A stretch of DNA of 64,000 bases. Source: Roseburia hominis. GTDB taxonomy: Bacteria > Bacillota > Clostridia > Lachnospirales > Lachnospiraceae. The stretch lies in the NCBI GenBank assembly GCA_040702975.1, contig CP159990.1, forward strand, positions 2,666,001-2,730,000, read 5' to 3'. Both the position numbers and the translations under genes were made by a program. How positions within the stretch are numbered: position 1 is the first letter of the stretch; each line of letters begins with the position of its first letter. The notes under the pieces are model-generated. The model did no database searches, was not told the origin of the DNA, and saw only the letters and a list, made by a program, of their open reading frames with translations. Shown here piece by piece: positions 1 to 64,000 of this stretch.

Positions 1-88
1 ATACAATCTCACTTATCATGTCTTTCGTAGAACCGATGCTGGTGCCTTCAAACACGGTTCCATCTTCCAGTATCAGAAATGCTTTCAT
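1..88 (-). CDS. carA: Carbamoyl-phosphate synthase small subunit, N-terminal fragment cut by window edge
   Basis: Only the first 29 codons lie in the window, running off its left edge. They read MKAFLILEDGTVFEGTSIGS and then a TKDMISEIV-like segment, the usual start of the glutaminase subunit of carbamoyl-phosphate synthase. That subunit supplies ammonia for carbamoyl phosphate in pyrimidine and arginine synthesis. An AAGGTG ribosome binding site sits just upstream of the ATG. The catalytic Cys-His-Glu part lies outside the window, so the call rests on this N-terminal match alone. Confidence 0.8.
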   Translation of the reverse strand, partial: MKAFLILEDGTVFEGTSIGSTKDMISEIV

Positions 89-156
89 ATGTCACCTTAT
101 CCCTTCGTAGAGTTTCTTTATTTCATACTACTCATTTTAACTAGATGTGCATTTTA

Positions 157-193
157 TCTCATAGGGAAAGTATGCTGTACTTTCCTATGAAAT
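157..193. repeat. Palindromic intergenic repeat, ATTTCATAGGAAA family (copy C1)
   Basis: The segment is a near-perfect inverted repeat. TCATAGGGAAAGTA and TACTTTCCTATGA pair around a short centre. It lies directly beyond the T-tract of the preceding terminator. Similar palindromes occur at 12086-12111, 12460-12500, 31568-31604 and 45409-45438, and half copies lie near 5242 and 52033. Confidence 0.6.
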
Positions 194-235
194 GAAAAAA
201 GGGCACTCCTGAAGTCTTTCATTCCAGAGCGCCCT
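194..235 (-). terminator. Rho-independent terminator after the aldo/keto reductase gene
   Basis: On the minus strand, AGGGCGCTCTGGAA pairs with TTCAGGAGTGCCCT, allowing G-U pairs, and a run of six T follows. It lies about 120 bp past the stop of the reductase gene. Confidence 0.75.
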
Positions 236-353
236 CGTTCTCAAATTGTAAAAATTTTACCACATCTGTGGTAGGATTTCAACCATTAATCTGATAGTCT
301 TCTTGTCAAATTTTCAGAAAAAACTGTACATTTCAAACATTTCAAATGACTGA

Positions 354-1469
354 TTATTCGTTCGGCAATTCTGCGATTTCCGCAAGTCTTTCGACGATCG
401 GCAGATGCTGGGTACACTGCCCCTCACATTTTTTGCAGCCGATACATTCCGCCGCCACTTCCTTCTTCACACTCCAGTGATTACTTAAACGCTCCGTAAT
501 CTCCTCCTTCTGTCCGGTCAATATGTAATGATTATATGCGTCCATCATTTTCGGAATTGGGATATCCTTTGGACAGCCCTTACAGTAGCCACAGCCGGTA
601 CAAAGATTGTTGAGTGATATACCCTCCTCGTCATACATTTTCGCGATTTCTTCCGCCGGTCTCTCTTCCAGATTCTCCACAGCCTTCACCGCATCATCCA
701 CATGCGCTTTCGTCGTACAGCCCGCAAGAGCCACTGTGATCTCCTTATGTGAAGCCACAAAGCGAAGTGCTGCCTGCGGCACGGTCAGGTCGGTTCCCTT
801 TGTCAAGTAGGAAAATGCCTCCGGGTTCTGCGGAATCATGCCGCCTCCAAGCGGATTCATCACCACAACACCCATTCCTTTTTCGTGAGCCGCTTTGATC
901 CCACTCTGACGGAACCGGTAATTCAGTGCATTGTATCCAATCAACATGCCCTTAAATTTACCTGTCGCAACGACCTTTTCAATGTCGTTCCCCTGCATAT
1001 GAGAAGAAAAGGCAATATTGCGGATCAATCCCTCTGATTTAGCCTCCTCAAAAAATGCATACAAGGCCTCCATATGCTTCTCCCAGGACTCAAGATTTAA
1101 CATGCACCACATATGATAAAAATCAATATAGTCCGTATGAAGTCGGTCCAAAGACATCTCAAGCCTCCTGCGGAAATTGTCTCTGCTGACGTCTCCCTTC
1201 AACGTACCGATATTCACCTTCGAGGTCACATAGACCTGATCCCGTTTTACCTGAGAAAGCGCCATTCCCGTGATGATCTCGCTCTTGTCATCACAATAAA
1301 GAGGCGCCGTGTCCCAATAGTTGATTCCCTTCTCAAATGCATACAGCGGAATCTCCGCACATTTGGAAAGGCGCCCGGCTTTCACGTCCTCATCGTCATA
1401 CCGCATTGTTCCAAGTCCTACTGCGGATACCTTCATATCGGTATCTCCATACTGTTTGTAATACATCAT
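354..1469 (-). CDS. Aldo/keto reductase with C-terminal ferredoxin-type 4Fe-4S domain
   Basis: This is a 371-residue oxidoreductase of the aldo/keto reductase class that carries a ferredoxin domain. The N-terminal barrel begins with a typical segment (GDTDMKVSAVGLGTMR) and has the family's WDTAPLY stretch near residue 52. The last 90 residues hold two cysteine clusters, CTGCGYCKGCP and CIGCKKCEGQC, which should bind iron-sulfur clusters. It is presumably cytoplasmic and couples carbonyl reduction to ferredoxin or NAD(P)H. The substrate cannot be told from sequence. The start is an ATG pair behind AAGGAGGAGAA, and either codon could be used. The gene seems to stand alone, with its own terminator. 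Confidence 0.85.
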   Translation of the reverse strand: MMYYKQYGDTDMKVSAVGLGTMRYDDEDVKAGRLSKCAEIPLYAFEKGINYWDTAPLYCDDKSEIITGMALSQVKRDQVYVTSKVNIGTLKGDVSRDNFRRRLEMSLDRLHTDYIDFYHMWCMLNLESWEKHMEALYAFFEEAKSEGLIRNIAFSSHMQGNDIEKVVATGKFKGMLIGYNALNYRFRQSGIKAAHEKGMGVVVMNPLGGGMIPQNPEAFSYLTKGTDLTVPQAALRFVASHKEITVALAGCTTKAHVDDAVKAVENLEERPAEEIAKMYDEEGISLNNLCTGCGYCKGCPKDIPIPKMMDAYNHYILTGQKEEITERLSNHWSVKKEVAAECIGCKKCEGQCTQHLPIVERLAEIAELPNE

Positions 1470-1498
1470 TTCTCCTCCTTTTCTTATTACAAAACATT

Positions 1499-2731
1499 TT
1501 ATTCATACTTCCAAAATATGATAATCTTACATAAAAGCGGATCCTCCGAATAGGAATACTCCACCTCACTCAGGCCGTACCTGCGTCCCAGATAGGCCGC
1601 CGCGTCCCGTACCAGCTCCTTAAGCAGGGTATTGTGGGCCTGCTCATAAACCTCTTCATCAGCGAATTTAAAGACCGAATCCCTCTCGCCGGCGTCAATC
1701 GTGTTATATAACCGTTCCCGAATCCGTTCCTGATCGAAGCTTTCTTCATACATTCCATTTCTTCTATAATAATTCAAATCTTCCTTCGCACACTCCGGAT
1801 ACTCGTATCCTTCATCTAAAGTATGTGTCCGGAATAATTCCCTTCCGCTGCAGCAAAGGAAATCATAGGTTATATTTCTTTCCTGCCCCTCGCTTACTTC
1901 CCCACAAAACACCGGATCTCCCCAGGTAGTATCCACAAAATAGTAGGATCCGTCACAGCGCACCAGATTCCACGCATGGTTTGTCGAATTCCCGTCCGTC
2001 CCCACCGTCGTTCCGGTCACATAGGCGCAAAAAATCCCCAGCTTTTCCAACAAATACTGCGTACTCCTGGCGTATCCTGCGCAAACGGAGGCATGCCCTA
2101 CCAAAGCACTGTAAATATTCTGGTTATCCGGTGCGTCTGTCTGATAATCCACCATCTGGATCAGATATTCGTAGACCATCCGGATCTTCTCATATTCCGA
2201 TGCATCACCAGGCACCTTCGTCAGGAACTCCTCCGCGGCCGCCTCGATTTCCGTGAGCATCTGCTCCTTTTTCGAGCCACTGTATACATAATCCGGTTCC
2301 AGTTTGATATAACTCTCCTGTCCGAATCCTCCCGAATAGGTCGTGGTCGTTCCTCTTCCGTCACACCAGAACAGCTCCGGATTGTCATTCAGCACATTCT
2401 GAAAAATGGTATTTACCCGCTCGGCCTCCCCATGGTGCAGATAAATCTCCTCTCTATTCTCCCGAAGCCCGGTCAGAAGCTCCCGATAGGCCAGCTTTTC
2501 TTCCTCATTCAAAAAACCATAATAGAATCTTCCTTCCAATTCCGCCTCCGCTATGGAGACTTCCTGATACGGAATCTTCTGCTGCGCCACCTTCTGCACT
2601 TTCTCCTGCACCAAATGGAGCGGTTCTCCCTTTTCCTTCATGATTCCTGCGCCGATGCACCCCACACCCAGGCCAATACACAAGACCACAAGACAGATCG
2701 GCAGACAGCCTGCACGTCTTCTTCTGCGCAT
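1499..2731 (-). CDS. Membrane-anchored transglutaminase-like domain protein
   Basis: After a basic N-terminus (MRRRRRAGC) comes one hydrophobic segment at about residues 8-30, so the protein is probably anchored or secreted. The core resembles the transglutaminase/protease-like fold. Cysteine in SVCAGYARS, histidine in TNHAWN and aspartate in VDTTWGDP are in the order expected for the catalytic triad. In Clostridia such proteins are usually extracellular with unknown substrates. I start at the ATG behind GGGGAGG at 2731, because an in-frame GTG at 2758 lies upstream of that ribosome binding site. The gene stops 30 bp before the aldo/keto reductase start, so the two may share a transcript. Confidence 0.75.
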   Translation of the reverse strand: MRRRRRAGCLPICLVVLCIGLGVGCIGAGIMKEKGEPLHLVQEKVQKVAQQKIPYQEVSIAEAELEGRFYYGFLNEEEKLAYRELLTGLRENREEIYLHHGEAERVNTIFQNVLNDNPELFWCDGRGTTTTYSGGFGQESYIKLEPDYVYSGSKKEQMLTEIEAAAEEFLTKVPGDASEYEKIRMVYEYLIQMVDYQTDAPDNQNIYSALVGHASVCAGYARSTQYLLEKLGIFCAYVTGTTVGTDGNSTNHAWNLVRCDGSYYFVDTTWGDPVFCGEVSEGQERNITYDFLCCSGRELFRTHTLDEGYEYPECAKEDLNYYRRNGMYEESFDQERIRERLYNTIDAGERDSVFKFADEEVYEQAHNTLLKELVRDAAAYLGRRYGLSEVEYSYSEDPLLCKIIIFWKYE

Positions 2732-2875
2732 AAATTCCTCCCCGATTTTTATATTCACTTAAATCTTATGCTATACGGATCACTACACGCTTCGCGCAAT
2801 CCTGACATTATCATATTGTAACATACTGCACTATCTCGGGCAACCCAAAAACGCGCTCACAGACATGTTTGGCAA

Positions 2876-2928
2876 TAAAAAGACGGCAGGACAGATACCT
2901 GTTCAGATATCCGCGCAGCCGTCTTTTG
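2876..2928 (-). terminator. Terminator after the 174-residue membrane protein gene
   Basis: AGACGGC at 2881 pairs with GCCGTCT at 2918, with A/T tracts on both sides, so it may work in both directions. The loop contains a second weak stem around ACAGATACCTGTTCAGATAT. Confidence 0.7.
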
Positions 2929-2953
2929 CGACGTTTATATTATTTTCAAATCT

Positions 2954-3478
2954 TTAATACCAATGAAACGTACCCGCGCTGGTGCTGGCCGAATTACCGG
3001 AAACCTGCGCAGAGTAAATCGTAACCTCACCGCCATCGTTATTGTAATACACGGCATGATCTCCAAAAATGCCCCGGCGTTTCCATTGACCGTTGCTGTC
3101 ATCGTAGATGATTACCGGCATAAGGGACAAGTTGGATTCACTGCCCGCCGTCCTCTCCTCATCAGTATTTCGACCGCCTGACCCGGAAGAGAAATTTCCA
3201 AATAGGACAATACCAATCAACACCCCAACAATAGTCAGAAGTCCCAGGATATATTCATACAGGAACATACCTGCTATCCAGATTGCAGCATGCCCTCCAA
3301 AATAACCCAACAGGCTCTTCTTATCGGCAAATTTGCCGCCCAGGGCAGACACAGTCTTGATAACGGCAACTACAAGCAGCACAATCCCGACTAGCTTTCC
3401 CGCCATACCCAACTCGTTATGAGCGCCCCACTGCCAGGAGAGCATACCCAAAAAAGACAATATGTATGCAAGTATCAT
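2954..3478 (-). CDS. Small multi-pass membrane protein of unknown function
   Basis: This 174-residue protein is not one I recognise. It has three hydrophobic stretches at about residues 1-15, 26-46 and 63-97, then a Gly/Ser-rich linker and a soluble tail of about 70 residues ending in TFHWY. The tail is probably a small beta-rich domain (MPVIIYDDSNGQWKRRG). The gene begins 17 bp after the TPR gene stop, behind AAGGAGG about 13 nt from the ATG. The two genes are likely one operon. A terminator follows at 2876-2928. Confidence 0.65.
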   Translation of the reverse strand: MILAYILSFLGMLSWQWGAHNELGMAGKLVGIVLLVVAVIKTVSALGGKFADKKSLLGYFGGHAAIWIAGMFLYEYILGLLTIVGVLIGIVLFGNFSSGSGGRNTDEERTAGSESNLSLMPVIIYDDSNGQWKRRGIFGDHAVYYNNDGGEVTIYSAQVSGNSASTSAGTFHWY

Positions 3479-3495
3479 GTTTTTCTATATCCTCC

Positions 3496-4638
3496 TTAAA
3501 AAAATCTGCCGAACAAACCTTTTTTCCTACCCGTACCTGACTGCTTATCTTCTGCCACTGCCTCACCGCTTTTCACCTGGGCAAGATAGTCTGCATATAC
3601 CTTGTTATCCTCGATGCCCGGTATGCGATCCGGCAGGTAATCCAGTTCCAAATGAGGCAATTCCCCTGCCCGAAGATGATTTTGCATCGCTTTTCCCAAT
3701 TTCGCGTTGGTTTTGTCATACATCTGTAAAACGTCCTTGAAATCAGACGGATAACTCTCCCGCTGTTCTGCGTTCAGCGTCGGGGAAAATTCTTTTGCTC
3801 TGTCCAAGTGATATTTGGCATTCAAAAGCATTTCCTGTTTCTTTTTCTCACAATCATAAAGACAGAAAGACGCCCTGAAATATTCAGCCATCACGCAGAA
3901 ACCGGACTCTTCCATTTGAGCAGTCACCCCAACAGCCTGATTACGCCAGTAAACCTGCTCCCTTACATTTGCCTTGCCGGAAACAACAGAAGCGCCGATT
4001 GACAAAATACTTGCACGCTCAAGATCGGCTTTGGAAATATTTTTCACCTCGCCGTTCAGACTCATAACATACATCATATCAGTGGAGCGCCCATATGCCT
4101 GCCAGTCTGTATCTTCCAGCAGCTTCTTATCTGCGTGAAAAGCCTTGTTATATAGCTCCATACAACGGATATAAAGAGAGATTGCTCTCCCGTTGCAATC
4201 CGCATACTGCCTCGGATTTAAAGTTCCTGCCGCCTGATTCCTAAAAGTATTGGCGTGTAAATAATAAATGCCAGCCAACATGGTTAGGGCTGCTGTGTTC
4301 CCCAATTCTACAGCCTTTTCGTATGCAGCGGCTGTTTTCTCATCATTGTCAAAAGATTGTTGGATATTTCCCAACATCAGGTAAGCGTCTCCATCGTTTG
4401 GTACACGTTTTATGTAGCCTTCTATTCTCTTCAGAGCTTCGCGCGGATTTTCGCGTTCGACCTCTCCCACAAAATAGAAATAGGACATAAAATAACCTGC
4501 TGCATCCTTATCCATTTTTTCAAGTTCCTTGGTTTTGGCGTGCGCCTCTTTTGACCGTCCCTGACCTATCAGACTATCGATTTCTTTTGCATATTGACGC
4601 CGCGTATCCTCATCAACAACCTCTTTTTTAAAAAACAT
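3496..4638 (-). CDS. Tetratricopeptide-repeat protein of unknown function
   Basis: The predicted 380-residue protein is mostly alpha-helical. TPR-like units lie at about residues 15-125 (for example DGDAYLMLGNIQQSFDNDEKT and AAYEKAVELGNTAALTMLAG), and more helices follow to the end. TPR arrays usually bind other proteins. It has no signal peptide and ends in a basic GRKKGLFGRFF tail. I choose the ATG at 4638 behind GCAGGAGGAAAATCAT, since an upstream TTG in frame overlaps that site. It is divergent from an XRE regulator and leads a two-gene operon with the small membrane protein. That arrangement suggests control by the XRE protein. Confidence 0.7.
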   Translation of the reverse strand: MFFKKEVVDEDTRRQYAKEIDSLIGQGRSKEAHAKTKELEKMDKDAAGYFMSYFYFVGEVERENPREALKRIEGYIKRVPNDGDAYLMLGNIQQSFDNDEKTAAAYEKAVELGNTAALTMLAGIYYLHANTFRNQAAGTLNPRQYADCNGRAISLYIRCMELYNKAFHADKKLLEDTDWQAYGRSTDMMYVMSLNGEVKNISKADLERASILSIGASVVSGKANVREQVYWRNQAVGVTAQMEESGFCVMAEYFRASFCLYDCEKKKQEMLLNAKYHLDRAKEFSPTLNAEQRESYPSDFKDVLQMYDKTNAKLGKAMQNHLRAGELPHLELDYLPDRIPGIEDNKVYADYLAQVKSGEAVAEDKQSGTGRKKGLFGRFF

Positions 4639-4783
4639 ATGATTTTCCTCCTGCAAGTATCTGATAATAAAAACATATTTTCTGTCTACTATTTTACCGC
4701 ATCACCTTCTGTTTCGCAAGCAAAAAGTGAAATTAAATAGTCAGTAGTATGAAATATAAAATCGTTCAAATACTAATACCCGA

Positions 4784-4799
4784 AATGTAAAATTACATT
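4784..4799 (+). promoter_or_regulatory. Palindromic operator candidate before the XRE gene
   Basis: AATGTAA and TTACATT form a perfect 7-bp inverted repeat with a 2-bp centre. It ends 10 bp before the XRE start codon, within the divergent intergenic region. XRE-type regulators commonly bind such sites and repress their own gene. Binding is inferred. Confidence 0.4.
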
Positions 4800-4809
4800 G
4801 GGTGATGTT

Positions 4810-5169
4810 ATGAAGTTTGAGAGAGATGAACGACGGTTTGATTTTCACGACATAGGACGTGCCATCAAGCGTGCGCGCGAGGCCAGAGGTATGACGCAGG
4901 AACAACTGGCTTTTATTGTTGACCGTTCTCCACGGACAATCATGTATAATGAGAACGATGGCCAACACCCCAGTCTTAACACCTTTTACCAACTGGTCAC
5001 GATGTTTGATATATCAGTGGATCAATATTTTTATCCGTCTCAAAATGCGGGAAGTGAATGCAGAAAGAGAATTGATGCCATGCTTGGCTCCCTGAACGAA
5101 AAGGAATTGAAAATTGTGGAAGCCGCCATACAAGCGATGAGAGCTGCCGAGGAAACGGAGGATGCGTAA
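4810..5169 (+). CDS. XRE-family helix-turn-helix regulator
   Basis: This 119-residue protein has an XRE/Cro helix-turn-helix at about residues 12-70 (AIKRAREARGMTQEQLAFIV, SPRTI). The C-terminal part is helical, about 45 residues long, and probably serves dimerisation (EKELKIVEAAIQAMRAAEE). It is one of only two plus-strand genes in the window. The start is the ATG at 4810 behind GGGTGA. A TTG at 4798 is in frame but lies inside the putative operator. It is divergent from the TPR operon, which it may regulate together with itself. Confidence 0.8.
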   Translation: MKFERDERRFDFHDIGRAIKRAREARGMTQEQLAFIVDRSPRTIMYNENDGQHPSLNTFYQLVTMFDISVDQYFYPSQNAGSECRKRIDAMLGSLNEKELKIVEAAIQAMRAAEETEDA

Positions 5170-5204
5170 AGTGAACACGCGCCTTCGTTTTTTGCGCTGT
5201 TCCC

Positions 5205-5239
5205 ATCCATCGGACCTTCACTTAGGTATGCCTGGCACG
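5205..5239. repeat. Intergenic repeat family B, copy 1 (CTTAAGTGAAGG core)
   Basis: On the minus strand this reads GTGCCAGGCATACCTAAGTG followed by AAGGTCCGATGG. Related copies lie at 9716-9819, 56401-56438 and 56468-56508. The function is unknown. A half copy of the TTTCATATGAAA palindrome follows. Confidence 0.55.
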
Positions 5240-5254
5240 CACTTTCATATGAAA

Positions 5255-5289
5255 TAAAAAAGACACCTATCCCAAAAGATAAGTGTCTC
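5255..5289 (-). terminator. Terminator of the tRNA-Thr gene
   Basis: GACACTTATC pairs with GATAGGTGTC around TTTTGG on the minus strand, followed by six T. It starts about 10 bp past the tRNA 3' end. Confidence 0.85.
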
Positions 5290-5297
5290 AATCGTAA

Positions 5298-5369
5298 GCT
5301 GGAAATCGGACTTGAACCGACGACCCCTTCATTACGAGTGAAGTGCTCTACCGACTGAGCTATTCCAGC
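5298..5369 (-). tRNA. tRNA-Thr, anticodon CGT
   Basis: The minus strand folds as a full cloverleaf of 72 nt. The acceptor pair is GCTGGAA/TTCCAGC, the D-arm is GCTC/GAGC, and the anticodon stem CTTCA/TGAAG encloses the loop CTCGTAA. The T-arm holds TTCAAGT. Anticodon CGT reads ACG (Thr). The CCA end is not encoded. A promoter and a terminator flank it, so it is a single-gene transcript. Confidence 0.95.
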
Positions 5370-5398
5370 GCGTGCCACCAACGGCAGTCACAAAATAT

Positions 5399-5426
5399 AT
5401 TATAGCAAATCTTTTTAAAAATGCAA
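5399..5426 (-). promoter_or_regulatory. Promoter of tRNA-Thr
   Basis: On the minus strand TTGCAT (5421-5426) and TATAAT (5399-5404) are 16 bp apart, about 30 bp before the tRNA 5' end. Confidence 0.7.
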
Positions 5427-5542
5427 CTACTTTTTTTAATTATCTGGAAAAAATATACCGCAAAAATCATTCTGAACACTCCTCAAAAAGGATCAAAAAA
5501 GAGTTCCATCGCACCTCCACTTATGCGCTGCTTAAAAACTGC

Positions 5543-5585
5543 GAAAAAGCACCCGGCTTTCCAAACAAAAGACCGGGTGTTTTTC
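5543..5585 (-). terminator. Terminator after the spore protein gene, probably bidirectional
   Basis: CACCCGG and CCGGGTG form a 7-bp stem with a 16-nt loop. A T-tract follows in both directions. Confidence 0.8.
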
Positions 5586-5667
5586 CAATTTCACACTTAA
5601 CTTTTCACGTAACTCTTACTGTTTTACTATTTTTACAGTATTCACTATTACAGCTTCACAATCCGGC

Positions 5668-5874
5668 CTATTTGCCAGCCATCTGTTTTTCCTGCTGTTC
5701 GATCATTTTCTTTACCATATAACCACCAACAGAACCATTCTGTCTGGAAGTGAGGTCTCCGTTGTAACCGTCAGAAAGCGGTACTCCCAACTCGCTTGCT
5801 ACCTCATATTTAAATTTGTCTAATGCACCCTTTGCCTCCGGCACGGCTGCTCTGTTAGATGAACGATTTGACAT
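5668..5874 (-). CDS. Alpha/beta-type small acid-soluble spore protein
   Basis: The 68-residue protein matches the alpha/beta SASP family, which coats spore DNA and protects it from UV and chemicals. It has the family core FKYEVASELGVPLSDGYNGD and the C-terminal GSVGGYMVKKMIEQ. The stretch KYEVASELGV is the region cut by the germination protease Gpr. Length and composition are typical. The ATG follows AAAGGAGGAAAAGAAG. The upstream minus strand has TGTAGA and TATACTA 15 bp apart, which loosely fits a forespore (sigma-G) promoter, but this is a weak reading. It is the direct evidence for sporulation here, together with Spo0A and SpoIVB. Confidence 0.92.
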   Translation of the reverse strand: MSNRSSNRAAVPEAKGALDKFKYEVASELGVPLSDGYNGDLTSRQNGSVGGYMVKKMIEQQEKQMAGK

Positions 5875-6009
5875 CTTCTTTTCCTCCTTTTTTGTGAATT
5901 AACATCTTGTTTGATGTTACGCAGATAGTATATGGAGTTTTTTTAAGTCTACACTAGAAAATACTGTAAAATCTGTCAAAATCTGATTCATCTTATTTAT
6001 TTCAATTTA

Positions 6010-7269
6010 TTACGTCAATTCCGCAATCCTTGACACTCCCACATAAATTTCAGAAATCTTATACCAGGTACGATAATCCACTGTTCCGGTCTGCGGAAGT
6101 CCGAACACAGATTGGAATTTTGTCACAGAGGCAGCAGTCGCCGGCCCATAAATCCCATCTACCGCGATCCTGGGAATGGCCGGATACGCACCCGCGATCA
6201 CATTTAACTGCTCCTGTATCTGCCGAACCTTCTCTCCGCTCGAGCCCTGACTAAGCACATATCCCGGCCAGGAGGAAGGAACGCCGGAGATCTCTTCCGC
6301 CGTATTGATGTACATATTCTCTCCATAATAATATCGCAAAATCTCAATCGCATTGTATCCCTGATCGCCCAGCGCCTTCGAGCCCCACTGCGTCATCCAG
6401 TTCGGACACTGCACTCTTCTCCCATCACAATACTGCGTCAAAATCGGCTGCCGCACATTCGGTCTTGACAAATATCCTGAAAACTGTTCGTCTACGATCG
6501 CCGAAATCGTATCAAAATAATTCCGCTCCGGAATCCATTTATGGTCGTAAGCCGTAGAGGACGTAATCGTAAAATCATAGCCCTGATTCCGATACCATTC
6601 CGTATATACCCGATTTAAAGTAAATGACATAATCGCCAACACATTTGCCCGAATCGTATCCTCCGGCCAAGTCGCGTAAATCTCACTGGAAGCCACATTT
6701 TTAATGTAATCCTTGTACTTCACATAATAATTGCGGGCCGTATTGTCCCGCGGCGATCCATCGTGCACCACTATATACTCCGGAACCACCACTCTGCTCA
6801 GCACAATCTCCCCGGTCTCATCCACCGGTTTAATCTCCTCCTCCGGTATCTTCGGCGGATACACCCCATAAAGCGTATGTGCCGGAATCACAAAAATCTC
6901 CGGCGCCTGATCCGGCTCCAGCGGACGCATCTGCACATTCTGGAGCGCCGTCACGTCCGCCAGGATCTCCGCCCCCGCAATACTGACCGGTTCATATCCC
7001 GGCGCACTGATATTTAATGTATACTCCGAATACGGCTGCTCCTCAGACTCCGGATTCAAACTATACTCCACCGGCGGCGCCGCCAATTCCACCGTATCAC
7101 TATTCCCCGACGAATCCGTAGTCAACTCCTCCACCATACTATCCGGCACCCCCGTATACCCAATCTGAATCCGTGCATCCTCCACCGGCCTTGCCGTAAT
7201 CTCCGAAGTCACCTGCACCCGCAGCCTCCCCCGATACTCCGTACTCACCTGCATACCCCGCAAACTCAT
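6010..7269 (-). CDS. Peptidoglycan-binding domain protein, probably spore or cell-wall related
   Basis: This is a 419-residue protein. The N-terminal ~125 residues look like a beta-sandwich domain (GRLRVQVTSEITARPVEDAR, ending near VQMRPLEP). A middle domain at about residues 185-335 includes NVLAIMSFTLNRVYTEWYRN and resembles SpoIID-like amidase-enhancer proteins, a weak match. The C-terminus at about 343-410 is a clear peptidoglycan-binding domain (GSSGEKVRQIQEQLN, IAVDGIYGPATAASVTKFQS). No signal peptide is visible, which is common for spore-coat or mother-cell proteins. The start is the ATG behind GAGGTTATGT, and a GTG one codon upstream is possible. It is monocistronic. Confidence 0.75.
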   Translation of the reverse strand: MSLRGMQVSTEYRGRLRVQVTSEITARPVEDARIQIGYTGVPDSMVEELTTDSSGNSDTVELAAPPVEYSLNPESEEQPYSEYTLNISAPGYEPVSIAGAEILADVTALQNVQMRPLEPDQAPEIFVIPAHTLYGVYPPKIPEEEIKPVDETGEIVLSRVVVPEYIVVHDGSPRDNTARNYYVKYKDYIKNVASSEIYATWPEDTIRANVLAIMSFTLNRVYTEWYRNQGYDFTITSSTAYDHKWIPERNYFDTISAIVDEQFSGYLSRPNVRQPILTQYCDGRRVQCPNWMTQWGSKALGDQGYNAIEILRYYYGENMYINTAEEISGVPSSWPGYVLSQGSSGEKVRQIQEQLNVIAGAYPAIPRIAVDGIYGPATAASVTKFQSVFGLPQTGTVDYRTWYKISEIYVGVSRIAELT

Positions 7270-7330
7270 CACATAACCTCACAAAACTACTGTTATGCCT
7301 ATTCTATGCACCAGGCTATCATATGTTTCA

Positions 7331-7369
7331 TAAAAAAGCTGATTGCACCTCACTCCAGATACAATCAGC
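7331..7369 (-). terminator. Terminator upstream of the peptidoglycan-binding gene
   Basis: GCTGATTG and CAATCAGC pair across a 16-nt loop on the minus strand, followed by six T. It would stop transcripts coming from recG and the palindrome. Confidence 0.8.
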
Positions 7370-7447
7370 CTCTTCAATTCCATACATCTCATCTTCTCAC
7401 CACAACCTCCCGTCTGCAACCTCAACCAGGAGATTGCCAACACATCA

Positions 7448-7605
7448 GGCCGGTACACGGTTCTATTGTGCTGCCGGGCCGTAGAAAACGCCGGTTCTTA
7501 GCGGCATAAGCCGCCCATCCAGGCGGCGCCATGGCGCTTAGAATCCGTTGCGTTTTCTTCCGAGCGAGAGCGTGCCCGGCAGCACAATAGAACCGTGTAC
7601 CGGCC
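7448..7605. repeat. 158-bp palindromic element with 32-bp perfect inverted repeats
   Basis: The arms 7448-7479 and 7574-7605 are perfect inverted copies (they begin GGCCGGTACACGGTTCTATT). Pairing continues inward with mismatches (AGAAAACGC on both arms, then TTCTTAGCG/TTCTAAGCG) to a central hairpin GCCGCC/GGCGGC. It fills most of the 7270-7625 gap after recG. It has no T-tract and no reading frame of note. It could be a MITE-like element, a cruciform, or a very long hairpin RNA. Confidence 0.85.
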
Positions 7606-7625
7606 GGACGTGTCTCACCCGCAAT

Positions 7626-9686
7626 CTACAACGTCTTCCCCAACTCCTTCCCCTCCACATACCCCTCAAGATACCTCTTCATCCTCATATTCTCCTCCTT
7701 CTCAAAATACGGATCTCCGGCCAGAATCTCCCCCGCCGCATCATTCGCCCTCTTAAGTATCTCTGCATCCTGATACACATCCCCCAACCGAAAATCCATC
7801 AGCCCACTCTGCCTGATTCCAAACAGATCCCCCGGCCCCCGGAGCTTCAAATCCTCATTCGCAATATAAAATCCATCATTAGACTTATTAAGCGTCTCCA
7901 GACGTTTCTTATTCTCCTTACTCTTAGACCCGCTCATAAAAATGCAATACGACTGATATTTCCCTCGCCCCACGCGCCCGCGTAACTGATGAAGCTGGGC
8001 AAGCCCGAACCGCTCCGCATTTTCCACCATCATCACCGTAGCGTTAGGGACATTAATCCCCACCTCAATAACCGTAGTAGAAACCAGCACCTGGATCTCA
8101 TTTCTGGAAAATGCCTCCATGATCTCATCTTTTTGCGCCTGCTTCATCTTTCCATGCAGAGCCTCAACCCGGATGCCATCTCCCAGCTCCCCGCGTAGCA
8201 TAGCAGCATAGTCCGTCACATTCTCCGCGTCGAGTGCCTCGCTTTCCTCCACCATCGGGCAGATCACATAGCACTGCCTGCCTTCCTCCACCTGCTTCCG
8301 GATAAACCGATACGCTGTGGGACGGTACCCTGTGTCCACCACACAATTCTTAATCGGAAGCCGGTTAGCCGGAAGTTCATCGATCACGGAAATATCCAGA
8401 TCCCCGTATAAAATAATCGCAAGTGTCCGCGGAATCGGCGTCGCGCTCATGACCAGAATATGCGGCATATGTCCTTTTTCCGCCAGTGTCTCCCGTTGTC
8501 TGACGCCAAAACGATGCTGTTCATCCGTCACCACCAGAGCCAGATTCCGATACTCAACTTTATTTTGAATCAGCGCATGTGTTCCAATCACTATATTTGC
8601 CTCGCCGGAAGCAATCCGCTCATACGAAAGCCTTTTCTCCTTTGCAGTCATAGAACCTGTAAGAAGTTCTACCGTAAGTGGTATCTGATATTTAGCAAAT
8701 AATTCCGTGACCGATTCAAAATGCTGCTTTGCCAGCACCTCCGTTGGCGCCATGAGCGCCGATTGATATCCATTCAGCGAAGCGAGCATCATGGAGAGCA
8801 CTGCGATGATCGTCTTCCCCGACCCGACATCGCCCTGAATGAGCCGCGACATCAGCGTCGGGGAACACATTTCCCTCTCAATCTGCTCCCACACCCGTTT
8901 CTGCGCCCCCGTAAGTTCATAGGGAAGCTTCCCCAGGAAATCCGCAATTTCCGCCCTGGGCTGGATGTCAAATCCATTTTCCGCCTTCCCGCTCGTCTCC
9001 TTCGTCTGTCTGAGCGCCAGAATAAAGATCAGAAACTCCTCAAAGACCAGCCGTTCCCTGACATGATAAAATTCTTCCTTAGCATAGGGAAAATGTATCC
9101 CCCTCATGGCATAATTATACTCCGCCAGATGATAGCGTATTCTTATCTCCTGTGGCAGGAAATCCTGCTTTAGATCCAGATACTCCAGCGCCTGGCGGAC
9201 AGCCTTGGCCACCGCATTATTTGTCAGAGAAGCGGTAAGAGGGTAAATCGGCTGAAGGGTGTTTAACTTATTATTGTAACTATCAGCCGGATTATAGATT
9301 TCCGGGTGCTCCATAAGAAGCGTTCCTTTTTTATTGATTACCCGGCCGCGCACTGTTATCACCATGCCGCTTTGCAGCGTATTTCGTAAAAATGGCATGC
9401 GGAACCAGATTACCTTAAGCACTCCCGTCACATCTTTTATATATGCTGTCGTAATCTGTCGTGCCCGGTTTCCTCCTACCTGCACTCTCCCGTAGATCAC
9501 GCCAGTCACCGCGCACACCTTTCCTTCCTCAATCTCTCCTACGCTGACCGGGGCTTCGTATACATCATATCCCCGCGGATAATAGCGGATCAAATCCCCT
9601 ACGGTGTAGACGCCGACTTTCTGGAACAACTTTTCTGTTTTCTCGCCGATACCTTTCAATTCACTGATTTTAGAACGTTCATTCAT
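7626..9686 (-). CDS. recG: ATP-dependent DNA helicase RecG
   Basis: RecG remodels stalled replication forks and branch-migrates Holliday junctions in the cytoplasm. The 686-residue protein has the usual length. An N-terminal wedge/OB domain lies at about residues 1-200 (SELKGIGEKTEKLFQKVGV, YYPRGYD). Helicase motif I is GDVGSGKT near 285, the DEQH box is near 388, and the HMPHILVMSATPIPRTLAI stretch follows. The C-terminal motifs (VIEVGINVPNATVM, GLAQLHQLRGRVGRG) are intact. I start at the ATG behind AGAGGTGGAGAAT, because the upstream GTG is part of that binding site. The gene is followed by a large palindrome. Confidence 0.97.
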   Translation of the reverse strand: MNERSKISELKGIGEKTEKLFQKVGVYTVGDLIRYYPRGYDVYEAPVSVGEIEEGKVCAVTGVIYGRVQVGGNRARQITTAYIKDVTGVLKVIWFRMPFLRNTLQSGMVITVRGRVINKKGTLLMEHPEIYNPADSYNNKLNTLQPIYPLTASLTNNAVAKAVRQALEYLDLKQDFLPQEIRIRYHLAEYNYAMRGIHFPYAKEEFYHVRERLVFEEFLIFILALRQTKETSGKAENGFDIQPRAEIADFLGKLPYELTGAQKRVWEQIEREMCSPTLMSRLIQGDVGSGKTIIAVLSMMLASLNGYQSALMAPTEVLAKQHFESVTELFAKYQIPLTVELLTGSMTAKEKRLSYERIASGEANIVIGTHALIQNKVEYRNLALVVTDEQHRFGVRQRETLAEKGHMPHILVMSATPIPRTLAIILYGDLDISVIDELPANRLPIKNCVVDTGYRPTAYRFIRKQVEEGRQCYVICPMVEESEALDAENVTDYAAMLRGELGDGIRVEALHGKMKQAQKDEIMEAFSRNEIQVLVSTTVIEVGINVPNATVMMVENAERFGLAQLHQLRGRVGRGKYQSYCIFMSGSKSKENKKRLETLNKSNDGFYIANEDLKLRGPGDLFGIRQSGLMDFRLGDVYQDAEILKRANDAAGEILAGDPYFEKEENMRMKRYLEGYVEGKELGKTL

Positions 9687-9715
9687 ATTCTCCACCTCTG
9701 CTTATGTTCGCGTAA

Positions 9716-9819
9716 TATCGGACCTTCACTTTCATCACCATACATATCTGAGCGAACGCCTCCCCCGGTTTACACAGAACCGGAACGTCCGCTGGACATT
9801 CGCTTAGATATGCATAGCA
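9716..9819. repeat. Intergenic repeat family B, copy 2, embedded in a long inverted repeat
   Basis: CATATCTGAGCGAA pairs with TTCGCTTAGATATG across about 45 bp that hold a smaller CCGGTTT/AACCGG hairpin. The right part on the minus strand, TGCTATGCATATCTAAGCGA then ATGTCCAGCGGAC, is a diverged copy of the family-B core. The left end has GGACCTTCACT, the core's other edge. Confidence 0.5.
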
Positions 9820-9852
9820 TAAAAAAAGGGAGCATATTTCAACACTCCCTTC
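9820..9852 (-). terminator. Terminator of the asp23-fakA operon
   Basis: AAGGGAG and CTCCCTT form a 7-bp stem with a 12-nt loop, followed by a T-tract on the minus strand, 16 bp past the fakA stop. Confidence 0.8.
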
Positions 9853-9867
9853 CTTAGCATTCACTTT

Positions 9868-11535
9868 CTATTCTACTGCAAGTACATAGTAGTAAATCGG
9901 CTGTCCGCCGCGGTGTGCATCTATGTCCAGTTCCGGATACAGGTTTTCCACCTCAGCGACAAACTTCTCAGCTTCCTCATCTGTCACGTCCTCGCCATAG
10001 TACAGGCTGATCAGCTCAGAATCATCGTCCACCAACTGGGACAGCATATCTTTCGTGGTGCCCGCCACAGAGGTACCTACGGAAATAATTCCCGCGTCAC
10101 CGATTCCCATGATGTCTCCCTCATGAATCTCCTTTCCGTCAATGTGGGTATCTCTTACTGCGTAGGTGACCTGTCCGGTCTTCACATGCTTGATTCCCTC
10201 CAGCATGTTCTCCTCGTTCGTATCCACATCTTCCTCCGCATTGTAGCTGATCACTGCGGTGATTCCCTGAGGAACAGTCTTCGTCGGGATTACGATAATA
10301 TCCTTATCCTTCGTCAGATCTCTTGCCTGGTTTGCCGCCAGCACAATATTCTTATTGTTCGGAAGAATGAAGATGGTATCTGCATTTACCTCGTCAATCG
10401 CTGTCAGCATATCGTCCGTACTCGGATTCATGGTCTGACCGCCCTCGATAATATAATCAACTCCCAGCTCACGGAAGATCTCGTTCATGCCCTCTCCAAT
10501 GGAAACGGCGATAAATCCCACCGGCCTTCTCGGGTTTTTGGCTGCTTTTTCCTTAGCTGCCTGTTCTGCCGCAATCTTCTCGGCATCCTTGATGAGCTTC
10601 TCCTGATGCTCCTCGCGCATGTTGTCGATCTTCATACGGGAAAGCTGTCCAAATGTAAGAGCCTTCTGGATCGCAAGACCCGGATCGTTGGTGTGTACGT
10701 GCACCTTTACCACTTCATCATCAGCCACACATACGATAGAATCACCTATGGATTCCAGATATGCCTTAAATCCATGCTCATCCTCCTCCGTAAATTCCTT
10801 CTCAGTAAGAATGATGAACTCCGTACAATATCCAAATTTGATCTCTGCAGCAGTATCTGAATTAAACTTCGTCACGTTCACGCTGGTGCTCGGCTTAATC
10901 GCTGTATAGTCTATTTCCTTCCCCAGGAATGCGTCATAAGCACCGCGAATCACTTCCAGAAGTCCCTGTCCGCCGGAATCCACAACGCCTGCGTCTTTAA
11001 GGACCGGCAGCATCTCCGGCGTCTTCGCAAGAACATTCTCGGCCTCCTCAATCAGTTTCGGGAAAAATACTTCCAAATCGTCCGTCTCTTCCACCAGCTC
11101 CATTGCCTTATCTGCAATTCCGCGGGCCACGGTAAGGATCGTACCTTCCTTCGGCTTCATAACCGCTTTATAGGCCGTCTCCTTCGCGCGCACAGCAGCT
11201 CTTGCCAGCGCCGGGACGTCAATCACACTCTCCTCGCGGATTGATTTGGTAAATCCTCTGAGAAGCTGTGAGAGGATGACGCCCGAGTTCCCTCTGGCGC
11301 CTCTGAGAGATCCCGATGAGATTGCCTTTGCCAAAGAGACCATATCCATCTTCTCAAGAGCAGTTACTTCCTTGGCTGCAGCCATGATAGTCATTGACAT
11401 ATTCGTACCCGTATCCCCGTCTGGTACCGGGAATACATTCAGTTCATTGATAAATTCTTTCTTAGCCTCAATATTCTGAGCGCCTGCAAGAAACATATTT
11501 GCAAGCATCTCCACATTGATCGTATTCGTTGCCAC
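9868..11535 (-). CDS. fakA: Fatty acid kinase subunit A-like DAK2/DegV protein (YloV family)
   Basis: This 555-residue protein matches the YloV/FakA family. The N-terminal DAK2 kinase domain (residues about 1-200) has the metal/ATP-binding motif VFPVPDGDTGTNMSMT and the SGSLRGARGNSGVILSQL helix. The C-terminal half is DegV-like. FakA phosphorylates fatty acids delivered by a FakB (DegV) partner, feeding exogenous fatty acids into phospholipid synthesis. No FakB is encoded in this window. The start is GTG, 7 nt from GGAGGAA. It follows the Asp23 gene by 17 bp, a widespread pair in Firmicutes. Confidence 0.9.
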   Translation of the reverse strand: MATNTINVEMLANMFLAGAQNIEAKKEFINELNVFPVPDGDTGTNMSMTIMAAAKEVTALEKMDMVSLAKAISSGSLRGARGNSGVILSQLLRGFTKSIREESVIDVPALARAAVRAKETAYKAVMKPKEGTILTVARGIADKAMELVEETDDLEVFFPKLIEEAENVLAKTPEMLPVLKDAGVVDSGGQGLLEVIRGAYDAFLGKEIDYTAIKPSTSVNVTKFNSDTAAEIKFGYCTEFIILTEKEFTEEDEHGFKAYLESIGDSIVCVADDEVVKVHVHTNDPGLAIQKALTFGQLSRMKIDNMREEHQEKLIKDAEKIAAEQAAKEKAAKNPRRPVGFIAVSIGEGMNEIFRELGVDYIIEGGQTMNPSTDDMLTAIDEVNADTIFILPNNKNIVLAANQARDLTKDKDIIVIPTKTVPQGITAVISYNAEEDVDTNEENMLEGIKHVKTGQVTYAVRDTHIDGKEIHEGDIMGIGDAGIISVGTSVAGTTKDMLSQLVDDDSELISLYYGEDVTDEEAEKFVAEVENLYPELDIDAHRGGQPIYYYVLAVE

Positions 11536-11552
11536 GATAAAGTTCCTCCTTA

Positions 11553-11912
11553 CTAGTCGATTACTCTTACGCCCTCAATGTAGATATTGATCTTCTCCAC
11601 TGTCATACCGGCGAATTCCTCAACTCTATACTTTACGTTACTTATCAAATTCTCCGTCACTGCAGAAATGCTTACCCCATAAGCTACAATCACGTGAAAA
11701 TCCAGCGTAATGCGATTATCCTCGCTGATCGCTACCTGAATCCCCTTTGTCAGACTCTCTTTCTTGAGGAGCTTTACAAGCCCGTCCTTCATACTCACCG
11801 CTGCCATTCCAACGATTCCGAAGCATTCCACTGCAACAGAACCTGCATATTTTGAAATCACTTCCGAATCGATTGTAATGATTCCTAAATCGGTACTCAT
11901 ACTTCCCTTCAT
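11553..11912 (-). CDS. Asp23/Gls24-family protein
   Basis: This 119-residue protein of the Asp23/Gls24 (YloU-like) family has the core GIITIDSEVISKYAGSVAVE near its start and VEKINIYIEGVRVID at its end. Members are linked to cell-envelope homeostasis and often precede fakA, as here. No membrane segment is present. The ATG follows a GGAGG site, and a second ATG four codons in is possible. It is the first gene of the two-gene operon, separated from rpmB by a structured repeat. Confidence 0.88.
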   Translation of the reverse strand: MKGSMSTDLGIITIDSEVISKYAGSVAVECFGIVGMAAVSMKDGLVKLLKKESLTKGIQVAISEDNRITLDFHVIVAYGVSISAVTENLISNVKYRVEEFAGMTVEKINIYIEGVRVID

Positions 11913-11987
11913 ATATATTCCTCCACTTCTCTGAAATACATGTCATGCTGAACTTATTATACTCTATTCTTTCTTTTTTTACAATCT

Positions 11988-12111
11988 AAAATAGAATGTG
12001 CTCTCGCACATTCTTCGCCTGCGGCGGGTCGCTTTAGCGACATAATTCCTCTCTGCCGCAGTGCGTCTCCCGCGGAGCGTTTTTTATTTCATAAGGCGCG
12101 TCCTATGAAAT
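11988..12111 (-). repeat. Multi-stem intergenic element A, copy 1
   Basis: Read on the minus strand it has four stems. First is the ATTTCATAGGA/CCTTATGAAAT palindrome. Second is CGCTCCGCGGGAGACG. Third is an outer CTGCGGC/GCCGCAG stem enclosing GTCGC-TAAA-GCGAC. Last is GAATGTGC-GAGA-GCACATTC followed by TATTTT. Copies 2 and 3 lie at 31488-31604 and 45313-45438 in the same orientation. All three sit downstream of a gene end. Confidence 0.7.
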
Positions 12112-12142
12112 AAAAAAACCGAAGTCCTAAAACCTCGGTTCC
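12112..12142 (-). terminator. Terminator of rpmB
   Basis: AACCGAGG/CTTCGGTT pair loosely around TTTTAGGA on the minus strand, followed by seven T, 17 bp after the rpmB stop. The T-tract runs straight into repeat element A. Confidence 0.75.
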
Positions 12143-12158
12143 TTTCGTTTCATCTAAA

Positions 12159-12347
12159 TTAAGCTCTCTCTACACGACCGGATTTCAAGCAGTTCGTACA
12201 TACGTACATTCTCTTAACACCGCCGTTTTCAGTTTTCACTCTGACAGACTTTACGTTAGACTTCCACATCTTAGATGATCTTCTATGAGAGTGGCTGACA
12301 TTGTTTCCAAAGTGAGCACCCTTTTCGCAAATAGCACATTTAGCCAT
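12159..12347 (-). CDS. rpmB: 50S ribosomal protein L28
   Basis: This 62-residue protein starts MAKCAICEKGAHFGNNVSHS, typical of bacterial L28, a large-subunit protein. It keeps zinc-ribbon cysteines (CAIC at residues 4-7 and CTNC near 51-54), so this is the zinc-binding form. The start at 12347 lies behind AGGAGGTGCAGTC. An upstream in-frame ATG lacks a binding site. The gene has its own promoter (12404-12432) and terminator. Confidence 0.95.
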   Translation of the reverse strand: MAKCAICEKGAHFGNNVSHSHRRSSKMWKSNVKSVRVKTENGGVKRMYVCTNCLKSGRVERA

Positions 12348-12373
12348 GACTGCACCTCCTAACGATATTAAAT

Positions 12374-12389
12374 GTCCGTACATACGGAC
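12374..12389. promoter_or_regulatory. Inverted repeat in the rpmB leader
   Basis: GTCCGTA-CA-TACGGAC is a perfect 7-bp inverted repeat about 15-30 nt downstream of the predicted -10 box. It could be an operator or a leader hairpin that tunes rpmB expression. The function is inferred from position only. Confidence 0.35.
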
Positions 12390-12403
12390 TCACAACACTG
12401 ATT

Positions 12404-12432
12404 ATTTTAACAGATATTTACATAAAATGCAA
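12404..12432 (-). promoter_or_regulatory. Promoter of rpmB
   Basis: TTGCAT (12427-12432) and TAAAAT (12404-12409) are 17 bp apart on the minus strand. Confidence 0.6.
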
Positions 12433-12459
12433 GAAAAAAAACATGTTTTTTAAGATTTT

Positions 12460-12500
12460 TTATTCCATAGGAAAATACACTGTATCCTCCTATGGAATAA
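12460..12500. repeat. Palindromic intergenic repeat, ATTTCATAGGAAA family (copy C3)
   Basis: TTATTCCATAGGA and TCCTATGGAATAA are perfect 13-bp inverted arms with a 15-nt centre. It lies 35 bp beyond the NlpC/P60 stop and could serve as its transcript end, although no T-tract follows on that strand. Confidence 0.65.
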
Positions 12501-12534
12501 TCCTCACTTTACATGTTAATGCACAACACTTCTT

Positions 12535-14385
12535 CTATTGCAATTCCTCTTTGTAGATTGTTGGCCTGCGCACATACCGGAATCCGGCACGATATGCCGA
12601 TTCGACCACGACGCCGTTGTCCCCGGCATTACAATGAATGGCAATAAGTCCGCCATCATCATTTCGCCCCGCTACGATGCCCACATGATTGATTCCCTTC
12701 GTCCCGGGGCTTTGGAGAAATACCAGATCTCCCGGCTTCGCCTCATCCTCCTGGATCGCAAGAGAATGACTCCATTGCATTGCAGTTCCATGTCCGATAG
12801 CTGAAGAAGCTTTCTGATCCTGATATCCATTAATAAACGCCCATGTCACGAATCCACTGCAGTCAAGACCATAGTTTCTGATGCTTCCAGTATCCAGAAC
12901 ACCGGCTGCCTCAACCCGTTTTGGACTGCCCCATCTGTCATCCCAGCCAATTGCAGATGATTTGCCTCCCCAGAAATAAGGAATCTTTCCCAGCAGCATG
13001 TAGGCAGCTTCCAGAACCTGAACACGCTCTCTGCTTACATCTTCTCCCAGGCTTTCTGCGATAAATCCACGAATTCCCGTAGCCGCCGCACACAGAAGCG
13101 TGCAATTGGAAGACGTGTATTTTTCAAGGAAATCCCGATCCTCTTCTGCCAGTTCTGAAGCATGCTCAGTCATATAATCGGAAATAGTTTTTGAAGTAAT
13201 CGTCGCTTTATTCTCTTCGAGTTTTCCTGTATTCATATAGTTGAAAATAGCAGAAAGGCCTTCTTTAGCCTCCTTATCCATATGGAATTCGTCTTTCCCT
13301 GCTTTTTTCTCCTTCAACAAGTAAATCGCCAGTACATCCTGCCAATTCGCAAATCCCAGTTCCTCATCCTCCAAGCTCTCTGGCAGATCTGCCTCCGGCA
13401 TCTGAAGCAGAACATTTTCCTGCATTTTTTTCACATTTGCAATAAATTCTTTCTCAATATCTGCAACAACATCTGCAAATTCTTCCGCAAACGTCAGGTG
13501 ATATTCTTCTTCCAGTTCGTCTATGTAAAAATCAATTCCCGCAGTTACCGTAGGCTTCAGTATAACAAGATTTTCCGGCTTTGTCTGATTGGCAATACTC
13601 TCTTCTTTTATCTTTTCCTGCCTGTGATTCTCATTTTCCGCTAAATTCTCATCCTTCTGCTCCGGCTCTCCGGACATTGCCTGATCATGACCGCCATTTC
13701 CTTCCGTCTTATCGGATGGCACCTGTCCCGCATTCTCATCTTTTTCATCCGGAGCGGCCTCGCCCGCATTCTCGTCTTTTTCGGCCGGCGTGGTCTCGCC
13801 CGCATTCTCATCCTTTTCATCCGGCGTAGGCTTGCCCGCATTCTCATCCTTTTCATCCGGTGTGGTCTCGCCCGCATTCTCATCCTTTTCATCCGGTGTG
13901 GTCTCGCCCACATTCTCGTCTTTTTCATCCGGTGTGGTCTCGCCCGCATTCTCGTCTTTTTCATCCGGCGTGGTCTCTTCCATACTCCCATCTTTCTCAT
14001 CCGGTGCGGTCTGCTCCGCATTCTCATCTTTTTGATCCGGTGCGGGCTGCTCTTCGCTCTCCTTCGTGTTATCAGGTACCACCGGATCAGGCGCTTTCTG
14101 TTCTTCCGTAGAAACCGGTTTTACGTCCTCAGTCTTTTTATCAGGCTGCGGCGCATCCTTCTCACTCTCATTTACGAACTGACCTTTAAATTCCTTGATA
14201 AGAATCTTTTCCTTATTCGGCAAGATCACATACTCTCCCTCCACGGTAACAAGTATTCGTTCGCCTTGATATATCACGTATTTTTGTTCTGCAGCTGCGT
14301 TCACGGGCACCGCACTGATATCACCGGCAAGCACGGCAGCTGCACTTAATACACACATACATCGTACTATTGTATTTTTCTTCAT
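12535..14385 (-). CDS. Secreted NlpC/P60 cell-wall hydrolase with 12-residue acidic repeats
   Basis: This 616-residue protein has a signal peptide (residues 1 to about 31, cut near VNAAA). A run of nine 12-residue acidic repeats follows at about residues 115-222 (consensus TPDEKDENAGET). Next come a helical region (about 285-460) and a C-terminal NlpC/P60 domain. The catalytic set is visible: Cys near 509 in LDCSGFV, His near 567 in NHVGIV and His near 584 in IAIHCN. Such enzymes cut peptide bonds in peptidoglycan stems. The gene begins 26 bp after the response regulator stop with no promoter of its own that I see. It is probably transcribed with the two-component system, which suggests self-regulated wall remodelling. 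Confidence 0.85.
   Translation of the reverse strand: MKKNTIVRCMCVLSAAAVLAGDISAVPVNAAAEQKYVIYQGERILVTVEGEYVILPNKEKILIKEFKGQFVNESEKDAPQPDKKTEDVKPVSTEEQKAPDPVVPDNTKESEEQPAPDQKDENAEQTAPDEKDGSMEETTPDEKDENAGETTPDEKDENVGETTPDEKDENAGETTPDEKDENAGKPTPDEKDENAGETTPAEKDENAGEAAPDEKDENAGQVPSDKTEGNGGHDQAMSGEPEQKDENLAENENHRQEKIKEESIANQTKPENLVILKPTVTAGIDFYIDELEEEYHLTFAEEFADVVADIEKEFIANVKKMQENVLLQMPEADLPESLEDEELGFANWQDVLAIYLLKEKKAGKDEFHMDKEAKEGLSAIFNYMNTGKLEENKATITSKTISDYMTEHASELAEEDRDFLEKYTSSNCTLLCAAATGIRGFIAESLGEDVSRERVQVLEAAYMLLGKIPYFWGGKSSAIGWDDRWGSPKRVEAAGVLDTGSIRNYGLDCSGFVTWAFINGYQDQKASSAIGHGTAMQWSHSLAIQEDEAKPGDLVFLQSPGTKGINHVGIVAGRNDDGGLIAIHCNAGDNGVVVESAYRAGFRYVRRPTIYKEELQ
13720..14043 (-). repeat. 36-bp coding tandem repeat, about 9 units
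   Basis: Nine 36-bp units encode the 12-residue repeats of the NlpC/P60 protein. Several units are nearly identical at DNA level, so copy number probably varies between strains through slippage. Confidence 0.85.
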
Positions 14386-14411
14386 TATCCTTCCTCCAAA
14401 CTTCCAAAACC

Positions 14412-15176
14412 CTATACCTGCACATTTTTGGCCTTAGACCCGACTCCTTTTACAAAAGTAATCCCCAAAGCCTCCAACTCTTCTTTCAGTTCCCCATACC
14501 TATTTCTGCTGACCGGCACGACCATGCCATTTTCCAAAAGCGCCTCATAGGTCTGTCCAAATTTACTGGAAGCCACATGTACAATATCCGAAAGAGGTAT
14601 CACAAAGGACTGATGGCAGCGGAAAAAACCATAATCACAAAATATCTTTTCCAATTCATCCAGCGTCATCGCCGTCTGATACTCTCTTCCATCTTTCAAT
14701 CTGACCCAGATTTTTCTCTTTTCCTTACAAATATACAGAATCTCTCTGGGTTCAAAAAGAATATACTCCTGCCCGATACGTACTCCCACTTTTTCACTGC
14801 CCCGAGGCGTATCTTTCTTCCCGACTTTCTCAAAGGTCTTGCCAAGCCTTACCACGTCAACCGGTTTCGTAATGAAATCGACCGGCTCATAATCGTAGCT
14901 TTTCAGCGCAAAATCTGCATGGCCTGTCAAAAACACATAGGGTACCTTTTTGTGATGCTTCTCTATATAAGCTGCCAATTCAAAACCACTCATCCCCGGC
15001 ATCTCAATATCCAGGAAAACCAGAGAAATCAATCCCGAATCCATGATTTTTACAGCCTTTGCAATATCCATAGCATACACGATCTGTTCTTCAGGCACAT
15101 AATGCTTCAGAGCGGATATTGAATCCTCTGCCGCGATCGGCTGATCGTCAACTAAAAGCACACGCCCTTCGTACAT
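14412..15176 (-). CDS. LytTR-family response regulator (AgrA-like)
   Basis: This 254-residue protein has an N-terminal receiver domain. Acidic residues lie near 10-11 (LLVDDQP), the phosphoacceptor is Asp56 in FLDIEMPG, and a conserved Lys sits in FITKPVD. A LytTR DNA-binding domain at about residues 135-245 includes FFRCHQSFVIPLSDI and VPVSRNRYGEL. LytTR regulators bind two 9-bp direct repeats about 12 bp apart, and sites of that shape lie at 25326-25355 and 28448-28477. The start ATG overlaps the kinase stop (TGATG), so translation is coupled. It works with the adjacent sensor kinase. Confidence 0.92.
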   Translation of the reverse strand: MYEGRVLLVDDQPIAAEDSISALKHYVPEEQIVYAMDIAKAVKIMDSGLISLVFLDIEMPGMSGFELAAYIEKHHKKVPYVFLTGHADFALKSYDYEPVDFITKPVDVVRLGKTFEKVGKKDTPRGSEKVGVRIGQEYILFEPREILYICKEKRKIWVRLKDGREYQTAMTLDELEKIFCDYGFFRCHQSFVIPLSDIVHVASSKFGQTYEALLENGMVVPVSRNRYGELKEELEALGITFVKGVGSKAKNVQV

Positions 15177-16432
15177 CACGATCCCTCCTTACCGAGCTGT
15201 AATGGAAGTTTTGCGACAAAAAATATAATGTCTTTCTCCATTCTGGAATACACTACACCGCCATACCTGGCAACAAGTGCCTGAATCGATGCGATTCCTA
15301 TCCCTTCATGCCCGTTTTTTTCAGAATGTCCAATATGATAATCCTGCATTGGATTCCTGTATAACGTCCGGTTAGACACATTGATGATGCAGAACTCACC
15401 TCTCTTTAAAATCGACAATTTGATTCCATAGGATTTGTCCGGCAGCACTTCGGTCTCATCGATTGCGTTCTGCAGAAGATTTCCAATGACTTTGTTCGTC
15501 TCATATACATTCGTCACAATCTGTGACAAATCATTCTCAATATCAATCTCCATGCGAATTCCGCTCTGCGCAGCTTTGCTTTGGAAAGAGAGAATCAATG
15601 CACTTATTGCTGCATCTTCAAGAGGCAGCAGCTGATTCATGGAAATAGAATCCTTAAGCAGCTCGCCCAAATATTCTTCACACGCACCATAGTCTTTACG
15701 AAGCAAGAGCCCATGGAGCGTCTGAACATGAAAATTGTAATCGTGTCTTTGGGAACGGATTACGCTCATATAGGTCTGCATATCATCACGATACTGTTTT
15801 TCCGTAAGAAGCGTCATTTTTTCCTTACGACTTAATATTAACAGATTAATGAACTTAAGTCCACCCAAAAAAGTAAACCATTCCAACAGAAGCACAGAAA
15901 TTGAATATATGCCCGAAATGACCGGCATTGCAAGACTTAATCCATACCCGGCCAGAATCATATACAGTCCACGCATTGACTTTTTCTTTGAATCCGTATC
16001 CACGAATAACTCCTGCCAGCCTTCGTCCGGAAATTCGCCTGACATTCTGCCAAACAGCACGATTATTCCTGCCACGCCTATCACGATCAGCATCACACGG
16101 AAAAAAAGAGAAATTTCTGTCACCTGAAGCAAAGTTGCTATCGTCATCTGCAGCATTCCGAAAGCGCCGCACGCAAGCGATACGGCAGCGACCATATCAA
16201 TCGCACGTCCTCCGACCTGCATAACAATAGCAATATAGGTGATCAAAAACAGGAAGCAGATTACTCTACTCATCTGAATATTCAAATTAAGACAAACCAC
16301 TAAACCGCAGAGCATTCCCACAATACAGGAACGTATTACATTCAATCTTTTCTCAACTTTCAGCCACCAAAAAGATAAAAAACAAGAAACTGCAGCTCCA
16401 ATTCCCAGAAAAACGTAACTAACGATCAACAT
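15176..16432 (-). CDS. Sensor histidine kinase, AgrC-like (GHKL ATPase)
   Basis: This 418-residue membrane kinase has about six N-terminal hydrophobic segments (residues 1-205). The phosphoacceptor is probably His230 in SQRHDYNFH. The C-terminal GHKL ATPase domain has the N-box NLLQNAIDE and the G-box EGIGIASIQALVARYGG. This architecture is typical of peptide-sensing AgrC-type kinases that pair with LytTR regulators. No AgrD/AgrB-like pheromone genes are adjacent, so the signal is unknown. The ATG lies behind GGAGGGGAG, and the GTG one codon earlier is an alternative. It has its own promoter at 16480-16508 and heads a three-gene operon with the response regulator and the NlpC/P60 hydrolase. 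Confidence 0.9.
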   Translation of the reverse strand: MLIVSYVFLGIGAAVSCFLSFWWLKVEKRLNVIRSCIVGMLCGLVVCLNLNIQMSRVICFLFLITYIAIVMQVGGRAIDMVAAVSLACGAFGMLQMTIATLLQVTEISLFFRVMLIVIGVAGIIVLFGRMSGEFPDEGWQELFVDTDSKKKSMRGLYMILAGYGLSLAMPVISGIYSISVLLLEWFTFLGGLKFINLLILSRKEKMTLLTEKQYRDDMQTYMSVIRSQRHDYNFHVQTLHGLLLRKDYGACEEYLGELLKDSISMNQLLPLEDAAISALILSFQSKAAQSGIRMEIDIENDLSQIVTNVYETNKVIGNLLQNAIDETEVLPDKSYGIKLSILKRGEFCIINVSNRTLYRNPMQDYHIGHSEKNGHEGIGIASIQALVARYGGVVYSRMEKDIIFFVAKLPLQLGKEGS

Positions 16433-16479
16433 CACGTTCTCCCCTCCTCCATTTTGTCTCGTGATTTTAAATATTCCTT

Positions 16480-16508
16480 AGTATAGCATTCTCCTCCCCA
16501 TTTTTCAA
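16480..16508 (-). promoter_or_regulatory. Promoter of the two-component system operon
   Basis: TTGAAA (16503-16508) and TATACT (16480-16485) are 17 bp apart on the minus strand, about 50 bp before the kinase start. No CCGAATAG-type direct repeat is seen just upstream, so the operon may not use the operator found at 25.3 and 28.4 kb. Confidence 0.65.
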
Positions 16509-16511
16509 TCA

Positions 16512-16835
16512 TTACTCGTGATACAGCATCCTGGCAAGCTGTTTATGAATCAGTTCCTTGTCCATTCCTCCGACCGACTCGTGCACCAGCTTTCCGTTAT
16601 GGTAATACCGAAACGCGGGAATTCCAAAGATTTTAAACCGCCTTGCCAGACTTCTGTGGATAGACGTGTTCACCTTCAAGAATCTGATAAACGCCATGTC
16701 ATCTGCCACTTCTCTATAATACGGCGCTGTTCCTTCACATGCACCACAGTGATCTCCATAGAAATCAACCATTACATATTCCGCGCCCTGTACTAATTCA
16801 TCGTAATTCTCACTTGTCGCTTCTATTATTGCCAT
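16512..16835 (-). CDS. Thioredoxin-like protein with CGAC motif
   Basis: This 107-residue thioredoxin-fold protein has a redox motif CGAC (GDHCGACEG near residue 30) instead of the standard CGPC. The cis-proline loop is present (FGIPAFRYYHNG). With no signal peptide it is likely cytoplasmic. Replacing the proline before the second cysteine usually changes the redox potential. It starts 3 bp after the stop of the trigger-factor-like gene, behind GGAGGTGTAGAAA. The tight pairing with a chaperone-like gene and two exporters suggests a role in preparing a disulfide-containing substrate, which is inference. Confidence 0.8.
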   Translation of the reverse strand: MAIIEATSENYDELVQGAEYVMVDFYGDHCGACEGTAPYYREVADDMAFIRFLKVNTSIHRSLARRFKIFGIPAFRYYHNGKLVHESVGGMDKELIHKQLARMLYHE

Positions 16836-16838
16836 TTT

Positions 16839-17756
16839 CTACACCTCCAATAACTTTTCAGCCTCTGCCATCAGAAGAGAGAATGCGTGCTCCTGATATT
16901 TCAACATTTTGAACATATCGAGATTCGTCTGTTTCATGAGTTCTTCTTTCTTCTCGCCCCGCTCCTTAGCCATTGTCCCGATTTCAGTGATCATATCTTC
17001 CTCTGTCACTTTGAAATGATCTTTTTCACAAAAATAGCGATACATAAGGTAGGGAACAAAATACATCTCCTGTGCCTTAGCAAGCTCTTCCATCGCCTCT
17101 TCTGTTGTCATCATCGTTCCGTCCTGCCTCTTGTGCGGATCAATTCCGGCCCTCTCATATGCGTTATAAATAAGCTCCGCGCGTGTAAACATCCACGCTC
17201 TTTTTTCTTCCTCGTCAATAACAAATTCACTGCGTTCTGACATTTCTTTCAGCCAGAATTGCGAGATTATAATACATGCTTTTTCTTTGTATTCTTTGTC
17301 GTGCTGCTCATGATACCAACGGTAGTAATCCTCTACCGTATGTACTCCCGGAATATCAAGCAGCTCCACCAGACCATCACATACCTGCATCACAACCTTG
17401 CGAACGACCTTATCTACTTTGAGTGTGAGCGTAATCCCATTCAGGCTGCATGTAAACTGATCTCCTGCCTTTTTCCCGGTCACCGCCTTTTCCGCTTCTT
17501 CTGCTCCCGGAAGACTCCGTCCCGGATAGAGAAGAATACCTCGTCCACACCAGCCTTCCGTTGATGCGCAGGTGCAAACACAGCGTACGCTGTCCCCTTC
17601 CTTCACTGCTTCGTCTACTTCACTCTCACCGGAATGATCCTTGGCCAGAGCCGTAAGCTCCTCCTCAATCTCACTGTCCGGGTGACGCCATTTTCTCAGA
17701 TCCTCTGCCACATCAAGCTGCGTATAATCATAACAGCTTACCATCTTAGACTTCAT
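16839..17756 (-). CDS. Trigger-factor-like chaperone / FKBP-like protein
   Basis: The 305-residue protein looks like a diverged trigger factor. Residues about 55-130 resemble the FKBP-type domain (EGDSVRCVCTC, PGRSLPGAEEA, TGKKAGDQFTCSL). Residues 140-305 are helical like the trigger-factor C-terminal chaperone arms (VEDYYRWYHEQHDKEYKEKA and onward). The N-terminal ribosome-binding tail is missing or altered, so it is probably specialised. I use the ATG at 17756 behind AAGAAGGAGATAAC, since the longer reading frame overlaps the preceding transporter gene. It lies between the exporter pair and the thioredoxin gene. An unrelated helical protein cannot be excluded. Confidence 0.6.
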   Translation of the reverse strand: MKSKMVSCYDYTQLDVAEDLRKWRHPDSEIEEELTALAKDHSGESEVDEAVKEGDSVRCVCTCASTEGWCGRGILLYPGRSLPGAEEAEKAVTGKKAGDQFTCSLNGITLTLKVDKVVRKVVMQVCDGLVELLDIPGVHTVEDYYRWYHEQHDKEYKEKACIIISQFWLKEMSERSEFVIDEEEKRAWMFTRAELIYNAYERAGIDPHKRQDGTMMTTEEAMEELAKAQEMYFVPYLMYRYFCEKDHFKVTEEDMITEIGTMAKERGEKKEELMKQTNLDMFKMLKYQEHAFSLLMAEAEKLLEV

Positions 17757-17794
17757 GTTATCTCCTTCTTTCCACTTTTTCCTGTATTTTCCTG

Positions 17795-19510
17795 TTATTT
17801 TGCAACTCCCGCGCCTGCCTTTGCAAAGGTACGATAATATGCATTTGTACGAAGCATCTCTTCCGGCGTTCCGCACGCCTGTATCTGACCGTCACAAAGT
17901 ACGATGACCTGATCCGCAAATACGGTAGCAGAGTAATTGTGAGCAATCAATATCGTAGTACGCCCCTTCATCAGATTGCTGAGCGCTGCCGTTACCTGCT
18001 GTTCACTTTTCGCGTCCAGATTACTGGTCGCCTCATCGAGAAGCAGATAGTCCGGGTTACGCATCATGGCCCTCGCGATTGCAATACATTGCTGCTGTCC
18101 GCCAGAGAAATTAGAGCCGCCAGGTCCCACCTGGGCATCGAACTGCCCCGGCGTATTCATGACGAAATCGTAAATATTTGCCATTTTTGCAACATGAATC
18201 AATTCTTCCTCCGACACATGCCGCTCTACTCCATACAGAATATTTTCCCGAATCGTACCAGACAGAAGCGGTTTGTCCTGTGCCACGATGGCAAAGCTCT
18301 TCCTCCAGGACGAGAGTTTAAATTCTGTGATATCCTTTTCTCCAAAAAAGATCTGTCCTTCCGTCGGATCATACATACGCTCAAGCAGTTTGAACAGTGT
18401 ACTCTTTCCTGCCCCGTTCGTCCCGACAATCGCTGTAATCTTGCCCTTCGGGATTGAACAATTCAAATCGCGCAGGACTGATGCCGACTGATAAGAAAAG
18501 TTTACATGATTCAATATAATATCTGCATCTGCGACATCCAGCTCACACCCTTCTTCCCGTTCGTCCGGCACTTCCAATATATTCCCTATTTTCTTAACAA
18601 TTCCTGCATTTTTAGAGAACTCTCCAAAACTCGTACACAGCCCTGCAAATCGCATAACTACCATAGAGCAAAGTGTATAGAATCCGATCAGCTTGCCGAC
18701 AGAAATCTCTCCTGTCGCTACCATCCGGCTGCCTAATACAAAGGAAATGACAATATTCAGACAACCCACGACCTCCATACCGCCAAGCTGAATCATTGTA
18801 GTATAGCTGAGAAGTACATCTGCCTTGCACTGCTTCCGGAACAGGTCATCTGCTTTCCTGCTTTCATCTTCCTCCATGCGGAACGACTTAATAAGCCTGA
18901 GTCCCCTTACATGCTCTGCAAGATATCCCATCATAGCTGCCAGCATGGTTCTTACAGTCGCACCCGTCTTATAGGTAAGTTTACTGTAAATAATCGTAAT
19001 TCCCGCCACAACAGGGATCAGGATAAGACTCGTGAGAGCCATTTTGGACTGGAAGGAGAATAATTTCTGGAAAGCCACAATTCCCGCATAAATGGCCGTA
19101 AATATATCAATCCATACCTGGAAATAGTTCCCGGCCGCGTCTGCATCCGTTGTCACCCTTGTCACAAGCTCATTTACATTGTCCGTATCATAGTAGCTGG
19201 TAGGCAGACGCATCATCTTATCCCATGTCCGAAGCCGCACTGCGAGGTTAATTTTCTGCAACAGAAGACCTGTAGCATAAGTAAATGCAATCGTAGTAAT
19301 TCCTGCTATAAGCTGAAATTCCACATAGCGGACCAATTCATCCATCTTGACAGTATTTTTCGTTCCGTCGATGATTGAAGCCGTAAGCGTGATAGACTCC
19401 ACTTCGACATGTGACTTAATCATAGAAATCACTACCACCAGGAACAAAAGAAGCCAGGGCAGTTTCATGCCTTTAAATATCTTTGTATAATCCTTAATCT
19501 GTTTTATCAT
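17795..19510 (-). CDS. ABC transporter, fused permease and ATPase, second half of a heterodimer
   Basis: This 571-residue type IV ABC half-transporter has six membrane segments (about residues 15-310) followed by a nucleotide-binding domain. Walker A is GTNGAGKST, the Q-loop is AIVAQDKP, the signature is FSGGQQQ, Walker B is YLLLDEATSNLD and the H-loop is IAHN. All catalytic residues are present. It has no N-terminal peptidase C39 domain. Its start overlaps the end of the partner gene by 4 bp (ATGA), so the two are translationally coupled and probably form a heterodimeric exporter. The substrate is unknown. Confidence 0.92.
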   Translation of the reverse strand: MIKQIKDYTKIFKGMKLPWLLLFLVVVISMIKSHVEVESITLTASIIDGTKNTVKMDELVRYVEFQLIAGITTIAFTYATGLLLQKINLAVRLRTWDKMMRLPTSYYDTDNVNELVTRVTTDADAAGNYFQVWIDIFTAIYAGIVAFQKLFSFQSKMALTSLILIPVVAGITIIYSKLTYKTGATVRTMLAAMMGYLAEHVRGLRLIKSFRMEEDESRKADDLFRKQCKADVLLSYTTMIQLGGMEVVGCLNIVISFVLGSRMVATGEISVGKLIGFYTLCSMVVMRFAGLCTSFGEFSKNAGIVKKIGNILEVPDEREEGCELDVADADIILNHVNFSYQSASVLRDLNCSIPKGKITAIVGTNGAGKSTLFKLLERMYDPTEGQIFFGEKDITEFKLSSWRKSFAIVAQDKPLLSGTIRENILYGVERHVSEEELIHVAKMANIYDFVMNTPGQFDAQVGPGGSNFSGGQQQCIAIARAMMRNPDYLLLDEATSNLDAKSEQQVTAALSNLMKGRTTILIAHNYSATVFADQVIVLCDGQIQACGTPEEMLRTNAYYRTFAKAGAGVAK

Positions 19511-21258
19511 TGTACTGCCTCCTTTTCTGCCTGACAGGCAGCGATCAGATCCATGAAAGCCTCACAATTTCCATATAATTCCTTATAATTGCCACAGCCT
19601 GCAAGTACGCCGTTATGCAATACAACAATCTGATCCACCCTCTCAATCAGAGAAAGATCGTGCGTTACGATCAGTTTCGTTTTTCCCGGGAACATTTCAA
19701 ATATCATATCCTGTACCATTTTGGAAGCTGCCGCATCCAGCGCGGAGGTCGGTTCATCAAAGAGCAGAATATCCGTACCTCTCATCAATTCTCTGGTCAA
19801 CACCAGCTTCTGTTTCTGACCTCCCGACATAGACGTTCCTCCCGGTGCAACCGGCGTATCAAGACCCTTTTCCCATTTTCTCAGGATATCAGCAAAGCCG
19901 GATTTTTCTGCCGCTTCCCATATCTCCTGATCGGGCACTTCCCGGTGAAGCCCATAGGTAAGCGCCTCTCTTGCCGTGCCGCTGAAAATGTCGGCACCCT
20001 GTTGAACATACCCCATAGCTCCGCGCAGCTTTGCAAGCGGAACCTCTGTCACAGGTACGCCTCCCAATGTCACCCGGCCTTCTTGCGCCTCATAAAAGTG
20101 TTCAAGAAGACTGATGGAAGTCGTCTTACCACTCCCGCACAGTCCGATTATCGCAGTAGAACTGCCTTCCGGAATGGAAAATGATATATCCTGAAGCGCC
20201 TTCTTATCCCCGTAAGAGAACGATACATTTTCAAATACAATAGAAGTATCTTTCGGCTCTTTTCCACCGGAGAGTATCTCCTTTTCCTCCGGCGCTTTCA
20301 GAAGCTGTGCCGTTCTCACCAAGGTACCCTGAATCATTTTAAGATTAGTCCAGTATCCAATCAGATTATCAAACGATGTAGAAAGTGTAGCGGAAAACAT
20401 ATAAAATGCAACCCACTGCTGGATCGTAATGTCCCCCCGCTTAAGAAGTACGACTCCAAAGACCATGACCGTCATCGTCTGAAGCATTCCTATAAGTGTA
20501 GCCAATGCAGTTATCACACACTGTAATTTATTTACACGCATATTAGCATTGAACAATTTGTGTGCAGCCTGTTCTCCGTTTTTTAATTCATTTTTTTCAT
20601 TTGTGTAGGTCTTGATCAGGCTCAGACTTCTGACACGTTCTGCAAGGTAAGCAGTAAGACCCCCGATCTCTTTAAATACTCCGTACTGTGTCTTATACTT
20701 CCACCGCCCGATCACTATGGTATACACGATTTTGACAGGGAGAAGTAAAAATATAGAAACCATTAACCATACATTATAGGAAGATATGGTTTTAAGCGCT
20801 GTCAGTACATAATAAATTGTGGGCAGGAATCCCACTAAAAACTCTACCAGCAATTGTGCTGCCGTTGTAGCATCATTGGTCAACACACTCATCATATCAG
20901 AGGGATTGTGGCTGTCATAATAATCCATTCGGATATGAAGCATCTTATCCCATACCACACGCCGCACATTTCGCGCCGCAATATGACGTGCCGGAGAACG
21001 GAGCGCCACATCCGCGCACAAAACGATTGTAAAAATCACATAAAACCAAATCGCATCAAACAGCACCTTGCTGTCCGTACTTCCGCTCATAAGTCCTGCT
21101 GAAACCGTAGGCAGAACCAGCATCACTCTGTTATAGCCAAAATTACAAAGAAAAGCGATGATGATCCAAATCCATGGCAAATGTATTTTTTTCAAAAGAT
21201 TCCAAAAATCACGCCAATTCCCCTTGCCTGATTCTTCTCTTTTTACTCTCTTATCCAC
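19507..21258 (-). CDS. ABC transporter, fused permease and ATPase, first half of a heterodimer
   Basis: This 583-residue half-transporter has six membrane segments (about residues 30-320) and an intact ATPase. Walker A is GLCGSGKTT, the Q-loop is GYVQQGADIF, the signature is MSGGQKQ, Walker B is ILLFDEPTSALD and the H-loop is THD. The start is GTG, 8 nt after AAAGGAG. It lies 41 bp beyond the terminator that follows the lipoprotein gene. I could not find a clear promoter, so expression may depend on readthrough. It overlaps the next half-transporter by 4 bp and is followed by the chaperone-like and thioredoxin genes. Confidence 0.92.
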   Translation of the reverse strand: MDKRVKREESGKGNWRDFWNLLKKIHLPWIWIIIAFLCNFGYNRVMLVLPTVSAGLMSGSTDSKVLFDAIWFYVIFTIVLCADVALRSPARHIAARNVRRVVWDKMLHIRMDYYDSHNPSDMMSVLTNDATTAAQLLVEFLVGFLPTIYYVLTALKTISSYNVWLMVSIFLLLPVKIVYTIVIGRWKYKTQYGVFKEIGGLTAYLAERVRSLSLIKTYTNEKNELKNGEQAAHKLFNANMRVNKLQCVITALATLIGMLQTMTVMVFGVVLLKRGDITIQQWVAFYMFSATLSTSFDNLIGYWTNLKMIQGTLVRTAQLLKAPEEKEILSGGKEPKDTSIVFENVSFSYGDKKALQDISFSIPEGSSTAIIGLCGSGKTTSISLLEHFYEAQEGRVTLGGVPVTEVPLAKLRGAMGYVQQGADIFSGTAREALTYGLHREVPDQEIWEAAEKSGFADILRKWEKGLDTPVAPGGTSMSGGQKQKLVLTRELMRGTDILLFDEPTSALDAAASKMVQDMIFEMFPGKTKLIVTHDLSLIERVDQIVVLHNGVLAGCGNYKELYGNCEAFMDLIAACQAEKEAVQ

Positions 21259-21298
21259 AATAGAATCTCCTTTCGGATTTATTACCTGTTTTTATGCT

Positions 21299-21336
21299 AT
21301 AAAAAAGCGGCAGACAGCTATCTACAGTCTGCCGCT
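21299..21336 (-). terminator. Terminator after the lipoprotein gene
   Basis: GCGGCAGAC and GTCTGCCGC form a perfect 9-bp stem with an 11-nt loop, followed by six T on the minus strand. Confidence 0.9.
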
Positions 21337-21346
21337 CTCACGCCGC

Positions 21347-21886
21347 CTAATACTCTGTCAGGCCATTATAGCTTTTCATCATCTCTACGTAAGCTTCCAA
21401 TGTCTCTTCTGACAGGGTGCCGCCTGCTGCAAAAGCAGCAATTGCAGCCTCCACAGTATCCCCTTCCGAAACGGCATAAACGATAGTTCCTTCCTGCATG
21501 ACATTCTGTCCCTGGGAACTATAAAACTCAGCCAGATCCGCTGCTGATGTCTCGTCCGGAGCAATAAAGTAATTGTATTCTGCTACTGGTTTTCCGTCCT
21601 TTCCATACATAATGTCATAGACCTTTGTCGCTGTGTATCCAAAACCCTTCATGTCGGACAGAAGTTTACAGCTCTCATCCCCTACCAAAACATATCTTTG
21701 GTTAAAATCCAGATCTTCCGGATCTTTATAAGTAAAACTATCAGTCATTTCGATGCTGAAATCTTTGTCAATCTCTGCTGTATCATTTTCCTTGGAGGAA
21801 TCCTTGCTTCCTTTGTCCGAACCGCAGCCGACAAGCGCTGCCCCCAACATGATACACATGATAATAGAAACCAGTTTCTTTCCCAT
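21347..21886 (-). CDS. Lipoprotein with a single copy of the surface repeat domain
   Basis: This 179-residue lipoprotein has a signal peptide with lipobox LVGC (Cys21) and a charged linker. It carries one ~130-residue domain (about 43-179) that also occurs in several copies in the neighbouring large protein. The shared features are TDSFTYKDPEDLDFNQRYVL, GDESC, a YDIMYGKDGKPVAEY strand, and a C-terminal LEAYVEMMKSYNGLTEY helix. I know of no named family for this domain. The gene begins 1 bp after the stop of the large protein and shares its transcript, ending in a strong terminator. Confidence 0.8.
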   Translation of the reverse strand: MGKKLVSIIMCIMLGAALVGCGSDKGSKDSSKENDTAEIDKDFSIEMTDSFTYKDPEDLDFNQRYVLVGDESCKLLSDMKGFGYTATKVYDIMYGKDGKPVAEYNYFIAPDETSAADLAEFYSSQGQNVMQEGTIVYAVSEGDTVEAAIAAFAAGGTLSEETLEAYVEMMKSYNGLTEY

Positions 21887-21887
21887 A

Positions 21888-24800
21888 TTACTTTTCTCCT
21901 TCTTTCATTTCAGTAAGCGTACAGCTTTCTTTTAAAAATTTACAGTAACCCTCCGGCTTTGCCTCATATGCCTTTTCCATATCCGGCAAACTGGTGATCA
22001 GCGCATCTAAATCTTCCTTTTTCGTCTCCTCACAGGTCACCTTATCCTCTGAGACAATACAACGATACTCTTTTACAACTTTATCATCTTTTACATAGAA
22101 GATAACATATACATCGGACACTTTTATTTTCTTATCCGCAGAAATCTGCTGTGCCAGTTTGCTGTCTTCCTCTCCGCGATACACATAACGTTTTTCATAT
22201 TCCAGATCTTCAGGATCCGTATAAGTATAGTCTGCCGTAATCTGGATCGCGGTCTCAGCCTCTTCCGGAACTTCCTGTACTTCCGATTCCTCTGTCACAA
22301 CACCTGCCTCAGAAGGATCAAGTTCCTCTTCTTCTGGAACACTGATGCTCTCGTCCACAGAATTCTTCTCTGTCACTGTAGTATCCGCTGCATTTTCCGG
22401 CATATTCTCCGGCACAGTCCCTGCTTCTTCCGGCTCCGCAGTCTCTGTAACATCCTTGCCTTTCTCCACGGTTCCTGCCTCAGAAGGATTAAGTTCTTCT
22501 TTCGAAGTATCCGGAGCAACCGGAGTAGCTACAGCCTCCTTAGGCTCTGTTTCTTCTACCGTTCCTGCCACGGAAGGATCAAAACTTTCATTTTCAGATT
22601 CACTTTCTGCTTCCGTATTGACTTTCGCCTCTTCATCAGCCTTCATCAATACGACCTTTTCTGTGCCACTCTCCTGATTCTTGATTCCCGTATCATGCAA
22701 TACGTATCCTACATTGTGTGTCAGCGAGAAATCATCCAGATCATGGAAGGTTCCTTCCTCAGTCATCTTGAGTTCCGCCATCTCTATCATAGCAGAAACC
22801 GTCTCATCTTTCACGACTTCTTTCATACCAGCCGCTATAAACAATCCGTTCAGATAGGCTTCCGGAGTCGCCTCGTCAAACCAGCCGGCCTCGACTAATC
22901 CGTTGATTGTATCCTGTGCTGTGCTATTGATCACAAGCGCCATATTGGTATTCGGCATTGCTACCGCATACATTCCTGATTCCACCATCTGCTGCGCCAG
23001 GGCTGCTGCTTTTTCACTATCCGCCATAACGTACGCTTTGATTTCGTTCAGTGCTTTCCCGTCCGCTGCATACAGAATCTCATAGAAACCATCCGCCTGA
23101 CATTCCTGCGCATAGCCGCAGCTTGAATCTCCGTAGAGTACATAACGGGTATCGTACTTAAATGACGGTGGCAGAATCTGCGTCTCGTCAAATGTATAGC
23201 TGTCGCTCATCTTGATTGTAAACTGTTCTTCCTGGGGTACTCCCGTAAGTCCGCTTACAGGCGGAACCGGCGGTTCTTCCTGCTTCTCGACTTCCGTCAT
23301 TCCAACCGCTACGAACAATCCGTTCAAATACGCTTCCGGGGTCGCCTCACTGAGCCAGCCGTCTTTCGCATATCCTTCAATCGTCTCCTGAATAGCGCTG
23401 TTTATCACAAGTACCGTATTTGTATCTGGCATTGCAACCGCATACATTCCGGTTCCGGTCAACTGTTCCGCCAGGGACGCTGCCTTTTCACTATCCGGCA
23501 TCACATACGCTTTGATTTCGTTCAGCGCTTTCCCGTCCGCTGCATACAGAATCTCATAGAAACCATCCGCCTGACATGCCTGCGCATAGCCGCAGCTTGA
23601 ATCTCCGTAGAGTGCATAACGGGTATCGTACTTAAATGACGGTGGCAGAATCTGCGTCTCGTCAAATGTATAGCTGTCGCTCATCTTAATCGTGAACTGC
23701 TCTTCCTGGGTTACTCCCTTGAGTTCGTTTACAGGCGGAGCCGGTGGATTCGGTGGATTCGGTGTATCCTGCTCCGGATCAGGATTCTTAAAGAACTTAA
23801 AGTTTTCCTGCTTTACCATTGCCTCCATATAACCTTGCGGAGTAGCGTCCTTACTATATCCAGCCTGCGCATAATATGTAATCATTTGCTTCACAAGGTC
23901 CACATTCATATTGAGGCATGCAACCCTTCCTGATACCGAAACTTCTCCCATACCTCCAAAGGCATTTTTCACCTGCCCTGCATCTGCCTCGCTTTTTGCG
24001 TCATATATACGGTAAACTCCGACCAGCTCTCCGTCTTTCAAATAGTAGATATCATATGCGCCTTTTATCTCGCATCCACTCTGACCTGCTGCCACAGCAG
24101 CTCCGCAGTCTGAACCGCCATACATGACATAACGCTCATCATAGTCTAATCCTTTGGGGTCATTAAACGTATACTTATCCGTCACCTTTACCGGGAAAGT
24201 ACTCTTTACTGTTGCCTTCGCTTTCGTGATATCCTCAGTCAACTGTTCAGCCGTAACACTGATACTCTTCTCACCTGAATCAACCGGAGGGTTATCCGGG
24301 TTACTCGGCGTATCCGGATTACTTGGTGTGTTCGGATTACTTGGTGTACCCGGATTGCTCGGCGTACTCGGATTACTCGGTGTACCCGGATTGCTTGGTG
24401 TGCCCGGATTACTCGGCGTATTTGTGTTTCCGGAGCTGGAAGATGGTTTATATTCGCTCATTCCACCGAAATAGAATGCCATTCCCAGATATGCCTGTGG
24501 AGTTGCCGACTTGATTACTCCACCTTTATAATAAGTGTTAATCGAAGTCTGCACATAACTTCCCGAAGAGTACACATATACAACATCGCCCCACACTCCG
24601 CAGGTTAAATCGGTTCCTTTCAAAGATGCTGCATATTTGTTGGCATCCGCCTCGCTTGACATGACATAGCACACATATTCGCCCATTGCCTGTCCACCTT
24701 TAGCATAGAGAACCACATAGGCTTCCTTACAGGTATATCCCGCACGTTTTGCCCGTTTTGCCGGCATACAGTCAGAACCCCCATGAAGGACGTACCTTGT

Positions 24801-25178
24801 ATCAAAGCTGATTCCGGACGGATCGGAGAAGGTGCAGAGGTTGCTCATCTTAATACTAAAGCTGCTACTTGCACTGGTACCGCCGACACTGGCTCCGCCA
24901 TTATCGACATAGCCATTACTGGTCGGCGTTGCCCCATTCTCTCCTGCTTTACTCGGGTCCACACCGTCATCCTTATTCTTCCCTGCCGCATCTGCGTCTA
25001 TATCGTCAGTCGTCTTATCTTCATCCTTTTTATCCCTGTCTTTATCGTTAGAAGACAATACCTGATCGACTACTTCCTCAAGGCCGCCCTTTCTGGAAAA
25101 GAGATAGCCGCCTGCAATACCGATACACACAATAAGTGCAGCTATCCCTCCGATAATTAATTTTTTCTTTTTGCTCAT
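21888..25178 (-). CDS. Large membrane-anchored protein with about six copies of an unrecognised ~130-residue domain
   Basis: This is a 1096-residue protein. A basic start (MSKKKK) and one membrane segment (about 6-27) make it an N-terminally anchored surface protein. Domain copies lie at about residues 107-243, 328-463, 495-630, 653-788, 798-846 (truncated) and 977-1092. Each opens with a motif like YTFxDPxxLxYDxRYVLYG followed by an S-x-C or S-x-K position, and most close with TPEAYL-like helices. Linkers are a TPSNPG proline repeat (about 254-295) and acidic stretches with recurrent DPSxAGTV. I use the ATG behind AAGGAGTGTGAGAGC. Its promoter carries a LytTR-type operator, and it is co-transcribed with the lipoprotein. 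Binding or sensing is plausible but unproven. Confidence 0.8.
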   Translation of the reverse strand: MSKKKKLIIGGIAALIVCIGIAGGYLFSRKGGLEEVVDQVLSSNDKDRDKKDEDKTTDDIDADAAGKNKDDGVDPSKAGENGATPTSNGYVDNGGASVGGTSASSSFSIKMSNLCTFSDPSGISFDTRYVLHGGSDCMPAKRAKRAGYTCKEAYVVLYAKGGQAMGEYVCYVMSSEADANKYAASLKGTDLTCGVWGDVVYVYSSGSYVQTSINTYYKGGVIKSATPQAYLGMAFYFGGMSEYKPSSSSGNTNTPSNPGTPSNPGTPSNPSTPSNPGTPSNPNTPSNPDTPSNPDNPPVDSGEKSISVTAEQLTEDITKAKATVKSTFPVKVTDKYTFNDPKGLDYDERYVMYGGSDCGAAVAAGQSGCEIKGAYDIYYLKDGELVGVYRIYDAKSEADAGQVKNAFGGMGEVSVSGRVACLNMNVDLVKQMITYYAQAGYSKDATPQGYMEAMVKQENFKFFKNPDPEQDTPNPPNPPAPPVNELKGVTQEEQFTIKMSDSYTFDETQILPPSFKYDTRYALYGDSSCGYAQACQADGFYEILYAADGKALNEIKAYVMPDSEKAASLAEQLTGTGMYAVAMPDTNTVLVINSAIQETIEGYAKDGWLSEATPEAYLNGLFVAVGMTEVEKQEEPPVPPVSGLTGVPQEEQFTIKMSDSYTFDETQILPPSFKYDTRYVLYGDSSCGYAQECQADGFYEILYAADGKALNEIKAYVMADSEKAAALAQQMVESGMYAVAMPNTNMALVINSTAQDTINGLVEAGWFDEATPEAYLNGLFIAAGMKEVVKDETVSAMIEMAELKMTEEGTFHDLDDFSLTHNVGYVLHDTGIKNQESGTEKVVLMKADEEAKVNTEAESESENESFDPSVAGTVEETEPKEAVATPVAPDTSKEELNPSEAGTVEKGKDVTETAEPEEAGTVPENMPENAADTTVTEKNSVDESISVPEEEELDPSEAGVVTEESEVQEVPEEAETAIQITADYTYTDPEDLEYEKRYVYRGEEDSKLAQQISADKKIKVSDVYVIFYVKDDKVVKEYRCIVSEDKVTCEETKKEDLDALITSLPDMEKAYEAKPEGYCKFLKESCTLTEMKEGEK
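22815..23696 (-). repeat. Recent intragenic duplication of one surface-domain copy
   Basis: Domain copies three (23289-23696) and four (22815-23222) encode nearly the same first 70 residues. The DNA of 23038-23240 and 23513-23715 differs at only a few positions, with lower identity toward the domain ends. This points to recent duplication or gene conversion. Confidence 0.85.
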
Positions 25179-25285
25179 GCTCTCACACTCCTTAGATGCA
25201 GATTTCATCTTTCTCTGTATATTTCATGCCCGTAAAAATCATAAAACATCCTAAAAATGTCTAAAATCCGCATATTATTTTCATA

Positions 25286-25315
25286 ACAATAGCATACAGA
25301 GAGTTTCTTTCTCAA
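25286..25315 (-). promoter_or_regulatory. Promoter of the surface-protein operon
   Basis: TTGAGA (25310-25315) and TATTGT (25286-25291) are 18 bp apart on the minus strand. The -35 box lies exactly 10 bp from the direct-repeat operator at 25326-25355, the same spacing as in the M16C protease promoter. Confidence 0.6.
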
Positions 25316-25325
25316 TATTGTTTGC

Positions 25326-25355
25326 CTATTCGGAAGATTTCGGCGTCTATTCGGC
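25326..25355 (-). promoter_or_regulatory. Predicted LytTR operator before the surface-protein operon
   Basis: Two 9-bp direct repeats on the minus strand, GCCGAATAG and TCCGAATAG, have a 21-bp period (12-bp gap). They end 10 bp upstream of the -35 box. The layout fits LytTR activators such as AgrA. Confidence 0.6.
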
Positions 25356-25405
25356 ATTTTTCGCCTATCACCCCCTTGATTTTCTTTTTCACTGTCGAAA
25401 CTTGT

Positions 25406-28324
25406 CTACAGATATTCAATCTGATCAAATGTAGCTTCCACAGCCTCCAGAGAAGCTTTACCTCCTATCAAACATACGCCGGCCTTTTCACAGATTGCAT
25501 CGAGAATTTCCGCAATTTGGACCAACTCTGCTTTTGTCGTGTGCAAAATTTCTTTTCGCTCTCTTCTCCTCATATCATCTGTCATACCACTCAGATAATC
25601 CTCAGCGGAGCGAATTCCTTTCTGTCGCACGCTCAAAAGAGGTTCTGTTGAAGCAATCGCACTGATCACGTATCGGTCTAATGGTTCCTCACTTTCACAC
25701 AAGCCTCTCAGAGCCGCTCCAGCCCCATCAAAGCTCTTCAGTGAATTAGCCGCATTTGGATCACGGAATGTCAGGAACATAACATCTCCACTATCCGAAA
25801 CACTAAGCCCGGTCCCGTATGCTCCTCCCTTGACACGGATCACATTCCACAGGTATCCATAGCTTAATATTCTCGCTGCCACCCGCATTGCTCCATGATA
25901 ATGTGCACCACATATTTTAAGGTTTGCACCCTTCCCTGCAAATCCGATTTCGGCAGGAATACGAATTCCCCGCTTGCTCACTGCCGACGTCTGATAGTTT
26001 ACCGCTGCCTGCATAGAACCCGTTCCTTCCGGTAAAAAGCAGAGCAGTTTATTGAGCCATTTTTGTGAAAGTTCTCCTGTCACACTTATAAATGCCCGCT
26101 CTCTCACAAAAATCCTCCTGCGCAGTTCCTCCAGATTTTGAAGGAGCCTCTCACCTTCCCGCTCAAAATCATTGTCCATTTTTTGTACCCAGCGAAGCAT
26201 CTCTATTCCTTCAAATGCTTCCCGCACAGCGCCGCGCGCCGAAAACTGGGCCGCTATCATCTGAGCCGCGTACCGGTTTCCAGACATCACAATATTTTGT
26301 TCCATCGCAACCCTAAGCTGACGCAGTCTGTTACGAATATAGCTTAAATTGTTAAATTTTGAACCATTCAATATTTCATCTATCAGCCCTATCGCTTCTT
26401 CTATTTTCTCCTCAAGAACGGAAACACTGATCACCAGATACGGCCTGCATTTTTTCGTATCCTCCGGTTCGGAAAACACATCCACGTAAGCACGGAAACG
26501 TCCCAGACGGCCTTCCAGTTCTGTCTGAAGTTCCAGCGCACTGTAATGCTTTGTATCTGTCTGTCCGAGGAGCATGCGCAAAAAGGAAGTCCGGCACAGT
26601 TCCTCCGGGTTCTGGTCTTCCAGAGAAAAATAATAACTAATATGTACGATTCCTTCCGTATCAAGCTTCTGGATCAGAACCCGGGTTCCTCCAAGCTCTG
26701 TTACGCTTCTCGGAATTTCTTCGATCTCTTCAGTAATGTCGGACAGCTCCAATACCGGAAGTGCCGCGATCTTTTCCGGACTGTCCGGCGTTTCCTGTAC
26801 CTCTCTTAAATGGCAAAGTGCACCGATCACCTGCTCTCTTTTCTCTGCGGTCCACTGCTCCTTCACAGATTCAAGCCTTGCCCTCTCACGCTCCCTTTTT
26901 TCCTTTCCCAGCGTGACAGATGGACGAAGGATAAGACGTGCATGGTGTGGATTGTCAAGAAACACCTCTCTTAGAAGCTGCTCAAAATATCCGGTTTCTA
27001 CCGATTCTCTCAGTGAAGCAAACAGTGCGGCGTGGCTCAGATTCTGCGCAGGGTCTCCTCCATACAGACAGCTATTCAATATCTGCAGCGCATTCATGAC
27101 TCCTTCCGGGAATCCGGCTGTCTCCTTCTCCCGCATATTGAATTCCATGCGATTCAGTATAGCGCCGATTCTCTTATGATCCAGCCCCGCAGCCGCCAGG
27201 TTTTTTAAAGTCATCTCTACGGTATTCCAGATTTCTTCTTTTCTTTCGTCTTCTGTATTTCGTATCACCAGTTTTAGGTAAGGCTGCTGGATTCCGTCTA
27301 TTTTCTCTAATTCTACATTTTCAGCCAGGCCTTTTTCCAGAAGCGCTCTCTTTAACGGCGATTCATTTGTGGAGCAGAGTATCTCAGCAAGCACAGAACA
27401 AGCGATATCCTTCTTTGGCTCATCATATCTCCCATATATCCAGCCCTCTGCCAGAAGTGTTTTCTTCCGGGTCTCTTCTGTTTCCCCCACTTCATAAAAG
27501 CCCTGATCTTCCTCTAAAGCTACACTCTTCTGCAATTTAATCTCACTGTCTACATCCTGGTAGTCAAATTCCCGAATCGCCTCATCAATCTTTGTAAGTA
27601 CCGCTTCCAAATCCATATCCCCGTCAAGTATCATATAAGAATTAGAAGGGTGATAGAACCGTTTATAGTTTGCCACATAGCTCTCATAGGTCAGTTCTGT
27701 GATATGTTCCGGATCGCCGCCTGACTGAAAGCGATAACAGTTATCAGGAAACAAACGGCGGTTCAGCCTGCTTTCTATGATAGTATCCGGCGATGCATAG
27801 ACACCTTTCATCTCGTTATATACGACACCGTTTAAGCGCAGTTCCCCCTCCGGCTGCTCCAATTCATAATGCCAGCCTTCCTGCCGGAAAATCTCTTCTT
27901 TCGTGACACATAAGGGGTGCAGTACCGCATCCAGATATACAGACATCAGATTCAGCAAATCCTTCTGGTTGCGGCTGCATATCGGATACAGCGTCTTGTC
28001 CGGGAAAGTAAACGCATTCATAAAGGTCTGGAGCGAGCTCTTAATCATTTCCACAAATGGCTTACTCACCGGATATTTTTCCGAACCGCACAGAAGAGAA
28101 TGCTCCAAAATGTGAAATACTCCCGTATCATCACCCGGAAGTGTCTTAAACGCAATCGCAAAGGTCTTATTCTCTTCCCGTCTTTTCAACCAAAACAATT
28201 TTGCACCATTCTTTTTATAATGCATCTGATAGAAAACGGCTTTCATCTCCGGGAGCTCTTTTACCTCCTCCAGCACGAATCCCTTTTCTATTACTACCTT
28301 CTCCACATCCTGCCTCTTGTTCAT
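25406..28324 (-). CDS. M16C-family zinc metalloprotease (insulinase/presequence-protease type)
   Basis: This 972-residue protein has the length and layout of M16C peptidases: two roughly 450-residue halves that form a closed chamber and degrade peptides. The inverted zinc motif HILEH (HxxEH, about residues 70-74) is intact, and the downstream metal-ligand region (YNEMKGVYASPDT) is present. No signal peptide is seen, so it is probably cytoplasmic. Its promoter has the same LytTR-type operator and spacing as the surface-protein operon just downstream, which suggests coordinated expression. The ATG follows AGGGGTAGGCTG. Its stop lies about 50 bp before that second operator. Confidence 0.9.
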   Translation of the reverse strand: MNKRQDVEKVVIEKGFVLEEVKELPEMKAVFYQMHYKKNGAKLFWLKRREENKTFAIAFKTLPGDDTGVFHILEHSLLCGSEKYPVSKPFVEMIKSSLQTFMNAFTFPDKTLYPICSRNQKDLLNLMSVYLDAVLHPLCVTKEEIFRQEGWHYELEQPEGELRLNGVVYNEMKGVYASPDTIIESRLNRRLFPDNCYRFQSGGDPEHITELTYESYVANYKRFYHPSNSYMILDGDMDLEAVLTKIDEAIREFDYQDVDSEIKLQKSVALEEDQGFYEVGETEETRKKTLLAEGWIYGRYDEPKKDIACSVLAEILCSTNESPLKRALLEKGLAENVELEKIDGIQQPYLKLVIRNTEDERKEEIWNTVEMTLKNLAAAGLDHKRIGAILNRMEFNMREKETAGFPEGVMNALQILNSCLYGGDPAQNLSHAALFASLRESVETGYFEQLLREVFLDNPHHARLILRPSVTLGKEKRERERARLESVKEQWTAEKREQVIGALCHLREVQETPDSPEKIAALPVLELSDITEEIEEIPRSVTELGGTRVLIQKLDTEGIVHISYYFSLEDQNPEELCRTSFLRMLLGQTDTKHYSALELQTELEGRLGRFRAYVDVFSEPEDTKKCRPYLVISVSVLEEKIEEAIGLIDEILNGSKFNNLSYIRNRLRQLRVAMEQNIVMSGNRYAAQMIAAQFSARGAVREAFEGIEMLRWVQKMDNDFEREGERLLQNLEELRRRIFVRERAFISVTGELSQKWLNKLLCFLPEGTGSMQAAVNYQTSAVSKRGIRIPAEIGFAGKGANLKICGAHYHGAMRVAARILSYGYLWNVIRVKGGAYGTGLSVSDSGDVMFLTFRDPNAANSLKSFDGAGAALRGLCESEEPLDRYVISAIASTEPLLSVRQKGIRSAEDYLSGMTDDMRRRERKEILHTTKAELVQIAEILDAICEKAGVCLIGGKASLEAVEATFDQIEYL

Positions 28325-28408
28325 CAGCCTACCCCTTTTTCAAATTTCATTCTTAACTTTTACTTTACCTGTCATTTGACATTTTTCGATATTTTTAAAA
28401 CCTCTTTA

Positions 28409-28437
28409 AGAATAAAAAAAGAATAGACAACCGTCAA
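28409..28437 (-). promoter_or_regulatory. Promoter of the M16C protease gene
   Basis: TTGACG (28432-28437) and TATTCT (28409-28414) are 17 bp apart on the minus strand. The -35 box lies 10 bp from the operator at 28448. The promoter overlaps the cmk terminator hairpin. Confidence 0.6.
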
Positions 28438-28453
28438 TATCGGTTGCCTATTC
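28413..28453 (-). terminator. Terminator of cmk
   Basis: GAATAGGCAACCG and CGGTTGTCTATTC form a 13-bp stem with one mismatch and a short loop, followed by seven T on the minus strand. One operator half-site and the -35 box of the protease promoter lie within the same stem. Confidence 0.8.
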
Positions 28454-28477
28454 GGCAATAGCAGATGACTATTCAGC
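28448..28477 (-). promoter_or_regulatory. Predicted LytTR operator before the M16C protease gene
   Basis: Direct repeats GCTGAATAG and GCCGAATAG on the minus strand have a 21-bp period and end 10 bp before the -35 box. They match the operator at 25326-25355 in sequence and spacing, including a shared GCAAMCRATA between operator and -35. Confidence 0.6.
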
Positions 28478-28483
28478 AATATA

Positions 28484-29140
28484 TTAATTAAGAAATCCAC
28501 ATATTTTATCCACGACCTCATCAATCGTCATATCAGAGCTATCAATCAGATGTGCGTCCTCTGCCTGCTTAAGAGGCGCAATCTCACGATTCATGTCCCT
28601 TGCGTCCCTCTCCTCAATATCTTTTGCAATTTCCTCAAGATCACAGGAAATCCCTTTTTCTGTCAATTCCTTATATCTTCTGTTCGCACGGCACTCTACA
28701 CTCGCCGTCAGATAAATCTTCACATCGGCATTTGGAAGTACATGCGTCCCAATGTCTCTTCCATCCATGACCACATCCTTCTCCTGCGCCAGATTCCGCT
28801 GCAGATCCAGCAGCTTTGCTCGCACTGCCGGCACCGCGGAACTCATGGAAGCCATATTTCCCACAGCCTCCTCTCTTAACATGGACGTGACATTCTCGCC
28901 GTTCAGATAAATCTGCTGAACTCCGTCCTCATATCCGATGGTGACCTTCGCATCCGCGCAGGCCGCAGCAATCTTCTTAGTCTCCTCCGGGCAAATTCCC
29001 TTCTTGATAAAATGAATGGCCATTCCCCGGTACATCGCGCCGGTATCCACATAAATATATCCTTTTTTCTTTGCCACCAGCTTTGCTATCGTGCTTTTTC
29101 CGGCGCCAGCCGGTCCGTCGATCGCGATATTATATCCCAT
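28484..29140 (-). CDS. cmk: Cytidylate kinase
   Basis: This 218-residue nucleoside monophosphate kinase starts MGYNIAIDGPAGAGKSTIAK, with the Walker A loop GPAGAGKS. It keeps the CMP-binding features DTGAMYRG and GRDIGTHVLPNADVKIYLTA and the lid RANRRYKEL. It phosphorylates CMP and dCMP. I start at the ATG behind AGGAGGAAATAGAT, because a longer frame would overlap the previous gene. It follows the HI0933-type flavoprotein closely and ends in a strong terminator. Confidence 0.96.
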   Translation of the reverse strand: MGYNIAIDGPAGAGKSTIAKLVAKKKGYIYVDTGAMYRGMAIHFIKKGICPEETKKIAAACADAKVTIGYEDGVQQIYLNGENVTSMLREEAVGNMASMSSAVPAVRAKLLDLQRNLAQEKDVVMDGRDIGTHVLPNADVKIYLTASVECRANRRYKELTEKGISCDLEEIAKDIEERDARDMNREIAPLKQAEDAHLIDSSDMTIDEVVDKICGFLN

Positions 29141-29169
29141 ATCTATTTCCTCCTGTCCTGATTTTCCAT

Positions 29170-30444
29170 CTACCAAATACTCTCTCCCGCAGCACAGCCC
29201 GTAGACCAGGCGATCTGCAGATTGAATCCTCCGGTGAGCGCATCTACGTCCAGCACCTCTCCTGCAAAATACACGCCGGCCACCAATTTTGACTGCATGG
29301 TAGAGGGATCAATCTCCCCTACCTTCACCCCGCCGCGCGTGATAATAGCTTCTTTATAATCGCGAAGACCTGTAACCGTGAATTCAAAATTTTTGATCAA
29401 ATGGACGAACGCAAGCCGCTCTTCCCTGGATATCACGTTCACTTTTTTCTCCGGGTCAATCCCGCTTTGCTTTACCATCACCGGAATCAATTTGGCCGGA
29501 AACAATGCATTTACCGCATTTTTAAACTGTTTGTTATGATTTTTCTCAAATTCACGAAGCACCCTCGCATCAAGCTGCTCTTCGGTGAGCGCCGGCTTTA
29601 AGTCTATCGCCAGGCGAAGCTGCTTTTTTCCCTTTAGTTTTTTTCCAACATAAGCGCTGGCACTGATAATGATCGGGCCGCTCACCCCGAAGTGGGTGAA
29701 CAGCATCTCCCCAAATTCGGAATACAATTCCTTCTTGCCGTCATAGATAGCCGCCCTCACATTTCTAAGGGACAAGCCCATCAGCTCCCTCGCGTCTCCT
29801 TCCCTGACCTCCATCGGCACGAGGGAAGGCGACAGCTCCGTAACCGTATGCCCTAGTTCTCTCGCGAACCCGTAACCATCGCCCGTGGAGCCCGTCGTGG
29901 GATAGGAAAGTCCTCCCGTTGCCACGATGCAGCAGTCCCCATTTACGATCGTCCCGTCCGCCAGCTCCAGATGCGAAAATACCAACTGCGCACGCTTTCC
30001 GCTTCCGGCCTCCTCCATGTCTTTCGCCGGATACGCAGCCACTTTCTTCACGGTGGTATACAGATGCACCTCCACTTTCTGAGTTCTCAGCTCCGCCTCC
30101 AATGCCTTTATGACATCTGAGGAATGGTCGGAAACGGGAAATACCCTCATTCCCCTCTCAACCTTCAGTTTCAGGCCAAGCTGTTCAAAAAATTCCATCA
30201 CGTCCTGATTGCTGAACCCATAAAAACTGCTGTACATGAATTTCCCATTGGAGACCATAGCTGACAAAAGTTCTTCCATATCGCAGGCATTGGTTACATT
30301 ACAGCGCCCCTTGCCTGTGATAAATAATTTTTTGCCCAGCTTTTCATTCTTTTCGTAAATATGAACTTCATTTCCATTGCGCGCCGCGAAAATGGCAGCG
30401 CACATTCCGGCGGCACCGCCGCCTACTACTAAAACTTTACTCAT
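29170..30444 (-). CDS. HI0933-family FAD-dependent oxidoreductase (YhiN-like)
   Basis: This 424-residue flavoprotein has an N-terminal dinucleotide-binding motif (VLVVGGGAAGMCAAIFAARN). Family motifs GKKLFITGKGRCNVTN near residue 37 and the C-terminal TGGFNLQIAWSTGCAAGESI are also present, matching HI0933/YhiN. The physiological substrate of this family is not settled. It is cytoplasmic. It lies between the RpiR regulator (23 bp upstream) and cmk (start 29 bp downstream of its stop) and is probably co-transcribed with both. Confidence 0.9.
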   Translation of the reverse strand: MSKVLVVGGGAAGMCAAIFAARNGNEVHIYEKNEKLGKKLFITGKGRCNVTNACDMEELLSAMVSNGKFMYSSFYGFSNQDVMEFFEQLGLKLKVERGMRVFPVSDHSSDVIKALEAELRTQKVEVHLYTTVKKVAAYPAKDMEEAGSGKRAQLVFSHLELADGTIVNGDCCIVATGGLSYPTTGSTGDGYGFARELGHTVTELSPSLVPMEVREGDARELMGLSLRNVRAAIYDGKKELYSEFGEMLFTHFGVSGPIIISASAYVGKKLKGKKQLRLAIDLKPALTEEQLDARVLREFEKNHNKQFKNAVNALFPAKLIPVMVKQSGIDPEKKVNVISREERLAFVHLIKNFEFTVTGLRDYKEAIITRGGVKVGEIDPSTMQSKLVAGVYFAGEVLDVDALTGGFNLQIAWSTGCAAGESIW

Positions 30445-30467
30445 ATATTTTCCTTCTCAATTCGTCT

Positions 30468-31388
30468 TTACTCTTCACTCTCATCGTCCATTCTGAGCTT
30501 CACTGTATCCTCCACCGGCTCCAGTTCATCACGTGAGTATACCTGATACTCGTCCCAAATGTCTTCCAATGTTTCCAGTGTCTCGATGACATCGTCCTGC
30601 TTCTTCATGCAAAGTGCTACCACCAGCGCGTTGATCACGCTCAGAGGCGCTACCAGGGAATCCACAATGGAGGCCATATCGCTTCTTGCGATCAAATTGC
30701 AGGAAGAATACAGGTTCATCGGAGAGTGTACGCTGTCCGTTATGGTAATCACCTTCGCCTTCCGGTTGCTGGCAAATTCCAGTGCTTTTAAGGTCCTCAT
30801 CGAATACCTTGGAAAACTGATTCCGATAATGACATCGTCCTCTCCGATTCGGATCAACTGTTCAAAAATCTCACTGGAACTATTCGTGTGTACGCTGACC
30901 ACATCACTGCAGATCAAATTCAGGTAAAATGTCAGGAAATTGGCCAGCGGCGCGCAGCTCCGAATGCCGATCACATAGATCTTCCTTGCGCCAAGCAAGG
31001 TGTCCACCGCAAGTTCAAACGCCTGCTGGTCGATGCTTTCCATCGTCAGCTTGATTTTCTCAATATCCGATTGTAATACCGTAGCCAGGATCTCACTCTG
31101 GGCGATCCGCCCATACGTCACTTCCATACGCTGGATCGAATTCAGCTTGGTCCGCACCAGCTCGCCAAGTGCCTTCTGGAATTCCGGATACCCTTTATAG
31201 CCTAGCTGCGAAGCGAACCGGACCACGGTGGATTCACTGACCCCCACAGCCTCTCCCATCTTCGCCGCTGTCAAAAATGCTGCCTTATCGTAATTCCCAC
31301 GAATATAGTCCGAAAGCCGCTTTTGGCCTTTGCTCAGCTTCGCGTATTTTTCTTCCATTCTCACCAATAATTCATTCTTCGTGCTCAT
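30468..31388 (-). CDS. MurR/RpiR-family transcriptional regulator with SIS domain
   Basis: This 306-residue regulator has an N-terminal RpiR-type helix-turn-helix (about residues 20-75, with VGVSESTVVRFASQLGYKGY). A SIS sugar-phosphate-binding domain lies at about 120-260 (KIYVIGIRSCAPLANF, DVVIGISFPRYSMRT). Such proteins respond to sugar phosphates or related metabolites. The C-terminal ~45 residues are acidic. The ATG at 31388 has no clear ribosome binding site, so the start is less certain. No sugar-catabolic genes adjoin it. Upstream lie repeat element A and a terminator. Confidence 0.88.
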   Translation of the reverse strand: MSTKNELLVRMEEKYAKLSKGQKRLSDYIRGNYDKAAFLTAAKMGEAVGVSESTVVRFASQLGYKGYPEFQKALGELVRTKLNSIQRMEVTYGRIAQSEILATVLQSDIEKIKLTMESIDQQAFELAVDTLLGARKIYVIGIRSCAPLANFLTFYLNLICSDVVSVHTNSSSEIFEQLIRIGEDDVIIGISFPRYSMRTLKALEFASNRKAKVITITDSVHSPMNLYSSCNLIARSDMASIVDSLVAPLSVINALVVALCMKKQDDVIETLETLEDIWDEYQVYSRDELEPVEDTVKLRMDDESEE

Positions 31389-31487
31389 TACTGTTTACAT
31401 CAGGCAGAATCCCTTTTTAGTTACCGTTCATCTTGGTAACAAGGGTTTCTGCCATGTCCTTCCTCTTAATTTAATCGCTTTTATCAA

Positions 31488-31604
31488 AATAAAATGTGCT
31501 CTCGCACATTCTTCGCGCGCGAGCAGGCTGCGTAGCAGCAATTTCCTTCCCGCAAGCTGTGCATTTTATTTCACAAGAAAATGCCATGCACTTTCCTGTG
31601 AAAT
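31488..31604 (-). repeat. Multi-stem intergenic element A, copy 2
   Basis: This is the most diverged copy of the element at 11988-12111. On the minus strand it has the TTTCACAGGAAA/TTTTCTTGTGAAA palindrome, an internal hairpin GCTGC-TAC-GCAGC in place of GTCGC-TAAA-GCGAC, and the same terminal stem AATGTGC-GAGA-GCACATT followed by TTATTTT. The stem is kept although its sequence changed. Confidence 0.65.
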
Positions 31605-31642
31605 AAAAAAAGAAGCGGCTCTTTACTACAGAAACCGCTCCC
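31604..31642 (-). terminator. Terminator before repeat element A, downstream of oadA
   Basis: GAGCGG and CCGCTT pair on the minus strand, extended inside by TTCT/AAAG-type pairs, and are followed by seven T. Confidence 0.7.
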
Positions 31643-31702
31643 TTTTCTCTATGCTCTGGCATTATCCGCCAATTCTATGCTGCCTGGAAACGTCCTCTAC
31701 CG
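31604..31702 (-). ncRNA. Candidate ~100-nt small RNA or attenuated leader
   Basis: A near-consensus promoter (31709-31737) lies about 100 bp upstream of a terminator (31604-31642), and no convincing reading frame fits between them. The segment contains GGCGGATAATGCC, a possible stem. It does not match 6S, SRP, RNase P or tmRNA features that I can recall. It could equally be the leader of the rpiR operon. Confidence 0.35.
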
Positions 31703-31708
31703 AGGACT

Positions 31709-31737
31709 ATTATACCGTTTTCACATGGAAAAAGCAA
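31709..31737 (-). promoter_or_regulatory. Promoter downstream of oadA
   Basis: TTGCTT (31732-31737) and TATAAT (31709-31714) are 17 bp apart on the minus strand. A short hairpin GTCCTC-GGTA-GAGGAC spans the expected start site. Confidence 0.6.
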
Positions 31738-31751
31738 CCATACCCACGGGG

Positions 31752-31940
31752 TTATTTTCGTCGTATCTTTCGATGCACCAGCCTACGCACCTTAAGTACG
31801 GACAGCTTTTTCGCAGGAAGTCTTACATCTCTCAGCCCTTCAAAGACTTCTCTCCGGTCCCAGACTTTTCTTGCTGTAATCCAAAACCCTTTTGCTCTTC
31901 TCAGCCATTTGATTCTGCGAAACCATCGATTATTCTTCAC
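31752..31940 (-). CDS. Small very basic protein, uncertain
   Basis: This 62-residue frame begins with GTG behind AAGGACAGGGG, 40 bp after the oadA stop. It is rich in Arg, Lys and Trp (KNNRWFRRIKWLRRAKGFW at the start, VRRLVHRKIRRK at the end) with a less charged middle (REVFEGLRDVRLPAKK). It has no match I recognise. Its position just after oadA and the plausible binding site speak for translation. Its small size and odd composition speak against. It might be nucleic-acid binding if real. Confidence 0.4.
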   Translation of the reverse strand: MKNNRWFRRIKWLRRAKGFWITARKVWDRREVFEGLRDVRLPAKKLSVLKVRRLVHRKIRRK

Positions 31941-31979
31941 AAAAATCCCCTGTCCTTTCCTAAAGACACGCTATTTGCG

Positions 31980-33395
31980 CTAAACCGGATAGCTTCCGTT
32001 CTCGGTGTCGGCGATTGTCGTGTCGACTTTCTTCTGCTGTGCTTCACGATATTTAAAGAAGTCGGTAGCTACCTGCGGGAAGAGTGCATAGCTGAGCACG
32101 TCCTCGTCCTGCTGTTTGTACTGAGCCATCTCTTTCTCCAGAGTTTCCAGCTCATCCGGAATCAGGTCCGCCGGACGGCAGGTGATGACCTCTGCATCCT
32201 CACCCAGAACTTTCTTCTTCACTTCTTCGTTGAACGGTTTTACGGTCGCACCGTATTTGCCGCTCAATACATCCTTCGTCTCTTTGGTAGCCATCTTATA
32301 GCGCTCACCCATCAGCACGTTAAATACGGCCTGCGTTCCCACGATCTGTGAGGACGGGGTAACAAGTGGCGGCTCACCGAGGTCTTTTCTTACACGCGGC
32401 ACTTCTTCCAGTACGTCGTAGAACTTATCCTCTGCACCCTGCTCCTTCAACTGGCTTGTCAGGTTGGACAGCATACCGCCCGGTACCTGATAGAGAAGAG
32501 TCTTGATGTTAACGCCGAGGTTCTTCGGATTCAAAAGTCCGCTCTCCAGAGCCTCGTCACGAATCGGACGGAAATAGTCCGCAATCTCTGCAAGAAGGCT
32601 CTGGTCAAATCCGGTATCGTATGGAGTTCCCTTGAACGCCTCCACCATAACCTCTGTTGCCGGCTGGGAAGTTCCCAGAGCAAACGGAGACATTGCAGTA
32701 TCGATGATATCCACACCGGCCTCAACAGCTTTCATATAGGTCATGGAAGCAACGCCTGAGGTATAGTGGGTATGAAGCTCAATCGGAAGATCTACCGCTT
32801 CTTTCAGCGCACCGACAAGCTCTGTTGCCTTGTACGGCAGAAGAAGCCCTGCCATATCCTTGATACAGATGGAGTTTGCACCCATATCCTGAATTCTCTT
32901 TGCAATATCTACCCAGTATTCCAGTGTATAAGCATCTCCCAGTGTGTAGGAAAGCGCTACCTGTGCCTCTGCCTTTTCTTTATTTGCCGCGCTTACCGCC
33001 GTCTGAAGGTTACGAAGGTCATTCAGACAGTCAAAAATACGAATGATATCAATACCGTTTGCAACAGATTTCTGTACGAAATACTCTACCACATCATCTG
33101 CATACGGACGATATCCCAGAATGTTCTGTCCGCGGAACAGCATCTGCAGCTTGGTGTTCTTGAATCCATCACGGAATTTCCGAAGTCTTTCCCACGGATC
33201 TTCTTTGAGGAAACGTAAGGAAGCGTCAAATGTCGCACCTCCCCAGCACTCTACTGCATGATAGCCGACTTTGTCCATTTTATCAATGATCGGAACCATC
33301 TGCTCGGTAGTCATACGGGTCGCGATCAATGACTGATGAGCATCACGCAGAATGGTTTCCATAATTTTAATTGGTTTTTGTTCAATTACTGCCAT
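31980..33395 (-). CDS. oadA: Oxaloacetate decarboxylase alpha-type carboxyltransferase (5S-like) subunit
   Basis: This 471-residue carboxyltransferase is of the oxaloacetate decarboxylase alpha / pyruvate carboxylase B type. The TIM barrel starts ETILRDAHQSLIATRM, with the metal ligands Asp (RDAHQ) and His-x-His (LPIELHTHYTSG) and the biotin-site lysine in SICIKDMAGLL. It has no biotin domain of its own, as that is encoded separately at 34745-35113. It would transfer CO2 between oxaloacetate/pyruvate and carrier biotin. It is the last gene of a five-gene operon. The ATG follows GGAGGAAGAATATA. Confidence 0.93.
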   Translation of the reverse strand: MAVIEQKPIKIMETILRDAHQSLIATRMTTEQMVPIIDKMDKVGYHAVECWGGATFDASLRFLKEDPWERLRKFRDGFKNTKLQMLFRGQNILGYRPYADDVVEYFVQKSVANGIDIIRIFDCLNDLRNLQTAVSAANKEKAEAQVALSYTLGDAYTLEYWVDIAKRIQDMGANSICIKDMAGLLLPYKATELVGALKEAVDLPIELHTHYTSGVASMTYMKAVEAGVDIIDTAMSPFALGTSQPATEVMVEAFKGTPYDTGFDQSLLAEIADYFRPIRDEALESGLLNPKNLGVNIKTLLYQVPGGMLSNLTSQLKEQGAEDKFYDVLEEVPRVRKDLGEPPLVTPSSQIVGTQAVFNVLMGERYKMATKETKDVLSGKYGATVKPFNEEVKKKVLGEDAEVITCRPADLIPDELETLEKEMAQYKQQDEDVLSYALFPQVATDFFKYREAQQKKVDTTIADTENGSYPV

Positions 33396-33430
33396 TATAT
33401 TCTTCCTCCAATTTTGTCTTTCATTTACGG

Positions 33431-33517
33431 ATTGCTAACTCATCGCCAGACGTATGCTTCGCATACAATTCCTTCGGAATTCTGCGCTGCGCGCAGGTCA
33501 GGCATTCGTTATCAACC
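33431..33517. repeat. Cloverleaf-forming element: three back-to-back 15-nt hairpins inside an outer stem
   Basis: Three perfect 15-nt hairpins abut without spacers: 33452-33466, 33467-33481 and 33482-33496. Each has a 6-bp stem and a 3-nt loop (GAA, GAA and GCA on the minus strand). They are enclosed by GCCAGAC/GTCAGGC with one mismatch, and further out by a 14-bp imperfect stem (10 of 14 positions). A separate 9-bp hairpin GCGATTTGC/GCAAATCGC follows at 33518-33547. Together they fill the gap between oadB and oadA. Confidence 0.75.
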
Positions 33518-33556
33518 GCGATTTGCCCTTGCAAGCAAGCAAATCGCTTCCAGTTT

Positions 33557-34708
33557 CTACATGACTCCAAAAATTGCCATAAATGTTCCGGCTGCAACTG
33601 CCGTACCGATAACACCTGCCACGTTCGGACCCATCGCATGCATCAGAAGGAAGTTCGTCGGGTCAGCCTCTGCACCAACCTTCTGAGATACACGGGCTGC
33701 CATCGGAACTGCGGATACACCGGCGGAACCGATGAGCGGATTTACCTGTCCGTGAGTCGCGATACACATCAGCTTGCCAAAGAGTACACCTGCCGCGGTA
33801 CCGAAGGCGAAAGCGACAAGACCCAGGGCAACGATCTTAAGCGTATCCAGGTTAAGGAACGCCTCCGCGCTTGTGGTCGCCCCTACGGAAGTTCCGAGCA
33901 GAATAACGACGATGTACATCATCGCATTCGACGCGGTCTCGGTAAGCTGTCTTACGACGCCTGACTCTTTAAAGAGGTTACCGAGCATCAGCATACCGAC
34001 AAGCGGTGCGGTAGTCGGAAGAATCAGACATACAACGATCGTAACGATGATCGGGAAAAGGATCTTCTCCAGTTTGGTTACCGGACGAAGCTGTCCCATC
34101 TTGATCTTCCGCTCTTTCTCGGTTGTAAGAAGTTTCATGATCGGCGGCTGGATGATCGGCACCAGTGACATATAAGAATACGCCGCCACGGCGATCGGTC
34201 CCAAAAGTGCCGTCTGCTGCAATTTACCGGCAAGGAAGATGGAGGTCGGTCCGTCCGCACCACCGATAATGGAGATTGCTGCCGCTGCCTTGTCCGAAAA
34301 GCCCATAGCCATCGCTCCCAGATATGCCGCAAAGATACCGAACTGTGCGGCTGCTCCCAGAAGGAAGCTCTTCGGATTCGCGATCAGCGGTCCAAAGTCG
34401 GTCATTGCGCCGACTCCCATAAAGATCAGGGACGGCAGAATGGCCCATTCGTCTAATTTAAAAAAGTAATACAGAAGTCCGCCCGTTCCATTCGCTGCGT
34501 CCTCTGCATGAAGCATGATATCCGGGTAAATATTTACCAGGAGCATACCAAATGCAATAGGCACCAGAAGAAGCGGTTCAAACCCATGCTTGATAGCAAG
34601 GTACAGGAAAAAACATGCCACCGCGATCATGACGTAGTTACCCCATGTGAGGTTAAAGAACGCAGTCTGGTGCAAGAGATTTCCCAGAGTCGTTGTGATA
34701 TATTCCAT
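33557..34708 (-). CDS. oadB: Na+-translocating decarboxylase beta subunit
   Basis: This 383-residue membrane protein with about nine to eleven hydrophobic segments belongs to the OadB/GcdB/MmdB family. Decarboxylation of carboxybiotin on it drives sodium export. Family motifs are present: LIFMGVGAMTDFGPLIANP, SIIGGADGPTSIFLAGKL (the conserved sodium-site Asp), and NPLIGSAGVSAVPMAARVSQ. The ATG follows ACGGGAGGTTATAAC. It lies between the biotin carrier and the alpha-type carboxyltransferase. Confidence 0.96.
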   Translation of the reverse strand: MEYITTTLGNLLHQTAFFNLTWGNYVMIAVACFFLYLAIKHGFEPLLLVPIAFGMLLVNIYPDIMLHAEDAANGTGGLLYYFFKLDEWAILPSLIFMGVGAMTDFGPLIANPKSFLLGAAAQFGIFAAYLGAMAMGFSDKAAAAISIIGGADGPTSIFLAGKLQQTALLGPIAVAAYSYMSLVPIIQPPIMKLLTTEKERKIKMGQLRPVTKLEKILFPIIVTIVVCLILPTTAPLVGMLMLGNLFKESGVVRQLTETASNAMMYIVVILLGTSVGATTSAEAFLNLDTLKIVALGLVAFAFGTAAGVLFGKLMCIATHGQVNPLIGSAGVSAVPMAARVSQKVGAEADPTNFLLMHAMGPNVAGVIGTAVAAGTFMAIFGVM

Positions 34709-34744
34709 GTTATAACCTCCCGTTTTTTAAAAGGACTTTACTCC

Positions 34745-35113
34745 TTAGTTTAATGTAGCAAGTGCACGGCCAGCCTCTACCATATCACCGACTGCTACAT
34801 CAATACTTGCAACGGTTCCGTCTTGCGGAGCTACAACAGGAATCTCCATCTTCATGGCTTCTACGATCACGATGGTATCGCCGCGGGATACTTTCTGCCC
34901 TACGCTGGCTTCAATCTTGAAGACTTTTCCGGCTGCTCCTGCCTCTACTTTGATGCTTCCTGCACCTGCTGCCGGTGCTGCCTTCGGAGCCGCTTTCGGC
35001 GCTGCCTTCGGTGCTGCGGCCGGTCTTACTGCCGGTGCCGGAGCTGCTGCTCCATTCTCTTCTACGGTTACATCATATACATTTCCGTTTACTGTAATGG
35101 TATAATTTTTCAT
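34745..35113 (-). CDS. Biotin carboxyl carrier protein of the decarboxylase complex
   Basis: This 122-residue carrier has an N-terminal anchor (KNYTITVNGNVYDVTVEE) and an Ala/Pro/Lys-rich flexible linker (about residues 24-48). A biotinyl domain follows, with the biotinylated lysine in VEAMKMEIPVVAPQDG near residue 89. It shuttles CO2 between the carboxyltransferases and the beta-subunit sodium pump. It is also called gamma or 1.3S subunit in related systems. The ATG follows CAGGAGGAATTAAAAG. Confidence 0.93.
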   Translation of the reverse strand: MKNYTITVNGNVYDVTVEENGAAAPAPAVRPAAAPKAAPKAAPKAAPAAGAGSIKVEAGAAGKVFKIEASVGQKVSRGDTIVIVEAMKMEIPVVAPQDGTVASIDVAVGDMVEAGRALATLN

Positions 35114-35141
35114 CTTTTAATTCCTCCTGATCCTAAACTGA

Positions 35142-35918
35142 TTATGCATTCCATTTATTGGATTTTCTTCTCTTGATAGAGCGAACCACGAATCCGTCCG
35201 TGCTGGTTCCTTCTGCCGCAGCAATGGCTGCTGCGATTACCGCAATAAGTTCTGTATCATCTTCCTCAGGCTCCTCTGCCACAGGCACAGCCGCCGGTGC
35301 CGGTGCCGGAGATGGCACTGCAGGTGCCGTTTTCTTAGATGATTTGTCAAATAATGCAGGAATGTATTTTAACAGGGAAATGATAAAGCTCATGAATATC
35401 AATACCACAAATACAGTTCCCATGCCAAGTAATGTATTAAGTCCCGCTTTCTGAAGAACTTCGCCGGGACCATAGTGTGCCCCTACCGTAAATGCATCAA
35501 GCTTTAAATTTTCATCAAACGTAAACTCCAAAGCGGCATCTCTTTTGGAAAATTCTGCCTCTGTAATGACCGTCACGCCTGTACTTGAACTCTTAAATGT
35601 ATAATCGCCATGTCCCTCATATTCACCGCACTCATCAAAAGATGCCTCCCATCCTTCCAGAGCCGTAATAAGAGAACTTGCTTCCATCTGCACGCCGGTC
35701 TGTCCTTCAAACTGCGCCATCAGATATCCCTGATTCCATTCGGACATATCGCTGATATCTGATCCGGAGATTCCTCCGCCCTGAATAACGGCAAGCACCT
35801 GTTCACAGGACTGTTCAAGGGTCTCTGCGTCGTACTCTACCTCATTCTTATTGCCGCAGCCCGCTACGCTAAGCACAAGTGCCAGAATGCAGACTAATAA
35901 ACTGATTTTTTTCTTCAC
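35142..35918 (-). CDS. OadG-family subunit fused to an N-terminal lipoprotein domain
   Basis: This 258-residue protein has a lipoprotein signal (SVAGCGNK, Cys21). An extracytoplasmic domain of about 130 residues follows (GYLMAQFEGQTGVQMEASSL, then GDYTFKSSSTGVTVITEAEF). One membrane segment at about 164-185 leads to an Ala/Pro-rich cytoplasmic tail ending IKRRKSNKWNA. The membrane segment and tail match the OadG gamma subunit, which assembles and anchors the complex. The outer domain is an addition to the usual ~80-residue OadG. The start is GTG, 6 nt after GAGGTGA. It lies second in the operon. Confidence 0.75.
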   Translation of the reverse strand: MKKKISLLVCILALVLSVAGCGNKNEVEYDAETLEQSCEQVLAVIQGGGISGSDISDMSEWNQGYLMAQFEGQTGVQMEASSLITALEGWEASFDECGEYEGHGDYTFKSSSTGVTVITEAEFSKRDAALEFTFDENLKLDAFTVGAHYGPGEVLQKAGLNTLLGMGTVFVVLIFMSFIISLLKYIPALFDKSSKKTAPAVPSPAPAPAAVPVAEEPEEDDTELIAVIAAAIAAAEGTSTDGFVVRSIKRRKSNKWNA

Positions 35919-35932
35919 TTCGCTTCACCTCG

Positions 35933-37366
35933 CTAAACTGTTCCGTGTTTCTTAGAAGGACGGTCCTCCCTCTTGGTAAATAACATCTCAAACGCGCCAA
36001 TCACATACTTTCTGGTATCCTCCGGCTCGATGATCGTATCCACATAACCCCTTCTTGCTGCGGAAAGCGGACTGGATTGTAATTCTTTATAGGAAGCTGC
36101 CTTTTCTTTCAGAGTCTCGGCATCCGCATCAGCATACATGATCTTTGCTGCCATATCTGCTTCCATCATACCGATTTCAGCCTGCGGCCATGCGTAAACC
36201 ATATCTGCGCCGATTGCCTTGCTGTTCATTGCCACATAAGCACTTCCGTATGCCTTACCCGTAATGACATTCACCTTCGGCACGGTCGCATCTGCAAATG
36301 CATAAGTCAGTTCAGCCATAGCCTTCGCGAGATTTCTCTCAGAACAGATCGACGCCTTAAGTCCCGTCACATTGGTCAGGGTCAGCACCGGAATGCCGAA
36401 CGCATCACAGAACTTCACGAAAGCCGCCGCTTTTCTGCAGCCTCTTGCCGATAAGGAGCCGTCAAACGTCTCTTCCTCCTTACCCTCTGCATCGTAGACG
36501 ATACTGCGGTTCGCCGCAACACCTACGGTCATGCCGTTCAGGCGGATCAGCCCAGTTACCATCTCTTTTGCATAATCCCTCTTTGCCTCGAAGAAGTTTC
36601 CGTCATCTGCGATTATGGAGATTGCGATTGTCGGATCGGCTGCCGCATCGGCAAGGCCCTCGCAGGCTCTGTTCAGGTCGTCCATACACTCTTCATACGC
36701 ATCATTATCCTCGTTATTCGCCGGGAGCATGCAGACAAGAGCACGAATCTCTTCTAAAATCTCTTCCTCTGCGCCAACCGCGTCTACGATTCCCGCCTCC
36801 TCGCTCTGGAACGCCGCGCTTGCCGTGTCGCATTTCTTCACATCGTTGCCCGGAAGTGCATTAGGAGAATTCACAAAAAGTCTTCCCTTGCTTTCCATAA
36901 ACGTGAAATCGCTAAGTGCGGCTGCTGATGCAAGACCACCTCCACAGCTGCCGAAAATCGCGGTGATCTGGGGAATGACACCGGACGCCATAGCCTGTTT
37001 ATAGTAGAAGGTTCCGAATGCGTGCAATGCGTCGGTGGCCTCCTGAAGGCGAAGTCCCGCACAGTCAACAAGTCCGATGACCGGTGCCCCCATCTTCATA
37101 GCCATATCGTAGATGTTCGCAATCTTCTTTGCATGCATCTCTCCGATTGCTCCTTTGAGGACAGTCGCATCCTGGCTGTAAACGTATACCAGGTTACCGT
37201 CAATTACCCCATAACCGGTAATGACGCCGTCCGCCGGAGTCTCTTTTTCCTGCATGTTGAAATCCGTACTTCTCGCCGTTACCTGGCCGCCGATCTCAAC
37301 AAAGCTGCCCGCATCAAGCAAATTGGCAATTCTTTCGCTTGCCGCGTTTGGTGTTGTGTTACTCAT
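35933..37366 (-). CDS. Acyl-CoA carboxyltransferase, MmdA/12S-like subunit
   Basis: This 477-residue enzyme has the two crotonase-like halves of biotin-dependent acyl-CoA carboxyltransferases. The N-half includes IGLVDCAGLRLQEATDA and FGSCGGGLASAAALSDF, and the C-half includes GKAYGSAYVAMNSKAIGADM and YAWPQAEIGMM. The best guess is methylmalonyl-CoA or a related acyl-CoA. Together with the oadA-type subunit, one biotin carrier and the sodium pump, it could work as a transcarboxylase or a decarboxylase. It is the first gene of the operon, behind GGAGGGCTAAATTT and a strong promoter. Confidence 0.85.
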   Translation of the reverse strand: MSNTTPNAASERIANLLDAGSFVEIGGQVTARSTDFNMQEKETPADGVITGYGVIDGNLVYVYSQDATVLKGAIGEMHAKKIANIYDMAMKMGAPVIGLVDCAGLRLQEATDALHAFGTFYYKQAMASGVIPQITAIFGSCGGGLASAAALSDFTFMESKGRLFVNSPNALPGNDVKKCDTASAAFQSEEAGIVDAVGAEEEILEEIRALVCMLPANNEDNDAYEECMDDLNRACEGLADAAADPTIAISIIADDGNFFEAKRDYAKEMVTGLIRLNGMTVGVAANRSIVYDAEGKEEETFDGSLSARGCRKAAAFVKFCDAFGIPVLTLTNVTGLKASICSERNLAKAMAELTYAFADATVPKVNVITGKAYGSAYVAMNSKAIGADMVYAWPQAEIGMMEADMAAKIMYADADAETLKEKAASYKELQSSPLSAARRGYVDTIIEPEDTRKYVIGAFEMLFTKREDRPSKKHGTV

Positions 37367-37424
37367 AAATTTAGCCCTCCATTTTTCTATAATTTAAAAG
37401 TTAAACCAAATTTCTGCCGATTAT

Positions 37425-37453
37425 ATTATACTTCTCTTTTGGACAAACTGCAA
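37425..37453 (-). promoter_or_regulatory. Promoter of the decarboxylase operon
   Basis: TTGCAG (37448-37453) and TATAAT (37425-37430) are 17 bp apart on the minus strand. The predicted start site gives a leader of about 50 nt. Confidence 0.75.
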
Positions 37454-37492
37454 CAGTTTTTCCGATATTTTGTTAAATATTTGTCATTTTTG

Positions 37493-37541
37493 AAAAAGAG
37501 GGCTGTTCTGAGATTCTTCTTCCTCCCAGAGCGCCCTCTTT
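37493..37541 (-). terminator. Terminator of leuA
   Basis: AAGAGGGCGCTCTGGGAG and CTCAGAACAGCCCTCTTT pair imperfectly on the minus strand, with AAGAGGGC/GCCCTCTT as the core, followed by a T-tract. Confidence 0.75.
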
Positions 37542-37565
37542 CTGCTCACTGCTCATTTTCAGTTT

Positions 37566-39554
37566 TTACTTTTGATTTCTGAACTGCACCGGCGTCATAT
37601 TGTACGCCTTCTTGAACAACCGGTTAAAATGCTCCACATTCTGATAGCCTACGGAGAGCGCGATATTCTCCACCGTCATGCTGCTGCTCTTTAAAAGTGC
37701 ACGTGCTTTTTTCATTCGGACCTTCTTCACGATATCCCCGAAGGTCATTCCGGATTTCTCCTTGATATACTTGGATAAATACGGTTTGGACAAGTAGAAT
37801 TTCTCGGACAGGTCATCTAAGGATACGTCCAGGTAATTTGCCTGAATATAATTCATGATCTCAATCAGTCTCTCGTCCCTGCATTCGTCCACATTCTTGA
37901 TCTCATCGATCTTGTTGACTGATACCGTCAGCGCCTCAATGGAGGCCTTGATGATATCGGCATCGATTCCCACGCCCCAGTAGGTATTTCCGTTACAGAT
38001 GATTCCCACGTAAGCGCACGCCTTGGAGGAAGATCCCTTGGTAAGAGAATGCTCCTCATAGAATGACAGCTCATAGCTGATGCCAAAATACTGTTTAATC
38101 GCATTGCTCACCGCGTCAAGGCGCCCATTTCCGGAAGCCGTCACAATGCGCTTGCCGCCGCCATGTGAGATGGTCGCGGAGGCCAGAATTCCGTCCTCCT
38201 GTTTGAAATGGCACTCGTCGATCGTGAAGATTCCCTTCGGATTCACATAATGATCTTCGAAAATGTGATATACCCATTCCGGCGTAAGCTCCTTGTGCGC
38301 TTTGTCGGATACGTCTTTTACCAGATAGCCCACCTCTTCCTTCATCTTCTCCGGCAGGCTGACGCCAAAGTTCTGCTTCAGGATGTAGTTTACGCCACCC
38401 TTTCCGGACTGGCTGTTGATACGAATCACGTCCTTGTCGTAGGTACGGCCCACGTCCTTGGGATCGATCGGAAGATACGGAACCGTCCATTTGTCGCAGT
38501 CCTTTTCTTCTCTCCAGGCCATTCCCTTTGCAATGGCATCCTGATGAGAGCCGGAGAACGCGGTAAATACCAGGTCTCCTGCGTAAGGCTGTCTCTCGTA
38601 TACATGCATTCTGGTCAAACGCTCATAGGTCTCACGGATCGACATGATATCGGAGAAATCAAGTCCCGGATCCACTCCATGAGAGTACATGTTCATCGCC
38701 AGTGTGATAATATCCACATTACCGGTACGCTCACCGTTTCCAAACAGAGTCCCTTCCACACGCTCCGCTCCGGCAAGTACGCCCATCTCCGCGGTCGCCA
38801 CGCCGCTTCCACGGTCATTGTGCGGATGCAGGCAGAGAATGACGCCGTCACGGTATTTCAAATGCTTATCCACATATTCTACCTGAGTGGCAAACACGTG
38901 GGGCATTGCATTTTCTACGGTAGTCGGAATATTGATGATCGCCTTCTTCTCTTTGGTCGGCTGCCACACATCCAATACGGCGTTGCAAACGTCCACCGCA
39001 TAGTCCACTTCCGTTCCCGGGAAGCTTTCCGGACTGTACTGGAAGGTGAAATTGCCGTCCGTCTCGTCCGCCAGCTTCTTTAAGAGCACCGCGCCGTCCA
39101 CAGCGATCTTCATAATCTCTTCCTTGCTCTTCTTAAAGACCTGTTCTCTCTGTGCCACCGAAGTGGAATTATATAAATGAACCACAGCATGCGGCGCGCC
39201 CTTTACCGCCTCAAAGGTCTTCTTGATGATATGTTCCCGCGCCTGGGTCAGAACCTGTACCGTCACATCATCCGGAATCATATTCTTCTCGATCAGAGTA
39301 CGCATAAATTTATATTCTGTCTCCGAAGCAGCCGGGAAGCCTACCTCAATCTCCTTGAATCCCACCTTTACAAGGAGCTGGAAGAATTCCAGCTTCTCCT
39401 CCAGGCTCATCGGCTCGATCAGCGCCTGGTTTCCGTCTCTTAAATCCACGCTGCACCAGATCGGCGGTTTCTCAATATGATCTTTTTTTGCCCAGTCAAA
39501 GCTGACCTCCGGGGGCATAAAATATTGTCTTTCATATTTCTGTACATTCTTCAT
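37566..39554 (-). CDS. leuA: 2-isopropylmalate synthase fused to a C-terminal AraC-type DNA-binding domain
   Basis: Residues 1-550 are a complete LeuA of the longer type. The catalytic barrel begins [19 protein letters not shown], has the metal-site [16 protein letters not shown], and carries the LeuA dimer domain ([19 protein letters not shown]). It condenses acetyl-CoA with 2-ketoisovalerate, the first leucine-specific step. The last ~100 residues are an AraC-family double helix-turn-helix ([20 protein letters not shown], then [20 protein letters not shown] and TPVQFRNQK). The frame is continuous through the junction, so this is not a frameshift artefact. The start is uncertain: ATG codons at 39563 and 39554 lie behind AGAAGG. 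No other leucine genes are nearby. Confidence 0.9.
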
Positions 39555-39669
39555 AATTTTCATCAACCTTCTTGTCTTATTTTGTTGTACCTGTATATCC
39601 TAACACATCACCCGTAAAATGCAAAGTGATATTTATAGCTATTTTATTGATCTATTTTATCTTCTTGTG

Positions 39670-40956
39670 TCACCACAACGCACACTTTACATATCGCGAG
39701 AGAATCTGGCGCAGAAACCACGTGAAGTTTATCTTTTCTACCGTCTCCCCTGCCGTCAGCTTATATTCCTTTACCAGTTCCTCTCCCAGGTAGTAGCGGA
39801 TCTGCCCTACTTGCTTCCCTTTCTTCACCGGAGCCAAAAGCGCCGCCTCCTGATGGACCTCCACCCGGACTTCCTCCTCATCAGAAAGTAGGAGCGACAA
39901 CTCCCTCTCGCCAGTCCCCAGCTTCACCTGCACTTTCGCCAGATCAAAGAGTCTTCCGCTTCTGGGTATTCCATCTTCCACCGGAATCTCTTCCAGATAA
40001 GGTTCCTGCCAGACATTTCGGTACGTATAGGTGTCCAGCCCATACTGCATCAGTGCTTTCGTGTCCGCCCACTTATAGTCCTTGTGATTGGGCCAGCCGC
40101 ATGCCAGAAGGGCCACGACGAAAGTCCGCTCCCCCTGCCTTAATGCGCCGACATAGCAGTATCCGGCATCTCCCGTAAACCCGGTCTTTCCGGAAAGGGC
40201 GCCCTCCATCATGGACAGGAACAGATTGTGATTGTTGCAGGAAAACTCTCTCTTTCCCTCTACGTCATGAAAGGAATGGCTGCCCGCCTGGGTGATTTTA
40301 AGAAACTCTTCTGTCTTCGGTGATTTTGCCACACAATAGCTCATGATCAGGGCCAGATCAGACGCCGAGATGCTATGAATCCCGTCCGCATCACTGCCGT
40401 CCAACCCGTTGGGCGTCACAAAATGAGCGTTCGTGCAACCGATTTCCCTGGCTTTTTCATTCATTCTCTTCGCAAATTCCGGGACGGAGCCGGCCAGGTG
40501 CTCCGCAATGGCATATGCCGTATCGTTGTGGGACTCCAGCATCAAAGAATAAAGCAGATCTTCCAGATAGAATTGCTCCCCCTCCTGCATTCCCAGATGC
40601 ACCCGCGGCTGGGACGCCGCTTCCTTCGACGCCGTCACGATATCCTCCGAATTTCCCTCCTCCAAAGCCAGAATACACGTCAGGATCTTCGTCGTACTCG
40701 CCATAGGCCGCATGGTATCTCCATCTTTTTCCACCAGCACTCTGCCGCTGTCCGCATCCATCAGGACCGCCGATTTGGCGTAAAGGGATCCAATCAGCTC
40801 CTGCTCCTTCTCCTCACCCTCTGCGCACGCCGTCAGATGCGCCGCATAAAAAATTCCTAAAATAAAAAAGAAAGACCAAACCAGGATTCCCGCGCAAATC
40901 GCTCCCCGTCTTGACTCTTTCTTTTCCCTGTTTGTTCTGCCTGCTCTTACCATCAT
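39670..40956 (-). CDS. D-alanyl-D-alanine carboxypeptidase, S11 family
   Basis: This 428-residue penicillin-binding protein has one N-terminal membrane segment (about 22-42). The S11 active-site motifs are in order: SxxK in MASTTKILTC, SxN in ESHNDTAYA, and KTG in LSGKTGFTGDAGYC. It removes the terminal D-Ala from peptidoglycan stem peptides outside the membrane. A C-terminal beta domain follows (about 320-405). The ATG at 40956 follows GGGGGATTTGCT, and a TTG ten codons upstream is unlikely. A second paralog lies at 43588-44826. This one resembles the sporulation-type DacB/DacF group, but I cannot assign it exactly. Confidence 0.88.
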   Translation of the reverse strand: MMVRAGRTNREKKESRRGAICAGILVWSFFFILGIFYAAHLTACAEGEEKEQELIGSLYAKSAVLMDADSGRVLVEKDGDTMRPMASTTKILTCILALEEGNSEDIVTASKEAASQPRVHLGMQEGEQFYLEDLLYSLMLESHNDTAYAIAEHLAGSVPEFAKRMNEKAREIGCTNAHFVTPNGLDGSDADGIHSISASDLALIMSYCVAKSPKTEEFLKITQAGSHSFHDVEGKREFSCNNHNLFLSMMEGALSGKTGFTGDAGYCYVGALRQGERTFVVALLACGWPNHKDYKWADTKALMQYGLDTYTYRNVWQEPYLEEIPVEDGIPRSGRLFDLAKVQVKLGTGERELSLLLSDEEEVRVEVHQEAALLAPVKKGKQVGQIRYYLGEELVKEYKLTAGETVEKINFTWFLRQILSRYVKCALW

Positions 40957-41135
40957 AGCAAATCCCCCATATGCAATCGAACTCAAAACTTATCTGACCA
41001 CGATTCATTCTATGAGAAATCTGTACAAACTATGCCACCATTTATTTCCGCGAGTAACGAGCCATGCTCGCATAGCTAGCTATTTAGCGGCTGCTGCGAA
41101 AACCAAATACTCCGTAGCCTCTGCGGGGCATTTGA

Positions 41136-41705
41136 CTAAATATCCAGTTTAAGCTGCGCCTCGTCCTCCGCTTCCTCCTTGAACATCTCGATCCTCTCCT
41201 CGTCGATTCCCGGGAGATCGTCCAAAGAATGTACGCTGAATCTGCGCAGAAATTCTTCCGTCGTGCCGAACAGAATCGGTCTTCCCGGCGCGTCAAGCCG
41301 CCCCACCTCGCAGACCAGATCATACTCGATCAGCTTATTTACGGCGTGATCGCTTTTTACTCCCCGGATCTTTTCAATCTCCAGACGGGTCACCGGCTGC
41401 TTATAAGCGATGATCGCAAGCGTCTCCAGCATCACATCCGTAAGTACGTATTTTTTAGGCTGCTTAGCTACACGAATCAAATACTCATATAATTCTGTCT
41501 TTGTACACATCTGGTAGGAATTCTCAAGTTCAATGATCCGAACGCCCCGGTCCTCCTCCTCGTACTTGTCCATCATGTTATGTATGAGCTTCCTCGTCGT
41601 CGCCACATCATGCTCGATGACCGATGCGATCTTCTCTATTTCAACAGAATCTCCCATGGTAAACAGAATTGCCTCTATAATGCTTTCCAAACGTTTAATT
41701 TCCAT
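41136..41705 (-). CDS. scpB: Segregation and condensation protein B
   Basis: This 189-residue protein matches ScpB, a winged-helix dimer that joins ScpA and SMC in chromosome condensation. Typical segments are RLESIIEAILFTMGDSVEIE, DVMLETLAIIAYKQPVTRLE and the LDAPGRPILFGTTEEFLRRF stretch. The start at 41705 lies behind GTGAGG and overlaps the scpA stop by 11 bp, so the two are translationally coupled. Confidence 0.96.
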   Translation of the reverse strand: MEIKRLESIIEAILFTMGDSVEIEKIASVIEHDVATTRKLIHNMMDKYEEEDRGVRIIELENSYQMCTKTELYEYLIRVAKQPKKYVLTDVMLETLAIIAYKQPVTRLEIEKIRGVKSDHAVNKLIEYDLVCEVGRLDAPGRPILFGTTEEFLRRFSVHSLDDLPGIDEERIEMFKEEAEDEAQLKLDI

Positions 41706-42462
41706 GCTTTTCCTCACTGTCCTCTATTGCTGTAATCAAAATATCATCAAAAGTGTGCTCCTGATAGATCTGTATTTTCCCTACCTTCATCAGCTCCAGG
41801 ATCGCCAGGAATGTCACGATGACCTGAAATTTACTGGACTGCCGCTCCAAAAGGTCCCGGAAGCTGAAATTCCGATGCACCTTGGCGTATTCCTCCACAT
41901 AGAGCAATTTCTCAGGCAGAGTGACCTCTTCCTTTTCGATCTTGCCGTATTTGCTACGGATCGGGTCGATCTTATCCGTCTGCCTTTTCATCACATCGCG
42001 AAAAATACGGTTTAATTTTCCCAGCGAAAGGTCCGTAAGGAGCATATCCAGGTCCACCGGCTCCACATATTCCTGTACTTCCTTTGGAATGGTAGATGCC
42101 TTATACATCATGCGCTGACCGTCGATCTGGCGGTCCCGAAGCTCGTAGGACATATATTTGTACATCTTGTACTGGAGAAGCTGCTCCACCAGCTCACGCC
42201 TGGGATCTTCCTCTTCCCCTTCTTCATTCACCTCGCGCGGCAGGAGCATACGGCATTTGATATCCAGAAGCGTAGCAGCCATCAGAAGAAACTCACTCAT
42301 CACGTTCAGATCTTCCCTGTCCATGGCATGGATATACTCCATATACTGATTCGTGATCTCCACGATCGGAATGTCATATATGTCGATTTTATTTTTATCT
42401 ATCAAATGCAGAAGAAGATCCAGCGGACCTTCGAACACCTGCAATTTAACCGGAATTCCCAT
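41695..42462 (-). CDS. scpA: Segregation and condensation protein A
   Basis: This 255-residue kleisin subunit of the SMC complex starts with the typical VKLQVFEGPLDLLLHLIDKN and has MSEFLLMAATLLDIKCRMLL near residue 55. The C-terminal winged-helix segment is VTFLAILELMKVGKIQIYQE. It bridges SMC heads and ScpB. It begins 3 bp after the phosphoesterase gene stop and overlaps scpB. Confidence 0.97.
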   Translation of the reverse strand: MGIPVKLQVFEGPLDLLLHLIDKNKIDIYDIPIVEITNQYMEYIHAMDREDLNVMSEFLLMAATLLDIKCRMLLPREVNEEGEEEDPRRELVEQLLQYKMYKYMSYELRDRQIDGQRMMYKASTIPKEVQEYVEPVDLDMLLTDLSLGKLNRIFRDVMKRQTDKIDPIRSKYGKIEKEEVTLPEKLLYVEEYAKVHRNFSFRDLLERQSSKFQVIVTFLAILELMKVGKIQIYQEHTFDDILITAIEDSEEKHGN

Positions 42463-42465
42463 GGC

Positions 42466-43356
42466 TTATCTTCCTTCCTGCTTTTCCTTCTTCTGTCCTT
42501 CGATCTGAAGCACGACAAGCTCTGCCGGATTGAACAGACGGATATTGATCGTGTGCGTTCCAAGACCTTTACTGACCACGATTGTCGTATCCCCTTCCCG
42601 GTAGAATCCGCCGGAGTATTTGGGGAAAAGGCGGAACTGCGGGGTAAATATCGCTCCAAGAAACGGAATCCGCACGATTCCTCCGTGAAGGTGACCGGAA
42701 AGGATAACATCGGCTCCCCATGCCCGGTAAATATCCACATACTCGGGTGGATGCGCCATCAGGATTTGAAAGGTATCCTTCGGGGCCTTTCCGATACGCC
42801 TTGTCACTTCCTCTTTTTCCAGTTCATACCGGCTGGTCCTGCCGTAGCACTCCTCCGGGACCTCCAGGCCCCCGAGGCAGATTCCTTCTCCGTGATGCGT
42901 GATACGAACATTCTCATCGATCAGAAAATGAACTCCCGCCTTTTGAAGGCGGTTCTTGTACTGTGCAAACGCTTCGCCGTAGGTTTCCGGATCCCTTCGC
43001 ATTCGCTGTTCGTGATTCCCACTCGCATACCAGACTGTCGCAATCTGGGGTAACTGTTCGACAAATACCGCCGCTTTCTCAAAAGAAATATCTGGTTTTC
43101 CTACCAGCATATCCCCTCCAATCAGGATCAGATCAGGTTGCTCTTTCCTTATCGCTTCGACTAACTCTTGGTTATTTGCGCCATATTCTTTGCTATGCAG
43201 ATCACTAAGAAACACAGCTTTTAGTTCCGGCATATCCGGAGATAATTTGGTGCTCCTGATCCGGCATCTGCTGATTACGAACCCATGCATCTCCCTGTAA
43301 ATCTCTGCAATCACACCTGCCACAACAATACAAAAGAACAGCAGCACTAGCCGCAT
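42466..43356 (-). CDS. Membrane-anchored metallophosphoesterase (YaeI-like)
   Basis: This 296-residue calcineurin-like phosphoesterase has one N-terminal hydrophobic segment (1-20). The metal-binding motifs are complete: LSDLHSK, IGGDMLVG, ASGNHEQR, LMAHPPEY and LSGHLHGG. Relatives act on lipid A precursors or nucleotides, but the substrate here is unknown. It is the first gene of the operon with scpA and scpB and starts just after a 230-bp gap with folded DNA. Confidence 0.88.
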   Translation of the reverse strand: MRLVLLFFCIVVAGVIAEIYREMHGFVISRCRIRSTKLSPDMPELKAVFLSDLHSKEYGANNQELVEAIRKEQPDLILIGGDMLVGKPDISFEKAAVFVEQLPQIATVWYASGNHEQRMRRDPETYGEAFAQYKNRLQKAGVHFLIDENVRITHHGEGICLGGLEVPEECYGRTSRYELEKEEVTRRIGKAPKDTFQILMAHPPEYVDIYRAWGADVILSGHLHGGIVRIPFLGAIFTPQFRLFPKYSGGFYREGDTTIVVSKGLGTHTINIRLFNPAELVVLQIEGQKKEKQEGR

Positions 43357-43587
43357 ATCTTCCCCTCCTGATCGATGCTATCTATAAACCTCATGTATCT
43401 TCTCCTTGTTTTCTCTTTCTGATTTCCTTTCTATCTGCTGATACCTGTTCTATTATACTGGAACATTTGAATCTTGTAAAGCGAACATTCGTCTGCTTTT
43501 GTCCGCTTCACTCACGCACTGGTCTCTGCTCACTTTGAACCAGCGATCCAATTCACCATGCAGCTTCATGCAAACAGCAGCTACTAT

Positions 43588-44826
43588 TTACGAAAGGGCC
43601 CACGCTTCCAGTACTTTGAGAAGGGCACTTGCAAACGTAGTCTTCCCCACGCTTTTCTTCGCGGTGATCGGAATCTCTCCCAGCTTTTTGCCCTGAAGAG
43701 AATAGCTCACTTTTCCGATCACATCTCCCTTTTTCACCGGTGCCTTCACCTTATCCATCTTCACTGTTTTTTCAATCGCGGACAAATCCGACCCTTCCGT
43801 ATCGACGTACTGGAACGTGCCCTTTGCACTTCCCTCCACCCGAGCTTCGATGCCGCCCTCCACCTGGGAGTAGGCTTTCTTTTCCAGCACCTGCTCATCG
43901 GTATAGCGTGCACATTTTCCAAATCCATAATTCAGCATGGCGATCGAATCCTTGACCCGCGTCTTGGAATCCGGTTCCGCCATGACGACTGCGATCATCT
44001 CTATTCCATCTTTTTCGGCTGTAGCGGAAAGACAGAATTTCGCCTGACTTGTGGAGCCTGTTTTCAGTCCTGTGGCATATTCATATTGCCGGATCAGCTT
44101 GTTGGTGTTGGTAAGTCCGAACTCACTGGTCCCTTTTGCCGTGGTGTGCGTGATATTTTCCATCCAGATTTTAGAATAATTATGTATCTGTGGATATTTG
44201 GTGATCAGTTCCCGGGACATCAGGGCAATATCACGGGCCGTCGTCAGATGTCCGTCCGTATCCAGGCCATTGCAGTTCACAAAGTGGGTATTCTCCATAC
44301 CAAGTCCGGCGGCTCTTTCATTCATCTTTTCCACAAATGCTTCTTCGCTTCCGGCGATCAGTTCCGACATCGCCACACAGGCATCATTCGCGCTTGCAAC
44401 GGAGATACATTTGATCATGGTATCCACGCTCTGCGTCTCCCCCGGTTCCAAAAAGACCTGGGAACCACCCATGGACGCCGCGTATTCCGAGGTCGTCACC
44501 ATATCATCCAGCTTGATTTTTCCCTCGTCTAACGCATCGAAGATCAGCAGCAGCGTCATGATCTTCGTCACACTGGCCGGCGGGCGCTTACTGTCCGCTT
44601 CCTTCTCATATAGGACCTTGCCGGAGCTGGCCTCCATAATGATCGCCGACTCCGCCGAGATGGCAAGTGCCTCCTTCTCCTCAGTACCCTCCGCCGGTTT
44701 CTCTTCCGTTACCGGATCTTCCTGCTCATTGGTTTCTTCAAACAATACCTTTGGCGCCTCAGGCATGGCATGAACTACCTGAGAGACGCAAGCTGCACAC
44801 AGCAAAATTGCCAGATATTTTCGCAT
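43588..44826 (-). CDS. D-alanyl-D-alanine carboxypeptidase DacF-like, S11 family
   Basis: This 412-residue secreted penicillin-binding protein has a signal peptide (about 1-20), an acidic linker and a complete S11 catalytic domain: SxxK in PPASVTKIMTLLL, SxN in VASANDACVAM, and KTG in TGLKTGSTSQAKFC. A C-terminal beta domain follows, with a KSVGKTTFASALL helix at the end. It trims peptidoglycan stem peptides. In Clostridia the DacF-type is linked to sporulation, but the family assignment is by resemblance only. It is monocistronic. Confidence 0.9.
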   Translation of the reverse strand: MRKYLAILLCAACVSQVVHAMPEAPKVLFEETNEQEDPVTEEKPAEGTEEKEALAISAESAIIMEASSGKVLYEKEADSKRPPASVTKIMTLLLIFDALDEGKIKLDDMVTTSEYAASMGGSQVFLEPGETQSVDTMIKCISVASANDACVAMSELIAGSEEAFVEKMNERAAGLGMENTHFVNCNGLDTDGHLTTARDIALMSRELITKYPQIHNYSKIWMENITHTTAKGTSEFGLTNTNKLIRQYEYATGLKTGSTSQAKFCLSATAEKDGIEMIAVVMAEPDSKTRVKDSIAMLNYGFGKCARYTDEQVLEKKAYSQVEGGIEARVEGSAKGTFQYVDTEGSDLSAIEKTVKMDKVKAPVKKGDVIGKVSYSLQGKKLGEIPITAKKSVGKTTFASALLKVLEAWALS

Positions 44827-44940
44827 GATCCTGCTCCTCTTTCCAAATTCGTCTACTACTATTTATAAGAGAAGTCCCTCGAAAATATGACCGATTCCGG
44901 GCGGATTTCCATATTCTTCCCACCTCAAATGTTCCTGACA

Positions 44941-45222
44941 TTACTTTGCCGTGTTATACCGTTTTCCCTGCTCCTCAAACCATTCCAGCGCCTGGCAGAT
45001 CCCTTCCTCCGCAAACGCGAACTCTTTCGTCTCCTTTACCTCATCAGGCGTGGCGTCATAGCAATAGGGGCCTTTCCACACCGTTCCCTTAAGGATCGTC
45101 TCCGTGTCCTCCCCGGACGTGCGCTCCGCTTTTTCCAACCGGAAATTCATCTTTCCGATACTTCCGTTGAACTTCTCTTTCTTGTAAAAATTTAAGGGAA
45201 ATAATTGTATTCGTTTTAACAT
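44941..45222 (-). CDS. Conserved small protein of unknown function
   Basis: This 93-residue protein begins MLKRIQLFPLNFYKKEKFNG behind AGAGGTGATGAT. It has no membrane segment. A central WKGPYCYDATPDEVKETKEF and the closing GICQALEWFEEQGKRYN are typical of a short cytoplasmic family seen in Clostridia, which I cannot name. A longer frame in the same phase reads into repeat element A and is not believed. It sits downstream of the element and may be monocistronic. Confidence 0.65.
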   Translation of the reverse strand: MLKRIQLFPLNFYKKEKFNGSIGKMNFRLEKAERTSGEDTETILKGTVWKGPYCYDATPDEVKETKEFAFAEEGICQALEWFEEQGKRYNTAK

Positions 45223-45312
45223 ATCATCACCTCTTGTTGATATATGTGCATGCCTGGCAATAAAAACGCCGCATACACCGGGTACACGACGTTCTTGCCA
45301 TTTAACAATACG

Positions 45313-45438
45313 AAAAAGAATCCTGCACTGCAGGATTCTCCGCCTGCGGCGGGTCGCTTTAGCGACATAATTCCTCTCCGCCACAGTGCGCTCCCCGCGG
45401 AGCGTTTTAATTTCATAGGACGCATTTTCCTATGAAAT
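45313..45438 (-). repeat. Multi-stem intergenic element A, copy 3
   Basis: On the minus strand it has TTTCATAGGA/TCCTATGAAA, then CGCTCC-GCGG-GGAGCG, then an outer CTGTGGCGG/CCGCCGCAG stem holding GTCGC-TAAA-GCGAC. The last hairpin, GAATCCTGCAGTGCAGGATTC followed by TTTTTCG, looks like a real terminator. It starts at the stop codon of the 198-residue membrane protein gene, for which it probably ends transcription. Confidence 0.7.
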
Positions 45439-46034
45439 TAAAAAATCGTTCCGATCCGCTCCTTCACATTCTCGATCCGGCACCTGATCCCTTCCGGCAC
45501 ATCGTCCTTCTTCTCACGATAAAATGCGGTAAGGAAATCGATGCTAAAGACAAACAACAGTACACTTCCCACTACATGTCCGATGGATTCCGGTATCATG
45601 GCCACGATCCCTGCCACGATATTCTGCAGGAACATGAACAGGAACACCGTATAGAATCCCCAGGCGATCGAACTTTCCAGACAGATGATCCCTTTGTAAT
45701 TGAACGGTTTCTCATTGTAATCCCACCAGATTTCCCCGAACACCTTCTTCATCAGAAGTGCCGTCAGAAATTCCAGCGTTGTGGCAAAGAGAGATCCCAG
45801 CGCGAACAGCGCAAAGTTATTGCCGCTGTACGGACGCAATACGAAAAACACCATCAGCGCTCCCACTCCGTAAATCGGGCAGAAGGGGCCTCTTGCAAAT
45901 CCCCGGTTCGTGAGTTTTCGGTTGCAGAACGACATATAGATCGACTCTACCACCCAGCCCATAATGCTGTAAGTCAGGAACCACATTAATACCTCATACC
46001 CTCTGAATCCTAAAATCACTTTGTCCCAAAACAT
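45438..46034 (-). CDS. Multi-pass membrane protein, ABC-transporter-permease-like (PF06541 type)
   Basis: This 198-residue protein has about five hydrophobic segments. Its signature, MGWVVESIYMSFCNRKLTNR followed by GFARGPFCPIYGVGA, matches a widespread Clostridial family labelled putative ABC transporter permease. No ATPase partner is adjacent, and the true function is unknown. The soluble tail (ENVKERIGTIF) ends at the border of repeat element A, which seems to supply the terminator. Confidence 0.82.
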   Translation of the reverse strand: MFWDKVILGFRGYEVLMWFLTYSIMGWVVESIYMSFCNRKLTNRGFARGPFCPIYGVGALMVFFVLRPYSGNNFALFALGSLFATTLEFLTALLMKKVFGEIWWDYNEKPFNYKGIICLESSIAWGFYTVFLFMFLQNIVAGIVAMIPESIGHVVGSVLLFVFSIDFLTAFYREKKDDVPEGIRCRIENVKERIGTIF

Positions 46035-46090
46035 CGCAAATCATTCCTCATCTATACACAATCAACAATATCTCAAATCTGACAATTCAT

Positions 46091-46127
46091 ATAAAATGGA
46101 GTGTTTACCGAGATAAACACTCCATTA
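46091..46127 (-). terminator. Terminator of rpsU
   Basis: AATGGAGTGTTTA and TAAACACTCCATT form a perfect 13-bp stem with a short loop, then TTAT on the minus strand, just past the rpsU stop. Confidence 0.85.
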
Positions 46128-46138
46128 TTCTGCACATA

Positions 46139-46315
46139 TTAGTTATATTTACGTTTTCTGGCAGCTTCGGATTTCTTTTTACGTCTTACGCTTGGTTTTT
46201 CGTAATGCTCTCTCTTACGAATCTCCTGCTGAATTCCTGCCTTTGCGCAGTTTCTTTTGAATCTGCGTAAAGCGCTGTCCAACGTCTCGTTTTCTTTAAC
46301 GATTACATTTGACAT
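46139..46315 (-). CDS. rpsU: 30S ribosomal protein S21
   Basis: This 58-residue basic protein begins [20 protein letters not shown] and ends [15 protein letters not shown], matching S21 of the small subunit. It was missed by a length cut-off but is certain. Its promoter (46394-46421) overlaps the left border of the 655-bp repeat that flanks the insertion sequence, so the insertion left rpsU transcription intact. Confidence 0.97.
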
Positions 46316-46393
46316 AGTCTCACACCTAACCTCCCCTCCAGTCTGGTATTGTGCATCATACGACTGTTCGGGTATTTTTATTGCACTACATAG

Positions 46394-46421
46394 ATTATAG
46401 CATAATTTTGTCTTCCGTCAA
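46394..46421 (-). promoter_or_regulatory. Promoter of rpsU
   Basis: TTGACG (46416-46421) and TATAAT (46394-46399) are 16 bp apart on the minus strand. The direct repeat begins one base beyond this -10 box. Confidence 0.75.
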
Positions 46422-46543
46422 GAATTTTCTAGAAATTTCCCGCACTTTTGTGAAATATTTGTGTCCACGGTTCGCAGATCGTCCTAAAAGTCGGCAGATT
46501 AACCTTGTTTTACGGCTCCCGCATTCCCGCTTCGTTCCGGATA

Positions 46544-47044
46544 TCAGTGAATCTGAGAAGCCAGTACTTCTTTCACTTTTGCCAGTGCATCCGGGATTCC
46601 AGCCGGGTTCTTGCCGCCGGCCTGAGCCATATTCGGGCGTCCGCCGCCGCCACCTCCTACACAGGAAGCGATTGCTTTGATCAGGTTGCCTGCATGCGCT
46701 CCTTTCTTCATGGCTCCATCGGTCGCAGTTGCCATCAGGCTGACCTTGCCGCCCGTGCAGGATGCGATCACGACCACGCCGTCGCCCAGCTTCTCCTTAA
46801 GCTGATCTCCCAGATCACGCAGTCCGTTCATATCCATCTCTTCCACGCTGACAGCCAGAAGCTTCACGCCGCCAACCTCCTCTACCTGGTTCATCACATC
46901 GCCCATGGCATCTTTGGCCAGCTTGCTCTTAAGACTCTCCACCTCGCTGCGCAGCTCTTTATTCTCTGCCTGCAGATGACTGATCTTCTCCGCCAGGTTA
47001 TCCGGCGTCGCCTTCACAAGCTTCGCTGCCTCATGGAGCTTCAT
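46544..47044 (-). pseudogene. alaS: Duplicated 3' fragment of alaS
   Basis: This 166-codon fragment is identical to the end of the intact alaS at 49198-51837. It includes the poly-glycine C-Ala region (SCVGGGGGGRPNMAQAGGKN). It has an in-frame ATG but no ribosome binding site, because the insertion sequence begins right upstream. It is a by-product of the long target duplication and is not expected to be expressed. The complete alaS remains on the other side of the element. Confidence 0.9.
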
Positions 47045-47156
47045 CTCGGGAGTTTGACAGTTAAATAATGGAAAAAGTACTTGCAGGCCCCATAAAGCCT
47101 GTATTTTTTTGTCAAATCTTATTCGTTTTGTTGTGGCTATTTGTAGCTATATGTGG

Positions 47157-47162
47157 TATAAT
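47157..47162 (+). promoter_or_regulatory. Extended -10 promoter of the transposase gene
   Basis: TGGTATAAT is an extended -10 box. No good -35 is seen. It lies 22 bp before the transposase start codon. Confidence 0.5.
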
Positions 47163-47183
47163 AAGGATTAGGAGGTGTTTGCC

Positions 47184-48959
47184 ATGAAACTTACAGTAAG
47201 CAAATCGAAAAATTCTGCATCCTTTTATGTACAGAAAACAATCCGAAAACCAGATGGCCGTGTGACCACTGTCACAGTTGAAAAACTTGGCAACCTGACA
47301 GAAGTCACCGCAAAAGCCGGTGGTAAGGATCCCTATGTATGGGCACAGGAGTATGTCAATGAATTAAATCGCAAAGAGTATGATGAGAACAAAGAAATCC
47401 TTATCAGCTATTCTCCTTCAAAGCTCCTGAAGAAAAATGAACAGAAGCTTTTTAACTGCGGTTATCTCTTCCTGCAGAACATTTATTATAGTTTGGGGCT
47501 GGACAAAATATGCAGGGATATTTCCTCCCGTCATTCTTTTGCTTATGATTTGAATGATGTCCTTTCGAAGCTTATTTATACAAGAATTCTTTATCCATCT
47601 TCAAAACTGTCCTCCAACAGACAGGCCACGAAATTTATTGAGCAGCCCACATTCGAACTGCATGACATCTACAGGACCCTTTCTGTCCTTTCGGAAGAAA
47701 ATGATCTTATACAGGCACAGCTTTATAAAAACAGCCAGAAGGTCTGCGAACGCAGGAAAGATGTCCTTTATTATGACTGTACGAATTACTTCTTTGAGAT
47801 TGAAGAGGCAGATGATCTGCGCCGCTATGGAAAATCCAAACAGCACCAGCCCCTCCCTATCGTTGGTATGGGACTGTTCATGGATCACGACGGCATTCCG
47901 CTGGCCTTCGATATTTATCCCGGAAACAAAAATGAACAGCCCACTTTGAAACCACTGGAGCAAAAAGTACTCCGCGATTACGGACTTGACCAGATCATCG
48001 TCTGTACAGATGCAGGGCTTTCTTCCAAGACAAACCGGAAGTTCAATGACAGAAAGATTAATGGTGTACAGCTCCGTAGTTTTATTACCATACAATCCAT
48101 AAAACAGCTGCCTGACTATCTCAAGGATTTTGCACTTGATCCAGACGGATGGCACCTGCCAGGTTCTGATGAAACCTTTAATCTCAACGAGATCGATGAA
48201 GCAAAGAATTATAAAAACATTTTTTATAAGGATCGCTGGATCAAAGAGGACCTCTCCCAACGGAAGATCAAAAAAGGAGCCCAGCCATTAGAACAACATC
48301 TGGTCGTTTCTTTTTCTCCAAAATATAAAGCTTATCAGAGGAAGATCCGGAACGGGCAGGTCGAGCGTGCACAGCAGCTTATTAATGATGGGAAGTATAA
48401 ACAGCGTCCCAAGAACCAGAATGACCCGCACAGATTTATCTCCAGAGAGAAAGCAACCAAAGATGGAGAAGTCTGCTCAGAAGAGATCGTGTATCTTAAT
48501 ACAGATGCAATCCGGGAAGAAGAACGTTATGATGGTTTCTATGCTGTATGCACGAACCTGGATGATATGAGTGTAGAAGAGATCGTAAGAATCAACAAGA
48601 AGCGCTGGGAGATTGAAGAATGTTTCCGGGTCATGAAAACGGAATTCAGGGCCCGCCCCGTATACCTTCAGACAGAAGACCATATCCGTGCCCATTTCAT
48701 CACTTGTTTTATAGCACTTGTTATCTACAGGATTCTGGAAAAGGAACTCAAAGAAGCCTATACATGTGAGGAAATCATAGATACTTTAAAGAACATGATG
48801 ATGGCCCGCCCCGGTGAGAAACTGGGGTACACACCCGTTTATACAAGGACGGATCTGACGGACAGACTACACGAAACAGCCGGATTCCGTACCGATTATC
48901 AAATCATAACTGATGTAAATATGAGGAAAATAATACGAGCCTCAAAGAAGAAAAAGTAA
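47184..48959 (+). CDS. Transposase, IS1634 family (DDE type, IS4-like fold)
   Basis: This 591-residue transposase of the IS1634 group has the first catalytic Asp in VLYYDCTNYFFEIEEADD. The second is likely in IIVCTDAGLSSKTNRKF, and the Glu is in WEIEECFRVMKTEFRARPVY (Y-to-K/E segment). The DHDGIPLAFDIYPGNKNEQP loop is typical of the family. The frame is intact, so the element may be active. The start is the ATG behind GGAGGTGTTTGCC, with a GTG three codons upstream also open. It lies on the plus strand, opposite to its neighbours. Confidence 0.92.
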   Translation: MKLTVSKSKNSASFYVQKTIRKPDGRVTTVTVEKLGNLTEVTAKAGGKDPYVWAQEYVNELNRKEYDENKEILISYSPSKLLKKNEQKLFNCGYLFLQNIYYSLGLDKICRDISSRHSFAYDLNDVLSKLIYTRILYPSSKLSSNRQATKFIEQPTFELHDIYRTLSVLSEENDLIQAQLYKNSQKVCERRKDVLYYDCTNYFFEIEEADDLRRYGKSKQHQPLPIVGMGLFMDHDGIPLAFDIYPGNKNEQPTLKPLEQKVLRDYGLDQIIVCTDAGLSSKTNRKFNDRKINGVQLRSFITIQSIKQLPDYLKDFALDPDGWHLPGSDETFNLNEIDEAKNYKNIFYKDRWIKEDLSQRKIKKGAQPLEQHLVVSFSPKYKAYQRKIRNGQVERAQQLINDGKYKQRPKNQNDPHRFISREKATKDGEVCSEEIVYLNTDAIREEERYDGFYAVCTNLDDMSVEEIVRINKKRWEIEECFRVMKTEFRARPVYLQTEDHIRAHFITCFIALVIYRILEKELKEAYTCEEIIDTLKNMMMARPGEKLGYTPVYTRTDLTDRLHETAGFRTDYQIITDVNMRKIIRASKKKK

Positions 48960-48985
48960 TAATATATAGCTACATTTTGAACAAC

Positions 48986-49033
48986 AAAAAAATCCGTAGA
49001 AAGCTTGATTTTACAGCAATCTACGGATTTTTA
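48986..49033 (+). terminator. Terminator inside the insertion sequence
   Basis: AATCCGTAGA and TCTACGGATT form a perfect 10-bp stem (48991-49000 with 49020-49029), with A/T tracts on both sides. It protects the transposase gene from, or isolates it against, outside transcription. Confidence 0.85.
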
Positions 49034-49046
49034 CTGTCAAAGATGG

Positions 49047-49701
49047 GATTATAGCATAATTTTGTCTTCCGTCAAGAATTTTCTAGAAATTTCCCGCACT
49101 TTTGTGAAATATTTGTGTCCACGGTTCGCAGATCGTCCTAAAAGTCGGCAGATTAACCTTGTTTTACGGCTCCCGCATTCCCGCTTCGTTCCGGATATCA
49201 GTGAATCTGAGAAGCCAGTACTTCTTTCACTTTTGCCAGTGCATCCGGGATTCCAGCCGGGTTCTTGCCGCCGGCCTGAGCCATATTCGGGCGTCCGCCG
49301 CCGCCACCTCCTACACAGGAAGCGATTGCTTTGATCAGGTTGCCTGCATGCGCTCCTTTCTTCATGGCTCCATCGGTCGCAGTTGCCATCAGGCTGACCT
49401 TGCCGCCCGTGCAGGATGCGATCACGACCACGCCGTCGCCCAGCTTCTCCTTAAGCTGATCTCCCAGATCACGCAGTCCGTTCATATCCATCTCTTCCAC
49501 GCTGACAGCCAGAAGCTTCACGCCGCCAACCTCCTCTACCTGGTTCATCACATCGCCCATGGCATCTTTGGCCAGCTTGCTCTTAAGACTCTCCACCTCG
49601 CTGCGCAGCTCTTTATTCTCTGCCTGCAGATGACTGATCTTCTCCGCCAGGTTATCCGGCGTCGCCTTCACAAGCTTCGCTGCCTCATGGAGCTTCATCT
49701 C
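49047..49701. repeat. 655-bp direct repeat, right copy (flanks the insertion sequence)
   Basis: By eye it is identical to 46393-47047, with an offset of 2,654 bp. It contains the 3' end of the intact alaS and a second copy of the rpsU promoter (49048-49075), which here points into the insertion sequence, antisense to the transposase gene. Confidence 0.95.
49048..49075 (-). promoter_or_regulatory. Duplicated rpsU promoter facing into the insertion sequence
   Basis: This is an exact copy of TTGACG-16-TATAAT. Transcripts would run antisense to the 3' end of the transposase gene and meet the bidirectional terminator at 48986-49033. Confidence 0.65.
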
Positions 49702-51837
49702 CAGCTCGCTATAATAGTTCATAAGTCCCTTGGAGGTCAGGGCCTCGATACGGCGCACCCCGGCTGCCACGCCACTTTCGGACAGGATCTTAAACGCACC
49801 GATCTCTCCGGTATTGGTAACATGTGTACCGCCACAGAACTCAATGGAGTAATCCCCCATATTGACTACGCGGACGATATCTCCATATTTCTCACCGAAC
49901 AGGGCCTGAGCGCCTGTCTTTCTCGCTTCCTCGATCGGCATATTCTTTATTACAACGTCAAGGGAACGGGAAATGCTGTCATTTACCAGATCTTCTACTT
50001 TTTTCAGTTCCTCCGGCGTCATAGCGGAGAAATGCGAGAAGTCGAAACGCAGCCTGTCCTCATTCACACTGGAGCCTGCCTGCTCTACATGTGTTCCAAG
50101 AACTGTTCTGAGGGCCTTCTGCAGCAGATGCGTTGCACTGTGGTTTCTTGCAGAAAGCGCACGCTTTTCACTATTTACCGTCAAGGTCACGGTATCCCCT
50201 GTTTTCATCATGCCGCGGGTCATATGGCCGATATGGCCAATCTTGCCGCCCATCAGTTTTACCGTGTCTTCCACTACGAATTCTCCGTCGCCGCAGGAGA
50301 TCACGCCGGTGTCCGCCTCCTGTCCGCCGCTGGTAGCGTAGAACGGAGTCTTCTCAACGAACAGAGTTCCCTTCTCCCCATCGGCAAGGGCGTCTACCAC
50401 CTCTTCCTCCGTGGTCAGCACCGTAATCTTAGAATCATATGTCAAATGGTCGTAGCCGACAAATTCAGATGTAATGCTCGGGTCAATGGACTCGTATACC
50501 GTCACATCGGCTCCCATATAATTGGTGACCTTGCGCTTATTTCTGGCCATCTCCCTCTGTACGTCCATCGCAGCCTTGAAGCCTTCCTCGTCGATATCCA
50601 TGCCTTCCTCTTCCAGAATCTCTCTGGTCAGATCAAGTGGGAATCCATAGGTATCATACAGCTTGAATGCATCTGCACCAGGCAGGGTCTTCGTGCCCTC
50701 GGAAACCATCTTCTCTTTCATCTCGGAGAGAATGCCAAGTCCCTGATCGATGGTCTTGTCGAACTTCTCCTCTTCCTTGCGGATCACGTTCAGAATGAAA
50801 TCCTGTTTCTCCTCCAGCTCCGGATATCCGTCCTTGGAGCCTGCGATCACCGTCTTTGCCAGATCCGTGAGGAATCCGCCTTCAATATTCAGAAGTCTTC
50901 CATGACGGCAGGCACGTCTGAGCAGACGGCGCAGAACATAGCCGCGTCCTTCGTTGGACGGCATAATACCGTCAGAAATCATAAAGGAAACGGAACGGAT
51001 ATGATCGGTGATCACGCGCAGTGATACGTCCGTGTTCTCATTTTCCTTATACTGCACGCCTGCAATCTCGCACACCTGATCCCGGAGTGCCTTCAGGGTG
51101 TCGATATCAAACATGGAATCCACATCCTGCACGATACATGCCAGACGTTCCAGTCCCATACCGGTATCAATATTCTTCTGCTCCAATTCAGAATAATTGC
51201 CATGTCCATCGTTGTCAAACTGGGTAAATACATCATTCCAGATCTCCATATACCGGTCGCATTCGCAGCCTACGGTACAATCCGGCTTTCCGCAGCCGTA
51301 TTTCTCTCCACGGTCATAGTAAATCTCAGAGCAGGGACCACAAGGACCTGAGCCATGCTCCCAGAAGTTGTCCTCTTTTCCAAAACGGAAGATCCGCTCC
51401 GGCGCGATACCGATCTCTTTATTCCAAATCTCAAATGCCTCATCATCATCTACATAGACAGACGGATACAGACGATCCGGATCAAGTCCTACTACCTCTG
51501 TCAAAAATTCCCAGGACCAGTGGATTGCCTCTCTCTTAAAATAATCTCCAAAGGAGAAGTTACCCAGCATCTCGAAGAACGTGCCGTGGCGGGCCGTCTT
51601 ACCTACATTCTCAATATCTCCTGTACGGATACACTTCTGGCAGGTGGTCACACGTCTTCTCGGCGGGATCTCCTGTCCGGTAAAATACGGCTTCAGCGGC
51701 GCCATACCGGAATTGATCAGCAAAAGACTGTTATCGTTGTGCGGCACCAGGGAAAAGCTCTTCATCTTCAGATGCTCTTTGCTCTCGAAGAACTCAAGAA
51801 ACATCCGTCTTAATTCATTTACTCCGTATGCTTTCAT
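49198..51837 (-). CDS. alaS: Alanyl-tRNA synthetase
   Basis: This full-length, 879-residue enzyme charges tRNA-Ala. The catalytic domain begins NELRRMFLEFFESKEHLKMK, and motif 2/3 segments (TCQKCIRTGDIENVGKTARH, GMGLERLACIVQ) are present. The editing domain has HSATH and CGGTHV zinc ligands, and the C-Ala domain ends with the glycine loop. The frame is intact although an insertion sequence lies 151 bp past its stop, because the element duplicated the gene's 3' end. It has a consensus promoter and a folded leader of about 145 nt. No T-box motif is seen. The ATG follows AAGGAGGATAATCAGACA. Confidence 0.97.
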   Translation of the reverse strand: MKAYGVNELRRMFLEFFESKEHLKMKSFSLVPHNDNSLLLINSGMAPLKPYFTGQEIPPRRRVTTCQKCIRTGDIENVGKTARHGTFFEMLGNFSFGDYFKREAIHWSWEFLTEVVGLDPDRLYPSVYVDDDEAFEIWNKEIGIAPERIFRFGKEDNFWEHGSGPCGPCSEIYYDRGEKYGCGKPDCTVGCECDRYMEIWNDVFTQFDNDGHGNYSELEQKNIDTGMGLERLACIVQDVDSMFDIDTLKALRDQVCEIAGVQYKENENTDVSLRVITDHIRSVSFMISDGIMPSNEGRGYVLRRLLRRACRHGRLLNIEGGFLTDLAKTVIAGSKDGYPELEEKQDFILNVIRKEEEKFDKTIDQGLGILSEMKEKMVSEGTKTLPGADAFKLYDTYGFPLDLTREILEEEGMDIDEEGFKAAMDVQREMARNKRKVTNYMGADVTVYESIDPSITSEFVGYDHLTYDSKITVLTTEEEVVDALADGEKGTLFVEKTPFYATSGGQEADTGVISCGDGEFVVEDTVKLMGGKIGHIGHMTRGMMKTGDTVTLTVNSEKRALSARNHSATHLLQKALRTVLGTHVEQAGSSVNEDRLRFDFSHFSAMTPEELKKVEDLVNDSISRSLDVVIKNMPIEEARKTGAQALFGEKYGDIVRVVNMGDYSIEFCGGTHVTNTGEIGAFKILSESGVAAGVRRIEALTSKGLMNYYSELEMKLHEAAKLVKATPDNLAEKISHLQAENKELRSEVESLKSKLAKDAMGDVMNQVEEVGGVKLLAVSVEEMDMNGLRDLGDQLKEKLGDGVVVIASCTGGKVSLMATATDGAMKKGAHAGNLIKAIASCVGGGGGGRPNMAQAGGKNPAGIPDALAKVKEVLASQIH

Positions 51838-51872
51838 TGTCTGATTATCCTCCTTGCATATATCGCTCTCAC

Positions 51873-51960
51873 ACCTTTATGTTCAAAGTGCTGCTATTTG
51901 CTCCTCTCACAGCAAATGTGCTTCGCAAAATCACAGCGTGCGAACAATCACTTTAAGGTC
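51873..51960 (-). other. Folded 5' leader of alaS: three-way junction
   Basis: An outer stem (AAGGT...AAAGTG with CACTTT...ACCTT, with a bulge) encloses two hairpins, TTCGCA/TGCGAA and ATTTGCT/AGCAAAT. It lies between the alaS promoter and start codon. It does not show the T-box AGGGTGGNACCGCG signal. It may be a regulatory leader or an intergenic repeat. Confidence 0.5.
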
Positions 51961-51988
51961 TGTATCTGCTTTCTTTGCCTAATGCTTA

Positions 51989-52017
51989 ATTATAATTAGA
52001 AACCGCACATTTGTCAA
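51989..52017 (-). promoter_or_regulatory. Promoter of alaS
   Basis: TTGACA (52012-52017) and TATAAT (51989-51994) are 17 bp apart on the minus strand, a perfect consensus. Confidence 0.85.
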
Positions 52018-52062
52018 TGAAGCGCAAAAAAAATCCTATGAAATAAAAATTCCTATAAAACA

Positions 52063-52097
52063 AGAAAAAGAGGTGCTGCCCCATACAGTACCTCTTG
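52063..52097 (-). terminator. Terminator of the small membrane peptide gene
   Basis: AGAGGTACTG and CAGCACCTCT pair with one mismatch around TATGGGG, followed by a T-tract on the minus strand. Confidence 0.75.
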
Positions 52098-52118
52098 TCT
52101 CATTTTTTCTTCTCAATG

Positions 52119-52253
52119 TTATTTTTCTTCCGCTGCCTTCTTCGCATTCTTATTCTCACGGAGCTTTTTGCCCGTCATAATTCCTGCAAATGCAAAAACT
52201 GCAACGATCACCATCTTAATGATCATTGAAATGAACGTAGAAATAAATGCCAT
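52119..52253 (-). CDS. Small single-pass membrane peptide
   Basis: This 44-residue peptide begins MAFISTFISMIIKMVIVAVF, with one hydrophobic helix (about residues 3-27), then a basic tail GKKLRENKNAKKAAEEK. The ATG lies 8 nt after GGAGG, and a terminator follows the stop by about 20 bp. It is well supported despite its size. Possible roles are a membrane regulator or a toxin-like peptide, but nothing in the sequence decides. Confidence 0.6.
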   Translation of the reverse strand: MAFISTFISMIIKMVIVAVFAFAGIMTGKKLRENKNAKKAAEEK

Positions 52254-52334
52254 ATCCATCCGCCTCCTAAATTTAGTATTTCCCAACTTTTATAAACTAT
52301 ATCCATGATAACATACTACAGGAATTATTTCAAA

Positions 52335-54779
52335 TTAATTATTTTCAGAAAACAATTCCTGGGCGTAATGGACAGACTGCATTGCATCTTTTCCGTAGAA
52401 ATCGGCTCCGATCATATCCGCATAATCCTGATTTAACACCGCACCACCCACCATGACCTTGCAGTCCGGCTTTTTTTCTCTTAACTGTCTGATCGTCTCT
52501 TCCATACTCACAACCGTCGTGGTCATAAGCGCGCTAAGTCCTACCAGGCGGATATCTTCTGCGATCGCTTTTTCCACGATCAGCTCCGGCGCCACATCCT
52601 TTCCCAGATCCAACACCTCAAACCCGTAGTTTTCCAGCAGGACCTTGACAATATTCTTGCCAATATCGTGGATATCGCCCTTCACCGTCGCCAAAATGAT
52701 CTTTTCTTTCGCTTCCTCCTCCTGGCCACAATCCGCCAGAACATCCTTGATCACGGCAAATGCAATCTTCGCCGCATCCGCACTCATCAGAAGCTGGGGA
52801 AGGAAAACAGTTCCCTTCTCAAATCCATCGCCCACCACATTGAGCGCCGGAATCAGTTCTCCCTGAATGATGTCCAGAGGCTCCCTCACCATAATGAGCT
52901 CCGTAGTCACCCGATGAGCCTCCTCTTTCAGGCCTTTCTCGATCGCATGTTTTAAAGTCATGGTGCCGCCGTTTTGTCCCGGCGCCGCATTTCCGCTATT
53001 TGCAGATTTTGCCGTATTCGGCACACTTACCGGAGCAGGCACAGGCATGGCTGCATATTTTTCAATATAGGCGCTGCAATTCTCATCGTATCCCATCAAT
53101 GCACAATAGGCATCATAAGATTTCATCATCTCCTCCGAGCCCGGATTGATGATTCCTGCCGAAAGGCCGTTATGCAGGGCCATCGTATAGAAATGACTGT
53201 TCACCACCGGTCTTCTCGGCAGGCCAAAGGAAATATTGGATACTCCCAGAACAGTCGCCACGCCATAGAGCTCTCTTACCTTTTTAAGAGCTTCCAGCGT
53301 CACCTTTGCCCCGTCTTTTTCTGAACTGATGGTCATCGTGAGCACATCGATCACAATGTCTTTTTTGTCAATTCCGTATTTTGCTGCTTCCTTTATGATC
53401 TTCCCGGCGATCGCCGCCCTCTCATCCGCCGTCTGCGGAATTCCCCCTTCATCCAGGGTCAGGCCCACGACCACGCCGCCATACTTCTTAATCAGCGGGA
53501 AGACTAAGTCCATGGATTCCTGTTTTCCGCTGACGGAATTCAGCATCGGTTTGCCGTTGTAGATCCGCATAGCCGCCTCCATTGCCCCGGCGTCCACGGT
53601 ATCAATCTGAAGCGGCAGGCTTAAAACGCTCTGCAATTCTTTCACCACGTCCAGCATGAACGCCTTCTCATCAATGTCCGGCAGTCCTACATTTACGTCA
53701 AGAATATGTGCGCCATTCTCCTGCTGCGCTATGCCCTCTTTCAGGATATAATCCATATCATGATTCTTCAGAGCTTCTTTGAATTTCTTCTTCCCGGTGG
53801 GATTGATCCGCTCCCCGATGATCACAGGCTTCTCGCCCAGAAGCACCGCCTGGCCGTAGGAGGATACGATGGTATCCTGTTTTTTTGTCACCGGAAGCAC
53901 TTCTTTTTTCCGGCACCGCTCCGTCATCGCGCGGATATGCGCTGGCGTGGTTCCACAGCACCCGCCAATGACGCAGGCGCCCTCCTCCACAATTTGCTCC
54001 ATGATACGTGCAAAGGCTTCCGGCTCAACATCATAACAGGTCTGGCCGTCTCTTTGCACCGGAAGTCCTGCGTTCGGCTTCACGATCAGAGGCAAGGAGG
54101 AATACCGGCGCAGCTCTTTTAATACCGGCAGCATCTGCTGCGGCCCCATGCCGCAGTTGATTCCCAGCGCGTCCACTCGTAATCCCTCCAGAAGCGCAAC
54201 GACAGAAGGCACGTCTCCTCCCGTCAGAAGCTTTCCTTTTTCGTCAAAGATCATGGTCGCAAAGACAGGAAGCGCCGTGTTTTCTTTTACTGCCAGAACT
54301 GCCGCCTTCACCTCATACGTATCGCTCATCGTCTCAATATGGACGAAATCCACGCCGTATTTTTCTCCCAGAATAGCGGCCTCCCGAAACGCCGCGTAAG
54401 CCTCCTCAAAGGCAAGATCCCCGAGGGGCTTAAGAAGCTTGCCGGTCGGTCCCATATCCAGGGCCACATAGGTCTTTCGCCCGTCTTTTACCGCTTTTTC
54501 CTGCGCTCTTCTCGCATTTGCCACGGCACTACATATGACCTCCTCCAGCGTATAGTTGGCGTCATGGAACTTACAGGCATTGGCGCCAAAGGTATTGGTG
54601 AGTACCATGTCGCTGCCCGCCTCATAATACATACGGTGAATCTCCTCTATCGCCTCCGGGTGCTCGATGTTCCAGACTTCCGGCAGTTCACCCGGCAAAA
54701 GTCCTCTTTCCTGCAAAAGTGTCCCCATTCCTCCGTCAAAAAACAGAAGTTCTTTTCCCAACCGTTCTGTCAATTTCAT
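52335..54779 (-). CDS. metH: Cobalamin-dependent methionine synthase without activation domain
   Basis: This 814-residue enzyme has a homocysteine-binding domain (about 1-290, FFDGGMGTLLQERG, zinc Cys in INCGMG and GGCCGTTPAHI). A pterin/methyltetrahydrofolate domain follows (about 315-570, GERINPTGKKKFKEAL, DVNVG). After a flexible linker come a B12 cap and binding domain (VKGDIHDIGKNIVKVLLENY, with the axial His). The fourth, AdoMet-dependent reactivation domain is absent and is encoded by the next gene upstream. It transfers a methyl group from methyltetrahydrofolate to homocysteine. Confidence 0.95.
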   Translation of the reverse strand: MKLTERLGKELLFFDGGMGTLLQERGLLPGELPEVWNIEHPEAIEEIHRMYYEAGSDMVLTNTFGANACKFHDANYTLEEVICSAVANARRAQEKAVKDGRKTYVALDMGPTGKLLKPLGDLAFEEAYAAFREAAILGEKYGVDFVHIETMSDTYEVKAAVLAVKENTALPVFATMIFDEKGKLLTGGDVPSVVALLEGLRVDALGINCGMGPQQMLPVLKELRRYSSLPLIVKPNAGLPVQRDGQTCYDVEPEAFARIMEQIVEEGACVIGGCCGTTPAHIRAMTERCRKKEVLPVTKKQDTIVSSYGQAVLLGEKPVIIGERINPTGKKKFKEALKNHDMDYILKEGIAQQENGAHILDVNVGLPDIDEKAFMLDVVKELQSVLSLPLQIDTVDAGAMEAAMRIYNGKPMLNSVSGKQESMDLVFPLIKKYGGVVVGLTLDEGGIPQTADERAAIAGKIIKEAAKYGIDKKDIVIDVLTMTISSEKDGAKVTLEALKKVRELYGVATVLGVSNISFGLPRRPVVNSHFYTMALHNGLSAGIINPGSEEMMKSYDAYCALMGYDENCSAYIEKYAAMPVPAPVSVPNTAKSANSGNAAPGQNGGTMTLKHAIEKGLKEEAHRVTTELIMVREPLDIIQGELIPALNVVGDGFEKGTVFLPQLLMSADAAKIAFAVIKDVLADCGQEEEAKEKIILATVKGDIHDIGKNIVKVLLENYGFEVLDLGKDVAPELIVEKAIAEDIRLVGLSALMTTTVVSMEETIRQLREKKPDCKVMVGGAVLNQDYADMIGADFYGKDAMQSVHYAQELFSENN

Positions 54780-54794
54780 CTCTCTAAAACTCCT

Positions 54795-55478
54795 TTATTT
54801 TCTTCTGTATGGACAATCCTGTTTCCCACAGGCTTCACAGCCCTTAATATGGCAATTCTCCTTCGTGGTACTGATACCGATCAAAGCCGTGACCGATTTG
54901 GTCGGGGTCAGCATATAGCTGTCCGTCATAGTCAGCCCGATCTTCTTCGCGGTATCCAGCATGCGAAGGATATCTTCCTGATGGTGAATATCAAAATCGC
55001 CATATCCCGGGCTGAACCGGGGACGCAGATATTTTCCTTCTTTTGCCAGCACTTCACCGATTTCTTTCTGAATCTGGTCGCAGTATTCCTCTAAAAATGC
55101 AGCGGCACACGCCTGCAGCACCACCGCTCTTGCCATCTCAGTGAGCGAATAACGACGGATCAGAACGTCCACCGCCGGGCCTAATGTGGCACCGAATATG
55201 ACGACTTCACGGCACCCCAGCAGATTCCGCGTAAGGCTGCGGCTTTCTGCCACCATCGTTCCGATTTGGAGACGTCCTGCGTCCTCTTTTTCAGGCTGAT
55301 GCGCACCCGTCTCCCTGCGGCAAACTTCCAGATCAAAAATGCGATAGACCGAACGCGCTACGGCGCATCCATCCAGCTCCCGGAAGGAGTCGGCGATCAG
55401 CGCCAGAACGTTCTCATCCACCGCACTTCTCCCATAACCCAGGTAGCGGATTGCTTCTCGTGTCCTTAAATCAGTCAT
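54795..55478 (-). CDS. Methionine synthase reactivation (AdoMet-binding) protein
   Basis: This 227-residue protein is the separate activation domain of B12-dependent methionine synthase. It carries the family motif YLRPRFSPGYGDFDIHHQED near residue 163 and a C-terminal cysteine-rich tail (CHIKGCEACGKQDCPYRR). It reductively remethylates oxidised cobalamin using AdoMet. It is encoded between metF and metH, as in several Clostridia. The extra cysteines may bind a metal cluster, which is inference. The ATG follows AAGGTAGGATC. Confidence 0.9.
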   Translation of the reverse strand: MTDLRTREAIRYLGYGRSAVDENVLALIADSFRELDGCAVARSVYRIFDLEVCRRETGAHQPEKEDAGRLQIGTMVAESRSLTRNLLGCREVVIFGATLGPAVDVLIRRYSLTEMARAVVLQACAAAFLEEYCDQIQKEIGEVLAKEGKYLRPRFSPGYGDFDIHHQEDILRMLDTAKKIGLTMTDSYMLTPTKSVTALIGISTTKENCHIKGCEACGKQDCPYRRK

Positions 55479-55494
55479 GATCCTACCTTCTTTA

Positions 55495-56361
55495 TTATTT
55501 CACGATCTCTGACAAATTCCGCATGATCGCAGAGGCAACTTCCGGTTTATTCATAGAGTAAATATGGATATTCTGAATTCCATTTGCGATCAGGTCAATG
55601 ATCTGGTCTGTCGCATAGGCGACGCCTGCCTGCGTCATGGCCGCCGGATTATCTCCGAAACGATCTACGATATCGAGGAAACGCCGGGGCAGGGCCGTAC
55701 CGGATAAAGCGCAGATTCTCTCAATCTGCTTGCCGCTCGTCACCGGCATGATTCCCGGAAGGACCGGAACCACGATTCCCTTCTCCCGAATCCGATACAG
55801 GAAATTATATAAAATAGAGTTGTCAAAAAACATCTGTGTCGTGAGGAAATCCACTCCGCAGTCCACCTTCTCTTTCAGATGCAGGATGTCCTCGTCCTTG
55901 TGCTCCGACTCCACATGCCCCTCCGGATAGCAAGCCGCACCGATGCAGAAATCACCTTGCGCCTTGATATCCTGTATCAGCTCTGACGCATGCCGGTACT
56001 GGTCCGGAAGCGGAAACTGGGCATCTTTAGGGATATCGCCTCGCAGCGCGAGAATATTCTCGATTCCATTCTCCTTTAACTGCCCGATGACTGCTGCTAC
56101 CTCCTCTTTGGTAGAAGACGCACAGGTGAGATGCGCAAGACTTGGAACTCCTAAGTCGTTCTGAATATGCGACGCGATCTTAACCGTATTCTTACTCGTA
56201 CCGCCGCCGGCCCCGTAGGTCACGCTGATGTAGGACGGCTTTAGCTTGGCAATCTGCTCCGTTGCCTCGAGTACAGATGCATAACCGGCATCCGTCTTCG
56301 GCGGAAAGATCTCAAATGAAATATGTACTCCCTCTTCTCTTATTCTGTCAATAATCCGCAT
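55495..56361 (-). CDS. metF: Methylenetetrahydrofolate reductase
   Basis: This 288-residue reductase has the conserved start VHISFEIFPPKTDAGYASVL and the folate-site segments SVTYGAGGGTSKNTV and ILALRGDIPKD. DFLTTQMFFDNSILYNFLYR is also present. It makes 5-methyltetrahydrofolate for MetH, and it may instead run in reverse for one-carbon metabolism. It is the first gene of the metF / activation / metH operon. No SAM or cobalamin riboswitch is seen upstream. Confidence 0.95.
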   Translation of the reverse strand: MRIIDRIREEGVHISFEIFPPKTDAGYASVLEATEQIAKLKPSYISVTYGAGGGTSKNTVKIASHIQNDLGVPSLAHLTCASSTKEEVAAVIGQLKENGIENILALRGDIPKDAQFPLPDQYRHASELIQDIKAQGDFCIGAACYPEGHVESEHKDEDILHLKEKVDCGVDFLTTQMFFDNSILYNFLYRIREKGIVVPVLPGIMPVTSGKQIERICALSGTALPRRFLDIVDRFGDNPAAMTQAGVAYATDQIIDLIANGIQNIHIYSMNKPEVASAIMRNLSEIVK

Positions 56362-56400
56362 AATTCTGCTCCTTCTCTTATGTTATCTTATTGCCGGGCT

Positions 56401-56438
56401 AACGGTCCACCGAACCTTCACTTAAGTACGCCTGGCAA
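56401..56438. repeat. Intergenic repeat family B, copy 3
   Basis: On the minus strand it reads TGCCAGGCGTACTTAAGTGA followed by AGGTTCGGTGGACC. It lies in the metF leader region, 66 bp from copy 4. Confidence 0.65.
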
Positions 56439-56467
56439 TCAACATAAATCTCCTTTGTACGTTATAT

Positions 56468-56508
56468 GCACGGCAGTCCGCCGGCCCTTCACTTAAGTAT
56501 GCCTGGTA
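56468..56508. repeat. Intergenic repeat family B, copy 4
   Basis: On the minus strand it reads ACCAGGCATACTTAAGTGAA followed by GGGCCGGCGGACTGCCG. It forms a tandem pair with copy 3. A separate strong hairpin, ACACTGCT/AGCAGTGT flanked by GCGG/CCGC, lies beside it at 56517-56555. Confidence 0.65.
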
Positions 56509-56644
56509 ATATATTACGCGGCATACACTGCTCTTTCAAGCAGTGTACACCGCGCATCCTCGCATGTTCCTTAACATTCACGATGTATAAGAATAAGTAT
56601 AATCCAATTCCTACTATCCCGCTATACAAAGTATTTACAAAATC

Positions 56645-58081
56645 TTACATGCTTTCATACAATTCTTCGTACAATTTTGCGGAATTCTTCCAGGAGAAAT
56701 CCTGCTGCATGCCGCGTTCGACAATCTTGTTCCAATCGCGTTTCTTGTCATAGTAGATCTGCTCCGCATAGCGAATCGTGTTCAGCATCTCATGTGCATT
56801 GTAATTGGTGAAGCTGAATCCGGTTCCGGTCTTCTCATACTCATTGTACGGCTCTACCGTATCTTTCAGTCCGCCGGTCTCACGCACGATCGGTACCGTA
56901 CCATAGCGCAGACTCATCAGCTGGCTAAGTCCGCATGGTTCAAACAGAGACGGCATCAGGAATGCGTCGCAGGATGCATAAATCTTATGCGACATCGGCT
57001 CGGAATAATAAATAAGTGCCGCCACCTTATCCGGATACTTCCATGCAAAATAGCGGAAGCTGTTCTCGTACTGTTCTTCTCCTGTACCAAGTACAACAAG
57101 CTGTACTGCGTCCTGACACAGTTCATCCATCACATAATTCACAAGATCGAAGCCCTTCTGGTCTGTCAGACGGGAAACAACGCCGATCATCATCTTCTTC
57201 GGATCTTTTTCAAGTCCCAACTCTTCCTGAAGCGCGATCTTGTTCTTCACTTTCTCTTTTCGGAAATTCTCTACAGAATAAGTTCTCACAATATGCGGAT
57301 CGGTCGCCGGGTTAAAGTCTTCGTAGTCGATACCATTTACGATACCGGACAGGCAGTTCGATCTGGCGTTCATAAGGCCGTCAAGTCTCTCTCCATAGAA
57401 CGGAGTCTTGATCTCTTCCGCATAGCTTGCGCTAACGGTCGTTACACGGTCTGAGTATACAATACCGCCTTTCAGGAAGTTCGCATCTTTATATGCTTCC
57501 AGCTTATCCGGTACAAAATAGTATTCCGGAAGTCCTGTAATATCTTTTATGGTCTTCTTATCCCAAACGCCCTGGAACTTCAGGTTATGTATCGTAAATA
57601 CCGTCTTAATCCCGCGGAAGAATTCATTCCCGTAACGGAAGTTATCCAAAAATACCGGAACGAGTCCTGTCTGCCAGTCATGGCAGTGGATAATATCCGG
57701 ACGGAAATCCAGAAGCGGCAGAGAACTCAGCGCTGCTTTGGAGAAGAATGCAAATTTCTCGATATCATATGCAATATCACCATACGGTTTTGATCCGTTG
57801 AAATAATACTCGTTATCTACGAAATAGAATGTGATTCCTTCATGCTCCAGTTCCAGAATCCCTACATACTGCTGTCTCCAGTTAAGATCCATGTAAAAAT
57901 GCAGCTTATAGCTGAGCTTATCCTTCCACTCATCCTTCATGCACATGTATTTCGGCAGCATAACGCGCACGTCATACTTCTTACGGTCAAAATACTTCGG
58001 CAGGGAACCTGCTACGTCCGCAAGCCCTCCCGTCTTTATAAACGGCACTGCCTCTGATGTTACAAATAAAATCTTTTTCAT
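56645..58081 (-). CDS. glgA: Glycogen synthase
   Basis: This 478-residue GT5 glycosyltransferase starts MKKILFVTSEAVPFIKTGGL, with the ADP-glucose-binding KTGGLADV motif. It keeps IHCHDWQTGLVPVFL and the C-terminal LFEPCGLSQLMSLRYGTVPI with its catalytic Glu. It extends alpha-1,4-glucan from ADP-glucose. I start at the ATG behind AAGGAGGGCCGTATC, because a longer frame with MCKEGRI has no binding site. No other glg genes are in the window. Confidence 0.95.
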   Translation of the reverse strand: MKKILFVTSEAVPFIKTGGLADVAGSLPKYFDRKKYDVRVMLPKYMCMKDEWKDKLSYKLHFYMDLNWRQQYVGILELEHEGITFYFVDNEYYFNGSKPYGDIAYDIEKFAFFSKAALSSLPLLDFRPDIIHCHDWQTGLVPVFLDNFRYGNEFFRGIKTVFTIHNLKFQGVWDKKTIKDITGLPEYYFVPDKLEAYKDANFLKGGIVYSDRVTTVSASYAEEIKTPFYGERLDGLMNARSNCLSGIVNGIDYEDFNPATDPHIVRTYSVENFRKEKVKNKIALQEELGLEKDPKKMMIGVVSRLTDQKGFDLVNYVMDELCQDAVQLVVLGTGEEQYENSFRYFAWKYPDKVAALIYYSEPMSHKIYASCDAFLMPSLFEPCGLSQLMSLRYGTVPIVRETGGLKDTVEPYNEYEKTGTGFSFTNYNAHEMLNTIRYAEQIYYDKKRDWNKIVERGMQQDFSWKNSAKLYEELYESM

Positions 58082-58150
58082 GATACGGCCCTCCTTGCAC
58101 ATTCATGGCTTTCTCATAATTATACAGCATAAATTGCATTTTGAAAAGAA

Positions 58151-58942
58151 TTATCTGCGTTTTGTCCGTAATCTGATCGTATCGGCCACAAGTGCTATAA
58201 ATTCTGAATTGGTCGGTTTCCCTTTTCCGTTGCTTACCGTGTAACCAAAAAGCTGTTCCAGCGTATCCAGTTTTCCTCTGCTCCATGCCACCTCAATCGC
58301 ATGGCGGATCGCGCGCTCCACTCTGCTGGACGTGGTCTGATGTTTTTTGGCTACCGTGGGATAAAGCACCTTCGTAATCGCATTCAGCACGTCCATATCG
58401 TCAATGGCCATCAGGATCGCATCCCGCAGATAGTGATATCCTTTGATATGCGCCGGAATCCCGATCTCATGAATCATCTCTGTCACCATGTGTTCCAGGT
58501 CTTCTTTTGTTTCCGCCTCCTCATTCATGCTCACCGGTTCCTCGGCCCGCGGCACCGGAGCCTTCGTTCTTCCAATGCTTCGGATTCTCTGCAGCACTGT
58601 CTCATTGTTAAATGGTTTTAGTATATAATAAGCTGCTCCCTTTGCAAATGCATCTTCCGTGATTCTCTCCTGTCCGATTGCCGTGACCACAATAAATTCC
58701 GGCTGTTTTCTCATCGTTTTATCCGCATGTACTCTCTCCATCACACTAAGCCCGTCCATCTTCGGCATAATCAGATCCAAAAGGACCACATCCGGCTTGG
58801 CGTCGCGGATAATATGACACATATCTTCTCCATTCTTCGCTTTTCCAACCAGCTTTAAGTCCTTTTCATTTGCAATGATTTCGCTCAGCAGTTCCAGCAT
58901 TCGTTCGTTATCGTCGGCAATCGCTACGTTAAGTTGCTCCAT
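58151..58942 (-). CDS. spo0A: Sporulation master regulator Spo0A
   Basis: This 263-residue response regulator has a receiver domain with phosphoacceptor Asp in [13 protein letters not shown] (about residue 56). The effector domain is the strongly conserved Spo0A C-terminus ([58 protein letters not shown]). It controls entry into sporulation. It is the last gene of the tlyA-to-spo0A cluster and has its own promoter with a 0A box. The ATG follows GAAGGAGGGTATAGCTT. Confidence 0.98.
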
Positions 58943-58993
58943 AAGCTATACCCTCCTTCATCCAGCCTGCATTCCCGAGTTGTCACGGGCAAC

Positions 58994-59023
58994 ATTATAG
59001 GCTCTGCAAAATTGTGGATTCAA
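58994..59023 (-). promoter_or_regulatory. Promoter of spo0A
   Basis: TTGAAT (59018-59023) and TATAAT (58994-58999) are 18 bp apart on the minus strand, about 50 bp before the start codon. Confidence 0.6.
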
Positions 59024-59064
59024 GGTAACGGTATCGTAACAATTTGACAGCATTTTAGTTCTGA

Positions 59065-60132
59065 TTATTCGACAAGATTCTCCAGCATATTTCCGATAAA
59101 AATGCCGTAGCCTTTTGTCGAATCCTGTACAAAAACGTGTGTGACGGCGCCGGCAAGTTTTCCGTCCTGAAGAATCGGGCTCCCGCTCATTCCCTGCACG
59201 ATCCCCCCGGTTAACGCAAGCAGGTCCGGGTCCGTTACCCGAATCTCGATCCCCTTGTTAACCTCTCTCGGACTTAAGTCAACTTTTGTTATTTCAATTT
59301 CATACTCTTCTACCTCCCCGCTGACTGCACAGCGTATGGCAGCTTTTCCTGTGTGTACCTCCTCTCCTTTGGCCGCGGGAACTGCATCCTGGTTTTGAAA
59401 TACCCGGTCCACCCGGTCTATTTTTCCAAATATGCCACAGTCCGTATTTTTAGAAATACTTCCCAGAACGTTATAGTGATTGTAAACGATAATTCCTTCC
59501 ATACCGCCCGGATTTCCGCTCTTGCCTTTTTTAATATTCTGGATACTGGTCTCATACAGGGTTCCCTCGGACATTTCCAGCAGATTCCCGGTATCCGTAT
59601 CGTGGATTCCGTGTCCCAGCGCACCAAAGCGGCTGTTCGCATTTAAAAATGTAACCGTCCCAAGCCCCTGCACATTGTCCCTGACCCAAATCCCCAGCTT
59701 GTATGAACCATTCTCATCTCTGGCCGGCCATACTTTAACATCAATATACTCTTCATTTCTTCTCAGGTGCAGAATCACCGTCTTTTTCGACAGATTTTGT
59801 ACTACTTCGATAAGTTCCTTTTTGTTCTCCACCTTCTCATCATCGACGCCGACAATATAATCTCCATCCTTCACAAGATGCCGGGACGGCGCCCGTCTTT
59901 CGCCGCCCGCACTTTCTATCTCTTCGGTTCCCAGAACCATCACACCGTCCGTTTCCATGTAGATTCCAACCGGCATTCCCCCCGGAATCAAAAGAGCGCC
60001 GGACGATGTGGCAGCATTTACCTCCTGCTCCAGAGCCTCTTTTTTCAGTTCCAGGAAACAATACCCTCCGCCCAGTGTGATTGTAAGCACTAACAAAATA
60101 ATAAGCATACGTCTGTACCACCTGACTGCCAT
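59065..60132 (-). CDS. spoIVB: SpoIVB sporulation serine peptidase
   Basis: This 355-residue peptidase of family S55 has an N-terminal membrane segment (about 8-26) and a PDZ domain (about 85-145, VKDGDYIVGVDDEKVENKKE). The S55 domain has the catalytic His in ALGHGIHDTDTG and Ser in IVQGMSGSPILQDGKL. It is made in the forespore and signals across to activate sigma-K processing. Length and layout are typical. It lies between recN and spo0A. The ATG follows GGGGAGATACT. Confidence 0.96.
   Translation of the reverse strand: MAVRWYRRMLIILLVLTITLGGGYCFLELKKEALEQEVNAATSSGALLIPGGMPVGIYMETDGVMVLGTEEIESAGGERRAPSRHLVKDGDYIVGVDDEKVENKKELIEVVQNLSKKTVILHLRRNEEYIDVKVWPARDENGSYKLGIWVRDNVQGLGTVTFLNANSRFGALGHGIHDTDTGNLLEMSEGTLYETSIQNIKKGKSGNPGGMEGIIVYNHYNVLGSISKNTDCGIFGKIDRVDRVFQNQDAVPAAKGEEVHTGKAAIRCAVSGEVEEYEIEITKVDLSPREVNKGIEIRVTDPDLLALTGGIVQGMSGSPILQDGKLAGAVTHVFVQDSTKGYGIFIGNMLENLVE
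59068..59074 (-). promoter_or_regulatory. 0A box before spo0A
   Basis: TGTCGAA on the minus strand matches the Spo0A binding-site core. It lies about 45 bp upstream of the -35 box, within the last codons of spoIVB, and could serve autoregulation. Confidence 0.5.
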
Positions 60133-60160
60133 AGTATCTCCCCTTTCCCCGTCTAATCAA

Positions 60161-60190
60161 AAGAAAAAGACAGGAATTCAATTCCTGTCT
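60161..60190 (-). terminator. Terminator between recN and spoIVB
   Basis: AGACAGGAATT and AATTCCTGTCT form a perfect 11-bp palindromic stem followed by TTTTTCTTTT on the minus strand. Confidence 0.8.
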
Positions 60191-60208
60191 AGTATGTGAA
60201 GATTTCGA

Positions 60209-61882
60209 TTATTTTAAACCGGATGCCAGAATTTTCATTTCTTTCGCATTTTCCAGTACCTTATCGGTAATCTGCGCTCCACCCAATATTCTCGCCAGCT
60301 CTCTCACTGAAGCTTCCTCGTCCAGTTTTCGTATGCTGGTCGTCGTTTTTTCTGATTCCGCATGTTTTTCAATCGCAAAATGTGCATCCGCCATCGCTGC
60401 GATTTGCGCCAGATGCGTGATGCAGATGACCTGATGACGCTTTCCGATCACTCCCATTTTTTCGGAGACCTTCTGGGCTGTCCGTCCGCTGATTCCCACA
60501 TCGATCTCATCAAAAATCAGCGTCTCAATCTCATCCTTATCCGCCAGCACCGCTTTGATAGCCAGCATGATCCTGGAAAGTTCTCCGCCGGATGCCACCT
60601 CAGCAAGAGGCTTAAGCGGCTGGCCGGGGTTCAGGGAGATCATGAATTCCACCTCATCCGTCCCTTCCGGGGTATATCCCTTCGTGTCTGCGAAAGCGAT
60701 ATCAAACTGTACGTCCAAAAAGTTCAGGTCCATAAGCGCCGCTTTGATCTGCTCTGCCAGCGTTCGGGCGCGTTCTTTCCGCATTCTACTGAGGACGGCG
60801 CATTTTTCTGCAAGCTGCCTTTCTGAATCGCGCAGCCTCTTTTTCAGTCCTTCCAGATATTGGTCATAATCCTTCAAGACCTGCAATCTTTGTTCCTTTT
60901 GGTCGAGATATGTCAAAATATCTTCGACAGAATTTCCATATTTCGCCTTTAATCGATTTATTTCATTCAGCCGCGTCTCTACTTCATAGAACGTTTCCGG
61001 TGAAAAAGAGAAGGAATCCGTGTAATCACGCAGCTCCCGTCCCACATCGCTAAGCAGGCTTTCCACCTCAAGGAGCTGTCCATAGAGTTCGCCTGCTCTT
61101 TCATCCAGTCTCTGAATCTCTGCAACCGACCGAACCGCACGCCCCACCGCCTCGGCCGCACTTGCATTTTCCTCCCCTGCAAGATACGCGTAGGCTTCTT
61201 CCAGATTCTCCACCATCTGTTTCCCGTTTGTCATTTTACGGTAAGTTTCTTCGATCTCTTCCTCCTCCGCGACGGAAAGTCCGGCGTTTTGAATCTCCTG
61301 AATCTCAAATTCCAGAAAATCCATCTCCTTCTGGCGCTCACATTCATCGGTATCCGCTTCTTCCAGTTCCTTTTTATCCGCACGATAAATGCGGTATGCT
61401 TCCTTTACTTCCTCACGGATTCGGGCAGCTTCCTGTGCAAATGCGTCCAGGATCGTCAGATGATTCTTCTTGTAGAGCAGGGATTGATGCTCATGCTGTC
61501 CGTGAATGTCGATCAGCACCTGTGCCGCCGCTCTCAGCCTTGACGCCGTCACCGTCTCGCCGTTAATGCGGGCCGTACTTCTTCCCTCCATCAACCGTCT
61601 GCTGATGATAACCTGCCCATCTTCCGGAAAAATATCCATTGTTTCCAGTTTTTTTCTGGTTTGCTCGCTCTTTACCTCGAAAGTCAGCTCCACAAGACCG
61701 CTTTTTTCTCCCTTTCGCAGCAAATCCGCTGTGTACCGCCCTCCCAGGGCAAGGTTCACACTTCCCAGCACGATGGATTTTCCCGCTCCGGTCTCGCCTG
61801 TCAGTATATTCAGTCCTTCCGAAAAATCTACTTCCGCCTCATCAATCAGCGCAAGATTTTTTACATGTAAATTCAGTAACAT
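60209..61882 (-). CDS. recN: DNA repair protein RecN
   Basis: This 557-residue SMC-like ATPase has Walker A GLNILTGETGAGKSIVLGSV near residue 30, long central coiled coils (about 150-380), and the C-terminal signature and Walker B segments (LAEVASGGELSRIMLAIKAV, ETLIFDEIDVGISG). It acts in double-strand break repair. It sits between argR and spoIVB, ends in a strong terminator, and starts behind AGGAGGAAGC. Confidence 0.97.
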   Translation of the reverse strand: MLLNLHVKNLALIDEAEVDFSEGLNILTGETGAGKSIVLGSVNLALGGRYTADLLRKGEKSGLVELTFEVKSEQTRKKLETMDIFPEDGQVIISRRLMEGRSTARINGETVTASRLRAAAQVLIDIHGQHEHQSLLYKKNHLTILDAFAQEAARIREEVKEAYRIYRADKKELEEADTDECERQKEMDFLEFEIQEIQNAGLSVAEEEEIEETYRKMTNGKQMVENLEEAYAYLAGEENASAAEAVGRAVRSVAEIQRLDERAGELYGQLLEVESLLSDVGRELRDYTDSFSFSPETFYEVETRLNEINRLKAKYGNSVEDILTYLDQKEQRLQVLKDYDQYLEGLKKRLRDSERQLAEKCAVLSRMRKERARTLAEQIKAALMDLNFLDVQFDIAFADTKGYTPEGTDEVEFMISLNPGQPLKPLAEVASGGELSRIMLAIKAVLADKDEIETLIFDEIDVGISGRTAQKVSEKMGVIGKRHQVICITHLAQIAAMADAHFAIEKHAESEKTTTSIRKLDEEASVRELARILGGAQITDKVLENAKEMKILASGLK

Positions 61883-61893
61883 GCTTCCTCCTG

Positions 61894-62346
61894 CTATTCA
61901 CCCAATAGCTTCTTCATCTTCTCTATCAAAAGAATCGTATCATCCACAGTACGCACCGCACACATAATGGTATCATCTCCGGCGATGCAGCCCACGATTT
62001 CTTCCCACTGCATGGCGTCCAGAGCTGCGGCCACAGCCATAGCCATACCGGAGACCGTCTTGATCACCAGAATATTCTGCGCCATATCCATGGATATAAA
62101 ACCGTCTTTTAAAATACGGATATATTTTTCCTCCGGTACATTCTTCTCATTTTGAAGCACCGCGTACTTTTGTCTCCCATTTTCAGCAGGTACCTTCGTC
62201 AGCTTCAGATCCCGGATGTCCCTGGATACCGTCGCCTGCGTCACCTTGAAGCCTGCCTCCACCAGCCTTTGGGCCAGCTCTTCCTGCGTCTCAATCTGGT
62301 ACTGATGGATCAACTCTACAATTTTTGCGTGTCGGTTGCCTTTCAT
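61894..62346 (-). CDS. argR: Arginine repressor
   Basis: This 150-residue ArgR/AhrC regulator has an N-terminal winged helix (TQEELAQRLVEAGFKVTQAT, VSRDIRDLKL). The C-terminal arginine-binding oligomerisation domain ends with the conserved GCIAGDDTIMCAVRTVDD. It represses arginine synthesis when arginine is bound. The start lies 2 bp after the nadK stop, behind AAGGAAATTAGAG. It follows the common Clostridial order nadK-argR-recN. Confidence 0.97.
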   Translation of the reverse strand: MKGNRHAKIVELIHQYQIETQEELAQRLVEAGFKVTQATVSRDIRDLKLTKVPAENGRQKYAVLQNEKNVPEEKYIRILKDGFISMDMAQNILVIKTVSGMAMAVAAALDAMQWEEIVGCIAGDDTIMCAVRTVDDTILLIEKMKKLLGE

Positions 62347-62348
62347 CT

Positions 62349-63158
62349 CTAATTTCCTTTCATCTTTTCACGCAAGGTCTCCAGGAAGCTGATCTTGCTG
62401 AGTTTAATGATCTTTGCCGTATCGCGCGATTTCTTGACGCGTACTCTGTCTCCGGTGCGAATCGTGGTAATGTCTGTTCCGTCAAACGTGATAGCCGCTT
62501 CCTCCGGCGTCCCGTCTCTCCTTGAACCGATCTCGATTTCGATCTCATCCTGATCCGAAAAAACAATACTGCTGGAGTTCAGTGCGTGAGAACAGATCGG
62601 CGTAACCAGAATAAGGGAAGCCGTCGGCTCCACGATCGGTCCCCCCGCCGACAGATTGTACGCCGTAGATCCGGTCGGGGTCGAGATGACCACGCCGTCC
62701 GCCTGGTAGGAATTCAAGTATTCTCCATTGACATACAGATTGAAATGTAGGATCTTGAGGGACCCATTCCGCCCCACCACAATATCATTCAGCGCCACAT
62801 CGCTGGTACCGCCTGCTACAGAACCATACAGCATCATTCTTTCTTCCACGGCGTATCTTCCCTCTATGAGCTGTTCGATCGCACTCTCCACGTTCTGCAC
62901 TTCCACCTCAGTCAGATACCCCAGCGTCCCCATGTTGATACCAAGCATCGGCACGTCCATTCCCAACAGCTTCCGGGAAGCCTGAATAAAGGTTCCGTCT
63001 CCGCCGAGCACCAGCGCGCAATCCATATGTCCGGGCACCTCCCCGCCCTCATACAAAAAACACTTTTTTCCATGCGCTTCCAGACAGGTGATGATCCTGT
63101 CCGTAATCGCATAGTCCGTATCCTTCATACTATTTGTAATAATATAAAAATAATTCAT
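62349..63158 (-). CDS. nadK: NAD kinase
   Basis: This 269-residue kinase has the catalytic GGDG motif (LVLGGDGTFIQASRKL), the NAD-binding GINMGTLGYLTEV and the conserved DGVVISTPTGSTAYNLSAGG. It phosphorylates NAD to NADP in the cytoplasm. The ATG follows AAAGGAACTAGGACAAG. It lies between tlyA and argR. Confidence 0.97.
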   Translation of the reverse strand: MNYFYIITNSMKDTDYAITDRIITCLEAHGKKCFLYEGGEVPGHMDCALVLGGDGTFIQASRKLLGMDVPMLGINMGTLGYLTEVEVQNVESAIEQLIEGRYAVEERMMLYGSVAGGTSDVALNDIVVGRNGSLKILHFNLYVNGEYLNSYQADGVVISTPTGSTAYNLSAGGPIVEPTASLILVTPICSHALNSSSIVFSDQDEIEIEIGSRRDGTPEEAAITFDGTDITTIRTGDRVRVKKSRDTAKIIKLSKISFLETLREKMKGN

Positions 63159-63184
63159 CTTGTCCTAGTTCCTTTGCTGCAATC

Positions 63185-63994
63185 CTATTTTGCCAGTGTC
63201 TCAAAAGCGGCATCCGCCACCTTTGACGCACTTACCTCTTCCGCAAGAGCTGCCGAGCCCGTCACACATTTTTTCAAATGTACCAGATATTCGATATTTC
63301 CTTCCGGGCCTTTGATCGGCGAAAATTCCAGTGCTTTTACGGAAAAACCAATCGAGAGCGCGTAGTTTATCACCTTTTCGATCACCTCGATATGCGTACT
63401 CTTTTCCCACACCACGCCTTTTTTCCCGACCTTCTCTCTTCCCGCTTCGAACTGCGGCTTGATGAGCGCCACCACTTCTCCTTCATCCTTCAGATAATTC
63501 CGGATAGGCAACAGCACCTTGGTCAGCGAAATAAAGGACACGTCTATGGAAGAGAAATCGATCGGTTCGCCCAGATCCTCCGGCGTCACATAACGGATAT
63601 TCGTTTTCTCCATACACACCACACGCTCGTCCTGACGCAGCTTCCAGTCAAGCTGGCCGCGCCCCACATCGATGGCAAACACTTTTCTTGCGCCGTTCTG
63701 CAGCATACAATCCGTAAAACCGCCGGTGGAGGAACCCACATCCGTACACACCTTCTGATCGACCGTCAGGTCAAAATTACGGATCGCTTTCTCCAGCTTC
63801 AAGCCGCCGCGGCTCACATAGGGAAGCGCATGTCCCCTGACTTCGATCTGCACCGTATCCTCAAAAGCCGTCCCTGCTTTATCCTCTCTCTGACCGTCCA
63901 CAAATACATTTCCGGACATGATGATTGCCTTCGCCTTTTCCCTTGACGCGGCCAGATTTCTTTTTACCAGTAATACATCTAACCTTTCTTTCAT
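63185..63994 (-). CDS. tlyA: TlyA-family rRNA 2'-O-methyltransferase
   Basis: This 269-residue protein has an N-terminal S4 RNA-binding domain (MKERLDVLLVKRNLAASREK, AIIMSGNVFVDG) and an FtsJ-like methyltransferase domain (DVGSSTGGFTDCMLQNGARK, VFAIDVGRGQLDWKLRQDER). Family members methylate ribosomal RNA, although the exact site is not shown by sequence. The ATG at 63994 lies 6 bp from the window edge, so the start cannot be checked further. It begins the conserved cluster running to spo0A. Confidence 0.93.
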   Translation of the reverse strand: MKERLDVLLVKRNLAASREKAKAIIMSGNVFVDGQREDKAGTAFEDTVQIEVRGHALPYVSRGGLKLEKAIRNFDLTVDQKVCTDVGSSTGGFTDCMLQNGARKVFAIDVGRGQLDWKLRQDERVVCMEKTNIRYVTPEDLGEPIDFSSIDVSFISLTKVLLPIRNYLKDEGEVVALIKPQFEAGREKVGKKGVVWEKSTHIEVIEKVINYALSIGFSVKALEFSPIKGPEGNIEYLVHLKKCVTGSAALAEEVSASKVADAAFETLAK

Positions 63995-64000
63995 CTTCTA

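Follow-up and report, generated by a model that had tools for sequence, protein, structure and literature searches.

Gene content and promoters of the two putative operons

The window analysed here is a stretch of 64,000 nt of the Roseburia hominis genome (assembly GCA_040702975.1, contig CP159990.1, positions 2,666,001-2,730,000, forward strand), and all coordinates below are positions within it. All genes and sites described lie on its minus strand. The first gene past the promoter that we call site 1 encodes a putative surface protein of 1106 aa (21888..25208), recognized as an open reading frame with an N-terminal hydrophobic stretch and TPSNPG-type linkers; it had no match in Pfam at 1e-3 and one match far under the cut-off in NCBIfam. 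It is followed by the gene of a 179-aa protein (21347..21886), which neither the Pfam nor the NCBIfam scan assigned to a family and which weakly resembles a repeat in the surface protein (30% identity, residues 114-256 of the latter). Further downstream are a pair of half-transporters of the ABC exporter type (19507-21258 and 17795-19510; Pfam and NCBIfam scans), a trigger-factor-related protein (16839..17876; alignment and an NCBIfam match of 1.7e-10, under its cut-off, with no match in the Pfam scan) and a thioredoxin-like protein (16512..16835; NCBIfam 4.8e-20, under cut-off). The last two genes encode a histidine kinase with a GHKL-type ATPase domain (15176..16435; HATPase_c_5 4.1e-11, SPOB_a 6.4e-7) and a LytTR response regulator (14412..15179; LytTR 6.1e-19, Response_reg 5.1e-18), the proposed binder of the sites described below. 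For the kinase, NCBIfam returned DcuS/MalK (2.2e-13) and AgrC (7e-6), both under cut-off; AgrC is itself a GHKL kinase. The regulator combines a receiver with a LytTR domain and has a partner kinase, as expected of a two-component LytTR system, and a PDB search chiefly matched receiver domains. From 25208 to 14412, the gaps between genes (≤88 bases) contained no listed terminator-like site, and the site 1 operon probably runs from the surface protein through the regulator. Upstream of site 1 lies the gene of an M16C (PreP-like) protease (25406..28324; M16C_assoc 1.6e-51, PreP_C 9.8e-32), presumably driven from a second promoter, site 2. A protein look-up in a named genome collection returned one locus only.

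An earlier note on this DNA had described, at both promoters, 9-bp direct repeats of the form [GT]C[CT]GAATAG with a 21-bp period, separated by 10 bp from a -35 box (TTGAGA or TTGACG) with -10 boxes 17-18 bp beyond, and we confirmed these features and their positions at both sites. Site 1 reads GCCGAATAG-N12-TCCGAATAG-N10-TTGAGA-N18-TATTGT, with the distal half-site GCCGAATAG at 25347..25355, the proximal half-site TCCGAATAG at 25326..25334, the -35 box 10 bp beyond the proximal repeat at 25310..25315, and the -10 box at 25286..25291, preceded by TGC (extended -10). Site 2 reads GCTGAATAG-N12-GCCGAATAG-N10-TTGACG-N17-TATTCT, with half-sites at 28469..28477 (distal, GCTGAATAG) and 28448..28456 (proximal, GCCGAATAG), the -35 box at 28432..28437 and the -10 box at 28409..28414.

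Occurrence of the proposed operator in the genome and in relatives

When the 4.26-Mb R. hominis genome (G000) was searched for exact copies of CTATTCNG-N13-CTATTCNG, only two matches were found, namely sites 1 and 2. Allowing up to two mismatches gave 37 matches (the two exact ones, one with a single mismatch and 34 with two), compared with 53 for the backward control, and hence no excess beyond sites 1 and 2. The genome scan that the earlier note had proposed returned two exact matches, both at this locus, plus one extra match with one mismatch (L003); the latter had no promoter-like layout by eye and was rejected as a third site. The small regulon suggested in that note, joining a surface protein and a protease, is in keeping with these results: by these patterns, the regulon in this genome looks local, comprising one operon for the surface protein, exporter and sensor and one for the protease.

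Comparison was extended to a sample of eight genomes of the genus and to 397 genomes of the family, in which the R. hominis type of locus was found in four genomes (G000, G001, G006 and G293) and a distant form in six. In all three relatives found to have the locus, both sites occupy the corresponding positions in partly degenerate form. At site 1, the proximal half-site, the block GAAATCTTCCGAATAG and the TGCTA at the -10 box are unchanged in all four aligned genomes, while the distal half-site is the same in G293 and reads TCCAAATGG in G001 and G006. At site 2, the distal half-site reads GCAGATTAA in G001 and G006 and GCAAAATAG in G293, with equal spacing, and the proximal one GCCAAACAG and GCCAAACGA, respectively. 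Distal half-sites are degenerate in G001 and G006, as well as at site 2 of G293. Site 2 nevertheless retains the 21-bp period, the N10 gap, TTGACG (in 4/4 genomes) and a -10 box, which is TATTCT in three genomes and TATCTT in G293.

These comparisons bear on whether the two promoters resemble each other by chance, or through recent copying of one onto the other, without any regulatory meaning. When only the window is searched, two paired matches occur at ≤3 mismatches, a number that 13 of 100 shuffles reach, which is weak evidence, and single 9-mers show no enrichment (12 observed against 13.7 expected). Moreover, the two G000 sites are unusually alike, agreeing at 31 of 46 bases; since site 2 is about as similar to site 1 as to its own orthologues (29-32), G000 may have undergone local copying or convergence. 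However, no other exact match exists in the 4.26 Mb, and conservation extends to both places in four genomes. Outside G000, where the two sites agree at only 17, 21 and 22 of 46 bases (G001, G006 and G293), each site is clearly closer to its orthologues than to the other site. Given the genome-wide and comparative searches, we set chance within the window aside and consider this explanation extremely improbable.

The earlier note had also named loss of the sites in relatives lacking the two-component system as possible support. Three of the eight genus genomes (G002, G005 and G007) have no close regulator, the best matches being 25-27% identical, and a single M16C gene each. Searches at ≤2 mismatches found no site in G002 and G007 and one 2-mismatch match in G005; a search of G005, the only one of the three searched in this way, found no trigger-factor-like gene of the distant form. 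A scan of the genus for a half-site plus -35 box yielded eight matches versus five in the control, four of them the known sites and the other four all in G001.

In the distant form of the locus, the layout CAGAATAG-N13-CAGAATAG-N10-TTGA precedes an operon of trigger-factor-like, thioredoxin and M16C genes in G003, whose regulator is 25% identical to that of R. hominis and LytTR by Pfam, and the same layout with one mismatch precedes that operon in G004; the full operator is absent from the other four of the six genomes. Across the family, up to one mismatch being allowed, 11 matches occurred in 6 of 397 genomes, which is only modestly more than the 7 in 7 of the control. Ten of the 11 had a -10 box matching at least four of six positions (best of spacings 16, 17 and 18), even though the -10 box was not part of the search pattern; the match in G352, which has no -10 box (2 of 6), was regarded as chance. 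Two other genera of the family carry the pattern ahead of LytTR-DUF3021 operons and of genes for large, putatively surface-located proteins. It directly precedes LytTR-DUF3021 operons in G174 (L126) and G374 (L129) and, in G368 (L131), what is likely an operon holding two LytTR genes and DUF3021. A LytTR gene is linked to a site in G293, G174, G374, G368 and G003, as well as in the site 1 operon proposed for G000; for the sites on contigs C18 of G174 and C155 of G374, none was found nearby among the seven ORFs scanned.

A further related exporter locus, represented by six stretches in five genomes (G359 twice, G264, G277, G019 and G082), has no such site, and the operator is therefore not universal for this gene set. 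At least three of these stretches (L167-L172) encode a LytTR regulator. A search of five of these stretches for other near-identical 9-bp repeats found none in L167, L169, L171 and L172, and the repeat matches of L168, in a gap that holds no clear -35 box, were rejected. In L164-L166 the matching repeats are A/T-rich and overlap promoters, and we did not count them as operators.

The sites might also be genuine LytTR operators bound by another LytTR regulator, for instance that of the LytTR-DUF3021 pair at about 479970-480890 of the genome, or by a different regulator altogether, the neighbouring regulator having other targets. Many response regulators are encoded in the genome, several of which match over the LytTR part, along with that one LytTR-DUF3021 pair, and the same pattern accompanies LytTR-DUF3021 genes in G174, G374 and G368; the DNA-binding parts of these share only 25-30% identity with that of the R. 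hominis regulator. Yet near the G000 pair itself there is no operator at ≤2 mismatches in the genome-wide search, and scanning for near-identical 9-bp repeats at a distance of 20-22 bp gave no operator-like pair either, whereas the sites accompany the locus's own regulator in the four genomes of the R. hominis type and in two of six of the distant type. We therefore judge a different binder to be unlikely.

A terminator-like hairpin overlapping site 2

Site 2 overlaps a hairpin of 13 pairs (28421..28453) with the loop ATATTGA, followed by a run of seven T (28420-28414), as in an intrinsic terminator; neither hairpin nor T-run appears in the earlier note. Six of the nine bases of the proximal half-site also form part of its 5' arm, the -35 box starts inside the loop, and the -10 box lies 3' of the T-run. 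The hairpin covaries across the four genomes, with 3 of 52 pair cells unpaired, in G001 and G006.

In G000 this hairpin directly follows the stop codon of cmk, and site 2 could accordingly be read as merely the cmk terminator, its likeness to site 1 being coincidental and site 1 the only operator. The poor distal repeats of site 2 in the relatives and the lower agreement between the two sites there (31/46 in G000) fit such a reading. The upstream neighbour of the M16C operon, however, varies: it is cmk in G000, a Band 7 gene in G001 and a divergent ORF in G006, while in G293 the stretch lies near a contig end and holds one same-strand ORF. Throughout these changes the element stays with the M16C-containing operon and keeps its operator spacing and promoter boxes, which makes a mere cmk terminator very unlikely. 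Because it covaries over four genomes while the neighbour changes, the hairpin seems to be part of the protease operon, which it may insulate. Site 2 would then offer an example from nature in which a terminator may also serve as operator-promoter.

Proposed regulation and comparison with known LytTR systems

Taken together, we propose, with a probability of roughly 80%, that sites 1 and 2 are operators of the LytTR response regulator at 14412-15179, a real and new LytTR regulon being the most likely explanation of the sequence patterns. With their period of 21 bp, about two helical turns, the paired 9-bp repeats would place two regulator subunits on the same DNA face, and the bound regulator, 10 bp upstream of a weak promoter, would help RNA polymerase to start; both this binding and activation rather than repression are what we infer from the layout. 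Site 1 would drive the surface protein, the 179-aa protein, both half-exporters, the trigger-factor-like and thioredoxin proteins, the sensor kinase and the regulator, and site 2 the M16C protease. As the LytTR gene sits in the operon that probably begins at site 1, positive feedback on the regulator's own operon is likely. At site 2, the overlapping terminator would block transcription coming in from upstream genes and leave the regulated promoter as the only source of the protease. More speculatively, and somewhat doubtfully, site 2 could be a conserved compound switch, with a LytTR half-site on the 5' arm and the -35 box in the loop of an intrinsic terminator, where operator, promoter and RNA hairpin are selected within one 70-bp stretch and the protease operon is closed to upstream transcription and opened by the regulator only; in the same tentative view, two-component LytTR regulators and lone LytTR-DUF3021 ones from different genera of the family would use one operator alphabet.

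If correct, this would provide a testable set of operator, regulator and targets for a two-component system of the Lachnospiraceae and would tie the exporter/trigger-factor-like/thioredoxin/M16C gene set to one signal. In the literature available for searching, a query joining LytTR, Lachnospiraceae and regulon matched no paper; a search for the gene set found no such locus, judged by title; one by half-site letters gave none on topic by title among the matches listed; and narrow phrases on overlapping terminators and promoters found none. The type of switch is already known, and its targets here look new.

The classical LytTR half-site consensus is [TA][AC][CA]GTTN[AG][TA]. The half-site xCCGAATAG agrees with it at the CC and TA positions and differs in its GAA core, at positions 5-6, a point against the operator reading. 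ComE is a two-component LytTR regulator with receiver and LytTR domains, a kinase partner, direct repeats upstream of its promoters and its gene in a target operon. Both R. hominis sites fit the LytTR operator layout, with N12 between the repeats and N10 to the -35 box, and this match in geometry and position, together with the recurrence of the sites at LytTR loci, supports the operator reading of the earlier note. In the LytTR Regulatory Systems (HdrRM and BrsRM of Streptococcus mutans and relatives), the published account likewise describes 9-bp repeats, mostly 12 bp apart and strongly biased towards a distance of 10 bp from the -35 box, repeat sequences that are poorly conserved from system to system, and positive autoregulation demonstrated for HdrR (PMC6193735), similar to the autoregulation that is likely here. 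Many of the half-sites given there also begin with xCC and have TA near the end, although most have a CTT-type core instead of GAA (PMC6193735). As defined there, those systems consist of a lone LytTR protein and a membrane inhibitor, whereas the R. hominis regulator, with its receiver domain and partner kinase, falls outside the definition; the LytTR-DUF3021 operons of G174 and G374, which carry the same operator, correspond in gene content to the published type. AgrA, like the R. hominis regulator, is a receiver-LytTR protein with a kinase, direct repeats upstream of its promoters and its own gene in a target operon (PMC4227749). Unlike in Agr, no AgrB-like or peptide-precursor gene was found among the ten proteins scanned at the R. 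hominis locus, small ORFs being outside that scan. The proposed targets also set R. hominis apart from AgrA and ComE, as they comprise the surface protein, the two half-exporters with the trigger-factor-like and thioredoxin proteins, and the M16C protease.

Two candidate operator-promoters in front of adjacent predicted operons

Each of the genes concerned is encoded on the minus strand. The earlier note had claimed that the same 9-bp direct-repeat pair stands at two promoters, and both could indeed be read off this strand together with their -35 and -10 boxes: site 1, before the surface-protein operon (25355 down to 25286), reads GCCGAATAG-N12-TCCGAATAG-N10-TTGAGA-N18-TATTGT, and site 2, before the M16C protease gene (28477 down to 28409), reads GCTGAATAG-N12-GCCGAATAG-N10-TTGACG-N17-TATTCT. 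Both box pairs were listed by the promoter scan, yet are no proof by themselves, because the promoter-like sites that it found in the region did not exceed those in shuffled sequence (11 versus a mean of 11.9). Site 2 lies between cmk (28484-29176) and the protease gene (25406-28324). Behind the latter, site 1 is followed by genes for a 1106-aa putative surface protein, a 179-aa protein, two ABC half-exporters, a trigger-factor-related protein, a thioredoxin-like protein, a GHKL kinase and the LytTR response regulator (14412-15179). Between the surface-protein gene and that of the regulator, no gap exceeds 88 bases, several of the genes overlap one another, and the terminator scan listed no terminators in the gaps; we infer a single operon that begins at site 1 and includes the regulator gene, and perhaps also the NlpC/P60 gene at 12535, which follows after a gap of 26. 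The same genome carries a second M16C gene (C1:1578009-1580897; 34% identity to that of the window), which is probably the housekeeping one, since each of the genus's 8 genomes has a copy at 34-36% identity.

Within the window alone, the paired pattern was not decisive, as the two matches obtained with up to three mismatches were reached by 13 of 100 shuffles; the single 9-mer showed no enrichment there. Genome-wide (4,257,935 bases in a single contig), CTATTCNG-N13-CTATTCNG with up to two mismatches gave 37 matches versus 53 for the backward control pattern, and exactly two matches, sites 1 and 2, were free of mismatches. The one single-mismatch match (L003) was discarded as a further site, its surroundings having no visible promoter-like layout. 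Repeats resembling CTCTTCCGCCGCC with a 21-base period (C1:3298730-3298800, 3961002 and 3590676) imitate the period of the operator and produce spurious pattern matches in this genome.

Conservation at the orthologous locus

The locus is also carried by a relative named Coprococcus sp. (G001; a MAG of the family Lachnospiraceae, contig JAAWDY010000067.1), by a genome of the same genus in which it is split over several contigs (G006) and by a member of another genus of the family (G293), with regulators 65-70% identical to that of the window. Site 1 is present in 4/4 genomes with the locus, with GAAATCTTCCGAATAG invariant, TTGAGA, TTGGGA or TTGGGG as -35 box and the extended -10 TGCTA retained. 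Site 2 likewise occurs in all four: its spacing is unchanged, TTGACG does not vary and a -10 box is present; the half-sites vary, both the distal (GCTGAATAG, GCAGATTAA, GCAAAATAG) and the proximal ones (GCCGAATAG, GCCAAACAG, GCCAAACGA). As G001 differs little from G006, their sites agreeing at 44 and 42 of 46 bases, the four genomes amount to about three independent lines. In G293, site 2 heads four same-strand genes, from a pyridine nucleotide-disulphide oxidoreductase to the M16C protease. The layout is thus general, whereas the striking identity of the two sites is partly peculiar to the window's own genome, because they agree at 31 of 46 bases here and at only 17, 21 and 22 in the other three. 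Site 2 of this genome resembles site 1 (31) as closely as it does its own orthologues (29-32), and this identity may have arisen by convergence or local copying.

Site 2 is overlapped by a hairpin followed by T7 (28453-28414, minus strand; GAATAGGCAACCG-ATATTGA-CGGTTGTCTATTC, 13 pairs), which folds with 12 of these pairs at -15 kcal/mol (z -6.65). When all four genomes are taken together, 94.2% of the cells are paired, with one C-C mismatch in G006, and the pairing is lost on sliding the partner. Changes on both sides affect 5 of the 13 pairs; shuffling predicts 1.4, and none of 500 shuffles reaches five. The set of four sequences is small, and each double change is confined to a single one; further pair types were not above shuffles (9 versus 8.5; 248/500). 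Across the genomes this element keeps its place at the M16C operon while the upstream neighbour differs. If transcription starts just after the -10 box, the protease transcript would not include the hairpin, which could then act only on transcripts from upstream and would serve to insulate the protease operon from these.

Related candidate operators in the genus and family

Six genomes (G003, G004, G307, G323, G411 and G039) contain the gene set in a distant form. In G003, whose regulator has a LytTR domain and 25% identity to that of the window, and in G004, a repeat pair (no and one mismatch, respectively) with N10-TTGA and TATAAT 16 bp on lies between the regulator gene and a trigger-factor-like/thioredoxin/M16C operon. 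The genus search (8 genomes, up to two mismatches), which misses the more degenerate G001 and G006 sites, gave five matches versus four for the control: the two sites of the window, those of G003 and G004, and a two-mismatch match in G005. The other four of the six genomes with the distant form have no operator at the corresponding place, where the two ORFs overlap. One half-site, ACAGAATAG or one change away, lies 10 bp before TTGT upstream of the first operon in G323, G039, G411 and also G003, as noticed by eye afterwards; the G307 contig does not extend far enough for this to be judged.

In the G003 regulator (L112 5290-6054), N replaces the phospho-accepting D of the window's protein, the receiver domain scores under Pfam's cut-off and no adjoining kinase gene was seen, and this protein may not be switched by phosphorylation. 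Two ABC half-exporters with a trigger-factor-like protein, a thioredoxin, a LytTR regulator and often M16C form a set that comes in about three subtypes and recurs in at least 10 genomes of the family (window 14412-28324, L061, L112, L113, L130, L163-L171); a literature search turned up no description of it, judged by title.

Across 397 genomes of the family, the full pattern with N10-TTGA and at most one mismatch was matched 11 times, 5 times exactly, in 6 genomes, versus 7 times in 7 genomes for the control. In raw numbers this excess is small; the matches are set apart from the control by their grouping (four in G174, two each in G374 and the window's genome; control never more than one per genome), their -10 boxes (at least 4/6 at 16-18 bp in 10/11) and their gene position. 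The G293 match is in the orthologous place, and the G368 match precedes two LytTR genes and DUF3021, which likely form an operon. Of the matches in G174 (L126 4185; L125 13341 and 16275; L127 12078) and G374 (L129 6589; L128 8731), those on L126 and L129 precede LytTR-DUF3021 operons. The remaining ones precede three large proteins, of 3489 aa (with BspA-type repeats), 3080 aa and 833 aa, and a 242-aa/hybrid-kinase pair; no LytTR gene was found among seven ORFs scanned near the 3080-aa and 833-aa proteins. The same operator thus precedes LytTR-DUF3021 operons and giant putative surface proteins, and the two genera of G174 and G374 perhaps possess a separate LytTR surface-protein regulon. The eleventh match, in G352, looks like chance. 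Without the -35 box, a second search gave 9 matches in four of these genomes and one for the control. G368 has a second operator match with one mismatch (L184 1613-1643), the nearest same-strand ORF starting about 565 bases on.

A probable LytTR operator with feedback and its published counterparts

Our best reading, to which we assign a probability of roughly 80%, is a LytTR operator governing two adjacent operons with feedback on its own regulator: the response regulator would act at sites 1 and 2 and so on both operons, its own gene included. According to the published account of LytTR Regulatory Systems, their 9-bp direct repeats usually have 12 bp between them and show a particularly strong preference for lying 10 bp upstream of the -35, the sequence of the repeats is poorly conserved between systems, and HdrR shows positive autoregulation (PMC6193735); for AgrA, binding to two direct repeats is described upstream of P2 and P3 (PMC4227749). 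The GAATAG letters of the window's half-sites are absent from the main text of PMC6193735. The sites of the window share the published layout (PMC6193735, PMC4227749). The operator would belong to an already known LytTR type, and the overlap of operator, promoter and terminator-like hairpin would be its most novel part.
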